Translations under genes and position numbers: made by a program
Part shown: in pieces, positions 1 through 64,000 of the stretch
Numbering within the stretch: the stretch's first letter is position 1
Layout: the number at the start of each line of letters is the position of its first letter
The notes under the pieces: generated by a model
What the model was told of the DNA's origin: nothing
What the model saw: the letters and a program-made list of their open reading frames with translations, nothing else
The model's database searches: none
NCBI GenBank assembly: GCA_013215815.1
Contig: JABSQP010000005.1
Coordinates: 62,001-126,000 of the forward strand
DNA: 64,000 bases
Reading direction: 5' to 3'
From: Alphaproteobacteria bacterium
GTDB lineage: Bacteria; Pseudomonadota; Alphaproteobacteria; Micavibrionales; Micavibrionaceae

Positions 1-223
1 AGATAGCCTTCTAAACTATGTCGATCGTTACCGCTCTCTCCCAACAATTATTGTGCAAGGGCGATACGACATGATTTGCCCTATTCAAACCGCACATAAA
101 CTACATAGCCAATGGCCTGAAGCAGACTATATCGTTGTACCCGATGGTGGTCACTCGGCAATGGATCCCCCTATTCGCTCTCGCTTAATTGAGGCAACAG
201 AAACTATGAAATCAATTCGATAA
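1..223 (+). CDS. pip: Prolyl iminopeptidase, C-terminal part (5' end outside window)
   Basis: This open frame enters from the left edge (first full codon at base 2) and ends with TAA at 221-223, leaving about 73 residues. They contain VQGRYDMICP and PDGGHSAMDP, which match the alpha/beta-hydrolase segments carrying the catalytic Asp and His of proline iminopeptidases, followed by the usual C-terminal LIEATE helix. The family removes N-terminal proline from peptides in the cytoplasm. The nucleophile Ser lies outside the window. It is 17 bases upstream of pgk on the same strand, so the two may be cotranscribed. Confidence 0.8.
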   Translation, partial: DSLLNYVDRYRSLPTIIVQGRYDMICPIQTAHKLHSQWPEADYIVVPDGGHSAMDPPIRSRLIEATETMKSIR

Positions 224-240
224 CCAGAAAAAGGTAACCC

Positions 241-1449
241 ATGAATTTTCAAACACTCAATGATGTTGATGTCTCCGGTAAAGTAGTTCTGCTACGCGCG
301 GATTTAAATGTGCCTGTAAACGATGGATGTGTCAGTGACGCAACGCGTATCAAACGCCTAAAACCAACAATTGAGATGCTGAGAGATAAAAGCGCGAAGA
401 TTGTTATTTTATCGCACTTTGGCCGCCCTAAAGGCGAACGTAAAGATGAATTCTCCTTAGAATTTCTAACACACGAACTTGAAAAGCAATGGGATGTCAA
501 AGTTACTTTTGCGGAAGACTGTATCGGCGACAAAGCAAGACAGGCTGTCAGTGATACGCATTCAGGTGATATTTTACTATTAGAAAACGTTCGCTTTCAT
601 GCAGGTGAAGAAAGCAACGATCCTACCTTTGCTTCTGAACTAGCTGCACTTGGAGATGTTTTTGTCAATGACGCTTTCTCTGCCGCGCATCGCGCACATG
701 CCTCCACAGAAGGCCTTGCGCACCTTCTCCCTTCTGTTGCAGGTCTATTAATGGAAGCAGAGCTGAATGCATTGAATGATGCATTGGAATCTCCGGAGAA
801 ACCTGTTGCAGCCGTTGTTGGCGGTGCAAAAGTGTCAACAAAGCTAAGTGTACTCAACAATCTCGTAAAGAAGGTTGATTACTTGATCCTCGGCGGCGGC
901 ATGGCAAATACCTTCTTGCTAGCTCAGGGAAATGAAATCGGAAAATCTTTATCAGAGCCAGACATGGTTGACACCGCTAATGAAATTTTAGAAACAGCAA
1001 AACAAAACAACTGTGAGATTGTGTTACCAAAAGATTGCGTTGTTGTTGAGGAGTTAGCACCAGGCGCTGCAGCAGACACAGCGACACTCGACAAATTTCC
1101 CGCAGATAAAAGCGCTGTTGACGTAGGAGAACAAAGTGCACAGCACGTTTCTGAATTACTTCACGGATGTAAAACATTGCTTTGGAATGGCCCGATGGGC
1201 GTTTTTGAGATTAAACCGTTTGACCGTGGAACAAATGCTGTCGCACAAACAGCTGCCGAACTAACAAACGAAGACCGTTTAGTTAGTGTTGCAGGCGGCG
1301 GAGATACCGTTGCCGCTCTTGAAAATGCAGGTGTCATTAATGACTTCACTTACATTTCAACAGCAGGCGGTGCTTTCCTTGAATGGATCGAAGGAAAAAC
1401 GCTCCCTGGCGTTGCCGCCCTGATTAAAAATCATAGTAAAGCAGCCTAA
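241..1449 (+). CDS. pgk: Phosphoglycerate kinase
   Basis: Cytoplasmic glycolytic enzyme that interconverts 1,3-bisphosphoglycerate plus ADP and 3-phosphoglycerate plus ATP. At 402 residues it has normal family length. Visible hallmarks are VLLRADLNVP near residue 16, the substrate loop LSHFGRPKG near residue 57, ENVRFHAGEE near 115, GGAKVSTK near 194, and the nucleotide-binding GGGDTVAALE near 352. The ATG follows an AAGGTAA ribosome site. It lies just after the iminopeptidase gene and is closed by a strong hairpin at 1455-1480. Identification is secure. Confidence 0.98.
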   Translation: MNFQTLNDVDVSGKVVLLRADLNVPVNDGCVSDATRIKRLKPTIEMLRDKSAKIVILSHFGRPKGERKDEFSLEFLTHELEKQWDVKVTFAEDCIGDKARQAVSDTHSGDILLLENVRFHAGEESNDPTFASELAALGDVFVNDAFSAAHRAHASTEGLAHLLPSVAGLLMEAELNALNDALESPEKPVAAVVGGAKVSTKLSVLNNLVKKVDYLILGGGMANTFLLAQGNEIGKSLSEPDMVDTANEILETAKQNNCEIVLPKDCVVVEELAPGAAADTATLDKFPADKSAVDVGEQSAQHVSELLHGCKTLLWNGPMGVFEIKPFDRGTNAVAQTAAELTNEDRLVSVAGGGDTVAALENAGVINDFTYISTAGGAFLEWIEGKTLPGVAALIKNHSKAA

Positions 1450-1454
1450 AACAA

Positions 1455-1485
1455 AAACCTCTCTGAAATCAGAGAGGTTTCTATT
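1455..1485. terminator. Bidirectional intrinsic terminator after pgk
   Basis: A near-perfect inverted repeat pairs AAACCTCTCTGA (1455-1466) with its complement at 1469-1480. It is bordered by a T-rich stretch on the plus strand and an A run that becomes T on the minus strand. It sits between convergent pgk and the DUF2336 gene, so it can serve both. Confidence 0.8.
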
Positions 1486-1511
1486 CATGTGGAGTTGAAT
1501 TTTTTTGAGAT

Positions 1512-2789
1512 CTAATGGCGACTCTCATTCAGAATTTCGCGCGCCATACGCTCTGTAATTTTATCATAATATTTTAGCGCCAAGCCAAGTTCATCTTTGT
1601 TGATCACACGCTCGCCGCTTGAACGGAAACGGTGTGTCAGCAAGAACATATTCACAAACTCAGGCTTTTGAATACCCATTGCCTTACAAGCAATCGCTAA
1701 ACCTTGAGCTGACTTTTGCGCAAGCATTTCACGTACAGTCTGTTCTAGCAAACCGCAATAAACTGAAAATTGTGCCACAAAAGTAATAACCTGCCCGCGG
1801 CGAAGGCCATCAATCATAACATCTGGAGTAAGGAACCCTTTCTCCATCATATTCTCTGCCATGATCATAAGATCAACTGTTGGTGTTAAGTTTGCACCTT
1901 CAGGTAAACTTGCCTGAAAAACAACATCATCGATTGCCGTATCGACTGCATCTAAGTCAACTGCAGCAAACTCGTCACGAATGAACTTCTTCAAAGCAAT
2001 TCCTACATGCTGGTATAACTTTGTTACCACAGTGTTTGGAACCTCATTACGCATAATAAATGGCTTCGCCAAATCATCTGAATGACGAGACATATGTGTA
2101 AAGCGATTAACAGCGTGTTTTGTTAAAACGATGTTTTTGTTCTCAGATAATGTAATCGCTGTAGAAAGGTCTTTCGTATCAACAAGTGCATCAATAAGCC
2201 CGTCTGACATTTCAGTACGCTCTGCGATTGCTTGCCAGTGATCATTAGATTTTCCGCGAATAATATAAATAAGGTCTGTGTCTGTTAAAACCTCACTATC
2301 CTTAAGAACAGATTCTGCTACATCAATTTCATCATTCGCTAGATGTAGAACCATTCTAAGTGGCACACCACCCATTGTAGATAGACGATCAGCCAAAGCA
2401 GATCGAAGATCTACTTCCGCCTTATTCAAAAGTCCAATAAGAACATCTGTGATCAACTCACTCTCAGTTGGCTGCAAATCCATAGACAGCAAATCAGTCA
2501 TGATTGTCGCTAGCTCAGCGCGTGTATTTTCGCCTGATGAGGATGTCAGATTATGTAACTTATGACGGTCATATAGACGAACCAGAAGCGGTCCAATCTC
2601 CGGTGAGTTTTGTAATAAATTCATATACATGTCAGTTAACTGGCCCCGAACCAAAGTGTGACCTCTTTTTTCTTTAGACGGGTCACTTGTTTTCCCTGTG
2701 ACCTGACTATAGTCATCAATAGTTACTTTTTCGTTAACATCATCCAAAAAGACTACGTCTGGAGCTGCTTTGCCTTTAATTCTAATCAT
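1512..2789 (-). CDS. DUF2336-type alphaproteobacterial protein
   Basis: A 425-residue, mostly helical soluble protein without signal peptide or membrane segment. Its composition and repeated helical pattern resemble the DUF2336 family found widely in alphaproteobacteria, whose function is not established. The ATG at 2787-2789 begins MIRIKGKAAPD. It converges on pgk and is divergent from the small gene at 2889. The family assignment is from recognition of the overall pattern, not from a motif, so it is moderately sure; the reading frame itself is secure. Confidence 0.6.
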   Translation of the reverse strand: MIRIKGKAAPDVVFLDDVNEKVTIDDYSQVTGKTSDPSKEKRGHTLVRGQLTDMYMNLLQNSPEIGPLLVRLYDRHKLHNLTSSSGENTRAELATIMTDLLSMDLQPTESELITDVLIGLLNKAEVDLRSALADRLSTMGGVPLRMVLHLANDEIDVAESVLKDSEVLTDTDLIYIIRGKSNDHWQAIAERTEMSDGLIDALVDTKDLSTAITLSENKNIVLTKHAVNRFTHMSRHSDDLAKPFIMRNEVPNTVVTKLYQHVGIALKKFIRDEFAAVDLDAVDTAIDDVVFQASLPEGANLTPTVDLMIMAENMMEKGFLTPDVMIDGLRRGQVITFVAQFSVYCGLLEQTVREMLAQKSAQGLAIACKAMGIQKPEFVNMFLLTHRFRSSGERVINKDELGLALKYYDKITERMAREILNESRH

Positions 2790-2888
2790 TTATTAAAACT
2801 TTTTTGTTACTCTTATAGAGTATCAATTTTCATAATACATAAGCAAATATTAAGTTTTTGTTAACTTTTTTATAACTAAGGGTAAATT

Positions 2889-3167
2889 ATGATCGGTTCG
2901 GTAAATAACGGCGTACAACAGCATATACCTGTTTTAAAAGAACTAAAACCAGGTGTCACAGAACAACAACAAACAACTCAAAATCCTGTTCAACAGGAGC
3001 AAACGCGTCCTTTAGGAACGTCTACTGCACAAGTGCAGCCCACAGAAACGCGTAATCTGGGGGCCACTCAAGAAGAGTTAAATGGAAAAATTATCCAAAC
3101 GGGTAGAGATAATTCACTTCTAACGCGTTCTGATGCGCGCGGAAATAATCTGGATATAACTGTTTAA
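2889..3167 (+). CDS. Small Gln/Thr-rich hypothetical protein
   Basis: A 92-residue protein rich in Gln, Thr and Asn and lacking any hydrophobic segment, likely disordered. No family recognised. The ATG follows an AAGGG ribosome site about eight bases upstream, which supports translation. It is divergent from the DUF2336 gene and its stop lies only three bases from the convergent AMP nucleosidase gene. No functional claim can be made. Confidence 0.55.
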   Translation: MIGSVNNGVQQHIPVLKELKPGVTEQQQTTQNPVQQEQTRPLGTSTAQVQPTETRNLGATQEELNGKIIQTGRDNSLLTRSDARGNNLDITV

Positions 3168-3170
3168 ATT

Positions 3171-4580
3171 CTACTGAAACGCCACTTCATCAAAAGAGCG
3201 TAGCTTACGGCTATGGAGTTTTTCTTCTCCTATTCCACGTAAAATTTCCATTGATCTTAAACCAATCTGCAAGTGTTGATTAACACGATCTCGATAAAAC
3301 TTATCCGCCATACCCGGCAACTTCAGCTGACCGTGCAGCGGCTTATCCGACACACAAAGAAGTGTTCCATAAGGAACACGAAAACGGAAACCGTTTGCAG
3401 CAACTGTTCCAGATTCCATATCCAGCGCAATAGCGCGGCTCTGTGAAAACCTTTGGTTCTGACGCACTGAAGAACGAAGTTCCCAGTTACGGTCATCAAC
3501 CGTGGCCACCGTCCCTGTTCTCATCACCTTCTTAACGTCATGTCCATCGCTACCTGAAATTTCCTTCACTGCCTGCTCCAGCGAAATTTGAATTTCTGAA
3601 AGCGCAGGAATAGGAATACTCGGATGAAGGTCTTTATAAAGAACGTTGTCTTCTCTTAAATAACCGTGTGCCAGAACGTAATCTCCAAGCTCCTGAGAAT
3701 TACGAAGACCTGCACAATGTCCCAGCATCATCCATGCATGAGGACGCAACACAGCGATATGGTCGGTAATTGTCTTGGCATTGGATGGCCCAACACCAAT
3801 ATTGACCATCGTAATACCGGCGCCGCCTTCACGTTTTAAATGATAGGCAGGCATTTGTGGCAAACGCTTGCCCTCTTCAGGCTGAATAAATCCAGTGTAA
3901 CCATCCAGCCCAGCGTGCTCGCCGCCGATCTTGATAAACTCATCAATGTAAAACTGATAGTTTGTAAAAATCACATAGTTTTGAAAGTGCTCTGCCTTCG
4001 TGCCTGTATAGTGCTTTAATCGAAGCAGGCTAAGGTCAGTTCTTGGCGCCGTAAATAATGCAAGCGGCTCTGGCTCACCCTCCTTGGTTCGATGGTAGCC
4101 ATTGGCAATCTGATCATCCATCATCTCTAAATCAGGTTGATCAAAAAGATTAGGCACAGATTGCATTTGTTCATGGGATAGATCGCCTTCCAAATGGAAA
4201 TCTTCCCCTAATGCAAAGTGAATAGGAATTGGCGTATCGCTTAAGCCCACCTCAACATCCACATCATGGTTTTTAATCAAGAGGCCAATCTGACGGCGAT
4301 AGTAATTCGAAAAAATGTCAGGTCTTGTTAACGTTGTTTGATAAACACCTGGCTTTGACACAAAGCCATAGGAAAGACGTGTATCAAGCTTTTGCGTTTT
4401 TGTAACTTCAAGCTTTAGGTACGGGTAAAACCCCTGAACCTTGCTTTTAAGCTGCTGCCCCGATGTAAAGCTATCAAAGGCTTCACACAAATGCTCCACT
4501 TGCGCCTTATATATCGCTTCAGCAGCATCAACAGCCTTATTAGAATTTGAAAATTGTTGGGGTTTTACTTTTTTGACCAT
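3171..4580 (-). CDS. amn: AMP nucleosidase
   Basis: Cytoplasmic enzyme that hydrolyses AMP to adenine and ribose 5-phosphate, controlling the adenylate pool. At 469 residues it matches the family's usual length. The C-terminal half holds the nucleoside-phosphorylase-like core: GITMVNIGVGPSNAKTITDH near residue 257, followed by RPHAWMMLGHCAGLR and, further on, ALDMESGTVAANGFR, which carries the Glu typical of the catalytic region. The N-terminal part is the Amn-specific regulatory domain. Start at 4580 gives MVKKVKPQQ. It appears monocistronic. Confidence 0.93.
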   Translation of the reverse strand: MVKKVKPQQFSNSNKAVDAAEAIYKAQVEHLCEAFDSFTSGQQLKSKVQGFYPYLKLEVTKTQKLDTRLSYGFVSKPGVYQTTLTRPDIFSNYYRRQIGLLIKNHDVDVEVGLSDTPIPIHFALGEDFHLEGDLSHEQMQSVPNLFDQPDLEMMDDQIANGYHRTKEGEPEPLALFTAPRTDLSLLRLKHYTGTKAEHFQNYVIFTNYQFYIDEFIKIGGEHAGLDGYTGFIQPEEGKRLPQMPAYHLKREGGAGITMVNIGVGPSNAKTITDHIAVLRPHAWMMLGHCAGLRNSQELGDYVLAHGYLREDNVLYKDLHPSIPIPALSEIQISLEQAVKEISGSDGHDVKKVMRTGTVATVDDRNWELRSSVRQNQRFSQSRAIALDMESGTVAANGFRFRVPYGTLLCVSDKPLHGQLKLPGMADKFYRDRVNQHLQIGLRSMEILRGIGEEKLHSRKLRSFDEVAFQ

Positions 4581-4697
4581 GCATCATTATGGCCTAAAAA
4601 AGTTAAAATTCAATGGAGCCTAGCTAGAAATATCATAAAGCGTATGGTGGTAGCAGTAAATCGCACGAAAAGCTGTATTTGCTAGAAAAACTATAGA

Positions 4698-6239
4698 TTA
4701 CATACTTAGCGCCTGCGCTTCATATCTCCTATCAATAACCGGCTCATCTTTTAAAAAGATTTGGCTAGGGTAGCGATAGTCCACATAATGATGTCCAGCT
4801 ATGCCCCGCATAGCATTACGTAGATCAATAATTGTATTCATTGCCTCTTTTTTTGAACCAAGATTACATACCCCTCTAATAGCCTCTATATGGGCAACTC
4901 TATGCTGCAATAAATATGAAAGAGCTTTATGAAGACTGGGAGATAAAACCGTCTCTCTACCATCAAAAGCGAGCATGCTGTTTTGATCAAAAAACTCCAT
5001 CGCACCAATCTTGACTGGAGGAGTTTGTAAGACAAACCCCTGCCCTTTAACAGTCTTTATATGATCTTCTCCTGATACTTCTTTTATAACTTTGCGAGCG
5101 CTATCAATAATGTTTTGTACAGCAACGATAGACTTTGCTGAAACAGCGCTTTGAATATCCTCGCGCGATATAACGTGATCCATATTTTCAGACAAAAGTT
5201 TAAGGGCCTTTGCTACTCGTGGAGAAACTGACCTCTTTTTGTTCCGGAAACGCAATTGCCTAGTACCAAAACAAAACTTCACACCACCTACTAAAGGCTT
5301 AAAATCAACAGTAGGAGCCCTATCAAAGATGGGCGTATCTACGAGAATTACCATATCATCAGAAGCCTTTTCAATATGATGCCCACCAACCAGCGACTTC
5401 ATTTTATGGCGTACATTATCAAGGCCGACTTTTAAAGCCTCAGTATTCTTTGAACCAGTTTCTAATTGTATCCTATACAAAGAAACCTTGTGACCTTTAA
5501 ACTGCCTTAAAACACTTAAAGCTTTTGTCTCCTTTGGCGTTAAATCAACAACACGATTTCCCGCACGTAACATGCGTGCATCTTCAGAGAACTCTATTCC
5601 ATTTACAAATGGGGTAAATGTGGCAGGACGCTCAACAAGGCTATACCCTTTTGATCGCATGTTCTTAATCAAGAAATCGTCACTAGCAGCACTTCTAATA
5701 GCTTGGTTTAATTTGCTAATTTGTATCGTAATATTTTTAAGCCCTATATCGGAGCGATCACTAAAAACATGTTGAAATAAGGTTTCTTGAGAAACATAGT
5801 CATCTCTTCCGTGCACCGCTAGAGCTCTCAGCACACTATAGGTACGTGGACTAAGATCCATCTCCTGACAACCAACACGCGCCCTAGCATTAATTAAATC
5901 AACGTCAAAACGCCCCACGCTTAAGACGCCATCATCACCATAACCTAGCTTCTCTGAAAGTTTGCGGTACAGAGAGTCAAAATACCTATTCCAAGACGCA
6001 GCTTCAAAAGCATGCCTTATCGGCGAAATTACTATAGGCTTATTCGGAACATCAAAATCATCAAGCGTGTGATCATGAAAAAGAAAACTAAAAGGAGCGC
6101 TAACGCCTCTTTGAAAATGGCCGTGCATATCAAACTCATGACCAAAGTAAGCATGGTCTACGGCAAAACCATCTGCCCCTAAACCTGACATTAGATTTGC
6201 AGGCATATCACTATTGAAGGAAGCTACTAACGCCCTCAT
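4698..6239 (-). CDS. Regulator with degenerate receiver-like N-terminus and four tandem winged-helix domains
   Basis: A 513-residue protein. Residues 1-60 begin MRALVASFNS and continue like a response-regulator receiver, but without the Asp pocket. Four segments then share the OmpR/PhoB winged-helix pattern: about 107-204 (MDLSPRTYSVLRAL, later SKGYSL), 212-302 (VDLTPKETKALSVLR), 318-407 (RSVSPRVAKALKLL, later KGQGFVLQ) and 411-498 (TVLSPSLHKALSYLL). Ordinary OmpR-family regulators have one such domain. The first repeat is closest to the consensus; the others have diverged, suggesting old duplications. It stands alone between amn and ftsY with no kinase partner nearby. Likely a DNA-binding protein; targets unknown. 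Confidence 0.65.
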   Translation of the reverse strand: MRALVASFNSDMPANLMSGLGADGFAVDHAYFGHEFDMHGHFQRGVSAPFSFLFHDHTLDDFDVPNKPIVISPIRHAFEAASWNRYFDSLYRKLSEKLGYGDDGVLSVGRFDVDLINARARVGCQEMDLSPRTYSVLRALAVHGRDDYVSQETLFQHVFSDRSDIGLKNITIQISKLNQAIRSAASDDFLIKNMRSKGYSLVERPATFTPFVNGIEFSEDARMLRAGNRVVDLTPKETKALSVLRQFKGHKVSLYRIQLETGSKNTEALKVGLDNVRHKMKSLVGGHHIEKASDDMVILVDTPIFDRAPTVDFKPLVGGVKFCFGTRQLRFRNKKRSVSPRVAKALKLLSENMDHVISREDIQSAVSAKSIVAVQNIIDSARKVIKEVSGEDHIKTVKGQGFVLQTPPVKIGAMEFFDQNSMLAFDGRETVLSPSLHKALSYLLQHRVAHIEAIRGVCNLGSKKEAMNTIIDLRNAMRGIAGHHYVDYRYPSQIFLKDEPVIDRRYEAQALSM

Positions 6240-6338
6240 ATATTACCTATTATTTCTTAGCACACAGGCCACACATTACATTCATTACCATTACGAGCAA
6301 TGCAGTGTAATAAAATTTAAAATTATGTCAATTGAGAA

Positions 6339-7511
6339 TTACGCTCCGACAAGCGCTTTGGCAAATTCTTCGGCTTTGAAAGGGCTTAAATCTTCGATCT
6401 TCTCACCCACGCCAACAGCATGAATTGGTAGCCCAAACTCTTCGGCAAGAGAAACCACAACGCCGCCCTTAGCAGACCCATCTAACTTCGTTACGACAAG
6501 CCCCGTTAGGTCAACGACATCTTTGAAGTTTTGAACCTGAGAGTGTGCATTCTGACCCGTTGTTGAATCAAGAACCCGCACAACCCCGTGTGGCGCTGTT
6601 TCATCTTGCTTTTTAATAACGCGGATAATCTTGGCAAGTTCTTCCATAAGGTTGGCTTTATTCTGAAGGCGCCCGGCGGTATCAATCATCAGCAAGTCAA
6701 TATTATCAGCCTTCGCCTTTTCCAGCGCTTCATAAGCCACCGCCGCAGGATCAGACCCAATATCCTTCTTCACCAGAGGAACGTGCGCGCGCTCTGCCCA
6801 CACTTCTAACTGATCCACAGCCGCCGCGCGGAATGTATCTGCGGCAGCAATCATGACGTTCTTTTGTCTTTTGATATGATAATCGTGCGCGATTTTACCA
6901 ATAGTCGTTGTTTTGCCTGCACCATTGACGCCGCAAACAAGCATAACAAAAGGCTTATGCCCCTCTATATCCAAAGGCTTAGTCACAGGATTAAGGATGT
7001 TGGCAATAGATCCAGAAAGCGCTTCTTTTATCTCGCCTTCTTCAATCTCTTTATCAAAACGGTTCTCGGCAAATTCGGAAACGATCTTAGCCGCGGTTTT
7101 TGGACCCATATCGGCCATGATAAGAATGTCTTCCAGTTCTTCCAGCGCATCTTGATCCAGTTTACGCTTCGTAAACACGTCCGTAATACTCTTACCGAGT
7201 TTGTTAGACGATTTTGAGAGACCTTTACTCAGGCGCGAAAACCAACCGCCCTCTTCTGTATGATCACTAAGGTCTTTGCTTTCTTTGTAATCTTCTGTCG
7301 GAATGTGCTTAGGAACTGGTGTTACACCAACCTCATCAAGCATCTCGGAAGCTGTCTCTTCTAACTCTTGATCGATAAATTCTTGCGAGATCTGAGGCTC
7401 TGACTCTGTTGGGGGCTCTAAAGCTGGATCATTTTTATGATGAAGCAGCCTATCTTCATGACGCTCCTTCTCCTGCGCTCCAGCATTCTTCTTCTTTCGC
7501 CAGAAAACCAT
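6339..7511 (-). CDS. ftsY: Signal recognition particle receptor FtsY
   Basis: GTPase receptor that docks SRP-ribosome complexes at the inner membrane. At 390 residues it has an acidic, charged N-terminal A-region (to about residue 95), then the NG domain. Visible motifs are the P-loop GVNGAGKTTTIGK near 194, AADTFRAAAVDQL near 223, DTAGRLQNKANLM near 277 and TKLDGSAKGG near 341. The start at 7511 overlaps the mtaB stop by one base, so the two are translationally coupled. The partner GTPase ffh lies on the plus strand at 11615. Confidence 0.97.
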   Translation of the reverse strand: MVFWRKKKNAGAQEKERHEDRLLHHKNDPALEPPTESEPQISQEFIDQELEETASEMLDEVGVTPVPKHIPTEDYKESKDLSDHTEEGGWFSRLSKGLSKSSNKLGKSITDVFTKRKLDQDALEELEDILIMADMGPKTAAKIVSEFAENRFDKEIEEGEIKEALSGSIANILNPVTKPLDIEGHKPFVMLVCGVNGAGKTTTIGKIAHDYHIKRQKNVMIAAADTFRAAAVDQLEVWAERAHVPLVKKDIGSDPAAVAYEALEKAKADNIDLLMIDTAGRLQNKANLMEELAKIIRVIKKQDETAPHGVVRVLDSTTGQNAHSQVQNFKDVVDLTGLVVTKLDGSAKGGVVVSLAEEFGLPIHAVGVGEKIEDLSPFKAEEFAKALVGA

Positions 7512-8770
7512 TACATAACCATCCCTGTTAATTTGTTTCCTTCTATACCATGAATCATAACATCTACCAAGCTGCCGACGCTTTGATCCTTATCAAGGAT
7601 GACTTCTGCAAAATGCTCGGTTCGCCCTATATTTCCTTTTTCAACAATAACTTGACGCTTTTGTTTCACGTGGAGCTTCAAAAACTTTTCCACCTGTTTA
7701 TCCCCTAAGTTACGCAATATTGCGGCGCGCTCTTTACGCACAGGATGAGGTACTTGCTTATTAGGCGGTATCTTTGCAGCAGGCGTTCCCTCCCTTTCAG
7801 AATAAGGAAACACATGAAGGAATGTTAGGTCACACTCCTCGACAATGTCTGCCGTGTTTTGAAACATCTCATCTGTTTCGGTTGGAAAGCCCGCAATAAT
7901 ATCTGCACCAAAGACCATATCGGGGCGATATTCGCGTGCGCGCTTGCACATATCAATCGCGTCTTGACGCAAATGACGGCGCTTCATACGCTTGAGCACC
8001 ATATCATCCCCAGCTTGCAGGCTCATATGCAAATGCGGCATCAAGCGCGGCTCTTCAGCAATAAGGCGCCAAAGGTCATCATCAATCTCAACAGGGTCTA
8101 ACGAAGATAACCGTAAGCGCGGTAAATCTGGTACAAGAGCGAATACACGCCGGATCATCTGCCCTAATGACGGTTTACCAGGCAGATCCGCGCCATAAGA
8201 GGTTACATCAACGCCCGTCATCACTATTTCGTTATAGCCTGCCGCAACAAGCTTTTTGACCTGATCAGCAATTTCACCAATGGGCACAGAACGAGAATTT
8301 CCACGGCCATAAGGAATAATGCAAAACGTACAACGGTGATCACAACCATTTTGCACCTGAATAAAAGCACGTGCTTGCCCTTCTATGCCCTCAATAAGGT
8401 GTCCTGCCGTTTCTTTCACTGACATGATGTCGTTTACAAGAACCTTCTCTTCGCCTTGTAAACCCCATGTTTCAGCTTTTAGCTTGAGGTCATTCCCAAT
8501 GATACGGTCAACCTCCCCCATTCCAGCGTAAGTGTCAGGATCAATCTGTGCGCTGCACCCCGTTACAATGATCTTGGCGTTGGGATTATCACGCTTTGCA
8601 CGGCGGATAGCCTGGCGCGCTTGGCGCTCAGCTTCTTTTGTAACGGCACATGTATTAAAGATAATAGCATCATCCAAACCCGCATTTTTGGCATGGGTGC
8701 GCATAACCTCGCTCTCATAAGTATTGAGGCGACATCCGAAAGTCACGAGTTCTGGTTCAGGCTTACTCAT
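7511..8770 (-). CDS. mtaB: tRNA t6A37 methylthiotransferase MtaB
   Basis: Radical SAM enzyme that converts N6-threonylcarbamoyladenosine at tRNA position 37 to its 2-methylthio form. At 419 residues it shows the N-terminal MTTase cysteines (FGCRLNTYESE, FNTCAVTKEAE and VTGCSAQ), the radical-SAM CDHRCTFCIIPYGRG motif near residue 144, and a C-terminal TRAM-like region ending at GMVM. The order dapF, mtaB, ftsY is common in alphaproteobacteria; here two extra genes separate dapF from mtaB. It overlaps ftsY by one base. Confidence 0.93.
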   Translation of the reverse strand: MSKPEPELVTFGCRLNTYESEVMRTHAKNAGLDDAIIFNTCAVTKEAERQARQAIRRAKRDNPNAKIIVTGCSAQIDPDTYAGMGEVDRIIGNDLKLKAETWGLQGEEKVLVNDIMSVKETAGHLIEGIEGQARAFIQVQNGCDHRCTFCIIPYGRGNSRSVPIGEIADQVKKLVAAGYNEIVMTGVDVTSYGADLPGKPSLGQMIRRVFALVPDLPRLRLSSLDPVEIDDDLWRLIAEEPRLMPHLHMSLQAGDDMVLKRMKRRHLRQDAIDMCKRAREYRPDMVFGADIIAGFPTETDEMFQNTADIVEECDLTFLHVFPYSEREGTPAAKIPPNKQVPHPVRKERAAILRNLGDKQVEKFLKLHVKQKRQVIVEKGNIGRTEHFAEVILDKDQSVGSLVDVMIHGIEGNKLTGMVM

Positions 8771-8874
8771 AGCCCACGGTTTACATAGGTTTTACAAGAA
8801 ATGCAATCAGATTAAACTGAAGGAGTGCCAAAGCGCCGATGATAATTTTTGTAACATGGCACCCTGCTTATTTT

Positions 8875-9222
8875 TTACCTAGCTAGTTTAGGACCTCTAG
8901 GCTTAAAAGCAAGAACCTCACCTGCCGGCTGTTCACTTGTTAACGCCTCAATCAATTCTTCCGTGACAATAAGGTTACCCTCATCATCAGTTCCTATAGG
9001 CTTATCCAGTAAAAGAGTTTTAGGATCATTAAACCGCCTTAAATCAGCATATTAAGGGGTTCCAACTTCAGGAAAGTTTTTTTTCCAAACACCTTGTAGT
9101 TTGATTAGCATTGTATTTCTTGATAGCTTCCGTACATCTTTAGTAGAAAAATGGATTTGAGCGTTATCCGCTGAAAACAAAGATGCCACAGCACGAAATT
9201 GGTCAATTGTCGAAGTAGACAT
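8875..9222 (-). pseudogene. Small orphan gene interrupted by an in-frame TAA
   Basis: Reading the minus strand from ATG at 9220-9222 gives 56 residues (starting MSTSTIDQF, ending FPEVGTP), then TAA at 9052-9054. The same frame continues open for 58 coding-like residues (YADLRRFNDPKTLLLDKPIG and onward to PRGPKLAR) to TAA at 8875-8877. Both halves look like one 115-residue protein cut by a single stop, probably a nonsense mutation. Two separate short genes, a sequence error or readthrough are alternatives. A sigma70-like promoter lies at 9264-9292. The rest of the 8771-9288 interval holds nothing else that I can support. Confidence 0.6.
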
Positions 9223-9263
9223 AGCGGCACACTCTCTATAACGGCTTTATTATTAGACCTATA

Positions 9264-9304
9264 TATTTAGCTGTAGCTGACAATAAAGTCAATAATTATG
9301 TAAA
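9264..9304 (-). promoter_or_regulatory. Promoter with TTATGTAAA motif for the interrupted gene
   Basis: On the minus strand TTGACT (plus positions 9287-9292) is followed after 17 bases by TAAATA (9264-9269), a good sigma70 arrangement placed about 40 bases upstream of the ATG at 9222. Directly upstream of the -35 box lies TTTACATAA (plus TTATGTAAA, 9296-9304), the motif also found near other small orphan genes. The promoter overlaps the last codons of the kinase gene. This is prediction from sequence only. Confidence 0.5.
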
Positions 9305-10224
9305 CCATAATCACTATTAACACCACCGTAAGCAATTCCAAAGACACCTTCAGACAGTCTTTTTACACGCCCATCCATAGCCTGCACTTCTCGCTCCTGA
9401 GTTGGGTAAGCCGGCATGTTCCTACACGTGTGCAATAACCGCAGCGTAGAAACAAGGTCAACCATATGTAATCTCTCTTCATCTAGCTGCCGGCCAGAGC
9501 CTGCTTCATAAGCGCCCTTAATTGGTTCAAAGAGGAATTTATTCAACGCACCAAAATGCCTGAAATCAGTCTCTGGCATCCCATATCCAGAGTAAGCAAA
9601 ATCAATAAGCGCCTCTGGCTTACGTTCACCTGCATTAAATGCAATGTTATCGAAGCTCAAATCACCATGACAGAAAACAGGATCTACACCCTGCTCTAGG
9701 GACATCAACTTCTGTGATAATTGATTATAAAAGCCGCTTTTCCTTAAACGATCAGGATCGTACATCTGCGCTTCTTCCAACATATTCCACAAAACACTAT
9801 ATTCACCTGAATAAGCCGCTGGTGTTTCCTTATGAATTGAAGCCATAAAAGACCCAACATCTTGGAATGCTTGCTGTTGATCTTGAGGTGACCAGGAATG
9901 AACATCTCTATGATTTAAAAAGGCCGCGCCTTGAATACGTTCCATCGTGATTGAGCCGACATACCCTCTTGCCCTATCTAATGATTTTATAGAACCACCC
10001 TGCTCTGAAACACTGTGCAGCTGAGGGACATGCAAGGTAGCAGATTGCAGTTGTGACAAGTAATGCGCCTCACGACGCAATAACGCAGAGGCATCGTGAT
10101 ATGGGACAGCCATTAAGTACTTAACAGCACGATCACCTTCTGCATAAACACATGCAGAACGCCCCTCTCCCAAACATTCAACTCGTTGCGAGCATGCTTC
10201 ACCGTTAAAATCACTTAAATCCAT
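9289..10224 (-). CDS. APH/choline kinase-family phosphotransferase
   Basis: A 311-residue protein with the aminoglycoside-phosphotransferase fold. It has an N-lobe GEGRSACVYAEGDRAVKYL near residue 19, the catalytic loop FCHGDLSFDNIAF near 184 with the expected Asp and Asn, and IDFAYSGYGMPETDFRHFG carrying the metal-binding Asp. Relatives phosphorylate small molecules (choline, fructosamine, homoserine, aminoglycosides); the substrate cannot be told here. It is inserted between dapF and mtaB. A dyad TTTTTACA-n6-TGTAAAAA lies directly before its ATG, with no clear ribosome site, so the true start could be slightly downstream. Confidence 0.75.
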   Translation of the reverse strand: MDLSDFNGEACSQRVECLGEGRSACVYAEGDRAVKYLMAVPYHDASALLRREAHYLSQLQSATLHVPQLHSVSEQGGSIKSLDRARGYVGSITMERIQGAAFLNHRDVHSWSPQDQQQAFQDVGSFMASIHKETPAAYSGEYSVLWNMLEEAQMYDPDRLRKSGFYNQLSQKLMSLEQGVDPVFCHGDLSFDNIAFNAGERKPEALIDFAYSGYGMPETDFRHFGALNKFLFEPIKGAYEAGSGRQLDEERLHMVDLVSTLRLLHTCRNMPAYPTQEREVQAMDGRVKRLSEGVFGIAYGGVNSDYGLHNY

Positions 10225-10229
10225 AGGTA

Positions 10230-10251
10230 TTTTTACAACATTATGTAAAAA
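10230..10251. promoter_or_regulatory. Inverted repeat upstream of the kinase gene
   Basis: TTTTTACA (10230-10237) and TGTAAAAA (10244-10251) form a perfect dyad with a six-base spacer, in the 35-base gap between dapF and the kinase gene. It includes one copy of TTATGTAAA (10241-10249). It could be an operator or a weak hairpin. Confidence 0.45.
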
Positions 10252-10259
10252 TATGCAAT

Positions 10260-11081
10260 TTAAACGTTTATAGTCCCATCAAAAACATATGAAACAGGTC
10301 CTGTCATTGCCACTTGCGCGTCATCTGACGGCCATTCAATAATCAGATCACCGCCATCCAGCGTTACTGTCACCTTACGCCTTGTTAGGCCACGTCGGAT
10401 GGCCGCAACAGCCACAGCGCACGCACCGGACCCACACGCCTGTGTAATTCCTGCACCGCGCTCCCAAACACGCATACGAACATGATTAGGTGACAAGGCC
10501 TCAACAAACTCAACATTTGTTCTATTTGGAAAAAGCGGATCTGTTTCAAAGCGCTTTCCCTGCTTTTCCACACCATCATCCCCCATATCATCCACAGAAC
10601 CATCCACAAAGAACACGCAATGCGGGTTCCCCATAGACACCGCAACAGGATCGCCATCTAACGGCAGATGCAACGTATCGCATTTCTCAGAGAGCGGGAT
10701 TTCATCCCACTGCAATTTAGGCTCCCCCATTTGTACGGTGACTTGTCCATCTTCGGCGCGCGAACAATTCAGCGCACCCACGACAGTTTCAATCACAAGC
10801 TGATCAACATCATCCTCACGCATCAACAGGTCCGCGACACAGCGCGTCGCATTACCGCATGCCTCTGCCTCACTTCCATCAGGATTATAAATCCGCATAA
10901 AGTTGATTTCCTGAAAGCTCTTGGAAGTTTCAATCACAATCAATTGATCACAACCCACCCCGCGCTTGCGATCAGCTATCCTCTGGATTTGTTCTCTGGA
11001 AAGCCTGATATCCTTGACTCTCGCGTCAAGTATGACAAAATCATTTCCAAGCCCATGCATTTTTTTAAACGTATATGTCAT
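10260..11081 (-). CDS. dapF: Diaminopimelate epimerase
   Basis: Converts LL- to meso-diaminopimelate for lysine and peptidoglycan synthesis in the cytoplasm. At 273 residues it has usual length. The N-terminal KMHGLGNDFVILD, the first catalytic Cys in EACGNATRC near residue 75, the substrate loop SMGNPHCVFFVD, and the second catalytic Cys in TQACGSGACAVA near 215 are all visible. It is divergent from the small membrane-protein gene at 11099, only 17 bases away, so the two share a promoter region. Confidence 0.97.
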   Translation of the reverse strand: MTYTFKKMHGLGNDFVILDARVKDIRLSREQIQRIADRKRGVGCDQLIVIETSKSFQEINFMRIYNPDGSEAEACGNATRCVADLLMREDDVDQLVIETVVGALNCSRAEDGQVTVQMGEPKLQWDEIPLSEKCDTLHLPLDGDPVAVSMGNPHCVFFVDGSVDDMGDDGVEKQGKRFETDPLFPNRTNVEFVEALSPNHVRMRVWERGAGITQACGSGACAVAVAAIRRGLTRRKVTVTLDGGDLIIEWPSDDAQVAMTGPVSYVFDGTINV

Positions 11082-11098
11082 AGTGATGGAGACATATC

Positions 11099-11401
11099 AT
11101 GAATTTGTTCGCGAATAAACGCAAAGTCCGCAGCATGTCTGCAGAAATACTCTCTGGCGCACAAAATGTGCGTATTGAACCTGCTAATGATGCGGGCACA
11201 CCTGCAGGCCAAGAGTATTTCGAATTTCATCAGTTTTTGAAAAATGAGAAGAAACAAGCGTTTTGGGGCGGCTTTGCTATTGCTGCTATGGCAGCAATCA
11301 TTCTAACGCTCGGCCTTATCCTAACCAGTGCCAGCGGTATCACATTTATGACCTGTCAGGAATTTGGCGAGATCTTCACTTGCCGCTTTGGCGGTCTGTA
11401 G
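11099..11401 (+). CDS. Small single-pass membrane protein
   Basis: A 100-residue protein with a basic N-terminus, a soluble segment of about 50 residues, and one hydrophobic segment at about 54-77. Two Cys occur in the C-terminal part. The ATG at 11099 is preceded by GGAGA at good spacing. It is divergent from dapF and about 210 bases upstream of ffh. No family recognised; likely an inner-membrane protein. Confidence 0.6.
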   Translation: MNLFANKRKVRSMSAEILSGAQNVRIEPANDAGTPAGQEYFEFHQFLKNEKKQAFWGGFAIAAMAAIILTLGLILTSASGITFMTCQEFGEIFTCRFGGL

Positions 11402-11542
11402 CCAGCGCAGACGATCTTGATGAGGCTAACACAACAAATATGATCGAACCTGCAGCGAATACGCTTGACATTTCCCCTCTAAATCCGTAAAAACCACTCA
11501 AATTCAGCGGTATTTTGAAAATTTACCGTGTCTAGCGATACC

Positions 11543-11583
11543 CCCCAGTCAGCGAAATCACGCCCACTGGGGTCGTTTTCGTT
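11543..11583 (+). terminator. Hairpin with T-rich tail upstream of ffh
   Basis: CCCCAGT (11543-11549) pairs with ACTGGGG (11566-11572), and an inner GCG/CGC pair extends the stem. TCGTTTTC follows. It lies downstream of the small membrane-protein gene and about 32 bases before the ffh GTG start. It may end the upstream transcript or act as a leader structure for ffh. Apart from this the 11402-11614 interval shows no further signal. Confidence 0.5.
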
Positions 11584-11614
11584 ATTAAATTATTGATTTA
11601 AGGAACGCAGATAA

Positions 11615-13207
11615 GTGTTTGATAGTCTTGGTGATAAATTAGGCGGAATATTTGAAAAACTCCGCGGTAAAGGACGCCTCTCAGAGGAGGACGTCAATAA
11701 TGCTGCGCGTGAGATTCGTATCGCCCTTCTAGAGGCTGATGTTGCCCTTCCGGTCGTCAAAGACTTCATCGAGACAGTTAAAGAAAAAGCTATCGGCGAA
11801 GACATCATTAGAAGCGTCTCCCCTGCCCAGCAAGTTGTTAAAATCGTTCATGATGCAATGGTTGAGATGCTTGGCGGTGAACAGGCTGAAGAGCTAAACA
11901 TTAAAGCGACGCCACCTGCTGCTTTCTTGATGGTGGGTCTGCAAGGTTCTGGTAAGACAACATCGACGGCAAAAATCTCTAAATTTTTGAGCGATAAGCA
12001 TAACAAGAAGATGCTTATGGCGTCTCTGGATACCCAGCGCCCTGCCGCGCAAGAGCAGCTAGCTGTTCTTGGTGAGCAAACAGGCGTTGATACGCTTGAG
12101 ATCATTAAAGGCCAAAGTCCGATTGAGATCACAAAGCGCGCGATGGAAGAAGCCCGCCTTGGCGGATATGACATCGTAATGCTTGATACTGCGGGTCGCC
12201 TTGCCATTGACGAAGAGTTGATGGAAGAAGTCGCCGCCATCTCTAAGCTATCTAACCCAACGGAAACGCTGCTTGTTGTCGATACGATGACAGGTCAGGA
12301 CGCGGTCAACGTTGCCAAAGAATTCGACGAAAAAGTCGGCATCACAGGCATCATGATGACACGTATTGATGGTGATGCACGCGGTGGTGCGGCCATGTCT
12401 ATGCGCGGCATTACAGGTAAGCCGATCAAGCTGATGGGTACCGGTGAGCAGTGGGATAAGATTGAAGCCTTCCATCCTGACCGTATTGCCGGGCGTATCC
12501 TTGGCATGGGTGACGTTGTCTCCCTCGTGGAAAAGGCACAAGAAAGCATTGAGCAAGAAGACGCTCTCGCGATGGCCGAGAAATTCAAGAAAGGCCAGTT
12601 TGATTTCAACGATATGCTTCAGCAGATGCAGCAAATGTCCAAAATGGGCGGCGCGGGCGCACTGATGAAGATGCTACCGGGTCTGGGTAAGCTGGCCAGC
12701 CAGCTCGACGAAGCAAATGTTGATGAAACAATCCTAAAGAAACAAGAAGCCATCATCCTATCGATGACAAAGGCAGAGCGTGAGAAACCTGCCCTTCTCA
12801 ACGCATCCCGTAAAAAGCGTATTGCTGCAGGTTCTGGGACAAGCGTTCAAGAGATCAATAAGATCTGCAAGCAGCAGCAGCAAATGCAAACCGTCATGAA
12901 GCGCATCAAAAAGATGGGTATGGGCGGCATGATGAAACAAATGAAAGGCCTGATGGGCGGTAAAGCCGATGAGCTTGAGCTGATGGCGCAAAGCATGGAT
13001 CCGGACGGCCTTGCCAAAGATATGGCGGGCATGAATGAAGGACCACTGGGCGCAAACCCATTTGACGGTCAAGCCTCTGGCGGGCTTCCTGGTTTAGGTG
13101 GTGGCCTACCGGGACTTGGCGGCGCAGCGGGTATGGCCGGAATGCCTGGCTTACCGACACGCGGCGGCACAAAGAAAAACCGTAAGAAAAAAGGAAAGAA
13201 GAAATAA
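11615..13207 (+). CDS. ffh: Signal recognition particle protein Ffh
   Basis: SRP GTPase that binds signal sequences of nascent membrane and exported proteins and hands them to FtsY. At 530 residues it shows GLQGSGKTTSTAKI near residue 108, DTAGRLAIDEELM near 191, TRIDGDARGGAAMS near 247, and a methionine-rich M domain. The C-terminus is a Gly/Leu/Met-rich linker ending in a lysine-rich tail, longer than the E. coli protein. The start is GTG at 11615 with AAGGA upstream. No 4.5S RNA gene is visible nearby. Confidence 0.97.
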   Translation: MFDSLGDKLGGIFEKLRGKGRLSEEDVNNAAREIRIALLEADVALPVVKDFIETVKEKAIGEDIIRSVSPAQQVVKIVHDAMVEMLGGEQAEELNIKATPPAAFLMVGLQGSGKTTSTAKISKFLSDKHNKKMLMASLDTQRPAAQEQLAVLGEQTGVDTLEIIKGQSPIEITKRAMEEARLGGYDIVMLDTAGRLAIDEELMEEVAAISKLSNPTETLLVVDTMTGQDAVNVAKEFDEKVGITGIMMTRIDGDARGGAAMSMRGITGKPIKLMGTGEQWDKIEAFHPDRIAGRILGMGDVVSLVEKAQESIEQEDALAMAEKFKKGQFDFNDMLQQMQQMSKMGGAGALMKMLPGLGKLASQLDEANVDETILKKQEAIILSMTKAEREKPALLNASRKKRIAAGSGTSVQEINKICKQQQQMQTVMKRIKKMGMGGMMKQMKGLMGGKADELELMAQSMDPDGLAKDMAGMNEGPLGANPFDGQASGGLPGLGGGLPGLGGAAGMAGMPGLPTRGGTKKNRKKKGKKK

Positions 13208-13560
13208 TGAAGAAACTTCTTTCAGGATTGCCTCAATATACAACGTGGCTGATTTCTGCGTTTTTATTTTTTTTAATTGCTAATTTTGAAATTAGTACGG
13301 GAGGTCATCTTCCTAAAGGTATGGAAATGATTTTCAAGGCCCAACTTAAAGCAGAACGATACGATGAAGCCGTTCAAATGATTGAAAGCTTAGTGATTAA
13401 AAGGAACACTCCCCAACTATTAATACTAATATCATTCATCGCCTTATTTACATGCGTTAGAAAGAACTTAGATAAAATTAAGCCTTTTGCAAATCATCTT
13501 CATTGGGCTTTAGGAGGGCTAACCCTCTTATTCATTTCATTTAAAGGACAACTTAATTAA
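13207..13560 (+). CDS. Small multipass membrane protein between ffh and rpsP
   Basis: A 117-residue protein whose ATG overlaps the ffh stop by one base, so it should be translated by coupling. Hydrophobic segments occur at about 12-28, 68-84 and 97-112, with a charged stretch between the first two. The local DNA is AT-rich compared with ffh. This position is normally directly followed by rpsP in related genomes, so the gene is an insertion in the operon. No family recognised. Confidence 0.6.
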   Translation: MKKLLSGLPQYTTWLISAFLFFLIANFEISTGGHLPKGMEMIFKAQLKAERYDEAVQMIESLVIKRNTPQLLILISFIALFTCVRKNLDKIKPFANHLHWALGGLTLLFISFKGQLN

Positions 13561-13597
13561 CCGAATTGCAATTTGACTATTAAAAAGGAGAACTAAA

Positions 13598-14101
13598 ATG
13601 GCACTAGCAATGAGACTATCAAGAGGCGGACGTAAGAAGCGTCCATTTTACCGTATCGTCGTAGCAGACAAGCGCATGCCGCGTGATGGCCGCTACATCG
13701 AGCGTTTGGGGACTTACAACCCACTTCTTGCAAAAGACGATGAAAACCGCGTGAACCTAAACGAAGAGCGCATCAAGCACTGGCTCGCAGAAGGCGCTGA
13801 GCCATCTTACCGTGTTGCTGTATTCCTCGGTAAAGCGGGTATCGCACCGATGCCTGAGCAACGCAACAACCCACAAAAAGCGGAAGCATCAGAAAAAACA
13901 AAGATGCGTATTGCAGACAAAGAAGAAAAGCGTAAAGCGCAAGCTGAAGCAGCAGCAGCGGCTGAAGAAGAAGCAAAAGCAGCAGCGGAAGCTGCAGCAG
14001 CTGAGCCAGCACCTGAGGCACAAGAAGCTCCTGCAGAGGAAGCAGCAGCTGAAGAAGCTGCTGCGGACGCTCCTGAAGCAGAAGAGAAAAAAGAAGGTTA
14101 A
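13598..14101 (+). CDS. rpsP: 30S ribosomal protein S16 with long acidic tail
   Basis: Ribosomal protein of the small-subunit body. The first 85 residues are a canonical S16: [25 protein letters not shown] is recognisable across residues 2-26. They are followed by roughly 80 residues of Ala/Glu/Lys low-complexity tail, making 167 residues against about 80-90 in E. coli. Tails of this kind are known in alphaproteobacterial S16. An AAGGAGA ribosome site precedes the ATG. Head of the rpsP-rimM-trmD unit. Confidence 0.97.
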
Positions 14102-14118
14102 TTCCTTCTCTCTTGGCT

Positions 14119-14640
14119 ATGAACACAAACAAGCCCTCTCTTGCCAACGAAAAGCGCATTATGGTTGCGAAGATCGCTACCGCGCATGGCATCAGAGGGC
14201 TTGTTAAACTTCACATCTATGCCGACGATGAACAGCTTGCGGGTGGCACGCTCTACACATCCGAAAACGGCAAAGACACTCTCGATATTACATTAAAGAA
14301 TGCGACGGCCAAGCACTGGCTTGCCGCTATTGATGGTGTTACAGATCGTAATTCGGCCGAAGCCCTTCGCGGCACAGAGCTCTATGTGGATCAGGATATT
14401 CTACCTGAAATCGGCGAAGATGAATTTTACTATTCTGATCTAATAGGCCTCCCTGCCATCGATGAAGATGGCGCAGAGATAGGCAAAATCATTGCCGTTG
14501 AAAACTTCGGCGCATCCGACCTCATCGAAATTCAACCACAAGGTGAGAGCAGTTTTTATCTACCGGTTAGCGATGAAACCCTGCTAGAAATAACGGATGA
14601 TAAAATCGTTATTTCTATTCCGGAAGGGTTATTAGAATGA
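14119..14640 (+). CDS. rimM: Ribosome maturation factor RimM
   Basis: Assembly factor that binds S19 and promotes maturation of the 30S head. The N-terminal domain begins KIATAHGIRGLVKLHIYADD; the C-terminal PRC-barrel region includes DEFYYSDLIGLPAIDEDG and FGASDLIEIQPQG. The start is uncertain: TTG at 14113, ATG at 14119 and ATG at 14161 are all in frame and none has a clear ribosome site; 14119 gives 173 residues, a normal length. The stop overlaps the trmD start (ATGA). Confidence 0.92.
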   Translation: MNTNKPSLANEKRIMVAKIATAHGIRGLVKLHIYADDEQLAGGTLYTSENGKDTLDITLKNATAKHWLAAIDGVTDRNSAEALRGTELYVDQDILPEIGEDEFYYSDLIGLPAIDEDGAEIGKIIAVENFGASDLIEIQPQGESSFYLPVSDETLLEITDDKIVISIPEGLLE

Positions 14641-15329
14641 GTTTAAATTTCAACCTCCTCACCCTCTTCCCTGATATGTTCCCGGGCATGCTTGGTCATT
14701 CATTAGCTGGGCGAGCGCATGAGCGTGGGGACTGGGCATTTAATGCGATAGACATCCGTGATTTTGCGACAGACAATCACAAAACGGTCGATGACACGCC
14801 TTATGGCGGCGGCGCAGGCATGGTGATGCGCGCCGATGTCATTGAAAGCGCCCTACTCTCAGTTGAAAAGCCCGGTCGTAAAATTTACCTCTCCCCGCGC
14901 GGTAAAGTGTTTAACCAAACTCTTGCAAAAGAGCTTTCTCAAGAAGAAAACATCACACTTCTTTGTGGTCGTTATGAAGGCATTGACCACCGCGTGCTGG
15001 AAGCCCATGAATTCGAAGAAATCTCTATTGGTGATTATGTTCTCTCTGGCGGTGAACCTGCAGCCCTTATCATGATGGATGCATGTATTCGCCTGCTTCC
15101 TGGTGTCATGGGAAATGTTGATACGGCCGATAATGAAAGCTTTGGCGCTAATACAGGCGGTTTACTTGAATACCCGCACTATACGCGCCCTGCCGAATGG
15201 ACGGCATCAAACGGCAAAACCTATGATGTACCTGAAGTATTGCGCGGCGGTAATCACGCCGATATTGACAAATGGCGCGAAGAAAAAAGCTTAAAAGTTA
15301 CTAAGGCTGTGCGCCCGGACCTTTTGTAA
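14637..15329 (+). CDS. trmD: tRNA (guanine37-N1)-methyltransferase
   Basis: SAM-dependent SPOUT enzyme that methylates G37 of tRNAs reading codons that start with C, and prevents +1 frameshifting. At 230 residues it shows the N-terminal NLLTLFPDMFPG, the knot region LLCGRYEGIDHRVLE and IGDYVLSGGEPAALIMMDACI, and the C-terminal LEYPHYTRPAEW. It overlaps rimM by four bases. Its last 29 bases are overlapped antisense by the SET-domain gene. Confidence 0.97.
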   Translation: MSLNFNLLTLFPDMFPGMLGHSLAGRAHERGDWAFNAIDIRDFATDNHKTVDDTPYGGGAGMVMRADVIESALLSVEKPGRKIYLSPRGKVFNQTLAKELSQEENITLLCGRYEGIDHRVLEAHEFEEISIGDYVLSGGEPAALIMMDACIRLLPGVMGNVDTADNESFGANTGGLLEYPHYTRPAEWTASNGKTYDVPEVLRGGNHADIDKWREEKSLKVTKAVRPDLL

Positions 15330-16221
15330 TGTGCTCCATCATTTTTCGCCTAATACTATGCGTTTGCCTATCAGGGTCATCATAGGCACGCCACTTACCG
15401 CCTTGGTAATTCCAAGTTAACTCTGTTCCAGCGGGAATATCTACCTTGGCATAAAAATCGTAACCATCAGGGCGCATATTCGCTGCTTTAACGGGGCGGC
15501 CTGCCCAATCAACAATATCTTCAACGGGTGCATCATTTGCCCATTTCAAAAGAGTTTCACCAACACGCCCATACTTATCAAAGCGCTCCATCATATTCAG
15601 GCCTTCATCTTGAGCTGGTGGCGCAAACACGTAAGTCATACTGTCATGATCAATGGCGTTATAACTTGGGCCAAGATATTCTCCTATCCAAGTTCCCTTA
15701 GGAATATCAACTTTAGCAAAAAGCCCCTTCTCCCGGCGCCCTTTTTCATCAGGAGGAATAAGTTCTGAATCACGTGCTTCTGTCAGTTGTTCTAGTGTTC
15801 TTTCTACGTCTACTGCGCGCTTCTTTCTGCCAATTATATCCCCATGCGACTCAAGCAGTCTTTCTAGGCTATATCGGGCACTACGATCATCTTCAGGCAC
15901 CATAGGTCCGCTCAACTCCATAAGTCTCTCAGCATTAAATTGGTCAGTCTGAGCACCTTCATCATGAAGCCTGTGATCTTTTGTCATCTCATATAAATCT
16001 TCAGGTTTAATATCTCCAGCATTCCATTTATCTAAAATTGCCCATATCTGTGATTTAGTGAAATTAGCCACAATAAGATACGTCATTTGACCGCCATAAG
16101 CGCGCCCATCAATGGAAAACAAAACTCTGTCATTTTCGTAACTTGCGCTCATACCACTGACAATAGGAGCTAAACGCATCTTTAGAGCCCATTGGCGACG
16201 CGCCGTTTTAGCACGAACCAC
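15301..16221 (-). CDS. SET-domain protein (C-terminal portion; probably interrupted upstream)
   Basis: The 306-residue frame from GTG at 16221 carries a SET-like methyltransferase domain at about 160-275: KGLFAKVDIPKGTWIGEYLG, the short WAND, then NMRPDGYDFYAKVDIPAGTE with LTWNYQGG. SET proteins transfer methyl groups from SAM to lysine. The canonical NH-type motif is not clear, so activity is uncertain. The frame stays open 27 codons upstream of the GTG to an in-frame TAA at 16300-16302, beyond which a 61-residue frame continues, so this is probably the 3' part of a longer gene. It overlaps trmD by 29 bases in antisense. Confidence 0.6.
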   Translation of the reverse strand: MVRAKTARRQWALKMRLAPIVSGMSASYENDRVLFSIDGRAYGGQMTYLIVANFTKSQIWAILDKWNAGDIKPEDLYEMTKDHRLHDEGAQTDQFNAERLMELSGPMVPEDDRSARYSLERLLESHGDIIGRKKRAVDVERTLEQLTEARDSELIPPDEKGRREKGLFAKVDIPKGTWIGEYLGPSYNAIDHDSMTYVFAPPAQDEGLNMMERFDKYGRVGETLLKWANDAPVEDIVDWAGRPVKAANMRPDGYDFYAKVDIPAGTELTWNYQGGKWRAYDDPDRQTHSIRRKMMEHITKGPGAQP

Positions 16222-16299
16222 ATCTGCAAATGCGTTCTTTACCTGAAAGTCTGCTAACAGTGTAATTAAAGCACCATCACGGCTAAGACTATGAGGTGA

Positions 16300-16485
16300 T
16301 TATGATGGCTCAGCCGTGCTCATAAAAGACTTTAGATTGCTTTCAATACGAAAAGGCTTACCCATAACCCTATTGAGTAGAGTTCTTCCGTAAGCGTTAA
16401 ACGCCCAGGAGATAAAGGGGGGTGCACTATTCGCCCTCCCGCCCGGCATCTTTGACAGATCGTTCTTATCCATTTTTATACTCAC
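16300..16485 (-). pseudogene. N-terminal fragment in frame with the SET-domain gene
   Basis: A 61-residue frame begins MSIKMDKNDL and stops with TAA at 16300-16302. The next 27 codons, in the same frame, lead without another stop into the SET-domain frame. One nonsense change would therefore explain the split of an approximately 395-codon gene. The N-terminal part shows no known motif. An independent small gene is a weaker alternative. The remaining 16486-16648 interval holds the rplS leader, with no clear promoter. Confidence 0.5.
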
Positions 16486-16648
16486 ACACCAAAAATATTA
16501 CGTAAACTAACAAAACTCTTGCAGAATTACAAGCATTCTGGCATAAAGCGGCAGTTTTTATAGTTAAAACGGAAAAGAAGCTGCCTTCATTGCGCACAAT
16601 GTTGATTATCGAGCTTCGCGTAACGTATTAGAAATTAAGGATAAGAAG

Positions 16649-17227
16649 ATGAATACATTACAAAAATTTGAAGCACGTCAGAGCGAAAAGTTTCTTGCTG
16701 AAAAGAACATTCCAGAGTTCTCTCCTGGCGACACAGTAAAAGTTAACGTTAAAATTCGTGAAGGCTCACGTGAGCGTGTACAGGCATTTGAAGGTGTTTG
16801 TATTGCACGCGCTGGTACAACCGGCCCAAACGCAAGCTTCACAGTTCGTAAAATCAGCCTTGGTGAAGGCGTGGAACGTGTGTTCCCTCTTTTCTCACCA
16901 CGTATCGACAGCACCGAATTGGTTCGCCGTGGTGATGTTCGCCGTGCGAAGCTTTACTACCTTCGCGATCGTCGCGGTAAATCAGCACGTATTGCTGAAC
17001 GTACAAGCGGTCACGGTCTTGAGACAGCTGTTGATGAGACAAAAGAAGGCATGACACAAACAGCAAAACGCGCAGCGAAAAAGGCTGAAAAAGACGCACG
17101 TCGCCAAGAAGCTCGCGCAGCGCAAGATAAGATCAAAGCTGAAAAGGCTGCTGCAAAAGAAGCAGAAGCTAAAGCGGCTGAAGCGGAGGCAGCTGCTGCA
17201 GAGGCTCCTGAAGCAGTATCTGAATAA
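16649..17227 (+). CDS. rplS: 50S ribosomal protein L19 with Ala/Lys/Glu tail
   Basis: Large-subunit protein at the 30S-50S interface. Residues 1-120 are a typical L19: [33 protein letters not shown] and the [26 protein letters not shown] region. A tail of about 70 Ala/Lys/Glu residues follows, making 192 residues against about 115 in E. coli. AAGGATAAGAAG precedes the ATG. It normally follows trmD directly; here the SET gene intervenes on the other strand. A terminator follows at 17257. Confidence 0.97.
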
Positions 17228-17256
17228 GATCTTTTTAGATATTGAGAATAAAGAAG

Positions 17257-17283
17257 AAGCGCGGTTTAATCTGCGCTTTTTTT
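17257..17283 (+). terminator. Intrinsic terminator after rplS
   Basis: AAGCGCGG (17257-17264) pairs with CTGCGCTT (17271-17278) across a six-base loop, followed by an uninterrupted T run. Its minus-strand complement can also stop transcripts of the convergent gene ending at 17282. Confidence 0.8.
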
Positions 17284-17845
17284 ATGGCGTAAAAGGATTA
17301 TCAACTGGCGACCAATCGCCCGCATACTCGGCAGAAAAAGCATTTGCCACATAATAATTGCGAGACCCCGGTAATAAACCATACTCAGCAAACAGACAGT
17401 GCCCCACAAGCTGATCCTGAACATCGGGAACACCATGATTAGATAAGACAGCTTCATTGAATGCAGAAAAAGCTATACCGCCAAGACTGAATTCATTCGG
17501 CGCCAAGCCTACACGTTCTCCCCATTCCGCGATGTATAGAGCGTGGCTCCCATCTGGTGAAACAGAACAATTCAATTCGTCAGAGACTTCAGGGTAAATA
17601 ATCGTACCTTCGGGCGTTTGATAACCTGCCCCTTGCTCATATTGATCAAAAATCCAACGGCTTTCACGACGATCAAATTCATTACTCATTTGACGGTTAT
17701 CCAAATCACAGCTTTCAACAAAAGCAATAGCCGCTATCAAAGTAAGAGAGCGTATGCTCCCTTCGCCAGGATTGAAATTGTCAAAAAATCGGACGACCCT
17801 TGCGTCAACGCGTTGTATAAATGTTGGCTCTACACCAGTAAGCAT
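17282..17845 (-). CDS. Hypothetical 187-residue protein
   Basis: A soluble protein with no signal peptide. The N-terminal region (MLTGVEPTFIQRVDARVV) is followed by a hydrophobic helix LTLIAAIAFVESCD and then an aromatic- and Gly-rich half (FDQYEQGAGYQTPEGTIIYP, SLGGIAFSAFNEAVLSNHG). I do not recognise the family. GGAAG precedes the ATG. It forms a same-strand run with the genes at 17911 and 18658, each with its own ribosome site and terminator, all placed between rplS and leuC. Confidence 0.55.
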   Translation of the reverse strand: MLTGVEPTFIQRVDARVVRFFDNFNPGEGSIRSLTLIAAIAFVESCDLDNRQMSNEFDRRESRWIFDQYEQGAGYQTPEGTIIYPEVSDELNCSVSPDGSHALYIAEWGERVGLAPNEFSLGGIAFSAFNEAVLSNHGVPDVQDQLVGHCLFAEYGLLPGSRNYYVANAFSAEYAGDWSPVDNPFTP

Positions 17846-17861
17846 ATTCTTCCTTTAAATA

Positions 17862-17891
17862 TAAAAAGCGCGGCCAAAACCCCGCTTTTCT
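17862..17891 (-). terminator. Intrinsic terminator between two minus-strand orphan genes
   Basis: On the minus strand AAAAGCGGGG-n-CCGCGCTTTTTAT can form a stem with a T-rich end. It lies downstream of the gene ending at 17911 and upstream of the gene starting at 17845. Its GCGCTTTTT end resembles the hairpins at 17257 and 18611. Confidence 0.6.
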
Positions 17892-17910
17892 TTAATTCTC
17901 TATCTTATGA

Positions 17911-18504
17911 TTACATCTGAACAGCAGGTACTCTACCAACCATCAATTGGCCAGTTGGCGCTTGCTCAACAACAATTGCTGTTCCTAATTCTGGAGTATC
18001 AACTTGTTCACCATCGGGATGCGTTGCATCACCCGCATGCACATGGTGAATTGTGTCTGAAAATTCTGTCGCGAGAGGTGATAAAGCCACCTCATCACCA
18101 GCCTCATCAATGAAGCGCATTTCTCCGCCTTCAACTACAGCTTCAACAGCTTCGAATGAGCTCGTCCAGCCGTTCTCCGCATATGTTGCATCTAATTCTG
18201 CCCACTCTTCAGGAGAATAGTCTACAGCTGCTTCCGCTAATTGAGCCGCAGCAAAGTCTGAGTTTAATAGTGGATAGACATCCGGAGGCGTATTACCACC
18301 ATGTGATACATAACAAGATTGACCATCATCTGAAAATTGTAATGCTCTGATAGGCTCTTCAGAAATAGAACCGTCATCCATTTGAAAATGCGCGCGGCCG
18401 TCAATTTCTAGACAGCCTTCAATCCCATCATCAATAAAAGCTGATACAGCAGTTCCCAGACCAATCAAACCTGCCGTAGCTATAACCCAATTCCTTACAC
18501 CCAT
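17911..18504 (-). CDS. Exported or membrane-anchored hypothetical protein
   Basis: A 197-residue acidic protein. The N-terminus MGVRNWVIATAGLIGLGTA with a following VSAF reads as a signal peptide or anchor. The mature part is rich in Asp, Glu and Ala with two Cys, and no family is recognised. GAGGAG lies nine bases before the ATG, a strong ribosome site. Its promoter (18535-18563) is embedded in a 12-bp inverted repeat, so it is probably regulated. Closed by the hairpin at 17862. Confidence 0.55.
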   Translation of the reverse strand: MGVRNWVIATAGLIGLGTAVSAFIDDGIEGCLEIDGRAHFQMDDGSISEEPIRALQFSDDGQSCYVSHGGNTPPDVYPLLNSDFAAAQLAEAAVDYSPEEWAELDATYAENGWTSSFEAVEAVVEGGEMRFIDEAGDEVALSPLATEFSDTIHHVHAGDATHPDGEQVDTPELGTAIVVEQAPTGQLMVGRVPAVQM

Positions 18505-18534
18505 AACACATACTCCTCGTAAATTGTGAGTTGA

Positions 18535-18578
18535 ATATTATACGTTTACATAATAAAAGTCAAGATTTTTATTATGTA
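18535..18578 (-). promoter_or_regulatory. Promoter inside a long inverted repeat
   Basis: On the minus strand TTGACT (plus 18558-18563) is followed by TATAAT (15-base spacing, 18537-18542) or the overlapping TAATAT (17-base spacing, 18535-18540). The -35 box sits in the eight-base centre of a perfect dyad: TACATAATAAAA (18547-18558) and TTTTATTATGTA (18567-18578). This geometry is typical of an operator. One arm places TTATGTAAA within the spacer between -35 and -10. Confidence 0.6.
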
Positions 18579-18610
18579 CTGTTAACCATAAAATACGTCA
18601 TCAGAACAGA

Positions 18611-18634
18611 AAAAAGCGCGATTTACCGCGCTTT
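18611..18634 (-). terminator. Intrinsic terminator after the 11-mer-repeat gene
   Basis: AAAGCGCG (18613-18620) pairs with CGCGCTTT (18627-18634) around a six-base loop; read on the minus strand the stem ends in six Ts. It lies 24 bases after the stop of the gene ending at 18658. Confidence 0.8.
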
Positions 18635-18657
18635 CCTCCCCCGTTATTAATTCGATA

Positions 18658-19425
18658 TTACAGACCAGGCTGCGGAGCACCAAACACTCTTTCAGCACCT
18701 GATACAATTCCATCGCGCGCACCGTTTGCACCAGCTATAATGCCATCACGGATAACATCCCCGATATCATCTAACTTTTCGCCTGTCCAATCAGCCGCGT
18801 CATGAACACCATCAACAGCTGAATTGTATACACTGCCGATGCCATCCATCGTCGCATCGTATGCGCCTGTGATGCCATCACCAATGTCATCAAGCTTATC
18901 TCCTGTCCAATCAACAGCACTGTCATATGAACTAGAAACACCTTCCACAGCTGAACTGTATGCACCGCTAACAGTATCACGAGCGCTGTCGTAAGTACTA
19001 GTTACGCCTTCCACAGCTGCATCAAACGTATTATCAACAGCTGCAACACCATCATTAAATGTATCAACTGCAAAATCAACAGACGTGTCATAAGCGCCAC
19101 TAACAGTATCAACCGCGCTGTCATAGGTATTACTAACACCTTCCACAGCGGCGTCTAAGGTATTATCTGCCGCTTCTAATGCGTCGTTATATGTATCGAT
19201 TGCAAAGCTACTTGTTGAATTATAAGCGCTAGAAACTGTGTCACTTGCACTATCTACAATGCCATTAAATCCATCTCGAATAGAGGCTCCTGTATCAGTC
19301 ACAAAATTACTAACACTTAGCTTAGCATTTTGAAATGTATCTGTGATTGAGTGTTTGATTAGTTCAAATGCCGTTTTGCACTCTGCTAATGTTGGAATTT
19401 CACCTGGGGTCGCTAATACATCCAT
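18658..19425 (-). CDS. Amphipathic 11-mer-repeat protein, LEA/apolipoprotein-like
   Basis: A 255-residue protein without signal peptide. From about residue 45 to 240 it is built of short repeats of about 11 residues, for example TLDAAVEGVSNTYDSAVDTV, alternating small, acidic and aliphatic residues with regular Tyr or Phe. Residues 74-113 and 118-157 are a clear duplication with an offset of 44. A second unit, DWTGDKLDDIGD at 172 and DWTGEKLDDIGD at 212, is offset by 40. Such repeats form long amphipathic helices, as in LEA proteins, apolipoproteins or synuclein. Function unknown: membrane- or lipid-surface binding and desiccation protection are candidates. GGAGG ribosome site. Confidence 0.6.
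   Translation of the reverse strand: MDVLATPGEIPTLAECKTAFELIKHSITDTFQNAKLSVSNFVTDTGASIRDGFNGIVDSASDTVSSAYNSTSSFAIDTYNDALEAADNTLDAAVEGVSNTYDSAVDTVSGAYDTSVDFAVDTFNDGVAAVDNTFDAAVEGVTSTYDSARDTVSGAYSSAVEGVSSSYDSAVDWTGDKLDDIGDGITGAYDATMDGIGSVYNSAVDGVHDAADWTGEKLDDIGDVIRDGIIAGANGARDGIVSGAERVFGAPQPGL
18955..19206 (-). repeat. Tandem 44-residue duplication in the 11-mer-repeat gene
   Basis: The codons for residues 74-113 and 118-157 encode near-identical 40-residue blocks, 132 bases apart. Both start FAxDTxND and end TVSGAY. Four 11-residue units make one block, so the gene grew by duplication of the larger unit. Confidence 0.65.
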
Positions 19426-19446
19426 ATCTTTACCTCCTTCTTAATT

Positions 19447-19473
19447 TGCATATAATGATATTCTGTATATGCA
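19447..19473. repeat. Inverted repeat in the leader of the 11-mer-repeat gene
   Basis: TGCATATA (19447-19454) and TATATGCA (19466-19473) form a perfect dyad with an 11-base spacer. It lies between the predicted -10 box (19484-19489) and the ribosome site of the gene starting at 19425, so it may be a second operator or a weak leader hairpin. Confidence 0.4.
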
Positions 19474-19483
19474 TACCATATCT

Positions 19484-19513
19484 ATTTTATTTTACATAAT
19501 TAGTTATGTAAAA
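19484..19513 (-). promoter_or_regulatory. Promoter overlapping a TTTTACATAA palindrome
   Basis: TTTTACATAA (19490-19499) and TTATGTAAAA (19504-19513) form a perfect 10-bp dyad separated by TTAG. On the minus strand TTTACA (19507-19512) and TAAAAT (19484-19489) are spaced by 17 bases, giving a plausible sigma70 promoter for the 11-mer-repeat gene. The dyad covers the -35 and spacer, as an operator would. It also lies about 145 bases upstream of leuC on the other strand. Confidence 0.55.
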
Positions 19514-19655
19514 TCGGATAAGTGGCTGTTATACAATGATATTATTTTTGACCGCTTCAACAGGCAAAAAACAAAGCAAGGAAGCAAAAGACATTGAAAT
19601 CCAGTGCTTTCATGGGATATAAACATCTGCAGCTGATAAAACGGAAGAAAAACAG

Positions 19656-21083
19656 ATGGCCCCGAAAGATATGAACAATATGGCTCCACGCACTCTATTC
19701 CAAAAGATCTGGGATGATCATGTCATTCATACAGATGAAAATGGCACGTCCCTTATATATATTGATCGTCACTTGGTACATGAAGTGACCTCTCCCCAGG
19801 CTTTTGAAGGCCTACGTATAGCCGGGCGCCCTGTCGCACAGCCAAAGGCTACGCTCGCCGTTGTGGATCACAACGTACCAACAACAGACCGCTCACAAGG
19901 TATTGCCGAAGAAGATAGCCGCATTCAGGTGGAAACTCTCTCTAAAAACTGTGAGGAATTCGGCGTTCAGCTCTTTGATATCATGGATAAACGCCAAGGG
20001 ATCGTCCACATCATTGGGCCAGAGCAAGGCTTTACGCAGCCTGGCACAACAATTGTCTGCGGTGATAGTCACACATCAACGCATGGCGCATTTGGTGCCC
20101 TTGCGTTTGGTATCGGCACATCAGAGGTTGAGCACGTGCTCGCTACGCAAACATTGATCCAGAAGCCTGCGAAGTCCATGCGCATTACCGTAAACGGACA
20201 GCTACAGGACGGGGTCACCGCAAAAGATATGATTTTGGCCATTATTGGGGAAATTGGCACTGCCGGTGGTACAGGCTATGTTCTTGAATTCTCCGGTAAA
20301 GCAGTACAAAGCCTGTCCATGGAAGGTCGCATGACAATGTGTAACATGTCGATTGAGGCTGGTGCGCGCGCGGGCCTTGTTGCGCCTGATGAAACTACAT
20401 TCGAATACCTGAAAGGCCGCCCGATGAGCCCTGAAGGCGCTGAATGGGATAAAGCCGTTGCGTATTGGGGCACATTAAAGAGTGATGAAGGCGCAACGTA
20501 TGATAAAGAGGTCGTATTAGAAGCCAAAGATATAGCCCCTACTGTAACATGGGGAACAACACCCGAAGATGTTCTGCCTATCACAGCCAGCGTCCCTGCC
20601 CCATCCGATTTCAGTGATGAAGCAAAACAGAAATCTGTAGAGCGTATGTTGGATTATATGGGCATTAAGGCAGGCACACCGCTACAAGAGATCCCTGTCG
20701 ATAAGATCTTTATCGGATCCTGCACCAATGGACGTATTGAAGACCTTCGCGCCGTAGCAGAGATCGCAAAAGGTAAGAAAGTCGCAGATAACGTAAAATT
20801 AGCCATGGTTGTCCCTGGTTCTGGTCTTGTTAAAGAACAAGCCGAAGAAGAAGGCATTGCCGACATATTAATTGAAGCAGGTTTTGACTGGCGTGAGCCC
20901 GGCTGTTCCATGTGTCTTGCGATGAATGCAGATAAGCTGGAGGCTGGCGAACGCTGTGCCTCTACATCAAACCGTAACTTTGAAGGGCGTCAGGGCCGCG
21001 GTGGACGTACCCACCTAATGTCCCCTGCTATGGCTGCAGCAGCAGCCATTACGGGCAAGCTCGCCGATGTCAGAAAAGTGTAA
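19656..21083 (+). CDS. leuC: 3-isopropylmalate dehydratase, large subunit
   Basis: With LeuD isomerises 2- to 3-isopropylmalate in leucine synthesis. The aconitase-type iron-sulfur cluster ligands are visible as [10 protein letters not shown] near residue 350 and [11 protein letters not shown] near 411; HNVPTTDR and [12 protein letters not shown] mark the active site. From ATG 19656 it is 475 residues; the in-frame ATG at 19680 (MAPRTLFQ) matches the usual start, but GGAAG upstream fits 19656. Unlike in many relatives, leuD does not follow directly: four other genes intervene. Confidence 0.96.
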
Positions 21084-21143
21084 ATTTTTCCATTTAAAAA
21101 CAATGGTTTATAATTTTATTTAACATAATCTTAAGTTTTTTTG

Positions 21144-21172
21144 TTGACGTTATGTCAAACATATGAGATATT
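21144..21172 (+). promoter_or_regulatory. Promoter with TTATGTCAA motif
   Basis: TTGACG (21144-21149), 17-base spacer, GATATT (21167-21172) lies 50 bases before the ATG at 21222. The spacer begins with TTATGTCAA, giving two nested dyads: TTGAC-n5-GTCAA (21144-21158) and TATGT-n3-ACATA (21151-21163). The position of the motif in the spacer matches the promoters at 18535 and 19484. Confidence 0.55.
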
Positions 21173-21221
21173 CCTGTCACTTCTTTACAACGGTGGACGG
21201 AATAACAAAGGAATAGAGACA

Positions 21222-21665
21222 ATGAAAACAATTAAAAACGCACTTAAAATAGCAACCGTAGCAGCAGCACCACTATTAGCCGCTGGCGCAGCACAAGCAT
21301 GCTCAGGCGCACTAGTATTTAATTCAGCTGCAGAGGCAAATGCTTTTGCATCAGATCCTCAAGCAATTTTCGATGCTGCACAAGACATCGGTGATTGTTC
21401 AAGATTAGATAGACACCTAGAGAGAACATCAGGCGCTTTTGCATCAGCAACTCTTATTGACGCAAACTCACGCAGCCAAAACACACCTATTTACAGAGCA
21501 GACACAAGAAATACTGTAGCTTGGTGGGTCAAAGACGGTGGCAACGGCCTTCGCGCAGTAACTATGACAAGTGACGGAACACAACAAAGAGTTGGGCCTG
21601 TCGTCAATGAAGTAGCAGCAACTTTTGTTCCAACTTCAACAGCTACATTCAGACCTATTCGCTAA
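21222..21665 (+). CDS. Small exported hypothetical protein
   Basis: From ATG 21222, chosen because AAGGAATAG precedes it, the product is 147 residues: a classic signal peptide (MKTIKNALKIATVAAAPLLA, then AGAAQA before the first Cys) and a short mature domain with two Cys (CSGALVF, IGDCSRLD). A longer frame from 21141 lacks a ribosome site. No family recognised. Own promoter and own terminator make it a single-gene unit between leuC and leuD. Confidence 0.6.
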   Translation: MKTIKNALKIATVAAAPLLAAGAAQACSGALVFNSAAEANAFASDPQAIFDAAQDIGDCSRLDRHLERTSGAFASATLIDANSRSQNTPIYRADTRNTVAWWVKDGGNGLRAVTMTSDGTQQRVGPVVNEVAATFVPTSTATFRPIR

Positions 21666-21680
21666 AAAATACGAATTCCA

Positions 21681-21711
21681 AAAACAGCTCCATATTGGGG
21701 CTGTTTTTTTA
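21681..21711 (+). terminator. Intrinsic terminator
   Basis: AAAACAGCTCC (21681-21691) pairs with GGGGCTGTTTT (21697-21707) over a five-base loop, followed by further Ts. It closes the exported-protein gene at 21222. Confidence 0.85.
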
Positions 21712-21730
21712 TCCAACAAGGAATAAATAA

Positions 21731-22174
21731 ATGGGATCTTTTAAAAACCTTAAATTAGCAACAGTGTTTGCTGTAATGGGCACAGGTGCTAACGCAGCAA
21801 TCACATGCGCATTGCAATTATCAGAAGAAGACATCAGCAATAATCAAGCAGGCCATGTTTTAGCAGCGCAATACAACGAACATATACAAAATGGCAAAAA
21901 AGCCGTCACAGGCCGTATTGAAGCAAACGCAGAAACTATCGATGTTCACGGTGTAAGCGTTGAAAATGCCGAGTGTTTTACAGGAAAAGGCGCACGCCTT
22001 GAACCATCTTCAGAGCCTAGCGTTTATGTGTCTGAAATGCTTGATTGGAATGGGACGCTACGCGCCTTCATCTACAACAATCAAGGTGAAATGCTCTATG
22101 CAATCGATCCTGATGAAGTCGGCCACAGAGAAGAGCCAAGAAAATGGCTTCCTAATCCTTTCCCTGGTCAATAA
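21731..22174 (+). CDS. Small exported hypothetical protein
   Basis: A 147-residue protein with an N-terminal signal peptide (MGSFKNLKLATVFAVMGTGA, cleaved near NAA) and a polar mature domain containing Cys at ITCALQL and AECFTG, which could form a disulfide. The C-terminus is Pro-rich (WLPNPFPGQ). CAAGGAATAA precedes the ATG. No family recognised. Its size, signal peptide and position resemble the preceding gene, although the sequences are not obviously related. Confidence 0.55.
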   Translation: MGSFKNLKLATVFAVMGTGANAAITCALQLSEEDISNNQAGHVLAAQYNEHIQNGKKAVTGRIEANAETIDVHGVSVENAECFTGKGARLEPSSEPSVYVSEMLDWNGTLRAFIYNNQGEMLYAIDPDEVGHREEPRKWLPNPFPGQ

Positions 22175-22178
22175 TTTT

Positions 22179-22204
22179 AAAAGCTCCGTATAGGAGCTTT
22201 TTTC
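22179..22204 (+). terminator. Intrinsic terminator
   Basis: AAAAGCTCC (22179-22187) pairs with GGAGCTTTT (22193-22201) around a five-base loop and continues into Ts. It ends the transcript of the gene at 21731. Confidence 0.85.
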
Positions 22205-22286
22205 TTTTTAACTTTTGCCTTGCTATGCAAGGTCCTTATCCTCTAGTTTTTGTTTTTGTAATTATATGTTTAATAGGAGGTTTTCC

Positions 22287-22454
22287 ATGAAACTAATAAT
22301 ATCATCAGGCCTGACAGCCTTATTCGTACTATCAGCTCAAGCTGTAGCGGAAACTGCTGAAGCACCTCGCTTTCTAGATGATCAGCAAGTCACATGTACA
22401 GGAGAAGCCTCTGTTCCGGGATATAACAGTCCTTGCGGAACAACTATCGGTTAA
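22287..22454 (+). CDS. Very small exported peptide
   Basis: Start at ATG 22287 is set by an ideal AGGAGG eight bases upstream; the frame opens earlier (22215) without a ribosome site. The 55-residue product has a signal peptide (MKLIISSGLTALFVLSAQAV) and a mature part of about 33 residues with two Cys (TCTGEA and SPCGTT). No family recognised. A CCTTGC-n3-GCAAGG dyad lies upstream at about 22218-22232. It is the third small exported gene in this interval. Confidence 0.5.
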   Translation: MKLIISSGLTALFVLSAQAVAETAEAPRFLDDQQVTCTGEASVPGYNSPCGTTIG

Positions 22455-22518
22455 TTTTCGATAACACTTGCTCATTTAGGCGACTCTTGATAAAAACCGC
22501 TGCAAATGGCGGTGATGA

Positions 22519-23295
22519 ATGCCTCAAACGATTAAAGATAAAGTAGAAGAGCTAAAAAGCTCGATAGACCTGGTTGCACTCGACGAGGTGATTGAAAGCT
22601 ACGACTATAGCACCGACCCTATTCTCTCCCAGTATGACCATACGATAGAAGACATGCTTTGGCGCCGGATTGAGCATTATGGCGCAGGCGAATGTAATTA
22701 CGGACAGGTTCTATCCGCGCACTTACGACGTGTCTCACTCGATGGACGAGAGTTCCTGATGAATGAACTGGGTTTTAGTGATAAAGCCGCCAATAACTTT
22801 CAGGTTGCAAACCTATTTCATGATTTAGGTAAAACGCACAAGGAATACGACCGGACAATCTGGAACCTCCCTCACCGTCCAACACAAGAAGAGCGTTTAG
22901 AAAAACGCCTTCATACAGTTCGAGGAGCTGAGCTTTTCTTAGAAGCGATAGATGACCTACCCGATGAGCTGAAAAATCATCCACATCTCGCCATTGTTAT
23001 CCCTGCCCTTCAGATATTCCACCATGAGAGAGTAAATGGCTCTGGCTATGTCGGCCGCACAGGCGATCAAATGGGTAAGTTAATCAAAGCACTCTGCATT
23101 GCTGATTGTAAGGATGGAGATCTTGTCCGCCGCGGGCATCATGTGACTCAACGAACAGAAAAAGAAGCCCTTCTTCGTATGAAGGGCCTCTCCGAATATG
23201 ATGGTGATTGTAAGTATGTTGGCGCTTTTGATGCAATGCTCGACCAATATATTCACTATAGAGAGAAGAAAACGGGCGAAAAAATTCTTCCTTAA
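22519..23295 (+). CDS. HD-domain phosphohydrolase
   Basis: A 258-residue cytoplasmic protein. Residues 98-105 read FHDLGKTH, the metal-binding HD pair plus Lys. Upstream, HLRRVSLDG supplies a further His, and downstream FHHERVNGSGY with ADCKDGD completes a pattern close to the HD-GYP subgroup (HHE and GxGY are seen), which cleaves cyclic di-GMP. The strict GYP triplet is not intact, so substrate is uncertain. It sits between leuC and leuD with only 63 bases before the leuD ATG. Confidence 0.65.
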   Translation: MPQTIKDKVEELKSSIDLVALDEVIESYDYSTDPILSQYDHTIEDMLWRRIEHYGAGECNYGQVLSAHLRRVSLDGREFLMNELGFSDKAANNFQVANLFHDLGKTHKEYDRTIWNLPHRPTQEERLEKRLHTVRGAELFLEAIDDLPDELKNHPHLAIVIPALQIFHHERVNGSGYVGRTGDQMGKLIKALCIADCKDGDLVRRGHHVTQRTEKEALLRMKGLSEYDGDCKYVGAFDAMLDQYIHYREKKTGEKILP

Positions 23296-23358
23296 AAAGC
23301 ACTAAAAACGCCTTCAATTTCCTTGAATTTTGAGGGGTTTCCTGCTTTTCTACCCTCC

Positions 23359-23973
23359 ATGGAAAAATTCACGACCTTAAAGGGCATTGCTGCCCCACTT
23401 CGTATGATCAATATCGACACGGATATTATCATTCCCAAGCAATTTCTGAAGACGATCAAGCGTACCGGCCTTGGCGTTAATGCTTTCAATGACATACGTT
23501 ACAACGAAGATGGCAGTGAAAAAGAGGATTTTGTCCTCAATCAAGACGCATATCGCGGCGCCCCTATCCTGATCACAGGTGAAAACTTCGGTTGTGGCTC
23601 ATCACGTGAACACGCACCATGGGCAATCCTCGATATGGGCATTAAATGCATCATTTCCGAGAGTTTTGCCGACATTTTCTACAATAATAGCTTCAAAAAC
23701 GGCATTTTGCCTATCAAACTACCCAAAGAACAGGTTGAAGAGCTGATGAAATCGGCTGAAGAAGAGCCTGAAGCCCCTTTTGAAGTAGATTTAGAGAAAC
23801 AAACGATAACACGCGGTAACAAAATCTCTTTTGAGTTCGATATTGATCCATTTCGAAAGCATTGCTTATTAAACGGTTTAGATGATATCGGCCTGACAGA
23901 AGAGAAAAAGGCACACATCGCTTCTTTTGAAGAGCAAGATAAAGAAAAACGTAGCTGGCTATACCAAGGATAA
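23359..23973 (+). CDS. leuD: 3-isopropylmalate dehydratase, small subunit
   Basis: Partner of LeuC. From ATG 23359 the protein is 204 residues, the family norm, starting [20 protein letters not shown]. The swivel-domain signature [19 protein letters not shown] is visible near residue 82. The frame opens earlier at TTG 23323 but lacks both ribosome site and homologous sequence. leuB starts five bases after its stop. Confidence 0.96.
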
Positions 23974-23977
23974 AAAC

Positions 23978-25087
23978 ATGAGCAAAGAATTTACACTAAC
24001 TATCCTCCCTGGCGATGGAATTGGCCATGAGGCTATGGCTGAAGTACAAAAAGTAATCACATGGCTTGAAGAAAAGCGTGGCTTCAACTTCACGCTACAT
24101 GAAGACGATATTGGCGGCGCGGCTTATGACCGATACGGCATGCCACTAGCCGATGAAACTTTAGAGAAGTGCCAGAAGTCAGATGCTGTCATCATGGGAT
24201 CTGTTGGCGGGCCACAATGGGATAATGTCGACTATAACAAGCGTCCAGAAGCAGGCTTATTGCGTTTGCGTAAGGAAATGGGGTTATTTGCAAACCTGCG
24301 TCCAGCAATCGTCTTTGACGCGCTTGTAGAGGCTTCTACACTCAAACCTGAGATTGTTAAAGGTTTGGATATTCTCATCGTACGTGAGCTTACAGGCGGT
24401 GTTTATTTCGGCCAACCACGCGGTATTGAAGATCTAGGCGATGGTCAAAGACGCGGCGTAAACACGCAAGTATACGAAACATACGAAATTGAACGTGTTG
24501 CCCGCGTTGCCTTTGATTTGGCACGCAAACGCAATAATAAAGTCACCTCCTGTGAGAAAGCAAACGTCATGGAAAGTGGTAAGCTGTGGCGTGAAGATGT
24601 GGCAGCACTTCATTCTAAAGAAGCCAGTGATGTGGAGTTAGAACACATGTACGCAGATAATTGTGCGATGCAACTACTTCGCAACCCTGCGCAGTTTGAC
24701 GTTATCGTAACAGATAACCTTTTTGGAGACATTCTCTCTGATGAAGCCGCGATGCTGACAGGTTCACTTGGAATGCTTCCTTCTGCGTCTTTGGGTGAAA
24801 CAGGTAAACCTGGTCTCTATGAGCCTGTACACGGCTCAGCGCCGGATATCGCGGGACAAGGTAAAGCGAACCCTCTCGCCACAATCCTCAGTTTTGCTAT
24901 GGCACTTCGCTACTCCCTAAACTGTGGCGATGAAGCAACAGAAATAGAAAAAGCCGTACAAGCCGTTTTGAATGGCGGAACACGCACACCTGACATTATG
25001 GCTGATGGATGTAATGAAGTATCTACAAGCGCCATGGGAGACGCTTTAATACAGGGATTAAACCAGTCCAAAGCAATCGCCGCTTAA
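23978..25087 (+). CDS. leuB: 3-isopropylmalate dehydrogenase
   Basis: NAD-dependent oxidative decarboxylase giving 2-oxoisocaproate, the third leucine step. From ATG 23978 (AAGGATAAAAAC upstream) it is 369 residues. Hallmarks: [14 protein letters not shown] at the N-terminus, the substrate RxxxxxxxxxR region [31 protein letters not shown], and the metal-binding [15 protein letters not shown], followed by [18 protein letters not shown]. Coupled to leuD; terminated by a hairpin at 25117. Confidence 0.97.
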
Positions 25088-25114
25088 AACCTCTCCCCCC
25101 TATTCCAGACAATA

Positions 25115-25161
25115 AAAAAGGCCCCATTTGGGGCCTTTAAAATTCTTATGTAACAAGAATT
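25115..25161. terminator. Double terminator between convergent leuB and pilin genes
   Basis: A GC-rich perfect stem, AAAGGCCCC with GGGGCCTTT (25117-25138), closes leuB and on the other strand can close the pilin gene. A second dyad AATTCTT-n7-AAGAATT (25141-25161) overlaps the pilin stop codon. Confidence 0.8.
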
Positions 25162-25891
25162 AACCTTGTACCTGAATACCTACGTGACATAGACCTTGGT
25201 CTGTTTCTTCGTAGTTAGCACCGTTACGGCAATTGGCACCATTAGCTTCAACACTACCTGTTGATGGACGACCATCATCTAGCTTACGATCAATCTGAGC
25301 TGCTTGAGAACCTGGAACAGCTCCGTTAGAGTCAGCCGCCGTAATCGCCGCTGTACGAGCAGCAGACATAACAAGAAGGTGACCTGGACGGAAGTTGCTT
25401 CCTACAACAGTGTTACCGTTGTTGTCGTAACCAAGGCGGAAACCACCACCAGCTTTCGCTGCTGGAATTTGCTCACCAAAACGCTGACCACCGCCAGTTA
25501 CTTGAACACCTTGGATAAGACCCGCAGCAGCAAGTTGAATAAATGCTGTGTAGCCTTCTTGTGTTGTTGTCATAGCTGCAAATGGGTTCGTGCTCACACG
25601 GCCATCACCGTTACCACCATCGTTACATGGCGCAGCAGAACAACCTGACAGACGACCGCCTGGGTTTTGAATATCACCAGGAAGTTGACCATACTTATCT
25701 TTAAATGTTGTGATACCAGCATCAAAACCTTTAATTTGAGCGATTGTTGCAGTTACTTGTGCGTTAGCAATCAACTCTTGGCCTTTAAGGATACCACCGA
25801 TCAGTAGACCGATAATCACCATAACAACAGCCAATTCAACAAGTGTAAAACCTGCTTCCTGTCTGCTTTCTGTTTGTGAAAGATGTTTCAT
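25160..25891 (-). CDS. Type IV pilin (MshA-like), probable major subunit
   Basis: A 243-residue prepilin. It has a short basic leader of about 14 residues ending in Gly, then FTLVELAVVMVIIGLLIGGI with the required Glu at +5, the class III signal cleaved and N-methylated by prepilin peptidase. The C-terminal domain is Gly/Asn-rich with paired Cys (GCSAAPC and, near the end, NCRNG with LCHVG). It is last in the pilus locus but has its own promoter (25978-26006) and GGAG ribosome site, as expected for an abundant subunit. Confidence 0.85.
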   Translation of the reverse strand: MKHLSQTESRQEAGFTLVELAVVMVIIGLLIGGILKGQELIANAQVTATIAQIKGFDAGITTFKDKYGQLPGDIQNPGGRLSGCSAAPCNDGGNGDGRVSTNPFAAMTTTQEGYTAFIQLAAAGLIQGVQVTGGGQRFGEQIPAAKAGGGFRLGYDNNGNTVVGSNFRPGHLLVMSAARTAAITAADSNGAVPGSQAAQIDRKLDDGRPSTGSVEANGANCRNGANYEETDQGLCHVGIQVQG

Positions 25892-25977
25892 TACATTTTC
25901 TCCTTTGATGTTTAGAAACTTTTTTAACTTTTAACCGAGCGGTTACGTAAGAACAGTGAAAAGAAATCACCACAAAT

Positions 25978-26006
25978 AATATACATGACCGTAGGGAAAA
26001 GCCCAA
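25978..26006 (-). promoter_or_regulatory. Predicted sigma70 promoter of the pilin gene
   Basis: On the minus strand TTGGGC (plus 26001-26006), 17-base spacer, TATATT (25978-25983), about 87 bases before the pilin ATG. It would give the pilin a transcript separate from the upstream regulator gene. Confidence 0.5.
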
Positions 26007-26089
26007 CCTATAATTTCATACTATCGTGAACAACTGAAACCGGCCTCACCAAAGAGACAAAATGATTATTCAAAAAAACAAAATGACTA

Positions 26090-27181
26090 TTACTGGCTTT
26101 TCTGAGCCCTGTACTCACTTGGAGTTGTACCCACTAAGCCTTTGAAATATCTGTTAAAAGTGGTAACGGAGTTGAAGCCAGCCTCCTCCGAAATTGTTGC
26201 TAAATCTGCATCCGTTTCTACGAGTAAGTGCTTCGCGTCCTCAACTCTGTACGCATTTAACAACTGAGGCACGCTTTTCTGGAAATGATTATTAACAATT
26301 TTCGATAAAGACGACTCCGTAACACCTAATTCTCGAGCTAAATCAGAACGACCATAAGCTGGCTCTTGATATACCTTATCGATATCCAACAATGTTTCTA
26401 TCTTTAACGCACACTCAAGCTCATTATCGGTTAAGAAGTTATTAACGTCCGTTCCTTTTGGTCTAATTGAAACGGCCTGAGGATAGATACGAAAGAGACT
26501 CGTCGCAGCAAGATAAACAAAAGCGAAACCGAGCAAAGTACGTATAAAATTGGCATCCTGAAGGGCAATAACTTCATACGACACCAATACAAATATAGTG
26601 ATGAAAGAAACATTGAGAACGATAATTGACATGGATAGCCAAAATCGTTCCCTCCCCTTTTTTTGAGTAAGTAATGTTTCTAAAATGTCTTTTTTAAACC
26701 ATATAGTCAGAAGACTAATAGCCCCAATAATCACCCCAAGAACAAGAAGCGCATCGTCCATTTGTTGGCATTTGAAGATAACATTGCACTCTTCCGTATC
26801 TCCAACAAACAAAAACGCCGCTAAATACCCCAACGGGATAAAAAGCATAAGTAAGAAATACTCCCAATGAGGTGTTCTCGTTATTTGGGCCACTTGCAAC
26901 ACTAAAAGCACGCTCAAAGGAGCACATGAAAACCAGAAGAACCATTGTAAGTGCTTATATGAATCAACAAGAGGAGCCCAAGATGTTTCAGCCAAATCCA
27001 AAGAAAATGCCGTTCCAAGGAAGGTAAAGAACAAGATTGGTATTGTTCCTCTGGAGATGCGTCCAGATCTAAACAATAGATACACGAGAATGTACAAACA
27101 TTGAGCGACCCCTAATAAGGACAGTATCTCAACCAAAGAGAAGCTTAACCTTCCTGATACAAGCTGATCAATTAATGGCAT
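26090..27181 (-). CDS. Membrane-bound AraC-family transcription regulator
   Basis: A 363-residue protein. The N-terminal 240 residues contain about seven hydrophobic segments (for example VEILSLLGVAQCLYILVYLL, FWLSMSIIVLNVSFITIFVL). The C-terminal ~100 residues are an AraC helix-turn-helix pair: SDLARELGVTESSLSKIVNN, then LATISEEAGFNSVTTFNRYF and GTTPSEYR. It probably senses a membrane or periplasmic signal and acts on nearby promoters; the pilin gene is directly downstream. Its ATG overlaps the preceding gene by 10 bases. Confidence 0.8.
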   Translation of the reverse strand: MPLIDQLVSGRLSFSLVEILSLLGVAQCLYILVYLLFRSGRISRGTIPILFFTFLGTAFSLDLAETSWAPLVDSYKHLQWFFWFSCAPLSVLLVLQVAQITRTPHWEYFLLMLFIPLGYLAAFLFVGDTEECNVIFKCQQMDDALLVLGVIIGAISLLTIWFKKDILETLLTQKKGRERFWLSMSIIVLNVSFITIFVLVSYEVIALQDANFIRTLLGFAFVYLAATSLFRIYPQAVSIRPKGTDVNNFLTDNELECALKIETLLDIDKVYQEPAYGRSDLARELGVTESSLSKIVNNHFQKSVPQLLNAYRVEDAKHLLVETDADLATISEEAGFNSVTTFNRYFKGLVGTTPSEYRAQKSQ

Positions 27182-27891
27182 AACTCCGGCTTCTCTTTCT
27201 CTGCGTCATCCTCGAATATTGTATTACATATGTAATCTTTCATGAAAAATATTTCATTAGGATGAACTTCATCAACACTATCTTGTAGAATATTCATCAT
27301 AATAGCATATGCTTCTTCTTTATTTCCTTCAGACTGATGAATAAGCGCGGGCATTTGTTTAGCCCATATCCCAATATCAGGGTCTTCATTGCTTGCAAGA
27401 GCTTCAGCAAGTTCGAGGGCCTTTTCTTTATCCTTTACAATATGCCGGGCCAAAAAGACGCCATGCCCCAGCCAACGCCATTTTTCTCCATATGGCCTTT
27501 GACCTACGATTTTGAGGTAGTCTAAAATATGCTTAACTTTATCCCCCTCATCTATTGCGCCGTAATAATGGGCTGCTATTAAAGGCATAAAGTTAGAGCG
27601 TTCATCCAATTGATCCTGGATTGAAAACCATTTGGCTAGTGTTTCATAGTTATACTCTCTTAGATTAACCTGACGCCCTCCTACACTACCAATGTTTTGA
27701 AGCATCAAACCGTAAATACGATAAGCGAGTTGGGAATCCGATAACCCGCCCATTTTTGCTTTTGGCAGCGTCGGCGCAGGTGGAACGTTAGACCACGCTT
27801 TATGCTGTTGGCGAGCGCCCCCCCAAAACAAAACATTAAGAATTAGGAAAACACAAAACAACAAAAATGGTATGTGTTGCGGAATATTCAT
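27172..27891 (-). CDS. Membrane-anchored TPR-like protein
   Basis: A 239-residue protein with one N-terminal hydrophobic segment (about residues 8-24) and a mainly helical remainder resembling degenerate TPR repeats (DKEKALELAEALASNEDP, SEGNKEEAYAIMMNILQDS). The C-terminus has Cys near YICNTIF and at the end. It overlaps the ABC permease by one base and the AraC gene by 10, so the three are coupled. It contains TTACA-TA-TGTAA at about 27224-27235, just upstream of the AraC start. Confidence 0.55.
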   Translation of the reverse strand: MNIPQHIPFLLFCVFLILNVLFWGGARQQHKAWSNVPPAPTLPKAKMGGLSDSQLAYRIYGLMLQNIGSVGGRQVNLREYNYETLAKWFSIQDQLDERSNFMPLIAAHYYGAIDEGDKVKHILDYLKIVGQRPYGEKWRWLGHGVFLARHIVKDKEKALELAEALASNEDPDIGIWAKQMPALIHQSEGNKEEAYAIMMNILQDSVDEVHPNEIFFMKDYICNTIFEDDAEKEKPELCH

Positions 27892-28658
27892 TAAAATTGC
27901 TTACGCTTTAAATCAATCATGGCAGCAGAGAGAACCAAACAAGAAAAAACAACTGCCTGTAGTGCGACAAACCCGTAACCAATAGCTCCCTGCTCAACAC
28001 TATACAAAAGCCAGCCGCTTTGGCCCATTAGATCCAGGCGTGGAATAAACATGGAAACGACAAGCATAATTTTTTCTAGAAAATCAAATACGTCCCCATA
28101 GTGGTGCCTATCAATAATTCCCAATATTTGCCCTATCAAACGGGAAAGAATATAAAACGCCGCCGTTATCAGAACACTGGCGACAGCACTAGATAAAACC
28201 ATCGCAAAAAAGAACGCCACGTTTGCGATGATGACTAGCTCTGCAAAAAAACTAAAAACCCACAATATATAACCGCTATTAAAGCCGCTTTCTCGTCCCA
28301 TCACAAAAATACATATAGCTGTTAACACAGCAAAAACGAGTGCAATCAGAGCAAAAGCCATGACATGCGATAATAAATACTGAAAACGGGAAATTGGACG
28401 CGTTAAAAGATATTCGACATCCCTTGTCTCAAATGAACGGCGCACAAAGAACACAACAAATAGCAATATGCCAAACACGCTCGCCATGCGTAGACCAGAT
28501 GCAGCAAAAACCAAAGCGAATTGATCTTTTTCTGTGACTGCAGAAGAGCCCATAAATATGGACAAGCTAATACCAACAGCCAACAACAAAGCGAAGGAGA
28601 GGAACAGTTTGTCCCTAAACGCCGCTGTTATCACATAAGACGTAAGTTTAACCAGCAC
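27891..28658 (-). CDS. ABC-2 type transporter permease
   Basis: A 255-residue integral membrane protein with about six hydrophobic segments and the ABC-2 layout: TRPISRFQYLLSHVMAFALI between segments 2 and 3. The matching ATPase is probably the gene at 34700, separated by secretin, motor ATPase and other pilus genes. Comparable transporters beside type IV pilus genes are known from Myxococcus (pilGHI). It is 29 bases after the secretin stop and overlaps the next gene by one base. Confidence 0.75.
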   Translation of the reverse strand: MLVKLTSYVITAAFRDKLFLSFALLLAVGISLSIFMGSSAVTEKDQFALVFAASGLRMASVFGILLFVVFFVRRSFETRDVEYLLTRPISRFQYLLSHVMAFALIALVFAVLTAICIFVMGRESGFNSGYILWVFSFFAELVIIANVAFFFAMVLSSAVASVLITAAFYILSRLIGQILGIIDRHHYGDVFDFLEKIMLVVSMFIPRLDLMGQSGWLLYSVEQGAIGYGFVALQAVVFSCLVLSAAMIDLKRKQF

Positions 28659-28687
28659 GGCGTTCTACTCCAACATTATTGCTACAA

Positions 28688-30580
28688 TTAAAGTTTGAAA
28701 GGTCTACGATCTCTTGAGAATGTACGATACAAGTCCTTATCCGTTGGATGAATTGTATTGCCCTGCTCAACAATTGTGGCTTTCAAAAGAACGATTAGTT
28801 CAGTTTTTGAAATTGAGCTTCTAGAGTTCTTAAATAAGTTACCCAAAAGCGGCACTTCAGAAACAACTGGAACACCATTATCGTCACCAGTCACTCTATC
28901 TTGCATCAACCCACCCATTACAATAGTTTGACCATTATTTAACGTCACAATAGAATCAAACTCCTGAACATTTAAAACTGGGACTTCTGACCTCACCCCT
29001 GCGGCTGCCAAAGCAGGATTTGGGTCATCAACTGTGGTAATAACACTTGTAACAGTCGGACGGATCGCCATTGTAACGGTATCATTATCCAAATTTATTG
29101 ACGGCAACACATTAATAAGAACACCTTCAGGAACAGTCTGCGCATCTGTATCAAATGTTGTAATCGTACCACCACCTTCCAATATTTCTGTTTCCACCTC
29201 GATCTCAAAGAAAACAATGTTCGCAGCAACGTTCAGAACCGATGATTGATTATTCATAACTGTAAGGCGTGGACTAGACAGCGAAGATACAGTTCCAAAC
29301 TCGGACAGCGCGTCCACAAGCAACGTGAAATCATTGCCCGTAAATGATAAAGCCAGATTTGTCTGAGGGTTTGTTGATTGATCAATTACACCACGAACCA
29401 AACCACCAGTTCCTGTTACTTCTAGGTCAAAAAAGGCTTCGTTTTTACCAAAGAGATCGATTTGGCTCCAATCAACACCAGCAGAATATTCGTCAGATAG
29501 TGTTACCTCAAGAACCTTAGCTTCAATAAGAACCTGAGAAGCAACACGTTTCTTAATCTCATCCAGATACTCAGCAACTTTCACATGCACTCTGTCAGGT
29601 GCATAGACGGAAATAATACCGGCCTGTCGGTTAATAGAATAACGTGCATCAAAAGGTTGAGGACCTTGGGCTTCACTGGCCTCTTCCTCAGCGCCCTCTT
29701 CACCTTCTTCAACTTCACCAACCTCTAACGTAACATCAGGAGCTTGCACCTGTACTTCAGGTGCTCCGTCAACATCGCTTTGATCAAGTAAAACAGGTTC
29801 AATAGTTGTCGGTGTCGATGAGACTGATGATACCGTTGGTGTATCTTCTGTTGTAAGCGCATTCACATTTGTATCAGCCAAAAGAAGAATTTGCGTTAAG
29901 TTATCATCCAGCTCGTTCCAGAAATCAGATGTACTTGTATTCGTTGCTTCAAAACTAGATCCTGTATCCGACCCATCCCCTGAAACAACAGAAACATTGT
30001 TACTTATTGAACTACTATTCTCACGAACGATATTCAAATACTGCACTGAATAAATTTTGTGATACGGCGTATCAAGCTCAATACGCACAAAATCATCTTC
30101 CATCGTATAACGAAGCCCTGCGAGTTCAGAAAGGCGTTCTAGAACTTGATCCAAAGGCTTTTGACGTGCCGAAAATATAACCGAGCCCTCAATACGTGGA
30201 TCAACTTCTGCATCAAACTCCGCTTGTTCAGCCAATTGATACAAAGCATTTCTTAATGGAACGTTCTGGTTAATATTAATGGAGACCAAAGGCATCGCTT
30301 TGATATTTGAATCCGGCATCGCAACATAAGGCTGTAATGGAGGAATAGAATCTCTGTCCGCTGCTTCATTCTTATCTACCTCAGGTAAGCGAGGTGCCAT
30401 TGCATCGCGATAATCCTGAAATTCCATGCCTTTTTCACGGTCCATTTTCAACTGGTTTTTTGCCAAATCGCAAGCCGATAAAGACAAGCTTCCTGCAAGT
30501 AAGCAACCTATGATGAGATGGTATTTTGAAGGTTTCGACTGAAACAATGAGAAACAAGACATGCGATAATGATCTTTCAT
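28688..30580 (-). CDS. mshL: MshL-type pilus secretin
   Basis: Outer-membrane secretin through which the pilus passes. The N-terminus has a lipoprotein signal ending SLSLSAC (Cys 37), then a STN-type segment (VPLRNALYQLAEQAEFDAEV), a Ser/Thr/acidic linker of about 100 residues, an N-domain (GIISVYAPDRVHVKVAEYLD), and the secretin barrel with VLIEAKVLEVTLSDEYSAGV, the SSPRLTVMNNQ region, and the C-terminal TIVMGGLMQDRVTGDDNGVP with LGNLFK. At 630 residues it is somewhat longer than Vibrio MshL, mainly due to the linker. Confidence 0.82.
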   Translation of the reverse strand: MKDHYRMSCFSLFQSKPSKYHLIIGCLLAGSLSLSACDLAKNQLKMDREKGMEFQDYRDAMAPRLPEVDKNEAADRDSIPPLQPYVAMPDSNIKAMPLVSININQNVPLRNALYQLAEQAEFDAEVDPRIEGSVIFSARQKPLDQVLERLSELAGLRYTMEDDFVRIELDTPYHKIYSVQYLNIVRENSSSISNNVSVVSGDGSDTGSSFEATNTSTSDFWNELDDNLTQILLLADTNVNALTTEDTPTVSSVSSTPTTIEPVLLDQSDVDGAPEVQVQAPDVTLEVGEVEEGEEGAEEEASEAQGPQPFDARYSINRQAGIISVYAPDRVHVKVAEYLDEIKKRVASQVLIEAKVLEVTLSDEYSAGVDWSQIDLFGKNEAFFDLEVTGTGGLVRGVIDQSTNPQTNLALSFTGNDFTLLVDALSEFGTVSSLSSPRLTVMNNQSSVLNVAANIVFFEIEVETEILEGGGTITTFDTDAQTVPEGVLINVLPSINLDNDTVTMAIRPTVTSVITTVDDPNPALAAAGVRSEVPVLNVQEFDSIVTLNNGQTIVMGGLMQDRVTGDDNGVPVVSEVPLLGNLFKNSRSSISKTELIVLLKATIVEQGNTIHPTDKDLYRTFSRDRRPFKL

Positions 30581-30671
30581 AACCGTTACAATGAAAAGTA
30601 GAGTGAATCACTTAAGAATCACAATAATAAAAGTAACGAATTAACGCAAAAAAGACTAGAGTTTCTGAGAC

Positions 30672-31799
30672 TTAATCTGAAACTGATAACAAGGAAGTAT
30701 CCATATTACGCAAACTTCCATCTTCTTGACCCATTTTAAGCTGTTGAATCTTAACTTTAATGTCACTGGCTTTATCGGATTGATTTACAACAGTTTCTTC
30801 AGTAATCAGTCCCTGCTTGAACAATGATAAGAGTGATTGATCGAAAGTTTGCATGCCCATTGTTGTGTTTTGCTCCATAACTTCCGTCACTTTTTCATAT
30901 TTACCTTCGACGATAAGTTCGCGTATCAAGGCCTGATTAATCATAACTTCGAGTGCAGGAACAAGGCCGCCTTCAATATTTGGCAGCAGCCTCTGTGAAA
31001 CAATCGCTTTTAAATTCATCGATAAGTTAAGGCGCACTTGCTGTTGTTGCTCTTCGGGAAAGAAGTTCACAATACGTTCAATGGCCTGATACGCATTGTT
31101 TGTATGCAATGTCGCTAAACAGAGGTGACCTGTTTCAGCAATCATCAAAGCTTGCTCCATCACCTCACGATCCCTGATCTCACCAATTAAAATAACGTCA
31201 GGGCGCTGACGAAGAGAGTTCTTCAAAGCGGTCGTATAACTTTCAGTATCAACACCAATTTCTCTTTGCGTCACAACGCTTTGAATATGTTCATGATAAT
31301 ATTCAATCGGATCTTCGATTGTCAGGATGTGCCCTGTCTTTCTCTGGTTACGATAGTTCACCATCGATGCCAAAGTTGTCGACTTACCAGATCCTGTCAT
31401 ACCTGTTAATAAAATAAGACCGCGCTTTTCTAATACTAGCGTTTCCAAAACTGGAGGAAGCTTTAACTCACGAATAGCTGGTATTTTGGATACAATTCGG
31501 CGAATTACAAGACCAGGACACTGGCGCTGCTTCAGAATATTAATCCTGTAACGACCATGCTGGCCCATATCTAAAGAAGTATTCAACTCCCAGTTTAGCT
31601 CAAAATCCCTACGCTGCTTAGCTGTCAAAATACTTTGAATGATTTCATATATCTCTTCAGCCTCAAGAGGCTCAATACCGATATCTTGAAGCTCATCATC
31701 AACACGTACAACTGGAGTATGCCCCACAGTTAAATACAAGTCACTCGCATTTAACTCGTTCATCTTCGTCAGGTAAGTGAATGCTATAGGTGCGTTCAT
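30672..31799 (-). CDS. pilU: PilU-like retraction ATPase
   Basis: A 375-residue hexameric motor ATPase of the PilT/PilU group. Walker A is GMTGSGKSTT near residue 138, the Asp box ILTIEDPIEYYHEHIQSVVT follows, Walker B is DVILIGEIRDREVMEQA, and the His box is ETGHLCLATLHTNNAYQ. The HIQSVVTQREIG segment is characteristic of PilU rather than PilT. Its start overlaps the pilT stop by one base, so the pair is coupled, as in other type IVa systems. Confidence 0.85.
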   Translation of the reverse strand: MNAPIAFTYLTKMNELNASDLYLTVGHTPVVRVDDELQDIGIEPLEAEEIYEIIQSILTAKQRRDFELNWELNTSLDMGQHGRYRINILKQRQCPGLVIRRIVSKIPAIRELKLPPVLETLVLEKRGLILLTGMTGSGKSTTLASMVNYRNQRKTGHILTIEDPIEYYHEHIQSVVTQREIGVDTESYTTALKNSLRQRPDVILIGEIRDREVMEQALMIAETGHLCLATLHTNNAYQAIERIVNFFPEEQQQQVRLNLSMNLKAIVSQRLLPNIEGGLVPALEVMINQALIRELIVEGKYEKVTEVMEQNTTMGMQTFDQSLLSLFKQGLITEETVVNQSDKASDIKVKIQQLKMGQEDGSLRNMDTSLLSVSD

Positions 31800-32956
31800 T
31801 AGAAAGAATACCCTTCATCATCATCGTCTGCCTGCGCTGCAGCTGGCGCTGCCTTTTTAACAGGCTCACTCAAAGATTTTGCAGGCGCTGCAGATTCATT
31901 TGCTGGAGCAGAACCAGCAAGCCCTTCATCATCAGCCTTAGCAACAGCATGACGTGCTGTTTCTTCAGTAATCAAACCTTGTTGCAGAAGATTATTAATA
32001 GCCTCTTCCATCGTGATCATTCCATAGCGAGATCCTGTTTGCATCATTGAATACATTTGCGGAATTTGATTTTCACGAATAAGGTTTTTAACAGCGTTCG
32101 TTCCAATAAGAATTTCAAAAGCACCAACACGTCCACCGCCATCACGTTTTAGAAGTTGTTGGGCAATAACCCCTTCTAACGACCCAGCCAACATTGATCT
32201 CGCCATTTCCTTATCTCCGGCAGGGAACACATCAATAATACGGTCAACTGTTTTAGCTGCAGAATTCGCGTGCAACGTACCAAAAACCAAGTGACCCGTT
32301 TCAGCAGCAGTAAGGGCAAGAGAGATCGTTTGATAATCACGCATCTCACCAACCAGAATAACGTCGGGATCTTCACGAAGAGCACTTTTTAGAGCAGCTG
32401 CAAAAGAATGAGTATCCTCACCAAGCTCCCTATGGTTAATCAAGCTTCGATCAGAATGGTGAAAAAATTCCACAGGATCTTCGATCGTCAAAATATGTTT
32501 ATTATGGTTTTTATTGATATGGTTAATCATCGCCGCCAACGTTGTCGACTTACCACTACCTGTCGCACCAGTAACAAGCACAATACCTTTATGAAGCTCT
32601 GCAAGTTTGCGCATAGCCGGCGGAAGTTGTAACTCCTCCATAGTTGGAATTTCAGATGGAATAATACGAAAAACGGCCGCGGCCCCTTTTCTTGTATTAA
32701 AGGCATTCACACGAAAACGCGCCTTATCACCAAAAGAAATAGCCAAATCAGCTTCTAAATCTCTTTCATAATCAGCCCTTTGCTCTTCCGTCATAACCGA
32801 ATAAAGCATTGAACGAATAGATTCACTTGTTAATGGGTCTGCCTTAACACGTTTTAGTTGGCCACCTGCTCTAATAATAGGCGGGCTTTCCGAACTCAAA
32901 TGAAGGTCAGAAGCATCATTTTGTAATGTAAAAGCAAGAAGCTGTGTTAGATCCAC
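31799..32956 (-). CDS. pilT: PilT-type pilus retraction ATPase
   Basis: Motor that depolymerises the pilus. At 385 residues it has the N-terminal PAS-like start (NDASDLHLSSESPPIIRAGG), Walker A GATGSGKSTTLAA near residue 137, ILTIEDPVEFFHHS, Walker B DVILVGEMRDYQTIS, ETGHLVFGTLHANSAAKT, and a C-terminal AVKNLIRENQI resembling the conserved AIRNLIRE retraction motif. The final 40 residues are an Ala/Pro/acidic extension not usual in PilT. Head of the pilT-pilU pair; a 190-base gap without features precedes it. Confidence 0.88.
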   Translation of the reverse strand: MDLTQLLAFTLQNDASDLHLSSESPPIIRAGGQLKRVKADPLTSESIRSMLYSVMTEEQRADYERDLEADLAISFGDKARFRVNAFNTRKGAAAVFRIIPSEIPTMEELQLPPAMRKLAELHKGIVLVTGATGSGKSTTLAAMINHINKNHNKHILTIEDPVEFFHHSDRSLINHRELGEDTHSFAAALKSALREDPDVILVGEMRDYQTISLALTAAETGHLVFGTLHANSAAKTVDRIIDVFPAGDKEMARSMLAGSLEGVIAQQLLKRDGGGRVGAFEILIGTNAVKNLIRENQIPQMYSMMQTGSRYGMITMEEAINNLLQQGLITEETARHAVAKADDEGLAGSAPANESAAPAKSLSEPVKKAAPAAAQADDDDEGYSF

Positions 32957-33147
32957 GATTTGTCCCCTAAATCATTAGAATAAATAAAGAAATACTCGCC
33001 ACTTCTATTTGTACCTGAAAAAAGCAAACGAAAAGTAAACAAATTCATTATAGTTTGGGCGAATTGCGTGTTTTGGTCAACCTATAGCTTTAGAACATAG
33101 CCACTGTGAAATTATTATTCAAAAACAAAGAGATAGAAGCAAAACCA

Positions 33148-33606
33148 TTACACAAAAATATGGCAAATCCCCCCTATTGTAAGGAATAACGAAGCAATAA
33201 TTACCATCCTCAGCGAAAACCTTTGAAAAAGCGCTAGCAAAAGTACAAAAGCAAGTAAAAACGGGACACTAAAAGCGTATATAAACGACTGGACAGTGAA
33301 CCCAACAGCCGAATAGAGCCCTAAAGTAAGTATCAAAAGAGCGTTTTCGATAAAAAAGTAACGTGAAGGTATTTTCTCCTGACAGTATCGGCAGGCACCT
33401 TTTTGAAAAACAAATGAAAAAATAGGAATGAGATCTCTGGAAGACAACGGATGCTTGCATGATGGACAAAAAGAACGGTGCTTGTTTTCTTTCCTACTAA
33501 CAGTCCACCAACTCTCATTTATAGATTCCCTGTAATATACTGCCGTCGCAAAACTTCCCAGAACTAAACCGAGAAAACCAAAAACGAGTATTTCAAAAAA
33601 AATCAC
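33148..33606 (-). CDS. Prepilin peptidase-like protein lacking the protease domain
   Basis: A 152-residue membrane protein matching only the N-terminal part of prepilin peptidases. It has GLVLGSF near residue 13, then two Cys pairs, CPSC (47 and 50) and CRYC (72 and 75), flanking SRDLIPIFSF, and RYFFIEN. The A24 peptidase half with its two catalytic Asp is absent: after residue 58 there is no Asp at all, although three hydrophobic segments follow. It cannot cleave prepilins by the known mechanism. It starts nine bases after the TPR gene. It may be a methylase-only or accessory form, or a decayed gene; a complete enzyme would have to be encoded elsewhere. Confidence 0.7.
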   Translation of the reverse strand: MIFFEILVFGFLGLVLGSFATAVYYRESINESWWTVSRKENKHRSFCPSCKHPLSSRDLIPIFSFVFQKGACRYCQEKIPSRYFFIENALLILTLGLYSAVGFTVQSFIYAFSVPFLLAFVLLLALFQRFSLRMVIIASLFLTIGGICHIFV

Positions 33607-33615
33607 AGTGGCGTT

Positions 33616-34644
33616 TTAAAGGCGACGAAGCTTTGATAGACGATCGTAAATGCTATCTCTTGGAACAGTCCTAGAACCGCCATACGTGGCATCAACCTCA
33701 AGAGCTCTTTCGTAATAGCTTATTGCCTGCTTTTGTGAGCCCGATCTATCGGCGATTACCGCCATATTATAAAAATGATTTGCATTATTTGGCTCTAAGC
33801 TAGCAGCCATACCAAGATAGTGAACAGCATCATCGCTGTTACCTAGTTCCGCGCTTACCAAACCAATTTGAGCAGCCAATCCTGCATTATTCGGGTTATC
33901 TTCCCATAGATCAACCAAACGTCGATATGCGATAGAAGGATACTCGCGTTTTAAGAGTCCCAACATATTAATATGTGCATTCACGTTGTTAGGATCAATT
34001 TCCAAAAGCTCTTCATATGTCGCAATAGCAGACTGTGTGAAACCGCTATTTTGTTGAGAGACAGCCAACCCCATTAAGACGTGACGATCTTTATTATTTT
34101 TTTGATACAGCCCTTCAAACAACTGTAAAGCTGATGAGTAGCGCCCTAAACTCAGAGCTCTATTTGCCGCAACAAGAGTCGCTTTATGCGTATCAGCTTT
34201 AGCGTCTTTTTCTACGACAATGTATCTTGAACCCGGTTCATAAAGAGGGTTAACGCGGCGTGGAATATTACTATCTCTTAAACTTGTATCTTTTGTAATT
34301 GAATCAAAATACAAGTCGTCTCCTGCAGTAGACATGCCTTCCGAACTATCACTTAACATCTCCGCCGGTGTCGGTTCAGTTTCTACAGGAGCGGAAAGCT
34401 CTGTATCAGGTTGAGCTGGCGCAAACTCTACTTCTGGAACAACATCTGTCTGTTGTGCTTGCGGCATGGGCAACATGTCCGCATCAGAAAGAAAGTCATC
34501 ATTTACAACTTCGACAACATCGTTAATAGCCAAACCCAAGCCATCATCATCTTGTGCATACGCCAAAGAAGATGTCCCTAAGAATAATAATGCTGCAGAT
34601 AATGTAATAATAGATGATTTCATGATCTTACTTTTCGATTCCAT
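33616..34644 (-). CDS. Exported TPR-repeat protein of the pilus locus
   Basis: A 342-residue protein with a signal peptide (best start may be the internal ATG at 34623, giving MKSSIITLSAALLFLG) cleaved near AYAQ, an acidic disordered stretch of about 90 residues, and at least four TPR units from about residue 155 (ANRALSLGRYSSALQLFEGL, YEELLEIDPNNVNAHINMLG, AASLEPNNANHFYNMAVIAD, AISYYERALEVDATYGG). Its place resembles that of the TPR protein MshN in Vibrio MSHA clusters. Probably a periplasmic assembly factor. Confidence 0.7.
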   Translation of the reverse strand: MESKSKIMKSSIITLSAALLFLGTSSLAYAQDDDGLGLAINDVVEVVNDDFLSDADMLPMPQAQQTDVVPEVEFAPAQPDTELSAPVETEPTPAEMLSDSSEGMSTAGDDLYFDSITKDTSLRDSNIPRRVNPLYEPGSRYIVVEKDAKADTHKATLVAANRALSLGRYSSALQLFEGLYQKNNKDRHVLMGLAVSQQNSGFTQSAIATYEELLEIDPNNVNAHINMLGLLKREYPSIAYRRLVDLWEDNPNNAGLAAQIGLVSAELGNSDDAVHYLGMAASLEPNNANHFYNMAVIADRSGSQKQAISYYERALEVDATYGGSRTVPRDSIYDRLSKLRRL

Positions 34645-34699
34645 TTTGTCATAGTATAAACTGAATATTCAGAATACAAAACGCCTTTTATTTAATTCC

Positions 34700-35434
34700 T
34701 TATGCCGCCTGCAAATCGGGTGATATTAAATTCAGGAACGACTCTTCTAATGTCTTTCCGCCACCTTTTTCATCCATTTCTTTCGGCGTACCAATAAATG
34801 CAATACGCCCCGAATCTAACACAGCCACTCGGTCACAAAGCTCTGCCATATCACTTAAGATATGAGAACTCATAAACACAGAACGACCATCTGCTTTTGC
34901 TTGTGTAATAAGAGATTTTACTTCAAATCGCGCCTGAGGATCCAAACCGCTCATCGGTTCATCCAGAATTAAAAGCGGGCATTCCGTCATGATTGTAGCC
35001 AACAAACCCAGCTTTTGCCTCATCCCTTTAGAATAAGTTTGAACTTTCTTTTTTAAAAACTCCGGATTAAGAGAAACTTTCCCCGCAGCTTCTTCCACAG
35101 CTTCATAGGGAGCCTCCCTACCATACAAACTCAAACTGAATTTCACAAATTCATAACCGGATAAAAACCAAGGCGGATCAAACCGCTCGGGCAAATAAGA
35201 GATTCTAGATTTATCAATTTTTTGATCGCCGTTTGCCGTAAAGACACCACCAGAAAACGGTTCGCGTAAACCTAATATAGTTTTAATCATTGTAGTCTTG
35301 CCGATCCCATTCAGACCAATAAGACCGAAAATTTCATTTTCATGAACATCAAAGCTTAAATCAGAGAAAACTGTCTTGGAGCCATACCCCGCACTAAGTT
35401 CCCTGATTGATAAAAAAGTTTTTGTTTTTGACAT
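34700..35434 (-). CDS. ABC transporter ATP-binding protein
   Basis: A 244-residue ATPase: Walker A GLNGIGKTTMIK near residue 39, a signature region TYSKGMRQKLGLLATI, Walker B CPLLILDEPMSGLDPQ and the switch SSHILSDMAELCD. This is the subgroup that pairs with ABC-2 permeases, and the only permease in the locus is at 27891. It lies between the MshK-like gene (four-base gap) and the TPR gene, so it is part of the pilus transcription unit. Confidence 0.88.
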   Translation of the reverse strand: MSKTKTFLSIRELSAGYGSKTVFSDLSFDVHENEIFGLIGLNGIGKTTMIKTILGLREPFSGGVFTANGDQKIDKSRISYLPERFDPPWFLSGYEFVKFSLSLYGREAPYEAVEEAAGKVSLNPEFLKKKVQTYSKGMRQKLGLLATIMTECPLLILDEPMSGLDPQARFEVKSLITQAKADGRSVFMSSHILSDMAELCDRVAVLDSGRIAFIGTPKEMDEKGGGKTLEESFLNLISPDLQAA

Positions 35435-35437
35435 TGA

Positions 35438-36157
35438 TTAACCCGGCAAGAAAAGACGCGCATCTAAGTTGAAAGTTTGGTTAGGTCTCAAACGTATAGG
35501 GAAAATTTGGTTCGTTTGTGGATCAAACCACTCCAACTCAATGTATTCTCTATACACTTTTAGATCGAGAACTTTGGAAGGAATTGCATTTGGTCGCACC
35601 TCTCTACCGTTGAGCCACAAAGACCAATCTTCGGCAGAAACGTAGACAATTCCTCCTAAACGAATAAACCTTCTTGATTCAGGGCGAACAATAACTTCTC
35701 CAGTATCTTCATCAACTTCACCGCTATCAAGCTCTTCATCTGTTGGTAATGCCGTGATCAGCCCTGCTCGTGCCTGCCTCAGTAAATCGAGTTCATCGTA
35801 CGTCAAAAACGATGACTGAATAGCCGATGGGAGCACTCCCGGCTCTTTCATTTTTACGCGCATGACAAGCTGCTCATCCAAAGAGAGCTTTTTAAATTCA
35901 GCATTATTATTTTTGACGGGCTCCGCAGGTGGCAACCCCTCGTTCTCTTCTTCTTCCTCTTCTTCTAATGGCTCTTCATCCGGAACATATGGTTCAATGC
36001 CATCAGCAAAAACATCATCATTTAGCTCTAAAGCATCCTCTGAAGCGATTTCATCTTCCAGAGGGATAACTTCAGTGCCAATGTCTTGGGCAAGCACGTG
36101 ACTTGTCGACACACAAATAAATGTAAAAAGCAAAAGATAGGTATAACGATAAAACAT
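35438..36157 (-). CDS. MshK/PilP-like exported protein
   Basis: A 239-residue protein with a signal peptide (cleavage near VLAQ), a strongly acidic middle (a run of Glu near residues 62-72), and a compact C-terminal domain of about 70 residues, GGIVYVSAEDWSLWLNGREV to the end. That resembles the small domain of MshK, PilP and GspC/B-type proteins that contact the secretin. It overlaps the MshJ-like gene by one base. Assignment is by position and domain shape. Confidence 0.55.
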   Translation of the reverse strand: MFYRYTYLLLFTFICVSTSHVLAQDIGTEVIPLEDEIASEDALELNDDVFADGIEPYVPDEEPLEEEEEEENEGLPPAEPVKNNNAEFKKLSLDEQLVMRVKMKEPGVLPSAIQSSFLTYDELDLLRQARAGLITALPTDEELDSGEVDEDTGEVIVRPESRRFIRLGGIVYVSAEDWSLWLNGREVRPNAIPSKVLDLKVYREYIELEWFDPQTNQIFPIRLRPNQTFNLDARLFLPG

Positions 36158-36816
36158 TAGTCAAACTCCCCAATCACAGTCGCTTCAACTTCAACAGCAT
36201 CTGAAGGGACAAGCGTCCACCAAACTGCTTTTATTTTTGCATCAACGATCGGAACATCTTCACCGCCACCAATTTTTCTCAATAAAGGTTGCGTCACCGG
36301 CTGTGTTTTTGAAATCTCAAACTCTTCAATCTCAATAACACCTGGAAAAGCATAATCTAGTAAAAACAAAAAGTTATAAATCTCGATGTCTTCATATGCT
36401 CCAACATCAAAACTCATTTCTGTCTTCAAGAGTTTATGGTTTATTTCGCGCGCATGCTGGTTGAATTCAACTTCTGAAGGTTTCATATCTGCACGAACGG
36501 ATATAACACCGCTTTTATCGCGCAAAACACCAAAAAGAGTTCTCGCCTCCAAACGGTTTTGCGTATTGAAGAAATCCATTTTCTCCAACATGTCATAATC
36601 TTCTTTTTGCTCTAAAAACCGCTGATGATTTGTTAGCAAGTCATTAATCTTGCCTCTTTGAGTAGAAACCTCTCCTTCATTAATTGAGCTTTCACGTTCT
36701 ACTGCATCATACTGTGGCGCCAAAATCACGTAACGATAAGCAGCTCCGGCCATACAAAAAACGACAAGAGCTACGATCAACAATACCCGCTTTACACCTA
36801 ATATATATATCATCAA
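36157..36816 (-). CDS. MshJ/PilO-like inner-membrane protein
   Basis: A 219-residue bitopic protein: a basic N-terminus, one hydrophobic segment at about 9-27, a coiled-coil stretch (ERESSINEGEVSTQRGKIND onward), and a small C-terminal domain with LLKTEMSFDVGAYEDIEIYN and FLFLLDYAFPGVIEIEEFEI, the pattern of PilO/MshJ alignment proteins. It overlaps both neighbours, by four bases and by one, in the order I-J-K expected for an MSHA-type inner-membrane complex. Confidence 0.65.
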   Translation of the reverse strand: MMIYILGVKRVLLIVALVVFCMAGAAYRYVILAPQYDAVERESSINEGEVSTQRGKINDLLTNHQRFLEQKEDYDMLEKMDFFNTQNRLEARTLFGVLRDKSGVISVRADMKPSEVEFNQHAREINHKLLKTEMSFDVGAYEDIEIYNFLFLLDYAFPGVIEIEEFEISKTQPVTQPLLRKIGGGEDVPIVDAKIKAVWWTLVPSDAVEVEATVIGEFD

Positions 36817-38432
36817 TAAGCCTCTTCTGACGGAGTTGGGCTATTCTCTTTAAGGGTAATAATTGCCCTGTTATCGCCTTCAGTTTGTTGCTCTACCGGT
36901 GCACCAATTTCCTCAACAAAGTTTTCGGAATAGCTGACACCGCCAACCTGCTTTTCAATTTCAATTGTATAGTCCTGCAGCTCTTGCTTCAAATAATCGA
37001 CCATCTCAGTAACTTTATTAACGGCAATATCTTTTTCCACGTCCTGAGAGAATGTAAGCTTCACCTCAACATTAACGAGTTTACTTGGCTTCGCAGCCCC
37101 ATCTTCATCATCAAAACCTCTACTATAGGCGAACTCATCAACGATTGGCTCAACTAAATCAATAGAAATAGAATCAGCTGTAACATTCGGGCCAAAACCA
37201 ACACCAAGAGCCGCAAACACAGGTAATAAATCTTTCTTCTTACCCTCAAGCTCACCATGGATAGCGATAGACTTATCAACGGTCAGATAATCATATCCTT
37301 CTAAGGACCTATCTCTAAGAAGTTCTACATACTCTTCTTTCAGCGCGGTTATCTCATCAGTAGAACGCTCTAATGCATCCTCTGCGGCGGCTAGATTTGT
37401 CCAAGCTGTGAAATTATCGTATGCGACATATCCCGCAGCTAATGACAACGCAAGGGTTACCCCAAACGCAACTTGTCGAGGGCGTGAAAGCTGATCAAGC
37501 GCCTTATTCTGCATAGGCAGCACAAACTTGAGTTGTCTTCCTTGCCACGCCGCATGTAACGCATCAGCATATCGTAAATCTTCTTGCTTACCGACTTTAA
37601 TGCCAAGAACTCGCGCCGCTTCGGCTGCGTTCAAGCAATGCAGATTACACGGAATATCAATCACAGATTCCAATAAGGGTTGAGAATCTCCATTCGCAAT
37701 AATAAATATATCAAGGCCGTCTTCTTGTTTGTAACCAAAACGCGCCAAATAACTCATCGTCGACTGAAGTTCTGAGGTGACCTCTTTCACCCAAACATCT
37801 GGTTCAACATCAGTGTCAACCACTGGCGTCATACGTGTTAGAGCCAAATCTCCCTTTTTGATAACAACTTGCCGCAAACCGCCACCGTGGTGTTGCCCAA
37901 CAAATATAGCCCAGTCCGCTTTAGATTTTGTTTTCTTAGATTGCTTTTGCGCCAAAGCGCTTAGCATTGTTGTACCTTCTAGAGGCAATAAATATAGCCC
38001 CACGATCGGAGCACCCGAACGACGAACAGCTTCAATCGTTTTACGGTACGCATCAGACTGGGGAATGGCCGCAAACAAATAAGTCCCTGAACCGACCTCA
38101 CCTTTGACCTGCTCCTTCATTTTTAAAGCAGCTTTAATCGGATAGTTAGGAAAGGCTACGTTCAGACGGCGTTTAACAACCGACTTCTTGTCCATAACAC
38201 TAACCTTCGGAAGCTTTTCCTTACGGTAATGCTGCTCGACCATGTCATTGACAATTAGGACAGGCTTTTTGTTCCCTTTTTGAACGATCAAGCGCGACAA
38301 TGTTGTAATAAAATCTTCGTCATCCCACGTGACTTGATCAATATAACGAACACCACCGGATGATGACCTGTATAGGTGCACCCCCTCATCGGCGAGCATC
38401 AAAACGCATCGTGAAGAAGAAAACAAAGACAA
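36813..38432 (-). CDS. MshI-like protein: PilM-like and PilN-like parts in one chain
   Basis: A 539-residue protein. The N-terminal ~320 residues are cytoplasmic and resemble the actin-like fold of PilM/GspL (PVLIVNDMVEQHYRKEKLP, RRLNVAFPNYPIKAALK, WAIFVGQHHGGGLRQVVIKK). One hydrophobic segment near 335-352 (VAFGVTLALSLAAGYVAYDN) follows, then a coiled coil and a PilN-like periplasmic domain. Vibrio MshI has a comparable layout. The N-terminal domain should contact the extension ATPase. It overlaps the MshJ-like gene by four bases. Confidence 0.7.
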   Translation of the reverse strand: MSLFSSSRCVLMLADEGVHLYRSSSGGVRYIDQVTWDDEDFITTLSRLIVQKGNKKPVLIVNDMVEQHYRKEKLPKVSVMDKKSVVKRRLNVAFPNYPIKAALKMKEQVKGEVGSGTYLFAAIPQSDAYRKTIEAVRRSGAPIVGLYLLPLEGTTMLSALAQKQSKKTKSKADWAIFVGQHHGGGLRQVVIKKGDLALTRMTPVVDTDVEPDVWVKEVTSELQSTMSYLARFGYKQEDGLDIFIIANGDSQPLLESVIDIPCNLHCLNAAEAARVLGIKVGKQEDLRYADALHAAWQGRQLKFVLPMQNKALDQLSRPRQVAFGVTLALSLAAGYVAYDNFTAWTNLAAAEDALERSTDEITALKEEYVELLRDRSLEGYDYLTVDKSIAIHGELEGKKKDLLPVFAALGVGFGPNVTADSISIDLVEPIVDEFAYSRGFDDEDGAAKPSKLVNVEVKLTFSQDVEKDIAVNKVTEMVDYLKQELQDYTIEIEKQVGGVSYSENFVEEIGAPVEQQTEGDNRAIITLKENSPTPSEEAY

Positions 38433-38456
38433 ATTGAAAAACCCTTAATAGCGCTA

Positions 38457-39674
38457 TTAAAAATCAAGATTCTCGAAACTTGCATAGATAGGGCCGAACA
38501 CCCCGACTGCAATCCAAAGTATCATACCACCAAGTATAAGCGTAAGGGAAGGCTCAATCATAGAAATAACTTTTTCAACCTCTTCATCAACATCGTTGGT
38601 ATAGAATTCGGATACCTGATCCAAAACCTCAGTCAAATTACCAGATTCTTCTCCGACCTTAACCATGCGCACAACCATACTTGGGAACTGGCCGGATTTA
38701 TTAAGTGATTCAGATAGTTGATCGCCAGACTTAACGTAATTTTGTACATTCTCAAGCCCCTCTTTCAACACCCTGTTACTTATCGTGTTGGAACTCGCAT
38801 CAAGCGCTGCAAGAATATCAATACCGCTGTGGAATAATGCGCCAAACGTTTGTGTAAAACGCGCAATGTTAATTTTTCGAATAAGCGGCCCCATGAAAGG
38901 CGCATTCAACATAAGTCCATCCAGCCTGTAAGCAAATGATTCGGAAGACTTCGCCAAAATTACGGTCACAGTAATACTAACAATAGGAACAATGAGCACC
39001 CACATCCAATAATTGACAAAAAAGTCTGACGTTGCCATCAACGCTTTTGTTGCCGCTGGAAGTTCTTGATCAAGCTCTCCCAAAAAAGCAACGATCTTAG
39101 GAACAACAAAGGCCATCATGATGACAACCGTGGCAACAACAGCAAACATAAGAATCATAGGATATCGTGTCGCCTTACGCACACGCGTTTGCATGGCATC
39201 AACCCATTTCAAAAACTTTATAAGCTGAATACAAGACCCTTCAATATTACCGCTTTTCTCACCCGATGCCATAAGAGACACCTGTAAGTTATTGAAAATT
39301 TTGGGATGTTTCTCCATAGCTTCGGAAAAAGCCGCGCCTTCCGAAACATCTCTATAGGCTTCCGCCATAACATCCCGAAAAGTGTCGTTATCTGTTGTAT
39401 CCCGAATGTCTGCGAGAGATTCTAGAATGGGAATACCGGCACCCTGCATCTGTTTAAGGTGAAGATAAAATTGAATGATGTCACGAATCTTGACCTTAGG
39501 GCCACCGAGCCCTAGTCCCTTCTTTGCTGATATTTTCGAACAGTTTATAAGCTCGAGGTCAACTTCCTGAAGCTGATTAAAAAGATCAGCCTCATTCGCG
39601 GCACTCAAAACACCCCGAACCGGCCGTCCATCCATGCTCAACGCACGATACTTATATTTTTCTGTTATCGACAA
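38457..39674 (-). CDS. mshG: Type IV pilus platform protein (MshG/PilC/GspF family)
   Basis: A 405-residue inner-membrane protein with two T2SSF repeats. The first includes FYLHLKQMQGAGIPILESLA near residue 70, the second FTQTFGALFHSGIDILAALD near 270, each followed by a helical bundle. Hydrophobic segments occur near 173-193, 222-242 and 380-400. It converts the rotation of the motor ATPases into pilin insertion. It lies 22 bases after the extension ATPase gene, as in most type IV pilus loci. Confidence 0.9.
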   Translation of the reverse strand: MSITEKYKYRALSMDGRPVRGVLSAANEADLFNQLQEVDLELINCSKISAKKGLGLGGPKVKIRDIIQFYLHLKQMQGAGIPILESLADIRDTTDNDTFRDVMAEAYRDVSEGAAFSEAMEKHPKIFNNLQVSLMASGEKSGNIEGSCIQLIKFLKWVDAMQTRVRKATRYPMILMFAVVATVVIMMAFVVPKIVAFLGELDQELPAATKALMATSDFFVNYWMWVLIVPIVSITVTVILAKSSESFAYRLDGLMLNAPFMGPLIRKINIARFTQTFGALFHSGIDILAALDASSNTISNRVLKEGLENVQNYVKSGDQLSESLNKSGQFPSMVVRMVKVGEESGNLTEVLDQVSEFYTNDVDEEVEKVISMIEPSLTLILGGMILWIAVGVFGPIYASFENLDF

Positions 39675-39696
39675 AAAGGACTCCTATTACCAAGCG

Positions 39697-41874
39697 CTAC
39701 GATTTTGTCACATCAACAATTTTTGCCAAGGCTTCAAAACTTGTTTTCCCCTCTAATATTTTTAGGAAACCATCATCTTTCATTGATTGAAAGCCATTTG
39801 CAATAGCCGCTTCTTTCAGTTCAACCTTCGAACCTCCCTTAGCAAGCACCTCATCCATAGCCTCATCAAACAAGAGAATTTCAGAAACAGCAATACGCCC
39901 TTTATAGCCTTTACCGTTACAAACCTCACAACCGCCTTGGTTTGCCTTAAAGATCTCAGGTGCATCACCTGTAAGTCCCATTAATTCGCATTCTTCATCC
40001 GTCGCTGTGTACGGCTGCTTACAATTCGGACATAACGTACGTCCCAATCGCTGAGCGAAAACAGAAATAATGTTCCCCGCTAACATGCCCGGTATCATAC
40101 CAAGGTCAAATAAACGCGGGATAGCACCAAAAGAGTCGTTTGTGTGCAAAGAGGTGTAAACTTGGTGACCCGTCATAGCTGCCTGAAGCGCCATTTCTGC
40201 CGTTACTTTATCTCGGATCTCACCAACAAAGATGATATCTGGGTCTTGACGCAAGAGAGCACGAATACCATCCGCAAAATCCAAGATCCCTTCCTTAACA
40301 GGCGTTTGTCTAATCATCGGCAACGAATATTCAACAGGATCTTCCAACGTCTGGATATTCACCTGCACATCATTAATCTCGTTCAGCATAGAGTAAAGCG
40401 TTGTCGTCTTACCACTACCTGTCGGACCTGTAACAATAATGATCCCTTCAGGACGCTTTTGCGCTCTGGCAATTCTCTCTTTGTTTACATCGCTGAAGCC
40501 CAGCGCTTTCAATGGCATAATACTTGCCTGCTTATCAAGAATACGCAGAACAATATTTTCACCAAAAACAGTTGGTAGAGATGACACACGGAAGTCGACA
40601 TCTCTTCCCCCAAGAACCATCTCGATACGACCATCTTGCGGAGTCAGTTTGTCCGCAATGTTCAGCTGCGCCATAATTTTCAAACGCTGCGCAATACCGC
40701 TCCAATGTTGTTTATGAAGAATTTGCGCTGTATATAGAGTGCCATCAACACGATAACGAAGACGGACAAAGTTTTCTTCCGGTTCAAAGTGAATATCTGA
40801 CGCCCCTGCTCTCACAGCTTCAAAGATCAGAACATTAACCAAACGAACAATCGGGTGTGAATATGCTTCTTCTTCGGAAAGACCAGAAACGTCGAGATCA
40901 TCTTCATCCGCACCTTCAAGCTCTTTCAAGATACCCTTAACTGTACTCGCATAACCATAAGCAGCATCAATCGCATCAGACAGAACTGATGGCGTTGTAA
41001 TCGATTGCTTAACTTTTAATCCTTTTGGCAGATGACGCTTCAAAATATCAAGAGCCATAACATCATGCGGGTCAGCCATCGCCACATAAACATTCTCGTC
41101 ATCCATCATGTACGGTAAAACCAAGTGCTTTTCAGCGACGGGCTTTTCAATGAACTCTAGCACTTTTCCGTCAATTAAAACTGTCTTAGGGTCGAAAACC
41201 TCAAAACCAGATGATTCCGCAAGAAATGACGCCAGTGTCTCAGGTTCAATAAATCCAAGATCAACAAGGATCTCACCAACCATTTTCTTTGAAGATTTTT
41301 TCTCCTGCAAGGCAACATCAAGTTGGTCTTGCGTAATAATTCCAAGTTCAATAAGGCGCTCACCAATCGGCCCTTTAACACTTCTAATATCTAATTCTTT
41401 TGACTCTGCCACCTGTAACGCCGTCCCAGTTTCTTCAGGCGTTTCTTCAGCAACAGGCTCAGCAATCTCTACGGCCTCTTCTTCAACAATTTCCACCTCA
41501 GGCGTGACATTCATTTCCAAAGGCTCATCTTCATCTAACACCTCTGGTTCAATAGTCATTTCCAAAGGCTCATCGTCATCCAAAACCTCTGGCTCTACAG
41601 CAACAGGTTCTTCAGCAGGTTTATCCTCAATAGTAATGTCCAATGCATCAGGATTCATAACGAGCTCGTCATCTGAGATCTCTTCAACAGCAGCATCCGG
41701 CGCCATATCCATCACAAGATCTGCCTCCACAGGCTCCACCTCAACAACTTCTGCCTCTACAGGCTCGACTTTGTCTTGTTGTGCTTCTTGCGCTGCACGA
41801 TCAGCATCGGGATTCATTGACACATAATCGTCGTCAAATGTCCATTTTGGTTCGTTGCCCTTATTATTATCCAT
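39697..41874 (-). CDS. mshE: Pilus extension ATPase (MshE/PilB/GspE family)
   Basis: A 725-residue motor. The first ~150 residues are an unusual acidic, disordered segment rich in Glu, Val and Pro with near-repeats (EPEVLDDDEPLEMTIEPEVL). An MshEN domain follows: IGERLIELGIITQDQLDVAL then VGEILVDLGFIEPETLASFL; this domain binds cyclic di-GMP in Vibrio MshE. The ATPase core has Walker A GPTGSGKTTTLYSM, LEDPVEYSLPMIRQT, DIIFVGEIRDKVTAEMA and TGHQVYTSLHTNDSFG, and a zinc site CPNC plus CEVCNGKGYKGR. First gene of the locus. Confidence 0.92.
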   Translation of the reverse strand: MDNNKGNEPKWTFDDDYVSMNPDADRAAQEAQQDKVEPVEAEVVEVEPVEADLVMDMAPDAAVEEISDDELVMNPDALDITIEDKPAEEPVAVEPEVLDDDEPLEMTIEPEVLDEDEPLEMNVTPEVEIVEEEAVEIAEPVAEETPEETGTALQVAESKELDIRSVKGPIGERLIELGIITQDQLDVALQEKKSSKKMVGEILVDLGFIEPETLASFLAESSGFEVFDPKTVLIDGKVLEFIEKPVAEKHLVLPYMMDDENVYVAMADPHDVMALDILKRHLPKGLKVKQSITTPSVLSDAIDAAYGYASTVKGILKELEGADEDDLDVSGLSEEEAYSHPIVRLVNVLIFEAVRAGASDIHFEPEENFVRLRYRVDGTLYTAQILHKQHWSGIAQRLKIMAQLNIADKLTPQDGRIEMVLGGRDVDFRVSSLPTVFGENIVLRILDKQASIMPLKALGFSDVNKERIARAQKRPEGIIIVTGPTGSGKTTTLYSMLNEINDVQVNIQTLEDPVEYSLPMIRQTPVKEGILDFADGIRALLRQDPDIIFVGEIRDKVTAEMALQAAMTGHQVYTSLHTNDSFGAIPRLFDLGMIPGMLAGNIISVFAQRLGRTLCPNCKQPYTATDEECELMGLTGDAPEIFKANQGGCEVCNGKGYKGRIAVSEILLFDEAMDEVLAKGGSKVELKEAAIANGFQSMKDDGFLKILEGKTSFEALAKIVDVTKS

Positions 41875-42173
41875 CGTTCTTCGTCCCAGATTGAAGTTTG
41901 CGGCAAGAACACCGCGTTACAGTATTAAAACTACAGAAAATAAGTTAACAAAGTGATACCGAGAATATGGTAAATAACCATCCGCACGAACAGCGGAGAA
42001 ATCATTGTATGCCAAAGACTTAACGCATGAAACATAAAAAACAGCCCTCCCCTATGCTTCTTGCAATATTTTCGAAAAAATACCTCTCTTTAAAGCAAGA
42101 AACGGGTCGTCTTTGATGGCATCATCTGTAATATTAAGCGCTAAACCTCAACAATGATGGACATGCAATAGAA
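41875..42173. other. Intergenic region between divergent pilus locus and ada-like gene
   Basis: About 300 AT-rich bases with no supported gene; the longest frame is a 29-codon one at about 42027 with no ribosome site. On the minus strand TTGTTA, 18 bases, TAATAC around 41925-41955 is a weak candidate promoter for the pilus locus. No conserved RNA or strong dyad is evident. Confidence 0.4.
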
Positions 42174-43025
42174 ATGGATGAGAAGCAGTCAAATTATCAG
42201 CGTATTGAAAAGGCGATTGATTACATCCATAAAAACTTTAAACAACAACCATCATTGGAAGACATTGCCGCGACAGTCAATTTAAGCCCTTTCCATTTTC
42301 AAAGAGTGTTTACTGAATGGGCTGGCGTAAGTCCAAAAAAATTCACGCAATATATAAGTATTGGATATTCAAAGAGCCTCTTAAAGAAACAAAACGCTAC
42401 GCTGTTAGATACCGCATATGATACGGGGCTTTCCGGGACAAGCCGCCTTCATGATCTCTTCGTACAAATAGAAGGTATGACGCCTGGTGAATACAAGAAT
42501 GGCGCGAACACCCTCAACATTAACTATAGCTTTGCTATGACACCTTTTGGCCAATTAATCATAGGATCAACACCGAAAGGTGTTTGCTACATGGCTTTTG
42601 AGCAAAATAAACAGCGCGCCCTTACCACTATGCAGCAACGCTTCCCGCACGCAACATATGAAGAAAACCATGACGCCTACCAACAACAAGCCTTATCAAT
42701 ATTTGATAAAGACTGGAGCCAGCTCGACCGAATAAAACTCCACTTATCCGGCACCCCTTTCCAACTCAAAGTATGGGAGAGCCTTCTTAAAATTCCATTC
42801 GCGCAACTATCCACTTATGGCGATATCGCCCAGTCTATTGGAAAGCCAAAATCAGCACGCGCCGTGGGCACAGCCATAGGGAAAAACCCCATCGCATTTT
42901 TAATTCCATGCCACCGCGTCATACAAAACACAGGACACATTGGCGGCTATATGTGGGGAACAACCAAAAAATCAGCGATAATTGGTTGGGAAGCTGCGAA
43001 ACAGGACAATAAAGCCCAAAATTAA
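42174..43025 (+). CDS. Ada-like fusion of AraC domain and methylated-DNA--protein-cysteine methyltransferase
   Basis: A 283-residue protein. Residues 8-110 are an AraC-type helix-turn-helix pair (PSLEDIAATVNLSPFHFQRV, LLDTAYDTGLSGTSRLHDLF, MTPGEYK). The rest is an O6-alkylguanine transferase domain with GTPFQLKVWESLLKIPFAQL and the active-site IPCHRVIQNTGHIGGYMWG. The suicide Cys removes alkyl groups from guanine. E. coli Ada also has an N-terminal zinc domain for phosphotriesters; it is absent here, so induction by methylphosphotriesters is not expected. Confidence 0.88.
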   Translation: MDEKQSNYQRIEKAIDYIHKNFKQQPSLEDIAATVNLSPFHFQRVFTEWAGVSPKKFTQYISIGYSKSLLKKQNATLLDTAYDTGLSGTSRLHDLFVQIEGMTPGEYKNGANTLNINYSFAMTPFGQLIIGSTPKGVCYMAFEQNKQRALTTMQQRFPHATYEENHDAYQQQALSIFDKDWSQLDRIKLHLSGTPFQLKVWESLLKIPFAQLSTYGDIAQSIGKPKSARAVGTAIGKNPIAFLIPCHRVIQNTGHIGGYMWGTTKKSAIIGWEAAKQDNKAQN

Positions 43026-43043
43026 GTTGTATGAGGAAGTTAA

Positions 43044-43120
43044 TGGCGCGCCCGGGAGGATTCGAACCCCCAACCTTCTGATCCGTAGTCAGACACTCTA
43101 TCCAGTTGAGCTACGGGCGC
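43044..43120 (-). tRNA. tRNA-Arg (anticodon ACG)
   Basis: Read on the minus strand: acceptor GCGCCCG pairs with CGGGCGC; the D arm contains GCTC and GAGT; the anticodon stem TCTGA/TCAGA encloses the loop CTACGGA (anticodon ACG, read as ICG after deamination); the T loop is TTCGAAT with GGGGG/CCTCC stem. The CCA end is encoded (43044-43046). It decodes CGU, CGC and CGA. Confidence 0.96.
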
Positions 43121-43377
43121 TTAAGAGAGTGCTTTGTTGTGTAAAAGCGAGCAGACACTACCCAAGCTCATACCTGATTGCAAGCATAATCATCAATAAA
43201 TTCTAAAAAGAATTATCCTATGTGTTTTTATCGCTCAACGGCGGTTTCCCTTGACAGCGAGGGCGAATTGGGTTGATTTAAGGGCTATAAATTAATTTAT
43301 AAGGGTATTTCTTCACACTTCATGCCCCAGAACGTCACGGCGGGCGCGAATTTTGGAAATAGAATCAAAGATATAAG

Positions 43378-44586
43378 ATGCGTATTTTATCAAAAACTTC
43401 TGCTCAATCTTTATTACTTGGGGTCGCTATTTTAACAACATCGGCGATTGGCTCTTCGGCCTTAGCTCAAGTTGACATGGCTCAAAAACCTGTTTTGGTC
43501 ATTACAAACGATGCGATGCCAGCTTCCGCACCACCATCTGTTTATGGTGGCGGACCAATGCGTGTACCGGAAATCACACCGGATCAGATAGCAAGCGCTG
43601 CTTTTTTCCAAGGAAACGAGACTGTTGTTGGTAACAAAATTGCATCACTTAACAATGATCTATTTGCCCTGCAAAGCCGTGTTGGCTCATTAGCGACGCG
43701 CCTTCGTGACATTGAAGGTGGCGGACGTACTTTGGCCGCAACATACTACGCAAATGTTGCAACAATTAACACGCAACTTCAGACTGGGACGACACCTGGT
43801 AACCCACGTCTTGTTCAGAAACTAGACACAGCGCAACAATCTCTTGATCAACTATCCAACAACGTTGCTGGCCTGAATGGCCTCGCTGTTGAGATTGCTG
43901 ACGCCGCTTCTGTTGGAGCATTCCTGTTGGAGACAGTACGTTCTACATACAACTTGTCTGGTGCGATCGAAGAAGACCACTCGAAGCTTGCTCAAATGGA
44001 AGATCAAGTAAACAACGCGATCATCACAATCGATCGCCTTTTGAACGAAGTGAACGACAACATCACACGCACAACAGCATACCTCAGCACAGAAAGAAAC
44101 AATCTGCGCACACTATCTCTTGCTGTCACAAGTGGTGACCTTTTTGGTCGTAGCCTAGCGAACAATCCTTTCTCTGCTGCGCCAGCAAGCACATTAATGC
44201 AGCCTGCTGCATACACACAGACAGCAGGCATGATGCCTGTTCCACCTCAAGCAATGCCCTCTCCTGCACCAACAGTATCAGCAGGAAATCGACCGCTTGC
44301 TAAAATACGCTTTGATAAGGCAAACGTTGAGTATGAACAGCCTTTATACGTTGCTGTACAAAACGCTCTTCAGAAATACCCTCAAGCACGCTTTGAACTC
44401 GTCGCTGTACACCCGACAAGCGGAAACGCTGCTCAAGTTGCAATCGAAAGCACAAAAGCACGCCGAAACGCAGAGAAGGTATTGCGCAATCTGACACAAA
44501 TGGGCTTGGACATGAATCAAATCGATCTATCGTACGCACCTATGGCAGATGCGAGATCAAGTGAAGTGCATTTATATATCCGTTAA
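43378..44586 (+). CDS. Exported coiled-coil protein with OmpA-like C-terminal segment
   Basis: A 402-residue protein with a signal peptide (cleavage after SSALAQ). The middle (about 75-250) is helical and heptad-like (KIASLNNDLFALQSRVGSLA, DHSKLAQMEDQVNNAIITID), then a Pro/Ala/Met linker. The last 90 residues (LAKIRFDKANVEYEQPLYVA, KARRNAEKVLRNLTQMGLDM) have the strand-helix plan and the RRxxAEKV segment reminiscent of OmpA-like peptidoglycan-binding domains. Probably periplasmic. It is 15 bases upstream of the next gene and likely cotranscribed. Confidence 0.6.
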   Translation: MRILSKTSAQSLLLGVAILTTSAIGSSALAQVDMAQKPVLVITNDAMPASAPPSVYGGGPMRVPEITPDQIASAAFFQGNETVVGNKIASLNNDLFALQSRVGSLATRLRDIEGGGRTLAATYYANVATINTQLQTGTTPGNPRLVQKLDTAQQSLDQLSNNVAGLNGLAVEIADAASVGAFLLETVRSTYNLSGAIEEDHSKLAQMEDQVNNAIITIDRLLNEVNDNITRTTAYLSTERNNLRTLSLAVTSGDLFGRSLANNPFSAAPASTLMQPAAYTQTAGMMPVPPQAMPSPAPTVSAGNRPLAKIRFDKANVEYEQPLYVAVQNALQKYPQARFELVAVHPTSGNAAQVAIESTKARRNAEKVLRNLTQMGLDMNQIDLSYAPMADARSSEVHLYIR

Positions 44587-44601
44587 TGCTACAATAGGGG
44601 C

Positions 44602-45723
44602 GTGCCTATTTTACAACTATTAAAGAAATATTGGATCGGTCTACTTCTTGTAGTGGTAGTTATCATTGCAGGAGTATTTGCTGGTTCAAAACTTAATGGC
44701 AATAAATACGCAAACCCTGATGAAAAAGAACTCGCTCAAAGCTACGAAAAACTCTTCAACGCCACTCAAAAAGGTGAGAACATAAAGGTCTATGCGCCTA
44801 AAAAAAAAGACTCGAGAATTAAACAAATAAAAGGCCCAACATACGATGCGGCATCGCCGACAATGGGCGCCATACTAACTACCGTTCAGGGAAAACTAGA
44901 CTTCGAGAAACTGCAGATAGCTGTTTCGAAACCATTTGAATTAGTAAAAGAAAATCAAGCCCTCCTCTTCTACTCTCTTAAAGGTGATGTTGTTGCAAAA
45001 GAACTCATTACAAGCATTGATGGTAGTAACCCCGACACAATTATAGCCAGCTATACAGACCACCATATTCAATACATCAATAAAGCGGCATTAGAACAAA
45101 GCGGCGATATTGTTGTAAAAGAAGTTGGCCCCATCAAGAGAGTATCTAACCAAGGTATTATTGAAGAGAATGGAGAACATTTTATTTACGTAGCGAAAGC
45201 TATGAAAGATGAAAATGGAAGAACCGTCATTCTCTACAACGGACAAGTTATAGCTGCAGAAGTTCACAAGGTTCCGATAGACATACAAATTTCAGACGAT
45301 TGGAACACTCAAGCTAGTCGCAATATTCACAAAGCAGATCTTATAATACTCAACCCCAATAGCGATTTGCATGATGGCAAACTTGTTAAACTCAGAATCT
45401 TAAAATTCAAAGACGAGACATCAAGCATAACCGCTCAAGTAAAAGCGACAATGCGTCAGCAAGCTGTTATCGCCACACGTGAGGAACTAAAAAAACTGCT
45501 GGAACAATGCTCGCTAGCACAAGCAGCTCAAGCAAAAGTATTAGCCGAACAAGGCGACTCAGTAACTAGAGGAAGCTGTGGCAGTAACTCGGGAGGAAGC
45601 AGCTGTGGTGGTGGAGTTACAACTGACACTGCAGAGCAACATTCGGATGTCGATCCTTATGAGCTTTTAGGCATAGAAAAAACACTTCCCGAAAATATGT
45701 CTACGCCAGTTCCTTCAGAATAA
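44602..45723 (+). CDS. Membrane-anchored periplasmic protein of unknown function
   Basis: A 373-residue protein starting at GTG 44602. One hydrophobic segment at about 10-29 anchors a large periplasmic part with beta-rich sequence (GRTVILYNGQVIAAEVHKVP) that loosely recalls membrane-fusion adaptors, a helical stretch near 285-310, and a Cys/Gly/Ser-rich cluster (RGSCGSNSGGSSCGGG near 328-345). The ribosome site AGGGG sits very close to the GTG, so the start is uncertain. Its last 23 bases overlap the convergent phosphatase gene. Confidence 0.5.
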   Translation: MPILQLLKKYWIGLLLVVVVIIAGVFAGSKLNGNKYANPDEKELAQSYEKLFNATQKGENIKVYAPKKKDSRIKQIKGPTYDAASPTMGAILTTVQGKLDFEKLQIAVSKPFELVKENQALLFYSLKGDVVAKELITSIDGSNPDTIIASYTDHHIQYINKAALEQSGDIVVKEVGPIKRVSNQGIIEENGEHFIYVAKAMKDENGRTVILYNGQVIAAEVHKVPIDIQISDDWNTQASRNIHKADLIILNPNSDLHDGKLVKLRILKFKDETSSITAQVKATMRQQAVIATREELKKLLEQCSLAQAAQAKVLAEQGDSVTRGSCGSNSGGSSCGGGVTTDTAEQHSDVDPYELLGIEKTLPENMSTPVPSE

Positions 45724-46162
45724 AAGAACACCCCTCTTCCAGCATATCCAAAACAAGCTCAAAACCTATGAAATCACCATAATAAGGGTCAGGAACGTCC
45801 TGATTTGAAGCTTCAGGCATAAAGTCCGTAAACAATTTTAGATCAGCACGACACGCTTCAGGACGTATATCTTCAAGTATACGCATGTGCCCCTGATCCA
45901 TTGCAATAATCAAATCATAATCTTGAAAATCCTGAGTGGTGATTTTTTGCGCCGTAATACCACTCATATCAATGCCGCGCTTTGCAGCATGTTTGATTGC
46001 TCTAGGGTCAGAAGGTTCGCCAATATGATAGCCATGCGTTCCTGAAGAGGATATCTCCAACTTAGCCCCTTGCTGATTTGCCTGATGACGCAAAACAGCT
46101 TCCGCACTTGGAGAACGACAGATATTACCAGTACAAACAAACATAATTTTATGCATAGACAC
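45701..46162 (-). CDS. Low-molecular-weight protein-tyrosine phosphatase
   Basis: A 153-residue cytoplasmic enzyme. The P-loop FVCTGNICRSPSAEA places the catalytic Cys at residue 10 and the Arg six residues later; the general acid Asp is in VPDPYYGDFIGFE near 127. The family removes phosphate from tyrosine in proteins, often controlling exopolysaccharide kinases. No kinase is visible in the neighbourhood, so the target is unknown. Length is normal. Confidence 0.92.
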   Translation of the reverse strand: MSMHKIMFVCTGNICRSPSAEAVLRHQANQQGAKLEISSSGTHGYHIGEPSDPRAIKHAAKRGIDMSGITAQKITTQDFQDYDLIIAMDQGHMRILEDIRPEACRADLKLFTDFMPEASNQDVPDPYYGDFIGFELVLDMLEEGCSFILKELA

Positions 46163-46236
46163 TTACTACCCCTTTTGTTTTCATCTGTCCATAACCCCTC
46201 TTCATAGCTCGCTTATTGCTTGATTAATGCCTCCAA

Positions 46237-47076
46237 ATGTCTAATCTATGCGCCATGAATTCACTTCCTTTTGATCCTGAACAAATCGAGATTCGTCTAG
46301 CGCATAATGACGAGGAAATAGAAGCGGCACAACGTCTTCGCTATACAGTTTTTTATGAAGAGTACGGCGCTACGCCAAATGAGGAAATGGCGCGGGAAAA
46401 ACGCGACATGGATTCTTATGACGAAATCACAGATCATCTCGTTGTTGTAGACCATTCCATTTCAGAAGGATTGGATAGCATTGTTGGAACATACCGTCTT
46501 TTAAGGCAAAGCGTTGCCGAAGAGTACGGGCAATTCTATACAAGCGATGAATATGATATTTCTCCGCTTATTAATAGCGGCACAACACTATTAGAACTAG
46601 GTCGCTCCTGTGTCCTACCCAACTACCGCACGCGACCTGTTTTACAAAAGATGTGGCAAGAGATTGCACATTATGTAGCAGATCATGACATTGGCATGAT
46701 GTTCGGATGCGCCAGTCTTCATGGCACAAACATTGAAGAGCTATCAGAGCAACTTGCTTACCTGCATCACAACCATCTTGCTGAAGATCATTTATGCCCA
46801 AAGGCTGTTGAAAGCCGCTACGTGGACATGAACCTTCATAAAAAAGAAGATCTTGATGTCAAAAAGGCTTTCATGTCGCTCCCCCCTCTGATCAAAGGGT
46901 ATATCCGTTTAGGAGCCTCCATCGGTGAGGGTGCAGTCATTGATGAACAATTCAACACAACCGATGTTTGTATCGTCATGCCAACAGCACAAATTACAGA
47001 TAAATACCTGAAGCATTACGAACGCATCACACAAAAAACAATGCCAACAAACCAAGTGCATAAGGCAGCCTCCTAG
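46237..47076 (+). CDS. olsB: L-ornithine N-alpha-acyltransferase (OlsB-like)
   Basis: A GNAT-fold enzyme expected to transfer 3-hydroxyacyl chains from acyl-ACP to ornithine, the first step of ornithine lipid synthesis. At 279 residues it shows the family start (EIRLAHNDEEIEAAQRLRYT), DHLVVVDHS with IVGTYRLL, LELGRSCVLPNYRTRPVLQK, and FGCASLHGTN. ATG 46237 and ATG 46255 are both possible starts. The acyltransferase that would complete the lipid follows immediately, without any gap, which supports the assignment. Confidence 0.82.
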   Translation: MSNLCAMNSLPFDPEQIEIRLAHNDEEIEAAQRLRYTVFYEEYGATPNEEMAREKRDMDSYDEITDHLVVVDHSISEGLDSIVGTYRLLRQSVAEEYGQFYTSDEYDISPLINSGTTLLELGRSCVLPNYRTRPVLQKMWQEIAHYVADHDIGMMFGCASLHGTNIEELSEQLAYLHHNHLAEDHLCPKAVESRYVDMNLHKKEDLDVKKAFMSLPPLIKGYIRLGASIGEGAVIDEQFNTTDVCIVMPTAQITDKYLKHYERITQKTMPTNQVHKAAS

Positions 47077-47883
47077 ATGGGTACCGTAATCGCCTACTTA
47101 CGAGTATTCTTACTCGCTATTATTTGTTTGATTACAATACCTATTCAGGCATTAAATCTCTTACTTTTCAAGAATTCGTGTTTTTTCTATGTCGTTCCGT
47201 TCGCTTTTCACAACTCATTACGTATGACATTTGGAATTAAGCTAAAGATTGAAGGCGCCATTCAAAAAGATAAGCAAACCGTTTTTGTTGGCAACCACCT
47301 CTCTTACTTGGACATCCCTGTTATGGGTAGCCTTCTTAAGGCAAACTTTGTCTCTAAAGATGATGTTAGAGGCTGGCCTATTTTTGGATTACTCGCTGAA
47401 CTTTCTCGCACAATTTTCATTAGCCGCACACCATCAAAAGCCGCACAATCTATACAGCAGATGAATGATGCCATTAATGAAGGTCGCTCATTGATTATTT
47501 TTCCCGAAGGTACGTCCACTAGAGGAAAAGAAGTTCTTCCATTTAAATCCAGCTTTTTTGATATCTTTTTAAAAAATCAAAACAAAGACGATTTAAGCAT
47601 ACAACCATTCACGATTGGCCTAACAAAGACAAATGGCCAACTGGTAACGAAAGACCAAGATTACGACACATATGCATGGCATGGCGATATGGATCTACAA
47701 CCGCATATCTGGTCCCTTGCAAAGGGAAATGGTGCAGAGCTGACTATTACATTCCATGAGCCTATAAGCCTGAAAGGCTATGAAAACAGAAAAATTCTAG
47801 CTGTCGATTGCTTTGATAAGACGCAAAAAGGGCTAGAAGACACACAAAGCCATATCGAAAAAGAGCAACAAAAAGCTGCTTAA
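47077..47883 (+). CDS. olsA: Lyso-ornithine lipid O-acyltransferase (OlsA-like, PlsC family)
   Basis: A 268-residue membrane-associated acyltransferase. The catalytic HxxxxD motif is GNHLSYLDIPVMG near residue 75; the substrate motifs RTIFISRTPS and IIFPEGTSTRGKEV follow. An N-terminal hydrophobic segment (residues 6-30) anchors it. PlsC-type enzymes can make phosphatidic acid, but placement directly behind olsB argues for ornithine lipid synthesis. Start abuts the olsB stop. Confidence 0.8.
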   Translation: MGTVIAYLRVFLLAIICLITIPIQALNLLLFKNSCFFYVVPFAFHNSLRMTFGIKLKIEGAIQKDKQTVFVGNHLSYLDIPVMGSLLKANFVSKDDVRGWPIFGLLAELSRTIFISRTPSKAAQSIQQMNDAINEGRSLIIFPEGTSTRGKEVLPFKSSFFDIFLKNQNKDDLSIQPFTIGLTKTNGQLVTKDQDYDTYAWHGDMDLQPHIWSLAKGNGAELTITFHEPISLKGYENRKILAVDCFDKTQKGLEDTQSHIEKEQQKAA

Positions 47884-47942
47884 AAGCTTGATTGTTAAAC
47901 CAAACCCTCCTAAGACTAAGGAATATAAACAAGGAAAATACT

Positions 47943-48185
47943 ATGTCAGCCGTAGCGGAGAAAAAAATGGAAATCACACCTGATGAACTCGTTCGAATTC
48001 AAGCGTACTTACGTAGTAAGTTTGCAAACGAAGGACTTGCTGTACGTCCACGTTCTCAAACGACAGATTCTATAGAGGTTCTTTTAAACGGGGAGTTTAT
48101 TGGTGTAGTCTATAAAGATGAAGACGAAGGCGAAACATCTTATGATTTCAACATGGCGATCCTCGATATCGACCTTCCTGAATAA
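47943..48185 (+). CDS. DUF3126 family protein
   Basis: An 80-residue cytoplasmic protein. The block TPDELVRIQAYLRSKFANEG, followed by VLLNGEFIGVVYKDEDEG and FNMAILDIDL, is the hallmark of DUF3126, a short alphaproteobacterial family of unknown function. The start is ATG 47943, with AAGGAAAATACT upstream; the frame opens earlier at 47892. The following gene probably overlaps its end. Confidence 0.88.
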   Translation: MSAVAEKKMEITPDELVRIQAYLRSKFANEGLAVRPRSQTTDSIEVLLNGEFIGVVYKDEDEGETSYDFNMAILDIDLPE

Positions 48186-48633
48186 GCCTCTTACTTATTG
48201 CCTTATTATTGCTGGTTTAACCATTCCTACTTCATTGTGGGCGCAAGAGCCTGTGTTTTTTAAAGAACCAGAGACAACAAAAGAAAAAAGAGCTATCTCA
48301 TTTATTAAAAAAGATACACAAAGCACTGATAATAAATACAAAATAGCAAAAACAGATTTAAACACAGACTCCTTAAACGAGTATATCGTTAAGCCACAAG
48401 AGTGCCGATCCGGTACGATGTGCACACATTACGTTATCGCCTTCATGGAAGGGCTACCAATTGAACTATTAAGCATCAAAGCCCGCAAAATCACCATTGA
48501 TACACAAGATCAATATGGCGTAAAAAACCTTTTCATTTACGGTCACGAGACAAATGATTTCAAAAAAACACCGTATTTTTGGACCCCGGGGTCTTTTTCT
48601 TATAAACAAAATCTTGGTGTAAACACGCGTTAA
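48142..48633 (+). CDS. Small exported protein, uncharacterised
   Basis: About 163 residues if started at ATG 48142, which overlaps the DUF3126 gene by 44 bases; starts at 48118 or further downstream are possible. The N-terminal hydrophobic stretch (LTYCLIIAGLTIPTSLWAQ) is a signal peptide. The mature part has a Cys pair in ECRSGTMCTHYVIAFMEG and a C-terminal beta-rich segment. No family recognised. First of four consecutive exported proteins (48.1-52.05 kb). Confidence 0.5.
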   Translation: MISTWRSSISTFLNKPLTYCLIIAGLTIPTSLWAQEPVFFKEPETTKEKRAISFIKKDTQSTDNKYKIAKTDLNTDSLNEYIVKPQECRSGTMCTHYVIAFMEGLPIELLSIKARKITIDTQDQYGVKNLFIYGHETNDFKKTPYFWTPGSFSYKQNLGVNTR

Positions 48634-48674
48634 GTTTTGCGCTCGATCCCCAATTCAGGCTATCATGGTAGAAA

Positions 48675-50189
48675 ATGGGGTTATGCGTCTTGTTTCATAA
48701 AAACAAACAAAATCAATGGCTTTTAAGGTGGAATTTTTTCACAGGCATGGCCGTGCTATTCGTTTGTGTTGCATTACATAATGCCCCCTCAAATGCCCAA
48801 CAAGCAAACTGTACAATTCAAGACACATTCCCAAAGAACTACACCTCCCCACCATCCCACTTTGGCGCAAGCAGAAGTAGTGGAGCTCGTTGGCACGCCG
48901 GTGTTGACTTCTTTTTACCTCCAGCGAACAGCCTGAGTAATCCAACGGCTCCACGCACACGGGTAGATATACCTTTTGGGTGTCAAATTCACCTATACAG
49001 TGATGGGACAGCCATATGGAAATCTGACCCTACAGGATACGGTAACTACATGTTCCTCGGTTGTGGTAATCATGGCGGCGATGACATAACCTTAAGATAT
49101 GCCCATATTACAGGTTATGACACAGACACACAGGAAATCATCCAAGGTCGATCCGGTATTGAAACAGCAAGTATTCCCGATCACTATCACTTTGAAGTCC
49201 TCATAGGAAATGTGCCCGTCGACCCAGAATGTGTGCTTGGTTTAGAAAAAGGAGACGGCCCAAACTCCCCTATCCCCGAATGTAGACAGTGTCCAACCGC
49301 AGGAGGACCTGCCAACCTTTGCGACGCCAGCGTACGTGATGCACTTATCCGTCACAGCGACGTCTGTCACCGTGGCCGAATAACAAAAAGCGTTCCTTCT
49401 GGAACATCAACTGTTGATCCAAATCGCATGGGCGGCAACGGTGTTCAAGGCGATCCTAACGCAGGTGTCGGAACAAACCCTGGTACTTTCGGTGGACATG
49501 GTGATGATGGGCATTATCACAATCACGATATATCACCATCAGACGAGTATGGCGGTGATGTAGACACCCTCTACCCACCAACATCCACGATCCCCCCTCC
49601 ACCACCTAAAGCCCCACCGCCGTCAGGAACAACTGATGGACCGGCTGATTTGGTGATAGATGCAACTGGCTCACATGATGTAACTGGATGCGCCGTGGAT
49701 ACGTGGACGGCAATGGTGAACCAGGCTGTATTGGAAGCAAGACGCGAAACAATTATGTATCAAAAACTTATCGCCAAAGCGGACAGTGTTATTACATACA
49801 CATGCTTTGACGATGTGGTCCGTAATGCTGCGGCGAATATAGGCCCGATATTCAGTGAAACAAGTGATTGGGTGGATCGTACCGTTAATATATTACCGAC
49901 AGATGTAACAATAAGTCGCGAATTGGGCGCAGACTCCCTCGATGGATCATTAACAATGCTTGTTGATCAAATGATGGCCCCATACCTTACTCAAAGCTTC
50001 AGCCATGGTTTACTTGGTGAAACAGCCGGGTCAATTAGCGTCCCTTCTGGCGCCTGTTCGGTCATGGAAAACGTATGGAACGCCGCAAAATGTAAAAATG
50101 CGGACGCACCGTTTTATACATTTGAAGATCTTGTAACGAATAACGATCCGAGAGATGTCCCTTCCAGCTTTGACTGTGGAGCACCATAA
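48675..50189 (+). CDS. Exported M23 (LytM-type) metallopeptidase with a Cys-rich C-terminal domain
   Basis: A 504-residue exported protein (signal segment about 20-41). Residues 60-180 form an M23 endopeptidase domain with all the metal and catalytic positions visible: RWHAGVDFF (His74, Asp78), LRYAHI (His144) and DHYHFEV (His170 and His172). The family cleaves peptidoglycan cross-bridges or stems. A Cys-rich region, a His/Gly-rich stretch near 275-285 and a poly-Pro linker near 307-316 follow. The C-terminal domain (about 339-500) recurs in the gene at 51128. Target and partner proteins unknown. Confidence 0.7.
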   Translation: MGLCVLFHKNKQNQWLLRWNFFTGMAVLFVCVALHNAPSNAQQANCTIQDTFPKNYTSPPSHFGASRSSGARWHAGVDFFLPPANSLSNPTAPRTRVDIPFGCQIHLYSDGTAIWKSDPTGYGNYMFLGCGNHGGDDITLRYAHITGYDTDTQEIIQGRSGIETASIPDHYHFEVLIGNVPVDPECVLGLEKGDGPNSPIPECRQCPTAGGPANLCDASVRDALIRHSDVCHRGRITKSVPSGTSTVDPNRMGGNGVQGDPNAGVGTNPGTFGGHGDDGHYHNHDISPSDEYGGDVDTLYPPTSTIPPPPPKAPPPSGTTDGPADLVIDATGSHDVTGCAVDTWTAMVNQAVLEARRETIMYQKLIAKADSVITYTCFDDVVRNAAANIGPIFSETSDWVDRTVNILPTDVTISRELGADSLDGSLTMLVDQMMAPYLTQSFSHGLLGETAGSISVPSGACSVMENVWNAAKCKNADAPFYTFEDLVTNNDPRDVPSSFDCGAP

Positions 50190-50227
50190 TTTTGATAATA
50201 GCCAACGAAAAAAGCTATAATATAAGA

Positions 50228-51061
50228 ATGTTACGGTTTTTCGCGATATGCTTCGTTGCGGCTTTATTTCCCATGGAAACCAAAGCCCAATGCGCCACGC
50301 CAACTTGCATCACAGGAGAAATGATTGGCTTGGGTCAAAATGCCTCCGTCAATAACGCTGTTGTAAATAGTCAAATGAACCTGTTTACAGGTCAAAATGT
50401 ATCAACACAAAGTGCTGCCGCGCAAGCAGCGGCGGATGCGGCGGAAGCAGCTGCAGAGGCAGCAAACGCAGCTAGAGCAGCAGCAAACGCAGCAGCTAGA
50501 GCAGCTAATGCATTTGGAGCAACACAAGAAGTGATAGATGCAGCAAACAACGCAGCAGTCGCCGCAAATAATGCAGCGGCGCAAGCAAATAACGCAGTGA
50601 CATCAGCAGGCGCTTCTGCTTCGGCGACAAGCAACGTAAATTCAAATGCAGGAAGTTCTGCATCATCCACAGCAGCTTCTGCAGATGCCGCGCTAGACGC
50701 CGCGCTAGAAGCGGCAAACGCGGCAAGGGCAGCAGGTGCAACAGCGGAAGCAGATGCGGCAAGGGACGCCGTTGGAGACGCTCGTGCAGCAGTAAGAGCA
50801 GCAAACACAGCGGCAGCAGCAGCTTTAGGGTGCGACACGGCAACACCAGTTGGTGCTGGCGCCTATGTTTATCGATGGTATTCCCCTCACAAAGACGGGC
50901 ATAATATAAGGTATTTAGATAGGTTTTGTCTCATTCAGGGGTGCCATTTTGACATAGATATAAGCACAACACGTACAAACCCAATAACAGGAGTAGTAGG
51001 ACGAGGACCAACAGCGCCACGATTTGCGCGAGTAAGAAATCCAACCTGCGCTGTTCCATAA
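50228..51061 (+). CDS. Exported Ala-rich helical protein
   Basis: From ATG 50228 the product is 277 residues; the frame opens at TTG 50192. A signal peptide ends near ETKAQ. About residues 55-205 consist mostly of Ala with Asn, Glu, Asp, Arg and Ser (AADAAEAAAEAANAARAAAN), suggesting one or more long Ala-rich helices. The last 70 residues form a different, Cys-containing domain (ALGCDTATPVGAGAYVYRWY, FCLIQGCHFDIDI). It stands between the M23 gene (38 bases) and its paralogue. Confidence 0.55.
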   Translation: MLRFFAICFVAALFPMETKAQCATPTCITGEMIGLGQNASVNNAVVNSQMNLFTGQNVSTQSAAAQAAADAAEAAAEAANAARAAANAAARAANAFGATQEVIDAANNAAVAANNAAAQANNAVTSAGASASATSNVNSNAGSSASSTAASADAALDAALEAANAARAAGATAEADAARDAVGDARAAVRAANTAAAAALGCDTATPVGAGAYVYRWYSPHKDGHNIRYLDRFCLIQGCHFDIDISTTRTNPITGVVGRGPTAPRFARVRNPTCAVP

Positions 51062-51127
51062 ACAACATAATGAATAAATTAAGTCTACAGAATTGCTAAA
51101 ACCATGTTTTTTAAGGTACTATTAGAT

Positions 51128-52048
51128 ATGAGATTAAATTTGCGGGCCATTTTTACTGTCTGTTTTTCACTTGTGCTTGGAACAAGTTTCGGAGCCTATG
51201 CGCAAACCGTTGCTCCGCAACCATGCGACGCCAATTATTGGACCACCCTAGAAAACAGAGCATGGTTAGAGGCTGAGCGTGAAATCATGCAGAATCAAAA
51301 CCTTATTTTTAAACCGGACAGCGTCTTGGAATATGTATGTTTTGATACAATGGTTGACCATGTTGCCCAACATGCAGGAAATATTTTTTCCCATACAAAC
51401 TACTTCGGCGAAGATATCGTCGGGAGCGACACACAATTTGGTCTTCGTAACAGTTTAGAACGGGCTGTTGCTCTTGCCTTACGTGCATATAACGAGCAAA
51501 ACTTCTCTCATACCTTCCTTGGCGGACGTGCCGCAGACAGTGCCTCGGGAATAACTGGAATGGGTATGAACCCATCAGACCATCGTTTTGATGGCAGAAC
51601 GCGCCTCGGCACGTATGCTTGTGGCGCCATGTCTGCAGTCTGGCAAACAGCAAAATGTGCAAACTTCAATGGTAACAGTTCGTTTCAGGACGGTTTCTAC
51701 CCACTCGACGCTTTAGGCGCTGTTGGCGGTGGATCAGGAGTGTCCGGTTACCGGGATGCTGACAGAGAAACACGCATTAGACCGTCATCATGTGGTGCAT
51801 CATTTACGGCATGGGATACTTTCATGACCGCCATAGAAAGCCATAACAATACATCATTCCAAATACCGCTCCGCACTATTTATACTGATGTTTACAACAG
51901 AACACGTCCGGGAGCATGTGGCGCAGCGATCTCTACGGGCATTACTGTATATACATCAAGCGGTGAGCATCAGGACGGCGTTTGTACAAACCCTGGCTGT
52001 ACATATTCGGCTCCAGCTTCCGGTAGTGGAACAGGCTCCTGCAGCTAA
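51128..52048 (+). CDS. Exported protein sharing the C-terminal domain of the M23 gene
   Basis: About 306 residues from ATG 51128 (AAGG upstream; an earlier ATG at 51104 lacks one). Signal peptide ends near AYAQ. The mature protein aligns with the C-terminal domain of the M23 protein: CDANYWTTLENRAWLEAERE against CAVDTWTAMVNQAVLEARRE, then KPDSVLEYVCFDTMV against KADSVITYTCFDDVV, NFSHTFLG against SFSHGLLG, and AVWQTAKCANF against NVWNAAKCKNA. It lacks the peptidase. A Gly/Ser/Cys-rich tail ends the protein. Family not recognised. Confidence 0.6.
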   Translation: MRLNLRAIFTVCFSLVLGTSFGAYAQTVAPQPCDANYWTTLENRAWLEAEREIMQNQNLIFKPDSVLEYVCFDTMVDHVAQHAGNIFSHTNYFGEDIVGSDTQFGLRNSLERAVALALRAYNEQNFSHTFLGGRAADSASGITGMGMNPSDHRFDGRTRLGTYACGAMSAVWQTAKCANFNGNSSFQDGFYPLDALGAVGGGSGVSGYRDADRETRIRPSSCGASFTAWDTFMTAIESHNNTSFQIPLRTIYTDVYNRTRPGACGAAISTGITVYTSSGEHQDGVCTNPGCTYSAPASGSGTGSCS

Positions 52049-52050
52049 GA

Positions 52051-52452
52051 CTAATCTTTCTTTGTGAGTATATCTTTTACACCTTTTTTCAGGGCTGTAT
52101 TGTGTGGATTAAGTTCTAAGGTCTTCGCAACAATATCCAGCATCTTGGCTTGATCGACCTCTTCGACTTTATTAGCTGGAACATTTGCATGCGCCTGCTT
52201 TGCCGCTTCTCTTGCTTTATCTTTTGTGGCGGCTTCCTTAAGTGACCCCTGCTTGACCTCAGGCACAGCCTCTTTATGAACATGTTTTGGTTCAGCACCG
52301 ACCATTTGCGCGGCTAAGGGCGATTTTTCTATAAATTCTCTAACCTTTTCAAGTACCCCTGGTTCAGCTCTTGCTTTCGCTTTGCGCATTTCTTCAAAAG
52401 CTTCTTTCTCGATCTGCTTTCTTGTTTTTTTCTGAGTAAAAATGCGTCGCAT
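52051..52452 (-). CDS. Small charged hypothetical protein
   Basis: Start at ATG 52452 is supported by GGAAGACG upstream; the frame opens earlier but that part overlaps the waaA start. The 133-residue product is very rich in Lys, Glu and Ala (RKQIEKEAFEEMRKAKARAE), probably helical, with a C-terminal KMLDIVAKTLELNPHNTALK that has a TPR-like look. No family recognised. It converges with the exported-protein gene, separated by two bases. Confidence 0.55.
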   Translation of the reverse strand: MRRIFTQKKTRKQIEKEAFEEMRKAKARAEPGVLEKVREFIEKSPLAAQMVGAEPKHVHKEAVPEVKQGSLKEAATKDKAREAAKQAHANVPANKVEEVDQAKMLDIVAKTLELNPHNTALKKGVKDILTKKD

Positions 52453-52528
52453 ATTACGTCTTCCTCTTAATATAGTCGCTTGAAATTCTTTACTTTTTGC
52501 GCTTATTCCTTCTATATCATACCAGAAA

Positions 52529-53842
52529 ATGACAAATACGCGAAAAGAGAACATACTGCCCCTCCCCTTAAAGATTTACCGCCAGCTCACCGAGCGCGCG
52601 GACAAACCTCTCATGCGCCTTCTTGATTGGCGCCTAAAAAAAGGGAAAGAGTTAAAAGAGCGCCTGAACGAGCGCCAAGGAAAACCACAAAAACCACGCC
52701 CGGAAGGAAAACTGATCTGGCTCCATGCTGCCAGCGTCGGTGAGGCACAGTCGGCATTAATTCTAATCGATAAAATTATCGCGCAAAACACCGCATCGAA
52801 CATCTTGGTGACTAGCGGTACAGTTACATCTGCAGAATTGATGGCCAAGCGCCTGCCCGAAAGAGCTTTTCATCAATTCATTCCACTAGATCACCCTGAA
52901 TGGGTACAAAGCTTCCTCGACCATTGGAAACCGGACATGGCATTTCTGATTGAGTCAGAGTTATGGCCTAATCTTTTATTAGAAATCAAAGAACGAAAGA
53001 TTCCAGCAACACTCGTTAACGCACGCCTTTCGAATGCATCTTATCGAGGGTGGTCTGTACTTAAAGGCAGTATTAAAAAAATGCTATCTACCTTTGAACT
53101 TATTCTTGCGCAATCAGTTAATGATGCTTTGCGTTTTAAAAAGCTTAGCGATGTAGCAACCAAACCTGTTGGTAATATTAAATACAGTGCGGCCCCTCTC
53201 CCTTATATAGATGCAGACTTCCAAACACTGACGAGCGCTATAAATGGTCGTCCAACATGGGTTTATGCCAGCACGCATCTTGGCGAAGAAACACTTGCCT
53301 GCCGCATTCATGAACGTTTAAGGCAGCATATCCCGAACCTGCTCACCATTATTGTTCCAAGGCACCCTGAACGCCGAGAAGAAATACAGAAAATTTGCGA
53401 CAGCTTTATAGGCTCGAATATTTCAATGCGCGGTGAAGAAAAACAATCACCAACGAATGAAACAGATATCTACGTAGCCGACACGCTGGGTGAGCTTGGT
53501 CTGTTTTACAAATTATCTGACGTAGCCATGATTGGACGCTCATTCAGCGCCGATGGCGGCGGCGGGCATAACCCACTAGAAGCATCCCAATATGGCCTTC
53601 CTGTTTTAACAGGGCCCAACTTTCAGTATCAAGAAGCACTGTTTGAAGATATGATTGCGTTTAAAATTGCAAAACAAGTCCAAACAAAAGAAGAACTACA
53701 CGACGCTCTCCTCAGACTTTTTAATGAATCTGAGTTAAGAGAAAAAATTTCAGAAAACGCACTGAAATACACAAAAGAAAAACAAGACGTTATTGATATC
53801 GTCATGCAAGAGATAACACCGATGCTACAGGGAAATGTGTAA
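52529..53842 (+). CDS. waaA: 3-deoxy-D-manno-octulosonic acid transferase
   Basis: Adds Kdo residues to lipid IVA at the inner membrane. At 437 residues it has normal length. Visible features: WLHAASVGEAQSALILI near residue 70 with the conserved Glu, TSGTVTSAELMAKRLP, the interdomain FLIESELWPNLLLEIKER, IVPRHPERREEI and the C-terminal GGGHNPLEASQYGLPVLTGP that binds CMP-Kdo. It overlaps lpxK by one base and heads a lipid A unit. Confidence 0.95.
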   Translation: MTNTRKENILPLPLKIYRQLTERADKPLMRLLDWRLKKGKELKERLNERQGKPQKPRPEGKLIWLHAASVGEAQSALILIDKIIAQNTASNILVTSGTVTSAELMAKRLPERAFHQFIPLDHPEWVQSFLDHWKPDMAFLIESELWPNLLLEIKERKIPATLVNARLSNASYRGWSVLKGSIKKMLSTFELILAQSVNDALRFKKLSDVATKPVGNIKYSAAPLPYIDADFQTLTSAINGRPTWVYASTHLGEETLACRIHERLRQHIPNLLTIIVPRHPERREEIQKICDSFIGSNISMRGEEKQSPTNETDIYVADTLGELGLFYKLSDVAMIGRSFSADGGGGHNPLEASQYGLPVLTGPNFQYQEALFEDMIAFKIAKQVQTKEELHDALLRLFNESELREKISENALKYTKEKQDVIDIVMQEITPMLQGNV

Positions 53843-54807
53843 TGCCCGCAAAGACCCCGTCATTCTGGTATGAACAAAAAGATTGGAGATCTTGTCTTCT
53901 TTCCCCAATCGCGATGCTCTATCAGCTAGGACATTGTATTAATTACACATCTAAAAAACCGTTCAAAGCCGGTATGCCCGTGATTTGTGTTGGTAACATT
54001 GTAATGGGTGGCAGCGGCAAAACACCTACCGTTCAGGCACTATTAAAACTTATTGAAAAGAACAACATTGCACACAATCCGGTTGTTCTAACGCGCGGTT
54101 ACGGTGGAAATAGAACAAAGCCAACTGTTGTTGATTGTTCAAAACATTCTGCATCCGATATAGGAGATGAGGCGCTCTTCCTTGCAGAGCATGGAACAGT
54201 TATTGTCTCTCCTGATCGCAAAGCAGGCGCAGAAAAAGCAAAAGAAATCGGCGCTGATTTGATCATTATGGATGATGGTTTTCAAAACAATACACTGCAT
54301 AAAGACTTCAGCCTCCTCGTTGTCGATGCCTTAAACCCGTTTGGAAACGGCTCAACTTTTCCTTCTGGCCCTTTGAGAGAGCCGATCGAAAAAGCATTAA
54401 AACGCACAGACGCTGTTATTAGTATCAACGGTGAAGTTGCGTTAGGCACAACAACATTAAGCGCGTCTATTAAACCGATAACAGATAACCTTGACCTTGA
54501 GAAAAATTACGTTGCCTTTGCTGGACTTGGTCGCCCCGAGAAGTTTTTAAATACATTGGAAGCGCTCAACATCAATGTAACAAGTTGGCACGAATTTGCA
54601 GATCATCACCCTTACACGCATGAAGAACTCGACGCGCTGATAAAGGAAGCAAATGATTGTAACGCTTCTTTGATCACGACCGAAAAAGACCTCATGCGCA
54701 TAGCTGAAAACCACAAAGCTAAAATCCAGACATTACCGATTGAATTATCGTTTGGTGAGGAAGACGCTCTTGTATCCTTAATGAAGGAAAAGGTCGGCGC
54801 ATGTTAA
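53842..54807 (+). CDS. lpxK: Tetraacyldisaccharide 4'-kinase
   Basis: Phosphorylates the 4' position of the lipid A precursor at the inner membrane. At 321 residues it shows the P-loop VGNIVMGGSGKTPTVQALLK near residue 51, TRGYGGNRTKP, GDEALFLAEHG, IMDDGFQNNTLHKD and FAGLGRPEKF followed by DHHPYTHEEL. It starts inside the waaA stop and overlaps the next acyltransferase gene by seven bases. Confidence 0.95.
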   Translation: MPAKTPSFWYEQKDWRSCLLSPIAMLYQLGHCINYTSKKPFKAGMPVICVGNIVMGGSGKTPTVQALLKLIEKNNIAHNPVVLTRGYGGNRTKPTVVDCSKHSASDIGDEALFLAEHGTVIVSPDRKAGAEKAKEIGADLIIMDDGFQNNTLHKDFSLLVVDALNPFGNGSTFPSGPLREPIEKALKRTDAVISINGEVALGTTTLSASIKPITDNLDLEKNYVAFAGLGRPEKFLNTLEALNINVTSWHEFADHHPYTHEELDALIKEANDCNASLITTEKDLMRIAENHKAKIQTLPIELSFGEEDALVSLMKEKVGAC

Positions 54808-55658
54808 AGAAACTGGGTTATGGCGTTGAAACGCTTCTTATCCTTATTTTATTTGGCTTTTTTAAAATCATGCCCGCAGCCCTCGCCTCCAATATTGGTG
54901 GCCTGATTGGTCGTACCATTGGTCCGCGTCTAGCTGCGTCTCGTAAAGCGCTTCGCAATATTCAAAACGCCCTCCCCGAAGCCAATCACGATAAAATACT
55001 GATGGGTATGTGGGAGAATTTAGGCCGCACATTTGCCGAATACCCACACCTGAATAAACTGGCAAAACATAATGTTGAGATTATAGGTGCAGAACATCTT
55101 TTGAATACCAAGGATAATGCCGCCATTATTTTTGCGGCTCACCTTGCGAACTGGGAGCTGTGCCCCCTTGCCCCAGCTCTACAACATGAGAGCATTACGC
55201 ACTCAATCTACCGTGCGCCGAATAACCCTTTGGCTGATCGAATCCTCATGCGCTGCCGCAACCTTGGTGGAAAGATATCTCCCATTCCAAAGTCAAAAAG
55301 CGGCACACGTCAAATTGTGAAGCGTTTACAAAATAAGGAACACTTGGGCTTCCTGATTGATCAAAAATACAATGAAGGTGTATCAGTGCCATTCTTTCAT
55401 GCACCAGCCATGGCAAGTCCGGCTTATATTCAACTCGCTCAGAAATTTAAATGCCCGCTTATCCCGGCGCAGATTGAACGCACAAATGGCGCGAACTTCC
55501 GTCTCACTGTGCACCCACCTATAGATACGAACAAAGACGAAGAAGCGTTACTTCTTGAAACACATCAAACAATGGAAAACTGGATCAAATCTAACCCTGA
55601 GCAGTGGCTATGGCTTCACCGCCGATGGGATTCCGCTAAATTGGAGAATGAAGCATGA
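54801..55658 (+). CDS. Lipid A biosynthesis-type lauroyl/myristoyl acyltransferase (LpxL/HtrB family)
   Basis: A 285-residue inner-membrane enzyme with one N-terminal hydrophobic segment (about 12-30). The catalytic HxxxxE motif is FAAHLANWELCPL near residue 113; IYRAPNNPLADRILM and FLIDQKYNEGVSVPFF follow in the expected order. The family adds secondary acyl chains to lipid A. Overlap with lpxK and with gor by four bases makes a waaA-lpxK-acyltransferase-gor unit. Which chain it adds cannot be told. Confidence 0.87.
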   Translation: MLKKLGYGVETLLILILFGFFKIMPAALASNIGGLIGRTIGPRLAASRKALRNIQNALPEANHDKILMGMWENLGRTFAEYPHLNKLAKHNVEIIGAEHLLNTKDNAAIIFAAHLANWELCPLAPALQHESITHSIYRAPNNPLADRILMRCRNLGGKISPIPKSKSGTRQIVKRLQNKEHLGFLIDQKYNEGVSVPFFHAPAMASPAYIQLAQKFKCPLIPAQIERTNGANFRLTVHPPIDTNKDEEALLLETHQTMENWIKSNPEQWLWLHRRWDSAKLENEA

Positions 55659-56998
55659 GCAATTACGACTATGATTACTTTGTGATTGGTGCAGGATCTG
55701 GCGGCGTTCGTTCATCGCGTATCGCAGCAGGTCACGGCGCAAAAGTTGGTGTTGCGGAAAGCGCGGCGCTTGGCGGAACATGCGTTAATATCGGATGTGT
55801 ACCGAAGAAGCTTCTCGCCTACGCATCTGATTACGGTCCATCATTTGAAGATGCACGCGGCTATGGTTGGAGCGCAGAGAAAATCTCTTTCAATTGGAAC
55901 AAATTGATCGAGAACAAGAATAATGAAATCAATAGATTAAATGGCATTTATGAGAACCTACTTAACAATGCAGGCGTTGATTTAGTACGCGGTTATGCAC
56001 GCTTTATTGATGAACACACACTTGATATTGATGGCAAGCAAGTCACAGCAGACAAAATCCTGATTGCTACAGGAGGAAAACCACGCCGCCCATCTTATGA
56101 AGGCGCAGAGCACGTTATTGTTTCTGATGATGCGTTCTATTTAGAAAAAATGCCTAGCAGTGTTGTCATTGAAGGCGGCGGATACATCGCTGTGGAGTTC
56201 GCTCATATTTTCCACGGTTTAAGCGCACACGTAACACTTATTTACCGTGGTGAGCAGATTTTACGTGGTTTTGACGATGATATTCGTAACTTTTTAGCTA
56301 ATGAGATGCAAAAACAGGGCATTAACATCATTCTTGGTGAGAATATTACAAAAATAGATACCGATAACGGTCAATATACTGTTCAAACAGATAAAGATCA
56401 GAGTATTTCATGTGATTTAGTGATGAGCGCGATCGGCCGTGTGCCGTATACGCAAGATCTTGGCCTTGAGAACGCAGGTATTGATCACAAAGATAATGGC
56501 CAGATCATTGTAAATGATGGGTATCAAACAAACAAACAGCACATCTACGCCGTTGGTGATGTGACGGATCGTGTAAACTTAACCCCCGTCGCGATTGCCG
56601 AAGGTCACTGGCTCGCTGATACGCTCTTTGGCGGTATTAAGCGCCCCGCTCCATCATACGAAAACATTCCAACAGCTGTCTTTTCTAATCCAGCGATCGG
56701 AACTGTTGGACTGACAGAACAACAGGCAAGAGATAAAGGATTTAATATCAAGTGCTTCACATCAAATTTTAAACCAATGGTTCACACACTATCAGGCCGT
56801 GACGAGCGCACATTGATGAAGCTGATCGTGGATACATCAAGTGATAAAGTGCTAGGCGCACATATTTGCGGGAAAGACTCTCCCGAAATGACACAAGCTT
56901 TAGGGATTGCTCTACAGTGCGGCGCAACGAAAGCGGATTTTGACCGCACAATCGGTATTCACCCGACATCGGCCGAAGAATTTGTCACAATGCGGTAG
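55655..56998 (+). CDS. gor: Glutathione-disulfide reductase
   Basis: FAD- and NADPH-dependent reductase that keeps glutathione reduced. At 447 residues it shows the FAD loop VIGAGSGGVRSSRIAAGHGA, the redox-active disulfide GGTCVNIGCVPKKLL near residue 42, the NADPH fold VIEGGGYIAVEFAHIFHGL, AVGDVTDRVNLTPVAIAEG, and the C-terminal HPTSAEEFVTM with the catalytic His. The GYIAVEFA variant fits glutathione reductases rather than dihydrolipoamide dehydrogenase. Coupled to the acyltransferase gene by ATGA. Confidence 0.93.
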   Translation: MSNYDYDYFVIGAGSGGVRSSRIAAGHGAKVGVAESAALGGTCVNIGCVPKKLLAYASDYGPSFEDARGYGWSAEKISFNWNKLIENKNNEINRLNGIYENLLNNAGVDLVRGYARFIDEHTLDIDGKQVTADKILIATGGKPRRPSYEGAEHVIVSDDAFYLEKMPSSVVIEGGGYIAVEFAHIFHGLSAHVTLIYRGEQILRGFDDDIRNFLANEMQKQGINIILGENITKIDTDNGQYTVQTDKDQSISCDLVMSAIGRVPYTQDLGLENAGIDHKDNGQIIVNDGYQTNKQHIYAVGDVTDRVNLTPVAIAEGHWLADTLFGGIKRPAPSYENIPTAVFSNPAIGTVGLTEQQARDKGFNIKCFTSNFKPMVHTLSGRDERTLMKLIVDTSSDKVLGAHICGKDSPEMTQALGIALQCGATKADFDRTIGIHPTSAEEFVTMR

Positions 56999-57056
56999 TT
57001 ATTGCAGAAACTTCAACTAATTTGCATTAATAAATCTGTCTTTGATATCATCAGAT

Positions 57057-57359
57057 ATGGTTGATATTTCAATAAGATATAATAATAAACTCGAGCAAGA
57101 AAAGCTAATATCCCATTCCATCACATATCCTGATGGAATACAGCGCATTCTCACGATGAAACAATATGAATGGGATTGGATCGAAGTTGCTGAACGCAAC
57201 AACTACCCTTTTCATGAATTAATAGGAGAAGCCATTGGGCTTTCATTAAACCACCCTCGAAAAGGGTATCACGCCGATATTTTAGAAAATACTCGGTTTT
57301 TACTTATGATCACCATGAAACTAATTCACGAAGAAAAACATCCCGTTTCAAATCGATAA
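57057..57359 (+). CDS. Small protein with possible ribbon-helix-helix-like fold
   Basis: From ATG 57057 the product is 100 residues (a TTG at 57042 is an alternative; neither has a strong ribosome site). The pattern SITYPDGIQRILTMKQYEWD followed by a helix and LENTRFLLMITMKLIHE recalls alphaproteobacterial ribbon-helix-helix proteins of the RHH_4 type, but the match is loose. It lies between gor and the DAHP synthase gene. Confidence 0.45.
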   Translation: MVDISIRYNNKLEQEKLISHSITYPDGIQRILTMKQYEWDWIEVAERNNYPFHELIGEAIGLSLNHPRKGYHADILENTRFLLMITMKLIHEEKHPVSNR

Positions 57360-57419
57360 TTAAGGTCATATCTTTAACTATACCTTGCGGGAACAAGCGA
57401 ATTCCCGTACAAAAACCAC

Positions 57420-58802
57420 ATGACAAAACCAGATTTAAAAACAGTTAAAACTCCTGCTGAACCATGGTCTCCAAACACTTGGCGTAATAAACCTGCAAAA
57501 CAGCTGCCTGAGTATCCTGATCAAGCTGCTCTGGGCCGCGTGGAAGAGATCATTGGCGACCTCCCTCCTCTCGTTTTTGCAGGTGAAGCAAGACACTTAA
57601 AAGCTCAACTCGCAGCAGCCTGCAACGGTGAAGCCTTTGTTTTACAAGGCGGTGACTGCGCCGAGAGCTTTCAAGAATTTGGCGCGAATAAAATCCGCGA
57701 TACATTCCGTGTGCTCCTACAGATGTCAGTTGTCATGACGTTTGGCGGCGCGATGCCTATCGTTAAAATGGGCCGTATGGCTGGACAGTTTGCAAAGCCA
57801 CGCTCCTCTGATAACGAAACACAAGGCGATGTAACGCTACCAAGTTACCGCGGAGATATTGTTAACAAGTTAGAGTTCACTGAGGAAGGCCGTATCCCTG
57901 ATCCGCAGCGCATGATCCGTGCCTATAACCAGTCAGCATCAACGCTGAACCTATTACGAGCTTTCGCAAGTGGTGGTTACGCAGATCTAAACGAGGTACA
58001 CCGTTGGAATCTAGACTTTGTGAAGGATAGCCCACTCAGTGAGCGTTATGAAGCGCTAGCGAGCGATATTGATAGCGCTCTCACATTCATGAAAGCATGT
58101 GGCATTACAGGCGAAAAAGTACCGACAATGCGTGAGACAGATTTCTACACTTGTCACGAAGCACTCCTTCTTCCATACGAAGAAGCTATGACGCGTATCG
58201 ACAGTACGACGGATGATTGGTACGACACATCGGCGCATTTCCTGTGGATTGGTGCCCGCACACAGCAAACGGATGGTGCGCAAATTGAATTCGTTCGCGG
58301 TATTAACAACCCGATCGGTATGAAGGTACCGCCCGAGCTCGATGCAGACACGCTTATGACGTTGATTGACACAATCAACCCAGAGAACGAAGCCGGCCGC
58401 CTTTCATTGATCGCGCGTATGGGCTGTGACCAATTAGAGGAAAAACTAACTCCGCTGGTTCGACGTGTGAAAGAAGAAGGTCGTAACGTCGTTTGGATTT
58501 GTGATCCAATGCACGGCAATATTGAAAAATCTGATAGCGGTTTCAAAACACGCCGTTTTGACAACATCCTCGCAGAGGTAAAAGGCTTCTTTAACGTTCA
58601 CCGCGCAGAGGGCACCCACCCAGGTGGTGTCCACTTCGAAATGACCGGACAGGACGTGACAGAATGTGTTGGCGGCGCAGAAGACATAAAAGATGAAGAT
58701 CTATCCAGCCGTTACCATACAGCGTGTGACCCACGCCTGAATGCGAACCAGGCTTTAGAGCTCGCCTTCTTGATTTCCGATGAATTGAAGACATTAAGGT
58801 AA
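57420..58802 (+). CDS. 3-deoxy-7-phosphoheptulonate synthase, class II
   Basis: First enzyme of aromatic amino-acid synthesis, condensing phosphoenolpyruvate with erythrose 4-phosphate. At 460 residues it is the plant/Mycobacterium-like class II type: [20 protein letters not shown] near residue 73, [35 protein letters not shown] near the C-terminus, and [11 protein letters not shown] with [17 protein letters not shown] for metal binding. It is followed by a promoter for the next small gene. Confidence 0.95.
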
Positions 58803-58807
58803 TAAAA

Positions 58808-58856
58808 TTACAAATTATGTAAATGAATGGACTTTTAAAAGACGTTTTGCTATAAG
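58808..58856 (+). promoter_or_regulatory. Promoter with TTATGTAAA dyad before a small orphan gene
   Basis: TGGACT (58828-58833), 17 bases, TATAAG (58851-58856) lies 33 bases before the ATG at 58890. Immediately upstream is the dyad TTACA-n5-TGTAA (58808-58822), which contains TTATGTAAA (58815-58823), the same motif seen at the promoters near 9.3, 18.55, 19.5 and 21.15 kb. Confidence 0.5.
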
Positions 58857-58889
58857 TGCGCTACGCAAAATTAATAGAGGAGTTTAATT

Positions 58890-59177
58890 ATGGCTAAAGG
58901 TAATGGTATTCAAGCAGGTATTTCTCTTTCAGCGGCACAAGCTGAAGCAGTTGGACCAGTTGTAGCCTACTATGTAGAGCAAGCGGGACTAGATTTAGAG
59001 GAGGCACAAAACCGAGCAACTCTTGATGCTGGCTTTGGAGAAACATCGCGCACAGCCTTGGGTTACGTCGCACAATCGTTACGACCAAAAGAACAAACAA
59101 CTTTTGGTGCAGATGGCAACCTCAGCTATAGTGACGTATACGGCGGCGGATTACCAACACACAAACCACACGCATAA
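58890..59177 (+). CDS. Small hypothetical protein
   Basis: A 95-residue cytoplasmic protein, acidic N-terminal helix (SAAQAEAVGPVVAYYVEQAG) and Gly-rich C-terminus (SDVYGGGLPTHKPHA). No family recognised. AGAGGAG precedes the ATG at good spacing, and a TTATGTAAA-type promoter lies upstream, so it is likely expressed and regulated. nadE begins eight bases after its stop. Confidence 0.6.
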   Translation: MAKGNGIQAGISLSAAQAEAVGPVVAYYVEQAGLDLEEAQNRATLDAGFGETSRTALGYVAQSLRPKEQTTFGADGNLSYSDVYGGGLPTHKPHA

Positions 59178-59184
59178 ATAGTAT

Positions 59185-60771
59185 ATGAACAATTTACCGC
59201 AGATCCACCTCGCCCAACTCAACCCAACCGTCGGCGACTTAAGCGGTAATCTTGATAAGATACGTTCGGTGCGTGATAACGCGCCAGACGGCACAGATTT
59301 AATCGTTTACCCGGAAATGATCACATGCGGCTACCCTGCCGATGACCTCGTTCTTAAGTCTGACTTCATTGATGCAATTGAAATAATTGTCTCTCAGTTA
59401 GTGAAAGAAAGTAAGGAGAAAATCCCTTACCTTATTCTCTCAACACCTTGGCGTGATGGTAACAATCTTCGCAATGCCGTCCTTGTCATTGGTAATGGAA
59501 AAATCCAATTTGAAACATACAAACATGAACTGCCGAATGACGGTGTCTTTGATGAGAAGCGGGTCTTCCAAGAGGGCCCTTTACCAAAGCCTTACGTCTA
59601 TAAAGATACAACGATAGGCATCATGATTTGTGAGGACATGTGGCATCCACACGTCGCTTCTCACCTAGCCAACATGGGCGCAGAGCTTTTTATTGTGCCC
59701 AACGGCAGTCCGTTCCAGACAGATATAGCTGGCCTACGTGAAATGCACGCACGCATCAGAACAACCGAAGCCAATATTCCGCTTATCTACGTCAATCAGG
59801 TTGGAGGTCAAGACGAGCTTGTTTTTGACGGTGCTTCATTTGTCATGAGCGCAAATGGAGACATCACGCATAAGCTGCCTTTATTTGAAGAAGCAACACT
59901 CACTCTTCCTTGTGAAAACACGGCAGCGGCTGAAATAAGTGAGCTAGAAACAATCTACAAAGCCGTCACACTTGGTCTAAGAGACTACGTTCATAAAAAT
60001 GGGTTTCCTGGTGTTCTCATCGGCTTATCCGGTGGTATTGATAGCGCGCTTTCTGCTGCTATCGCCGTGGATGCTCTCGGTGCAGAGAATGTTCACTGTG
60101 TCATGATGCCCTCTCCGTATACATCACAAGAGAGCCTTGAAGATGCAGCAGATTGTGCAAAGCTTTTAGGTGTGCAGCTCAACACCATTCCAATCGATCA
60201 AGCGATGGAAGCGTATAACACAATGCTCACCACACATATTGATCGTGATAATGCCGGCACGACGTTTGAGAACGTTCAATCACGCGCACGCGGTATTATC
60301 CTTATGGCACTATCAAATGCCAGCGGTAAGATGGTGCTCTCAACGGGGAATAAGTCAGAAATGGCCGTTGGATATGCAACGCTCTACGGTGATATGTGCG
60401 GCGGGTTTAATGCTCTAAAAGATCTATACAAGATGCAGGTCTACGCCCTCTCCGAATGGCGTAACAAGCAAGGCAAAGTTATTCCTGAACGTATTATTAC
60501 GAAAGCACCAAGCGCTGAGCTCAAGCCAGATCAGACAGATCAAGACAGCTTGCCACCTTATGAAGTTCTCGATGATATTTTGGAATGCCTCATTGAAAAA
60601 GAATTAGGCCCCGATGATATCAAACATGATCGTGATCTGGTATTACGCGTATGGCGCATGCTTGATATTGCTGAATATAAACGCCGCCAATCACCACCAG
60701 GTGTGAAAATTACGGCCAAAGCCTTTGGCCGTAACAGACGTTACCCGATTACTAATAAATTTAGAGGTTAA
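59185..60771 (+). CDS. nadE: Glutamine-dependent NAD+ synthetase
   Basis: Amidates nicotinic acid adenine dinucleotide to NAD using ammonia released from glutamine. At 528 residues it is a two-domain enzyme. The N-terminal nitrilase-like domain has the Glu in VYPEMITCGYPADDL and the nucleophile in IMICEDMWHPH. The C-terminal synthetase has the pyrophosphatase loop IGLSGGIDSALSAAIAVDAL near 277, STGNKSEMAVGYATLYGDMC and TKAPSAELKPDQTDQDSLPP. Confidence 0.96.
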   Translation: MNNLPQIHLAQLNPTVGDLSGNLDKIRSVRDNAPDGTDLIVYPEMITCGYPADDLVLKSDFIDAIEIIVSQLVKESKEKIPYLILSTPWRDGNNLRNAVLVIGNGKIQFETYKHELPNDGVFDEKRVFQEGPLPKPYVYKDTTIGIMICEDMWHPHVASHLANMGAELFIVPNGSPFQTDIAGLREMHARIRTTEANIPLIYVNQVGGQDELVFDGASFVMSANGDITHKLPLFEEATLTLPCENTAAAEISELETIYKAVTLGLRDYVHKNGFPGVLIGLSGGIDSALSAAIAVDALGAENVHCVMMPSPYTSQESLEDAADCAKLLGVQLNTIPIDQAMEAYNTMLTTHIDRDNAGTTFENVQSRARGIILMALSNASGKMVLSTGNKSEMAVGYATLYGDMCGGFNALKDLYKMQVYALSEWRNKQGKVIPERIITKAPSAELKPDQTDQDSLPPYEVLDDILECLIEKELGPDDIKHDRDLVLRVWRMLDIAEYKRRQSPPGVKITAKAFGRNRRYPITNKFRG

Positions 60772-60809
60772 AGTGTAGCTTTTGCATGGCGCAGACCACT
60801 AGATCTTTT

Positions 60810-61178
60810 CTAACCGAGCCTTTGATAAAAATGAATTGAAGCTCCTCGCGGAAAGGCACCGCCGCCCCTACCTTGTTCTATTAGTTCTTGACTGTTAATA
60901 ATTCTAGTATCTGCTACCTCTGGAAAATCATCCCTAAGCTCAACAATCTCTCCAGCAGCAGCCCGTTGCACGAGAAAAGCAGCGCTATTAACCGCCAAAC
61001 GAAAATTACGGCAAAGCACTAAGCCTAAATTGCAAGCAAGCAGGTGCTCTTCAACAGGTGATAAATCACCAACTATATCGATTGATAAAACCACAGGTGA
61101 TGGTTCGTGCTTTATAGAATGATCTGGTGTTTCTTCGTTCAGATCATATCCTGATGTATTTTTTATGGGTTTTACCAC
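60810..61178 (-). CDS. Hypothetical 122-residue protein
   Basis: Start chosen at GTG 61176-61178 because AGGAG lies seven bases upstream; the frame extends to an ATG at 61220 without a ribosome site. The product begins MVKPIKNTSGYDLNEETPDH and has a middle helix with two Cys (EEHLLACNLGLVLCRNFRLA), ending in a Gly/Arg-rich tail. No family recognised. TTATGTCAA occurs at 61220-61228 upstream. It converges with nadE. Confidence 0.5.
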   Translation of the reverse strand: MVKPIKNTSGYDLNEETPDHSIKHEPSPVVLSIDIVGDLSPVEEHLLACNLGLVLCRNFRLAVNSAAFLVQRAAAGEIVELRDDFPEVADTRIINSQELIEQGRGGGAFPRGASIHFYQRLG

Positions 61179-61305
61179 ACCTCTAGCTCCTATCAGACAA
61201 CAAAGCATAAACAACATCATTATGTCAATGAAAAATCCTCTAATCTATTGAAAAACCCATGAAAAAGCGCTAATCAAGGTGACCAAGATTAGAAAGAGAA
61301 AAACT

Positions 61306-62658
61306 ATGAGTGTTAAAGTTCGTTTTGCCCCGTCCCCGACCGGTTTCCTTCATGTAGGAAATGCGCGTACTGCCGTGATTACATGGCTGTTCTGCCGACA
61401 GCAAAACGGCCATTTCCTTCTGCGAATTGACGACACAGACCGTGAGCGCTCAAAAGAAGAATACGAGCTGGCTATCGAAGATGGTTTGGCATGGCTTGGC
61501 CTCGACTGGGATGAAAAGACAAACCAGAAAGATCGTATGGATCGCTACGAAGAAGTTATCGAGCAGCTCAAAGCTGATGGCCGCCTTTATGCCTGCTACG
61601 AAACACCTGAAGAGCTTGGCCTAAAACGTAAAACGCAGCTTTCTCGCGGCTTACCACCGACATATGATCGTGCAGGCTTAAGCTTAACCGAAGAACAAAT
61701 TGCCAAATACGAAGCAGAGGGGCGTAAACCGCACTGGCGTTTCAAACTAAACCACGCACCAATCGAATGGACAGACCTCATCCGCGGTCCGGTACAGTTC
61801 AAGGGCGAAGACATGTCAGATCCTGTTGTCTTGCGTGAAGATGGCTCACCTCTTTATCACCTTTGCTCTGTGATTGATGATGTTGATTTTGGCATTTCAC
61901 ACGTTGTCCGCGGTGAAGATCACGTATCAAATACAGCGACACACGTTCAAATGTTTGAAGCTATTCAGGGTAAAGCACCTGAATTTGCGCACCTCTCCCT
62001 CATCTCTGATGCAGAAGGTGGAAAGCTTTCAAAACGTCTCGGGTCTTTAAGCGTTAAAGATATCCAAGAGCAAGACGGTTTAGAGCCAATGTCTGTTGTT
62101 TCCCTGATGTCTCGCCTTGGTACATCCGATCCGATTGAATCATTTACGGATATCAAGCCGCTCATTGACAGCTTTGATTTCTCGAAGTTTTCACGCAGCA
62201 CGCCAAAGTTCGATCCGGATGAGTTAATCCGTCTGAATTCAAAGATATTGCACGAAACAGATTTCGGTTCTGTTCAGGTTCGTCTGGCCAATATGGGGCT
62301 TCAAGATATGGATGAAACTTTCTGGCAAGCTGTTCGACCTAACTTAGAGAAGCTAGAAGATGCCAAGGAGTGGTGGAACATGGTGAATGGAAATGTCACC
62401 CCTGCCATCGCTGAAGAAGATGCAGATTTTGCTGCGCAAGCGTCTGAACTTCTTCCGCCTGCCCCGTGGAATGAAAACACATGGAGTGAATGGATTGGTA
62501 AAACAAAAGAAGCGACAGGCCGTAAAGGCAAGACACTCTTCATGCCAATCCGTAAAGCACTAACCGGTATGGAGCACGGGCCAGAGCTGGCAGACCTTCT
62601 CCCTCTTCTCGGGCCAGAGAAAACAAAAGAACGATTAAATACAAAAAAAGCGGCTTAG
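61306..62658 (+). CDS. gltX: Glutamyl-tRNA synthetase
   Basis: Charges tRNA-Glu (and in many alphaproteobacteria a paralogue handles tRNA-Gln). From ATG 61306 the protein is 450 residues, starting MSVKVRFAPSPTGFLHVGNA with the class I HVGN motif; the KLSKRLGSLSV loop lies near 238; LLRIDDTDRERS and HVVRGEDHVSNTATH are also visible. The frame opens at 61279 without a ribosome site. The stop is part of a terminator stem. Whether it is the GltX1 or GltX2 type cannot be decided here. Confidence 0.94.
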   Translation: MSVKVRFAPSPTGFLHVGNARTAVITWLFCRQQNGHFLLRIDDTDRERSKEEYELAIEDGLAWLGLDWDEKTNQKDRMDRYEEVIEQLKADGRLYACYETPEELGLKRKTQLSRGLPPTYDRAGLSLTEEQIAKYEAEGRKPHWRFKLNHAPIEWTDLIRGPVQFKGEDMSDPVVLREDGSPLYHLCSVIDDVDFGISHVVRGEDHVSNTATHVQMFEAIQGKAPEFAHLSLISDAEGGKLSKRLGSLSVKDIQEQDGLEPMSVVSLMSRLGTSDPIESFTDIKPLIDSFDFSKFSRSTPKFDPDELIRLNSKILHETDFGSVQVRLANMGLQDMDETFWQAVRPNLEKLEDAKEWWNMVNGNVTPAIAEEDADFAAQASELLPPAPWNENTWSEWIGKTKEATGRKGKTLFMPIRKALTGMEHGPELADLLPLLGPEKTKERLNTKKAA

Positions 62659-62676
62659 ATAGCCGCTTGTTTTTTG
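62648..62676 (+). terminator. Intrinsic terminator overlapping the gltX stop
   Basis: AAGCGGCT (62648-62655) pairs with AGCCGCTT (62661-62668) around TAGAT, which contains the stop codon, followed by GTTTTTTG. Confidence 0.8.
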
Positions 62677-62693
62677 TTTCTACTAAAGTGAAT

Positions 62694-62900
62694 TTAGTAA
62701 ACGCCCTCACAACCGCGGCCAAGGCATAAATATTCAACAAACCCATTTGTATTACGCTCCGTTCCAAGAACGATTGTCGGTGCGCTAGAGAATGCTGTAA
62801 TCACAGACACAAAAAGAACAGTCAACAAAAACAGGGCAAAAATAGCGGCCTTTTGCTCTGTTCTCATGTGACGCTTATATGGTCGCACAACATAAGGCAT
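62694..62900 (-). CDS. Small single-pass membrane protein
   Basis: A 68-residue protein with a basic N-terminus (RPYKRHMRTEQK), one hydrophobic segment at about 19-38, and a short C-terminal part with two Cys (EYLCLGRGCEGVY). GGGAG precedes the ATG. It follows the gene at 62913 on the same strand by 12 bases, so both are probably transcribed from the promoter at 63218. No family recognised. Confidence 0.6.
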   Translation of the reverse strand: MPYVVRPYKRHMRTEQKAAIFALFLLTVLFVSVITAFSSAPTIVLGTERNTNGFVEYLCLGRGCEGVY

Positions 62901-62912
62901 AATGACTACTCC

Positions 62913-63161
62913 CTATGCATCATTAGCAGCCATGTCATTGGCCGCCATACTTTGCACCATGAAACGCTCTAGTTTCTTACAATGCGTATCCTTCGCTTGA
63001 GGCCACATCATTTTCACTGTATTTGCGAACGTTCTCGTTGAGCCATTCATGTAATCATAAAGAGCTAATTTACGTGTGCTATCGAGTTCTGAAAAAGCTT
63101 TAATAACGTCAAAGCCTGAACGGTTTAAACCTGTAATCTTAATATGACGAAAAGAGGCCAT
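62913..63161 (-). CDS. Small hypothetical protein
   Basis: An 82-residue basic protein (SFRHIKITGLNRSGFDVIKA, later KMMWPQAKDTHCKKLERFMV) ending in a short repeat MAANDMAANDA. GGGAG lies eight bases before the ATG. Likely first gene of a two-gene unit with the membrane protein at 62694. No family recognised. Confidence 0.55.
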   Translation of the reverse strand: MASFRHIKITGLNRSGFDVIKAFSELDSTRKLALYDYMNGSTRTFANTVKMMWPQAKDTHCKKLERFMVQSMAANDMAANDA

Positions 63162-63217
63162 AATACACTCCCTGCTTGGTGTCTGGTCTTGTTAACTTTT
63201 TGTTAATGATTGCTGTA

Positions 63218-63245
63218 TTTATACCTTAGTTATGATTTTTGTAAA
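63218..63245 (-). promoter_or_regulatory. Predicted promoter of the two small genes
   Basis: On the minus strand TTTACA (plus 63240-63245), 16 bases, TATAAA (63218-63223), about 57 bases before the ATG at 63161. A dyad GTTATGAT-n16-ATCATAAC spans about 63229-63260 and covers the -35 region. Confidence 0.45.
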
Positions 63246-63263
63246 GAAGAATATCATAACCCA

Positions 63264-63292
63264 TTGATTTATAAATACAATATTGATATACA
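63264..63292 (+). promoter_or_regulatory. Weak promoter candidate before trmJ
   Basis: TTGATT (63264-63269), 17 bases, TATACA (63287-63292), about 72 bases before the ATG at 63365. The region is AT-rich, so chance similarity is possible. Confidence 0.3.
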
Positions 63293-63364
63293 ATCGCATG
63301 CACACACCCTACAAAAAGGCGATACTCGCCGATTCGTAATAGAATTGAGTTATAAAGTTACAAG

Positions 63365-64000
63365 ATGAATACACCAAATAAACCATCTATTATTCTCGTG
63401 AAGCCACAAATGGGCGAAAATATCGGAGCCAGTGCGCGCGCCATGCTCAATTGTGGTCTTGATGATCTGCGAATTGTAGATCCAAGAGATGGGTGGCCGA
63501 ATGAACGGGCTCACGCAAACTCTGCCGGAGCACTTGATCAAATCCCCCCCGTACAGGTCTTTGATGCCACAGAACAGGCCATTACAGAGCATCATTACGT
63601 CTACGCCACAACGGCGCGCCCACGTGACATGGTAAAACCTGTTATGACAGCCCGTAGCGCCGCAGAAGACATGCAAAAGCGCACATCAGATGGTCAGAAA
63701 GTGGCTATCTTATTTGGTGGGGAACGCGCAGGCCTGAGTAACGAGGACGTCGCTAAAGCGCATGCCATCATTACCATCCCGCTAAACCCTGAGTTTAGCT
63801 CCCTCAACCTTGGGCAAGGCGTTCTGCTTTGCGCCTATGAATGGGCACAGCAGGCTGAATACGACGCACTAGAGCGTGAAACACCACAAGGCGACAGCTT
63901 CCCTGTTTCAAATGAAGAGTTTGATAGCTTCATTAAACGCTTGGAAAGCGAATTAGATGAACATAGCTTCTTCCGTAATGAGGACATGCGCCCATCAATG
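63365..64000 (+). CDS. trmJ: TrmJ-type tRNA/rRNA 2'-O-methyltransferase (3' end outside window)
   Basis: The frame opens at ATG 63365 and runs off the right edge; 212 residues are visible. It is a SPOUT methyltransferase: IILVKPQMGENIGASARAML near residue 9, DLRIVDPRDGWPN, ATTARPRDM, VAILFGGERAGLSNEDV near 115 and IPLNPEFSSLNLGQGVLLCA near 138 are the three knot motifs. The extra C-terminal part (RLESELDEHSFFRNEDMRPS) fits TrmJ, which methylates the 2'-O of nucleotide 32 in tRNA. Confidence 0.88.
   Translation, partial: MNTPNKPSIILVKPQMGENIGASARAMLNCGLDDLRIVDPRDGWPNERAHANSAGALDQIPPVQVFDATEQAITEHHYVYATTARPRDMVKPVMTARSAAEDMQKRTSDGQKVAILFGGERAGLSNEDVAKAHAIITIPLNPEFSSLNLGQGVLLCAYEWAQQAEYDALERETPQGDSFPVSNEEFDSFIKRLESELDEHSFFRNEDMRPSM

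Follow-up and report, generated by a model that had tools for sequence, protein, structure and literature searches.

In polymorphic toxin and effector-immunity systems, a constant module is combined with exchanged catalytic domains and the partner protein changes along with the domain. To our knowledge, how epibiotic predators such as Micavibrio open the walls of their prey without self-harm is poorly understood. The Micavibrio aeruginosavorus ARL-13 genome paper leaves the parts that this bacterium's hydrolases play in predation still to be worked out. In Bdellovibrio, an exported inhibitor, Bd3460, is described beside the predator's wall endopeptidase Bd3459 (PMC4686830).

The window, a stretch of 64,000 nucleotides from a member of the Micavibrionaceae, carries a cassette that resembles both. 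We read it, with a probability of roughly 0.45, as an exported wall hydrolase borne on a constant module, D1, and accompanied by a cognate small partner that may be an inhibitor or a chaperone. It would share with the Bdellovibrio endopeptidases Bd3459/Bd0816 and the self-protection protein Bd3460 (PMC4686830) a predator, an exported wall endopeptidase and a neighbouring small exported protein, all predicted here; an obligate predator seems to belong to this lineage. The Bdellovibrio enzyme of that paper is a penicillin-acylated serine endopeptidase and Bd3460 has an ankyrin fold, whereas the window encodes a predicted metallopeptidase and a small protein, c8, modelled at low confidence as one main helix plus beta strands. 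The likeness to polymorphic toxins lies in the constant D1, its exchanged front domains and, in one family of the order, a partner that follows the enzyme. Unlike in those systems, the constant module forms the C-terminus, the cassette itself contains no recognised delivery apparatus, and the locus lies beside lipid A genes.

The cassette and its surroundings

All features lie on the + strand:

46237..47076, +, olsB-like ornithine N-acyltransferase, conserved upstream neighbour (NCBIfam NF052555, E=5e-92, just below cut-off; synteny)
47077..47883, +, olsA-like lyso-ornithine-lipid acyltransferase, conserved upstream neighbour (NCBIfam NF052553, E=5e-52, below cut-off; synteny)
47892..48185, +, DUF3126 protein (PF11324, E=1e-28)
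48142..48633, + (ORF opens 48118), c8, small protein with hydrophobic N-terminus, candidate cognate hydrolase partner
48675..50189, +, gene A1, predicted M23-D1 protein, 504 aa, hydrophobic N-terminus
48852..49247, +, M23 domain of A1, residues 60-191 (alignment A6 and residue check)
49671..50180, +, D1 domain of A1, residues 333-502 (profile positions 46-220 of 306)
50228..51061, +, gene A2, Ala-rich, with a D2 module apparently displaced from A1
50411..50821, +, Ala-rich stretch of A2 (alignment)
50822..51058, +, D2 module of A2
51128..52048, + (ORF opens 51104), gene B, D1-D2 protein without peptidase, 306 aa, hydrophobic N-terminus
51224..51793, +, D1 domain of B (profile and conserved columns)
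51917..52042, +, D2 module of B (C264, C286, C291, C305 of 306 aa)
52529..53842, +, waaA (Kdo transferase), conserved downstream neighbour (NCBIfam NF004387, E=5e-109, below cut-off)
53842..54807, +, lpxK (TIGR00682, E=3e-62, above cut-off)
54801..55658, +, lpxL-type lipid A acyltransferase (NF005120, E=5e-62, below cut-off)

The reading frames were found where the initial annotation had placed them, and the cassette sits between the ornithine-lipid and the lipid A genes. Terminator-like sites number 14, against 7.2 expected by chance; for promoter-like sites the count of 12 is what chance would give (11.9). In the window, as in several relatives, the cassette has type IV pilus/type II secretion genes upstream of it.

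A divergent M23 domain

The zinc ligands and catalytic histidine that mark membership in peptidase family M23, already read in A1 by the initial annotation, are all present: HxxxD (H74/D78), YAH (H144) and HxH (H170/H172). A1 shares these five active-site residues with the LytM/ShyA/MepM-type endopeptidases but escapes their Pfam model (no match to PF01551 at E<=1, and missed again in a search of its own genome, which returned three further M23 genes), and a Pro-rich linker connects its M23 domain to D1. Its single-sequence match in the PDB is weak (3slu, E=0.1); a profile of 12 cassette M23s, A1 included, matches solved M23 structures (3slu, E=6e-22), and homologues of the same architecture pass the PF01551 cut-off (L028, L034, L118, L121, L114, L127, L184, L187, L189). 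By homology and residues A1 is called a divergent M23 protein, and its hydrolase activity is predicted. Some related M23 copies have HLD in place of HxH (L023:8010, L027, L127), and one (G037) seems, by reading, to have lost the catalytic histidine. The M23 tree was built with a single outgroup row.

The D1-D2 family and a split gene

The proposal that the C-terminal domain of A1 recurs in B is borne out by BLASTP (34% identity, 160 columns, E=3e-20) and by a D1-D2 profile of 29 rows, among them B but not A1, which matches A1 residues 333-502 at E=7e-44. Nine cysteine positions are conserved in 27 to 29 of the 29 rows. This cysteine pattern and the profile E-values speak for real homology, and chance or low-complexity similarity was rejected. 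As aligned, the family consists of D1 plus a small cysteine module, D2.

A2, lying between them, had been described as an Ala-rich exported protein. Its composition (30% Ala) and hydrophobic N-terminus stand, but the idea of an independent component was rejected: its final ~80 residues form the D2 module that A1 lacks. Proteins of the A2 type align to the last part of the profile only (at most positions 216-302; window A2 at E=9e-5 with filters off), and the Ala-rich stretch is missing from orthologues of 118-121 aa in L021 and L022. A2 is best described, from these alignments, as the D2 half displaced from the A1 gene, split in the window's genus and fused elsewhere. Gene B would be an old duplicate carrying D1-D2 only.

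D1 matched nothing in Pfam, NCBIfam or the PDB, nor did the searches made here turn up a Pfam or NCBIfam model for the D1-D2 family; a PDB profile search with the D1-D2 alignment gave zero matches. The AlphaFold model of D1-D2 is poor (pLDDT 40). For c8, whose low-confidence model is mostly beta, the fold search gave nothing convincing (best Foldseek E=0.3, best Z 6.1), and a PDB profile search with its alignment gave three matches at E 0.1-0.3; fold thus lends no functional support.

Distribution and synteny

The D1-D2 family occurs in 116 of the order's 142 genomes. In a search of 385 genomes of the class, matches were limited to four members of the window's own family and a single borderline case, and the family, judged by these searches, is nearly confined to one order. 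A D1 gene adjoins waaA (<=1.5 kb) in 33 of 57 loci read and in 33 of 47 genomes. The window shares the order DUF3126-c8-M23-D1-waaA-lpxK-lpxL with a genome of family f7 (G047, L114) and c8-M23-D1-waaA-lpxK-lpxL with one of f2 (G037, L187; weak D1 match), from which we take the cassette to be old. This conserved synteny confirms that the genes travel together in relatives, as the initial annotation expected, and scattering was rejected. Nothing supporting a mobile origin was found, and it too was rejected: with the single B protein as query, no relative was confirmed in viral contigs, and no plasmid matched B. A contig search of genomes with a one-protein query led to one locus.

D1-D2 without M23 is the common form. 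In the window's family (f1), at least ten genomes carry a cassette M23 among the matches listed, which reach down to about E=7e-18, and c8 matches strongly in 50. The putative genome of M. aeruginosavorus ARL-13 has a single D1-D2 gene, with no c8 match and no cassette M23. The initial annotation had pictured an exported system acting on peptidoglycan; the shared domain, the clustering of the genes and the likely substrate agree with this, but the conserved core is D1(-D2) rather than the peptidase.

Exchange of front domains on D1

Relatives join D1 to M23, to a probable lysozyme-like domain or to a beta-helix, so that different predicted catalytic fronts are seen on one constant module, as in polymorphic toxins. 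Peptidoglycan is therefore the likely substrate, since the same D1 is joined to M23 or to a lysozyme/transglycosylase-like domain. Only a few relatives carry the lysozyme-type enzyme. This front matches phage tail-lysozyme and transglycosylase families (PHROG, best E=5e-24), and the label was given from PHROG names together with a motif recognised by eye (motif only for L184:4494); the fronts tried had no match to a Pfam lysozyme family, and the one tried against the PDB had none. G047 encodes an M23-D1 protein and a tail-lysozyme-like-D1 protein that are 83% identical in D1 over 212 residues, with no significant match N-terminal of it, and G049 carries an M23-D1 and lysozyme-type-D1 pair in tandem. 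The D1 parts of these two genomes, both copies included, group by genome and not by enzyme in a D1 tree from which two rows with large inserts inside the domain and one truncated row had been omitted. A beta-helix-D1-D2 protein occurs in G117 (PF13229, E=1e-28). No M23 motif was seen in the f3 and f5 D1 loci read.

Small partners that change with the enzyme in one family

The c8 family has a DLNxD..NEYI motif and two conserved cysteines, and no Pfam, NCBIfam or PHROG match. As with Bd3460, a small protein of predicted export lies beside the hydrolase: c8-type genes directly precede 14 of 15 M23-D1/D2 genes read, in 14 genomes (L023:5657 being the sole exception), and P2, a diverged relative of c8, directly precedes all five lysozyme-type D1 genes read. 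Export was judged from hydrophobic N-termini, outside the window by reading. By hhalign (96%), P2 is a remote homologue of c8, and a 'different partner' thus means a diverged one, not an unrelated one.

In family f7 the partners group by enzyme type (P2 clade support 100/99), leave-one-out scores are 41-156 bits for the own type and at most 17.2 for the other, and partner type follows enzyme type for all eight hydrolase genes in five genomes. L041, which has the same genes as L027, was excluded from profiles and trees. Two f7 genes with D1 only (L184:3159, L185:1819) lack such a partner immediately upstream, and c8 matched in none of 25 f3 or f5 genomes. In f1, 40 of the 50 genomes with strong c8 (E<=1e-20) have no cassette M23 among the matches listed (one, G075, at a contig edge), so that c8 either acts without M23 or persists as orphan immunity. 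In one f6 genome (G041, L188), outside these counts, the protein encoded after c8 has 510 aa, with no detected D1 or M23.

Proposed function and competing explanations

On the preferred reading, gene A would encode a peptidoglycan hydrolase in which an N-terminal M23 domain is joined to the constant cysteine-rich D1 module, its D2 tail having split off as a separate protein. D1(-D2) would most likely be a common address, docking or assembly module, by which enzymes placed on D1 reach the same envelope site or export route, and c8 most likely the catalytic domain's cognate partner, either an inhibitor guarding the producer's wall or a dedicated chaperone; a small exported protein that changes with the enzyme hints at self-protection. 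The reading draws on domain homology, M23 residues, the split, synteny, front exchange and partner-enzyme pairing in one family; from these we infer export beyond the periplasm, the address role of D1-D2, inhibition by c8 and the target, which may be the wall of the producer or of another cell. The bolder proposal that D1-D2 is an unrecognised address module, with which Micavibrio's order places or exports exchangeable wall-degrading enzymes, each with a co-inherited periplasmic self-protection protein and encoded at a conserved chromosomal site next to the lipid A genes, is rather unlikely. The proteins that the cassette offers for testing are few: a predicted wall enzyme, a possible inhibitor and a conserved module that may set the enzyme's location.

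A1 might instead serve housekeeping, as a periplasmic LytM-type endopeptidase of growth or division that D1-D2 would position close to LPS assembly and c8 would regulate. The position between ornithine-lipid and lipid A genes, the recurrent proximity of waaA and the near confinement of a widespread family to one order would suit this, but most f1 cassettes lack M23 among the matches listed, other fronts replace it in some relatives, the genome has three other M23 genes, and tandem copies and partner exchange resemble conflict genes; we regard it as possible, though on the unlikely side. Quite unlikely, in our view, is a structural role of D1-D2 at the surface (as adhesin, surface layer or pilus-linked protein), with enzymes as occasional passengers and c8 paired with the A-lineage protein instead of M23. 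Such a role would account for the prevalence of D1-D2 without M23, down to the sole copy in the putative ARL-13 genome, for c8 kept where no cassette M23 is listed, and for the pilus and secretion genes upstream, but in f7 the partner follows the enzyme and not D1, and the two D1-only genes there stand without one. It seems improbable that the M23 of the window acts as a non-catalytic LytM-type regulator that binds or activates another wall enzyme: its divergence from PF01551 and the ligand loss in some related copies point that way, but the window copy itself keeps all five metal and catalytic residues.

Layout of the cassette

The cassette consists of four closely spaced genes on one strand.

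Genes of the cassette (positions in the window)
48142 (or 48118)-48633, same strand as the other three: c8, small upstream protein; hydrophobic N-terminus
48675-50189, same strand: A1, M23 domain, Pro-rich linker and D1, the C-terminal domain common to A1 and B; hydrophobic N-terminus
50228-51061, same strand: A2, Ala-rich; hydrophobic N-terminus
51128-52048, same strand: B, D1 followed by D2, a short cysteine module; hydrophobic N-terminus

The gap between c8 and A1 is 41 bases. A2 follows A1 after 38 bases (2 with a start at 50192), and B follows A2 after 66 (42 with a start at 51104). Convergent with B lies a small lysine-rich protein (52051-52554, minus strand) without a Pfam family above its cut-off or an NCBIfam match; its cluster, c16, has members in six loci from the initial comparison set.

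A split M23 gene

The initial annotation had proposed that the M23 protein retains its visible metal and catalytic residues and shares its C-terminal domain with the protein at 51128. Both proposals are borne out: all five M23 active-site residues are present in A1, and the D1 domains of A1 and B align at 34% identity (E=3e-20). The window's M23 domain itself goes undetected by Pfam, and with the window protein as query phmmer finds M23 entries of the PDB at E=0.1. When 12 cassette M23s, among them that of the window, are combined in a profile, 3slu is matched at 6e-22. Among relatives, PF01551 scores above its cut-off in L028, L034, L118, L121, L114, L127, L184, L187 and L189, and below it or not at all in L021, L022, both L023 genes and L041. 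The last zinc-binding His is replaced by Asp in three M23 copies of alignment A6. Three further M23 genes occur in the window's genome.

Against a 29-row profile of 306 positions, A1 covers positions 46-220 and nothing beyond. A2-type proteins from eight loci of the window's genus match only the profile end, the longest match spanning 216-302 and the shortest 255-301. With filters off, their sequence E-values lie between 2.9e-10 and 5.5e-5, and the window copy gives the weakest. Because, in addition, M23, D1 and D2 form a single protein of 511-587 aa in genomes G017, G032, G125 and G076, A1 and A2 evidently correspond to one split gene, with A2 as the missing D2 tail. The Ala-rich protein noted earlier between A1 and B is thus present, but it carries A1's tail rather than standing as a separate component. 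In the window this tail protein additionally contains an Ala-rich stretch, and L021 and L022 are without it.

History of the A and B copies

In a D1 tree of 118 rows built by a quick method, all 8 of the M23-bearing rows from the window's family fall into one 31-row group (support 91, not starred), together with 23 rows without an M23 label, whereas the B genes form a separate 44-row group (97, starred) with no M23 carriers; this separation indicates that A and B are old duplicates. The order DUF3126-c8-M23-D1-waaA-lpxK-lpxL recurs in L114, from another family of the order (f7), and c8-M23-D1-waaA-lpxK-lpxL in L187 (family f2), where the D1 match is weak (E=8e-6). This common gene order points to an early presence of the M23 form at the cassette site followed by frequent loss, a matter on which tree counts alone cannot separate gain from loss.

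Exchangeable fronts on D1

The domain ahead of D1 is variable. Two proteins of G047 have D1 domains 83% identical over 212 residues and different fronts, one M23 (PF01551, E=1.4e-28) and the other a domain that matches a phage family named 'baseplate hub subunit and tail lysozyme' (PHROG, E=5e-24). For related fronts found in G049, G126 and G052, the PHROG matches are to transglycosylase, endolysin or tail-fibre families (E 5e-5 to 7e-3); that of G128 has no PHROG match, its lysozyme-like label coming from motif reading only. L115, L127 and L184 show no Pfam match to a lysozyme family, and the L115 front has no match in the PDB. In L114/L115, L127 and L184, D1 copies are nearly identical within single f7 genomes despite different fronts, which looks like gene conversion.

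A beta-helix front (PF13229, E=1e-28) occurs in G117, where a beta-helix protein is fused to D1-D2 (L140, 4199-7618); a comparable long ORF of G019 overlaps a D1-D2 gene in another frame (L037, 10933-14712). In L138 (2027-5188) and L139 (1778-4807), D1 is broken by a repetitive stretch about 700 residues long.

A small partner that may follow the enzyme

The c8 family lies directly upstream of M23-D1/D2 genes in 14 of 15 cases read, the exception being L023:5657 (the M23 genes of G128 and G061 are cut by contig ends). Its subtype k20 directly precedes the M23 gene in each of the five loci found to have it (G001, G006, G017, G076 and G125). The lysozyme-type D1 genes are instead directly preceded by a gene of another family, P2 (5/5 read). 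P2 is distantly homologous to c8 (hhalign 96%), and so is k20 (98.5%). Partners cluster by enzyme type (100/99 for P2, in a tree for which the programme warned of long branches), and leave-one-out scores are 41-156 bits for a partner's own type versus at most 17.2 for the other. In G047 and G049, the two genomes with both enzyme kinds in the D1 tree, the D1 parts of each genome cluster together instead (support 100 and 96, both starred). Chiefly because partners group by enzyme while D1 groups by genome, we think, from few genomes, that the small partner is matched to the enzyme rather than to D1.

Of 142 genomes, 52 have a strong c8 match (E<=1e-20) and 65 pass the looser limit of E<=1e-3; 50 of the 52 belong to the window's family, and none of 25 f3 and f5 genomes matches. 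At least 10 genomes of the window's family have a cassette M23, all within these 50, and the other 40 lack one among the matches listed, indicating that c8 outlives M23. This persistence, the remote kinship of P2 and k20 with c8, and the M23 copies with Asp count against the proposed pairing of hydrolase and partner.

The M23 enzyme would most likely be exported to the periplasm or beyond, where it would cut peptidoglycan, with D1-D2 most likely giving it its place and c8 most likely restraining or escorting it. The target may be the cell's own wall or the wall of other cells. A Bdellovibrio study offers a precedent in an exported inhibitor encoded beside its enzyme (PMC4686830).

Distribution and neighbourhood

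Searching the order's 142 genomes with 26 family members found the D1-D2 family in 116. Of 385 genomes sampled from the class, five match: four belong to the same family as the window, and the fifth is borderline (E=1.3e-4); no kinship is shown for the 360 genomes outside the listing. Of the 57 loci read, 33 have a D1 gene no more than 1.5 kb from waaA, and these come from 33 of the 47 genomes; the remaining 24 are extra copies, stretches read without waaA, or G032 (waaA 4 kb off). In G032 a D1-D2 gene sits amid three related large proteins of cluster c24 (L036, 5881-12901), two of which were scanned and gave no Pfam match.

We take the window's family to be that of Micavibrio, a genus that NCBI taxonomy places under Bdellovibrionota, while the relative L041 is labelled Alphaproteobacteria. 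The single family member of G071, the presumed counterpart of M. aeruginosavorus ARL-13, is a D1-D2 gene adjoining waaA, with no c8 match in the genome and no M23 beside the gene. Among the titles and abstract openings listed for Micavibrio papers on M23 peptidases, or since 2012 on peptidoglycan, predation and secreted factors, none describes the D1-D2 family, which is not proof of absence. The ARL-13 paper describes a type I secretion system and a type II system that is probably functional, reports no evidence of type III or IV, and names a different M23 protein, GMV0053, as a candidate (PMC3189940).

At 43378-45723 lie two proteins whose N-termini read as hydrophobic and for which no Pfam family passes its cut-off; in relatives, their homologues also lie upstream of the cassette (c6 and c13). 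A type IV pilus/type II secretion-like cluster occupies 28691-41874 on the minus strand and comprises a secretin, three T2SSE ATPases, T2SSF and a prepilin peptidase N-terminal domain; in several relatives, genes homologous to its ATPases and T2SSF are found close to the cassette (c11 and c17).
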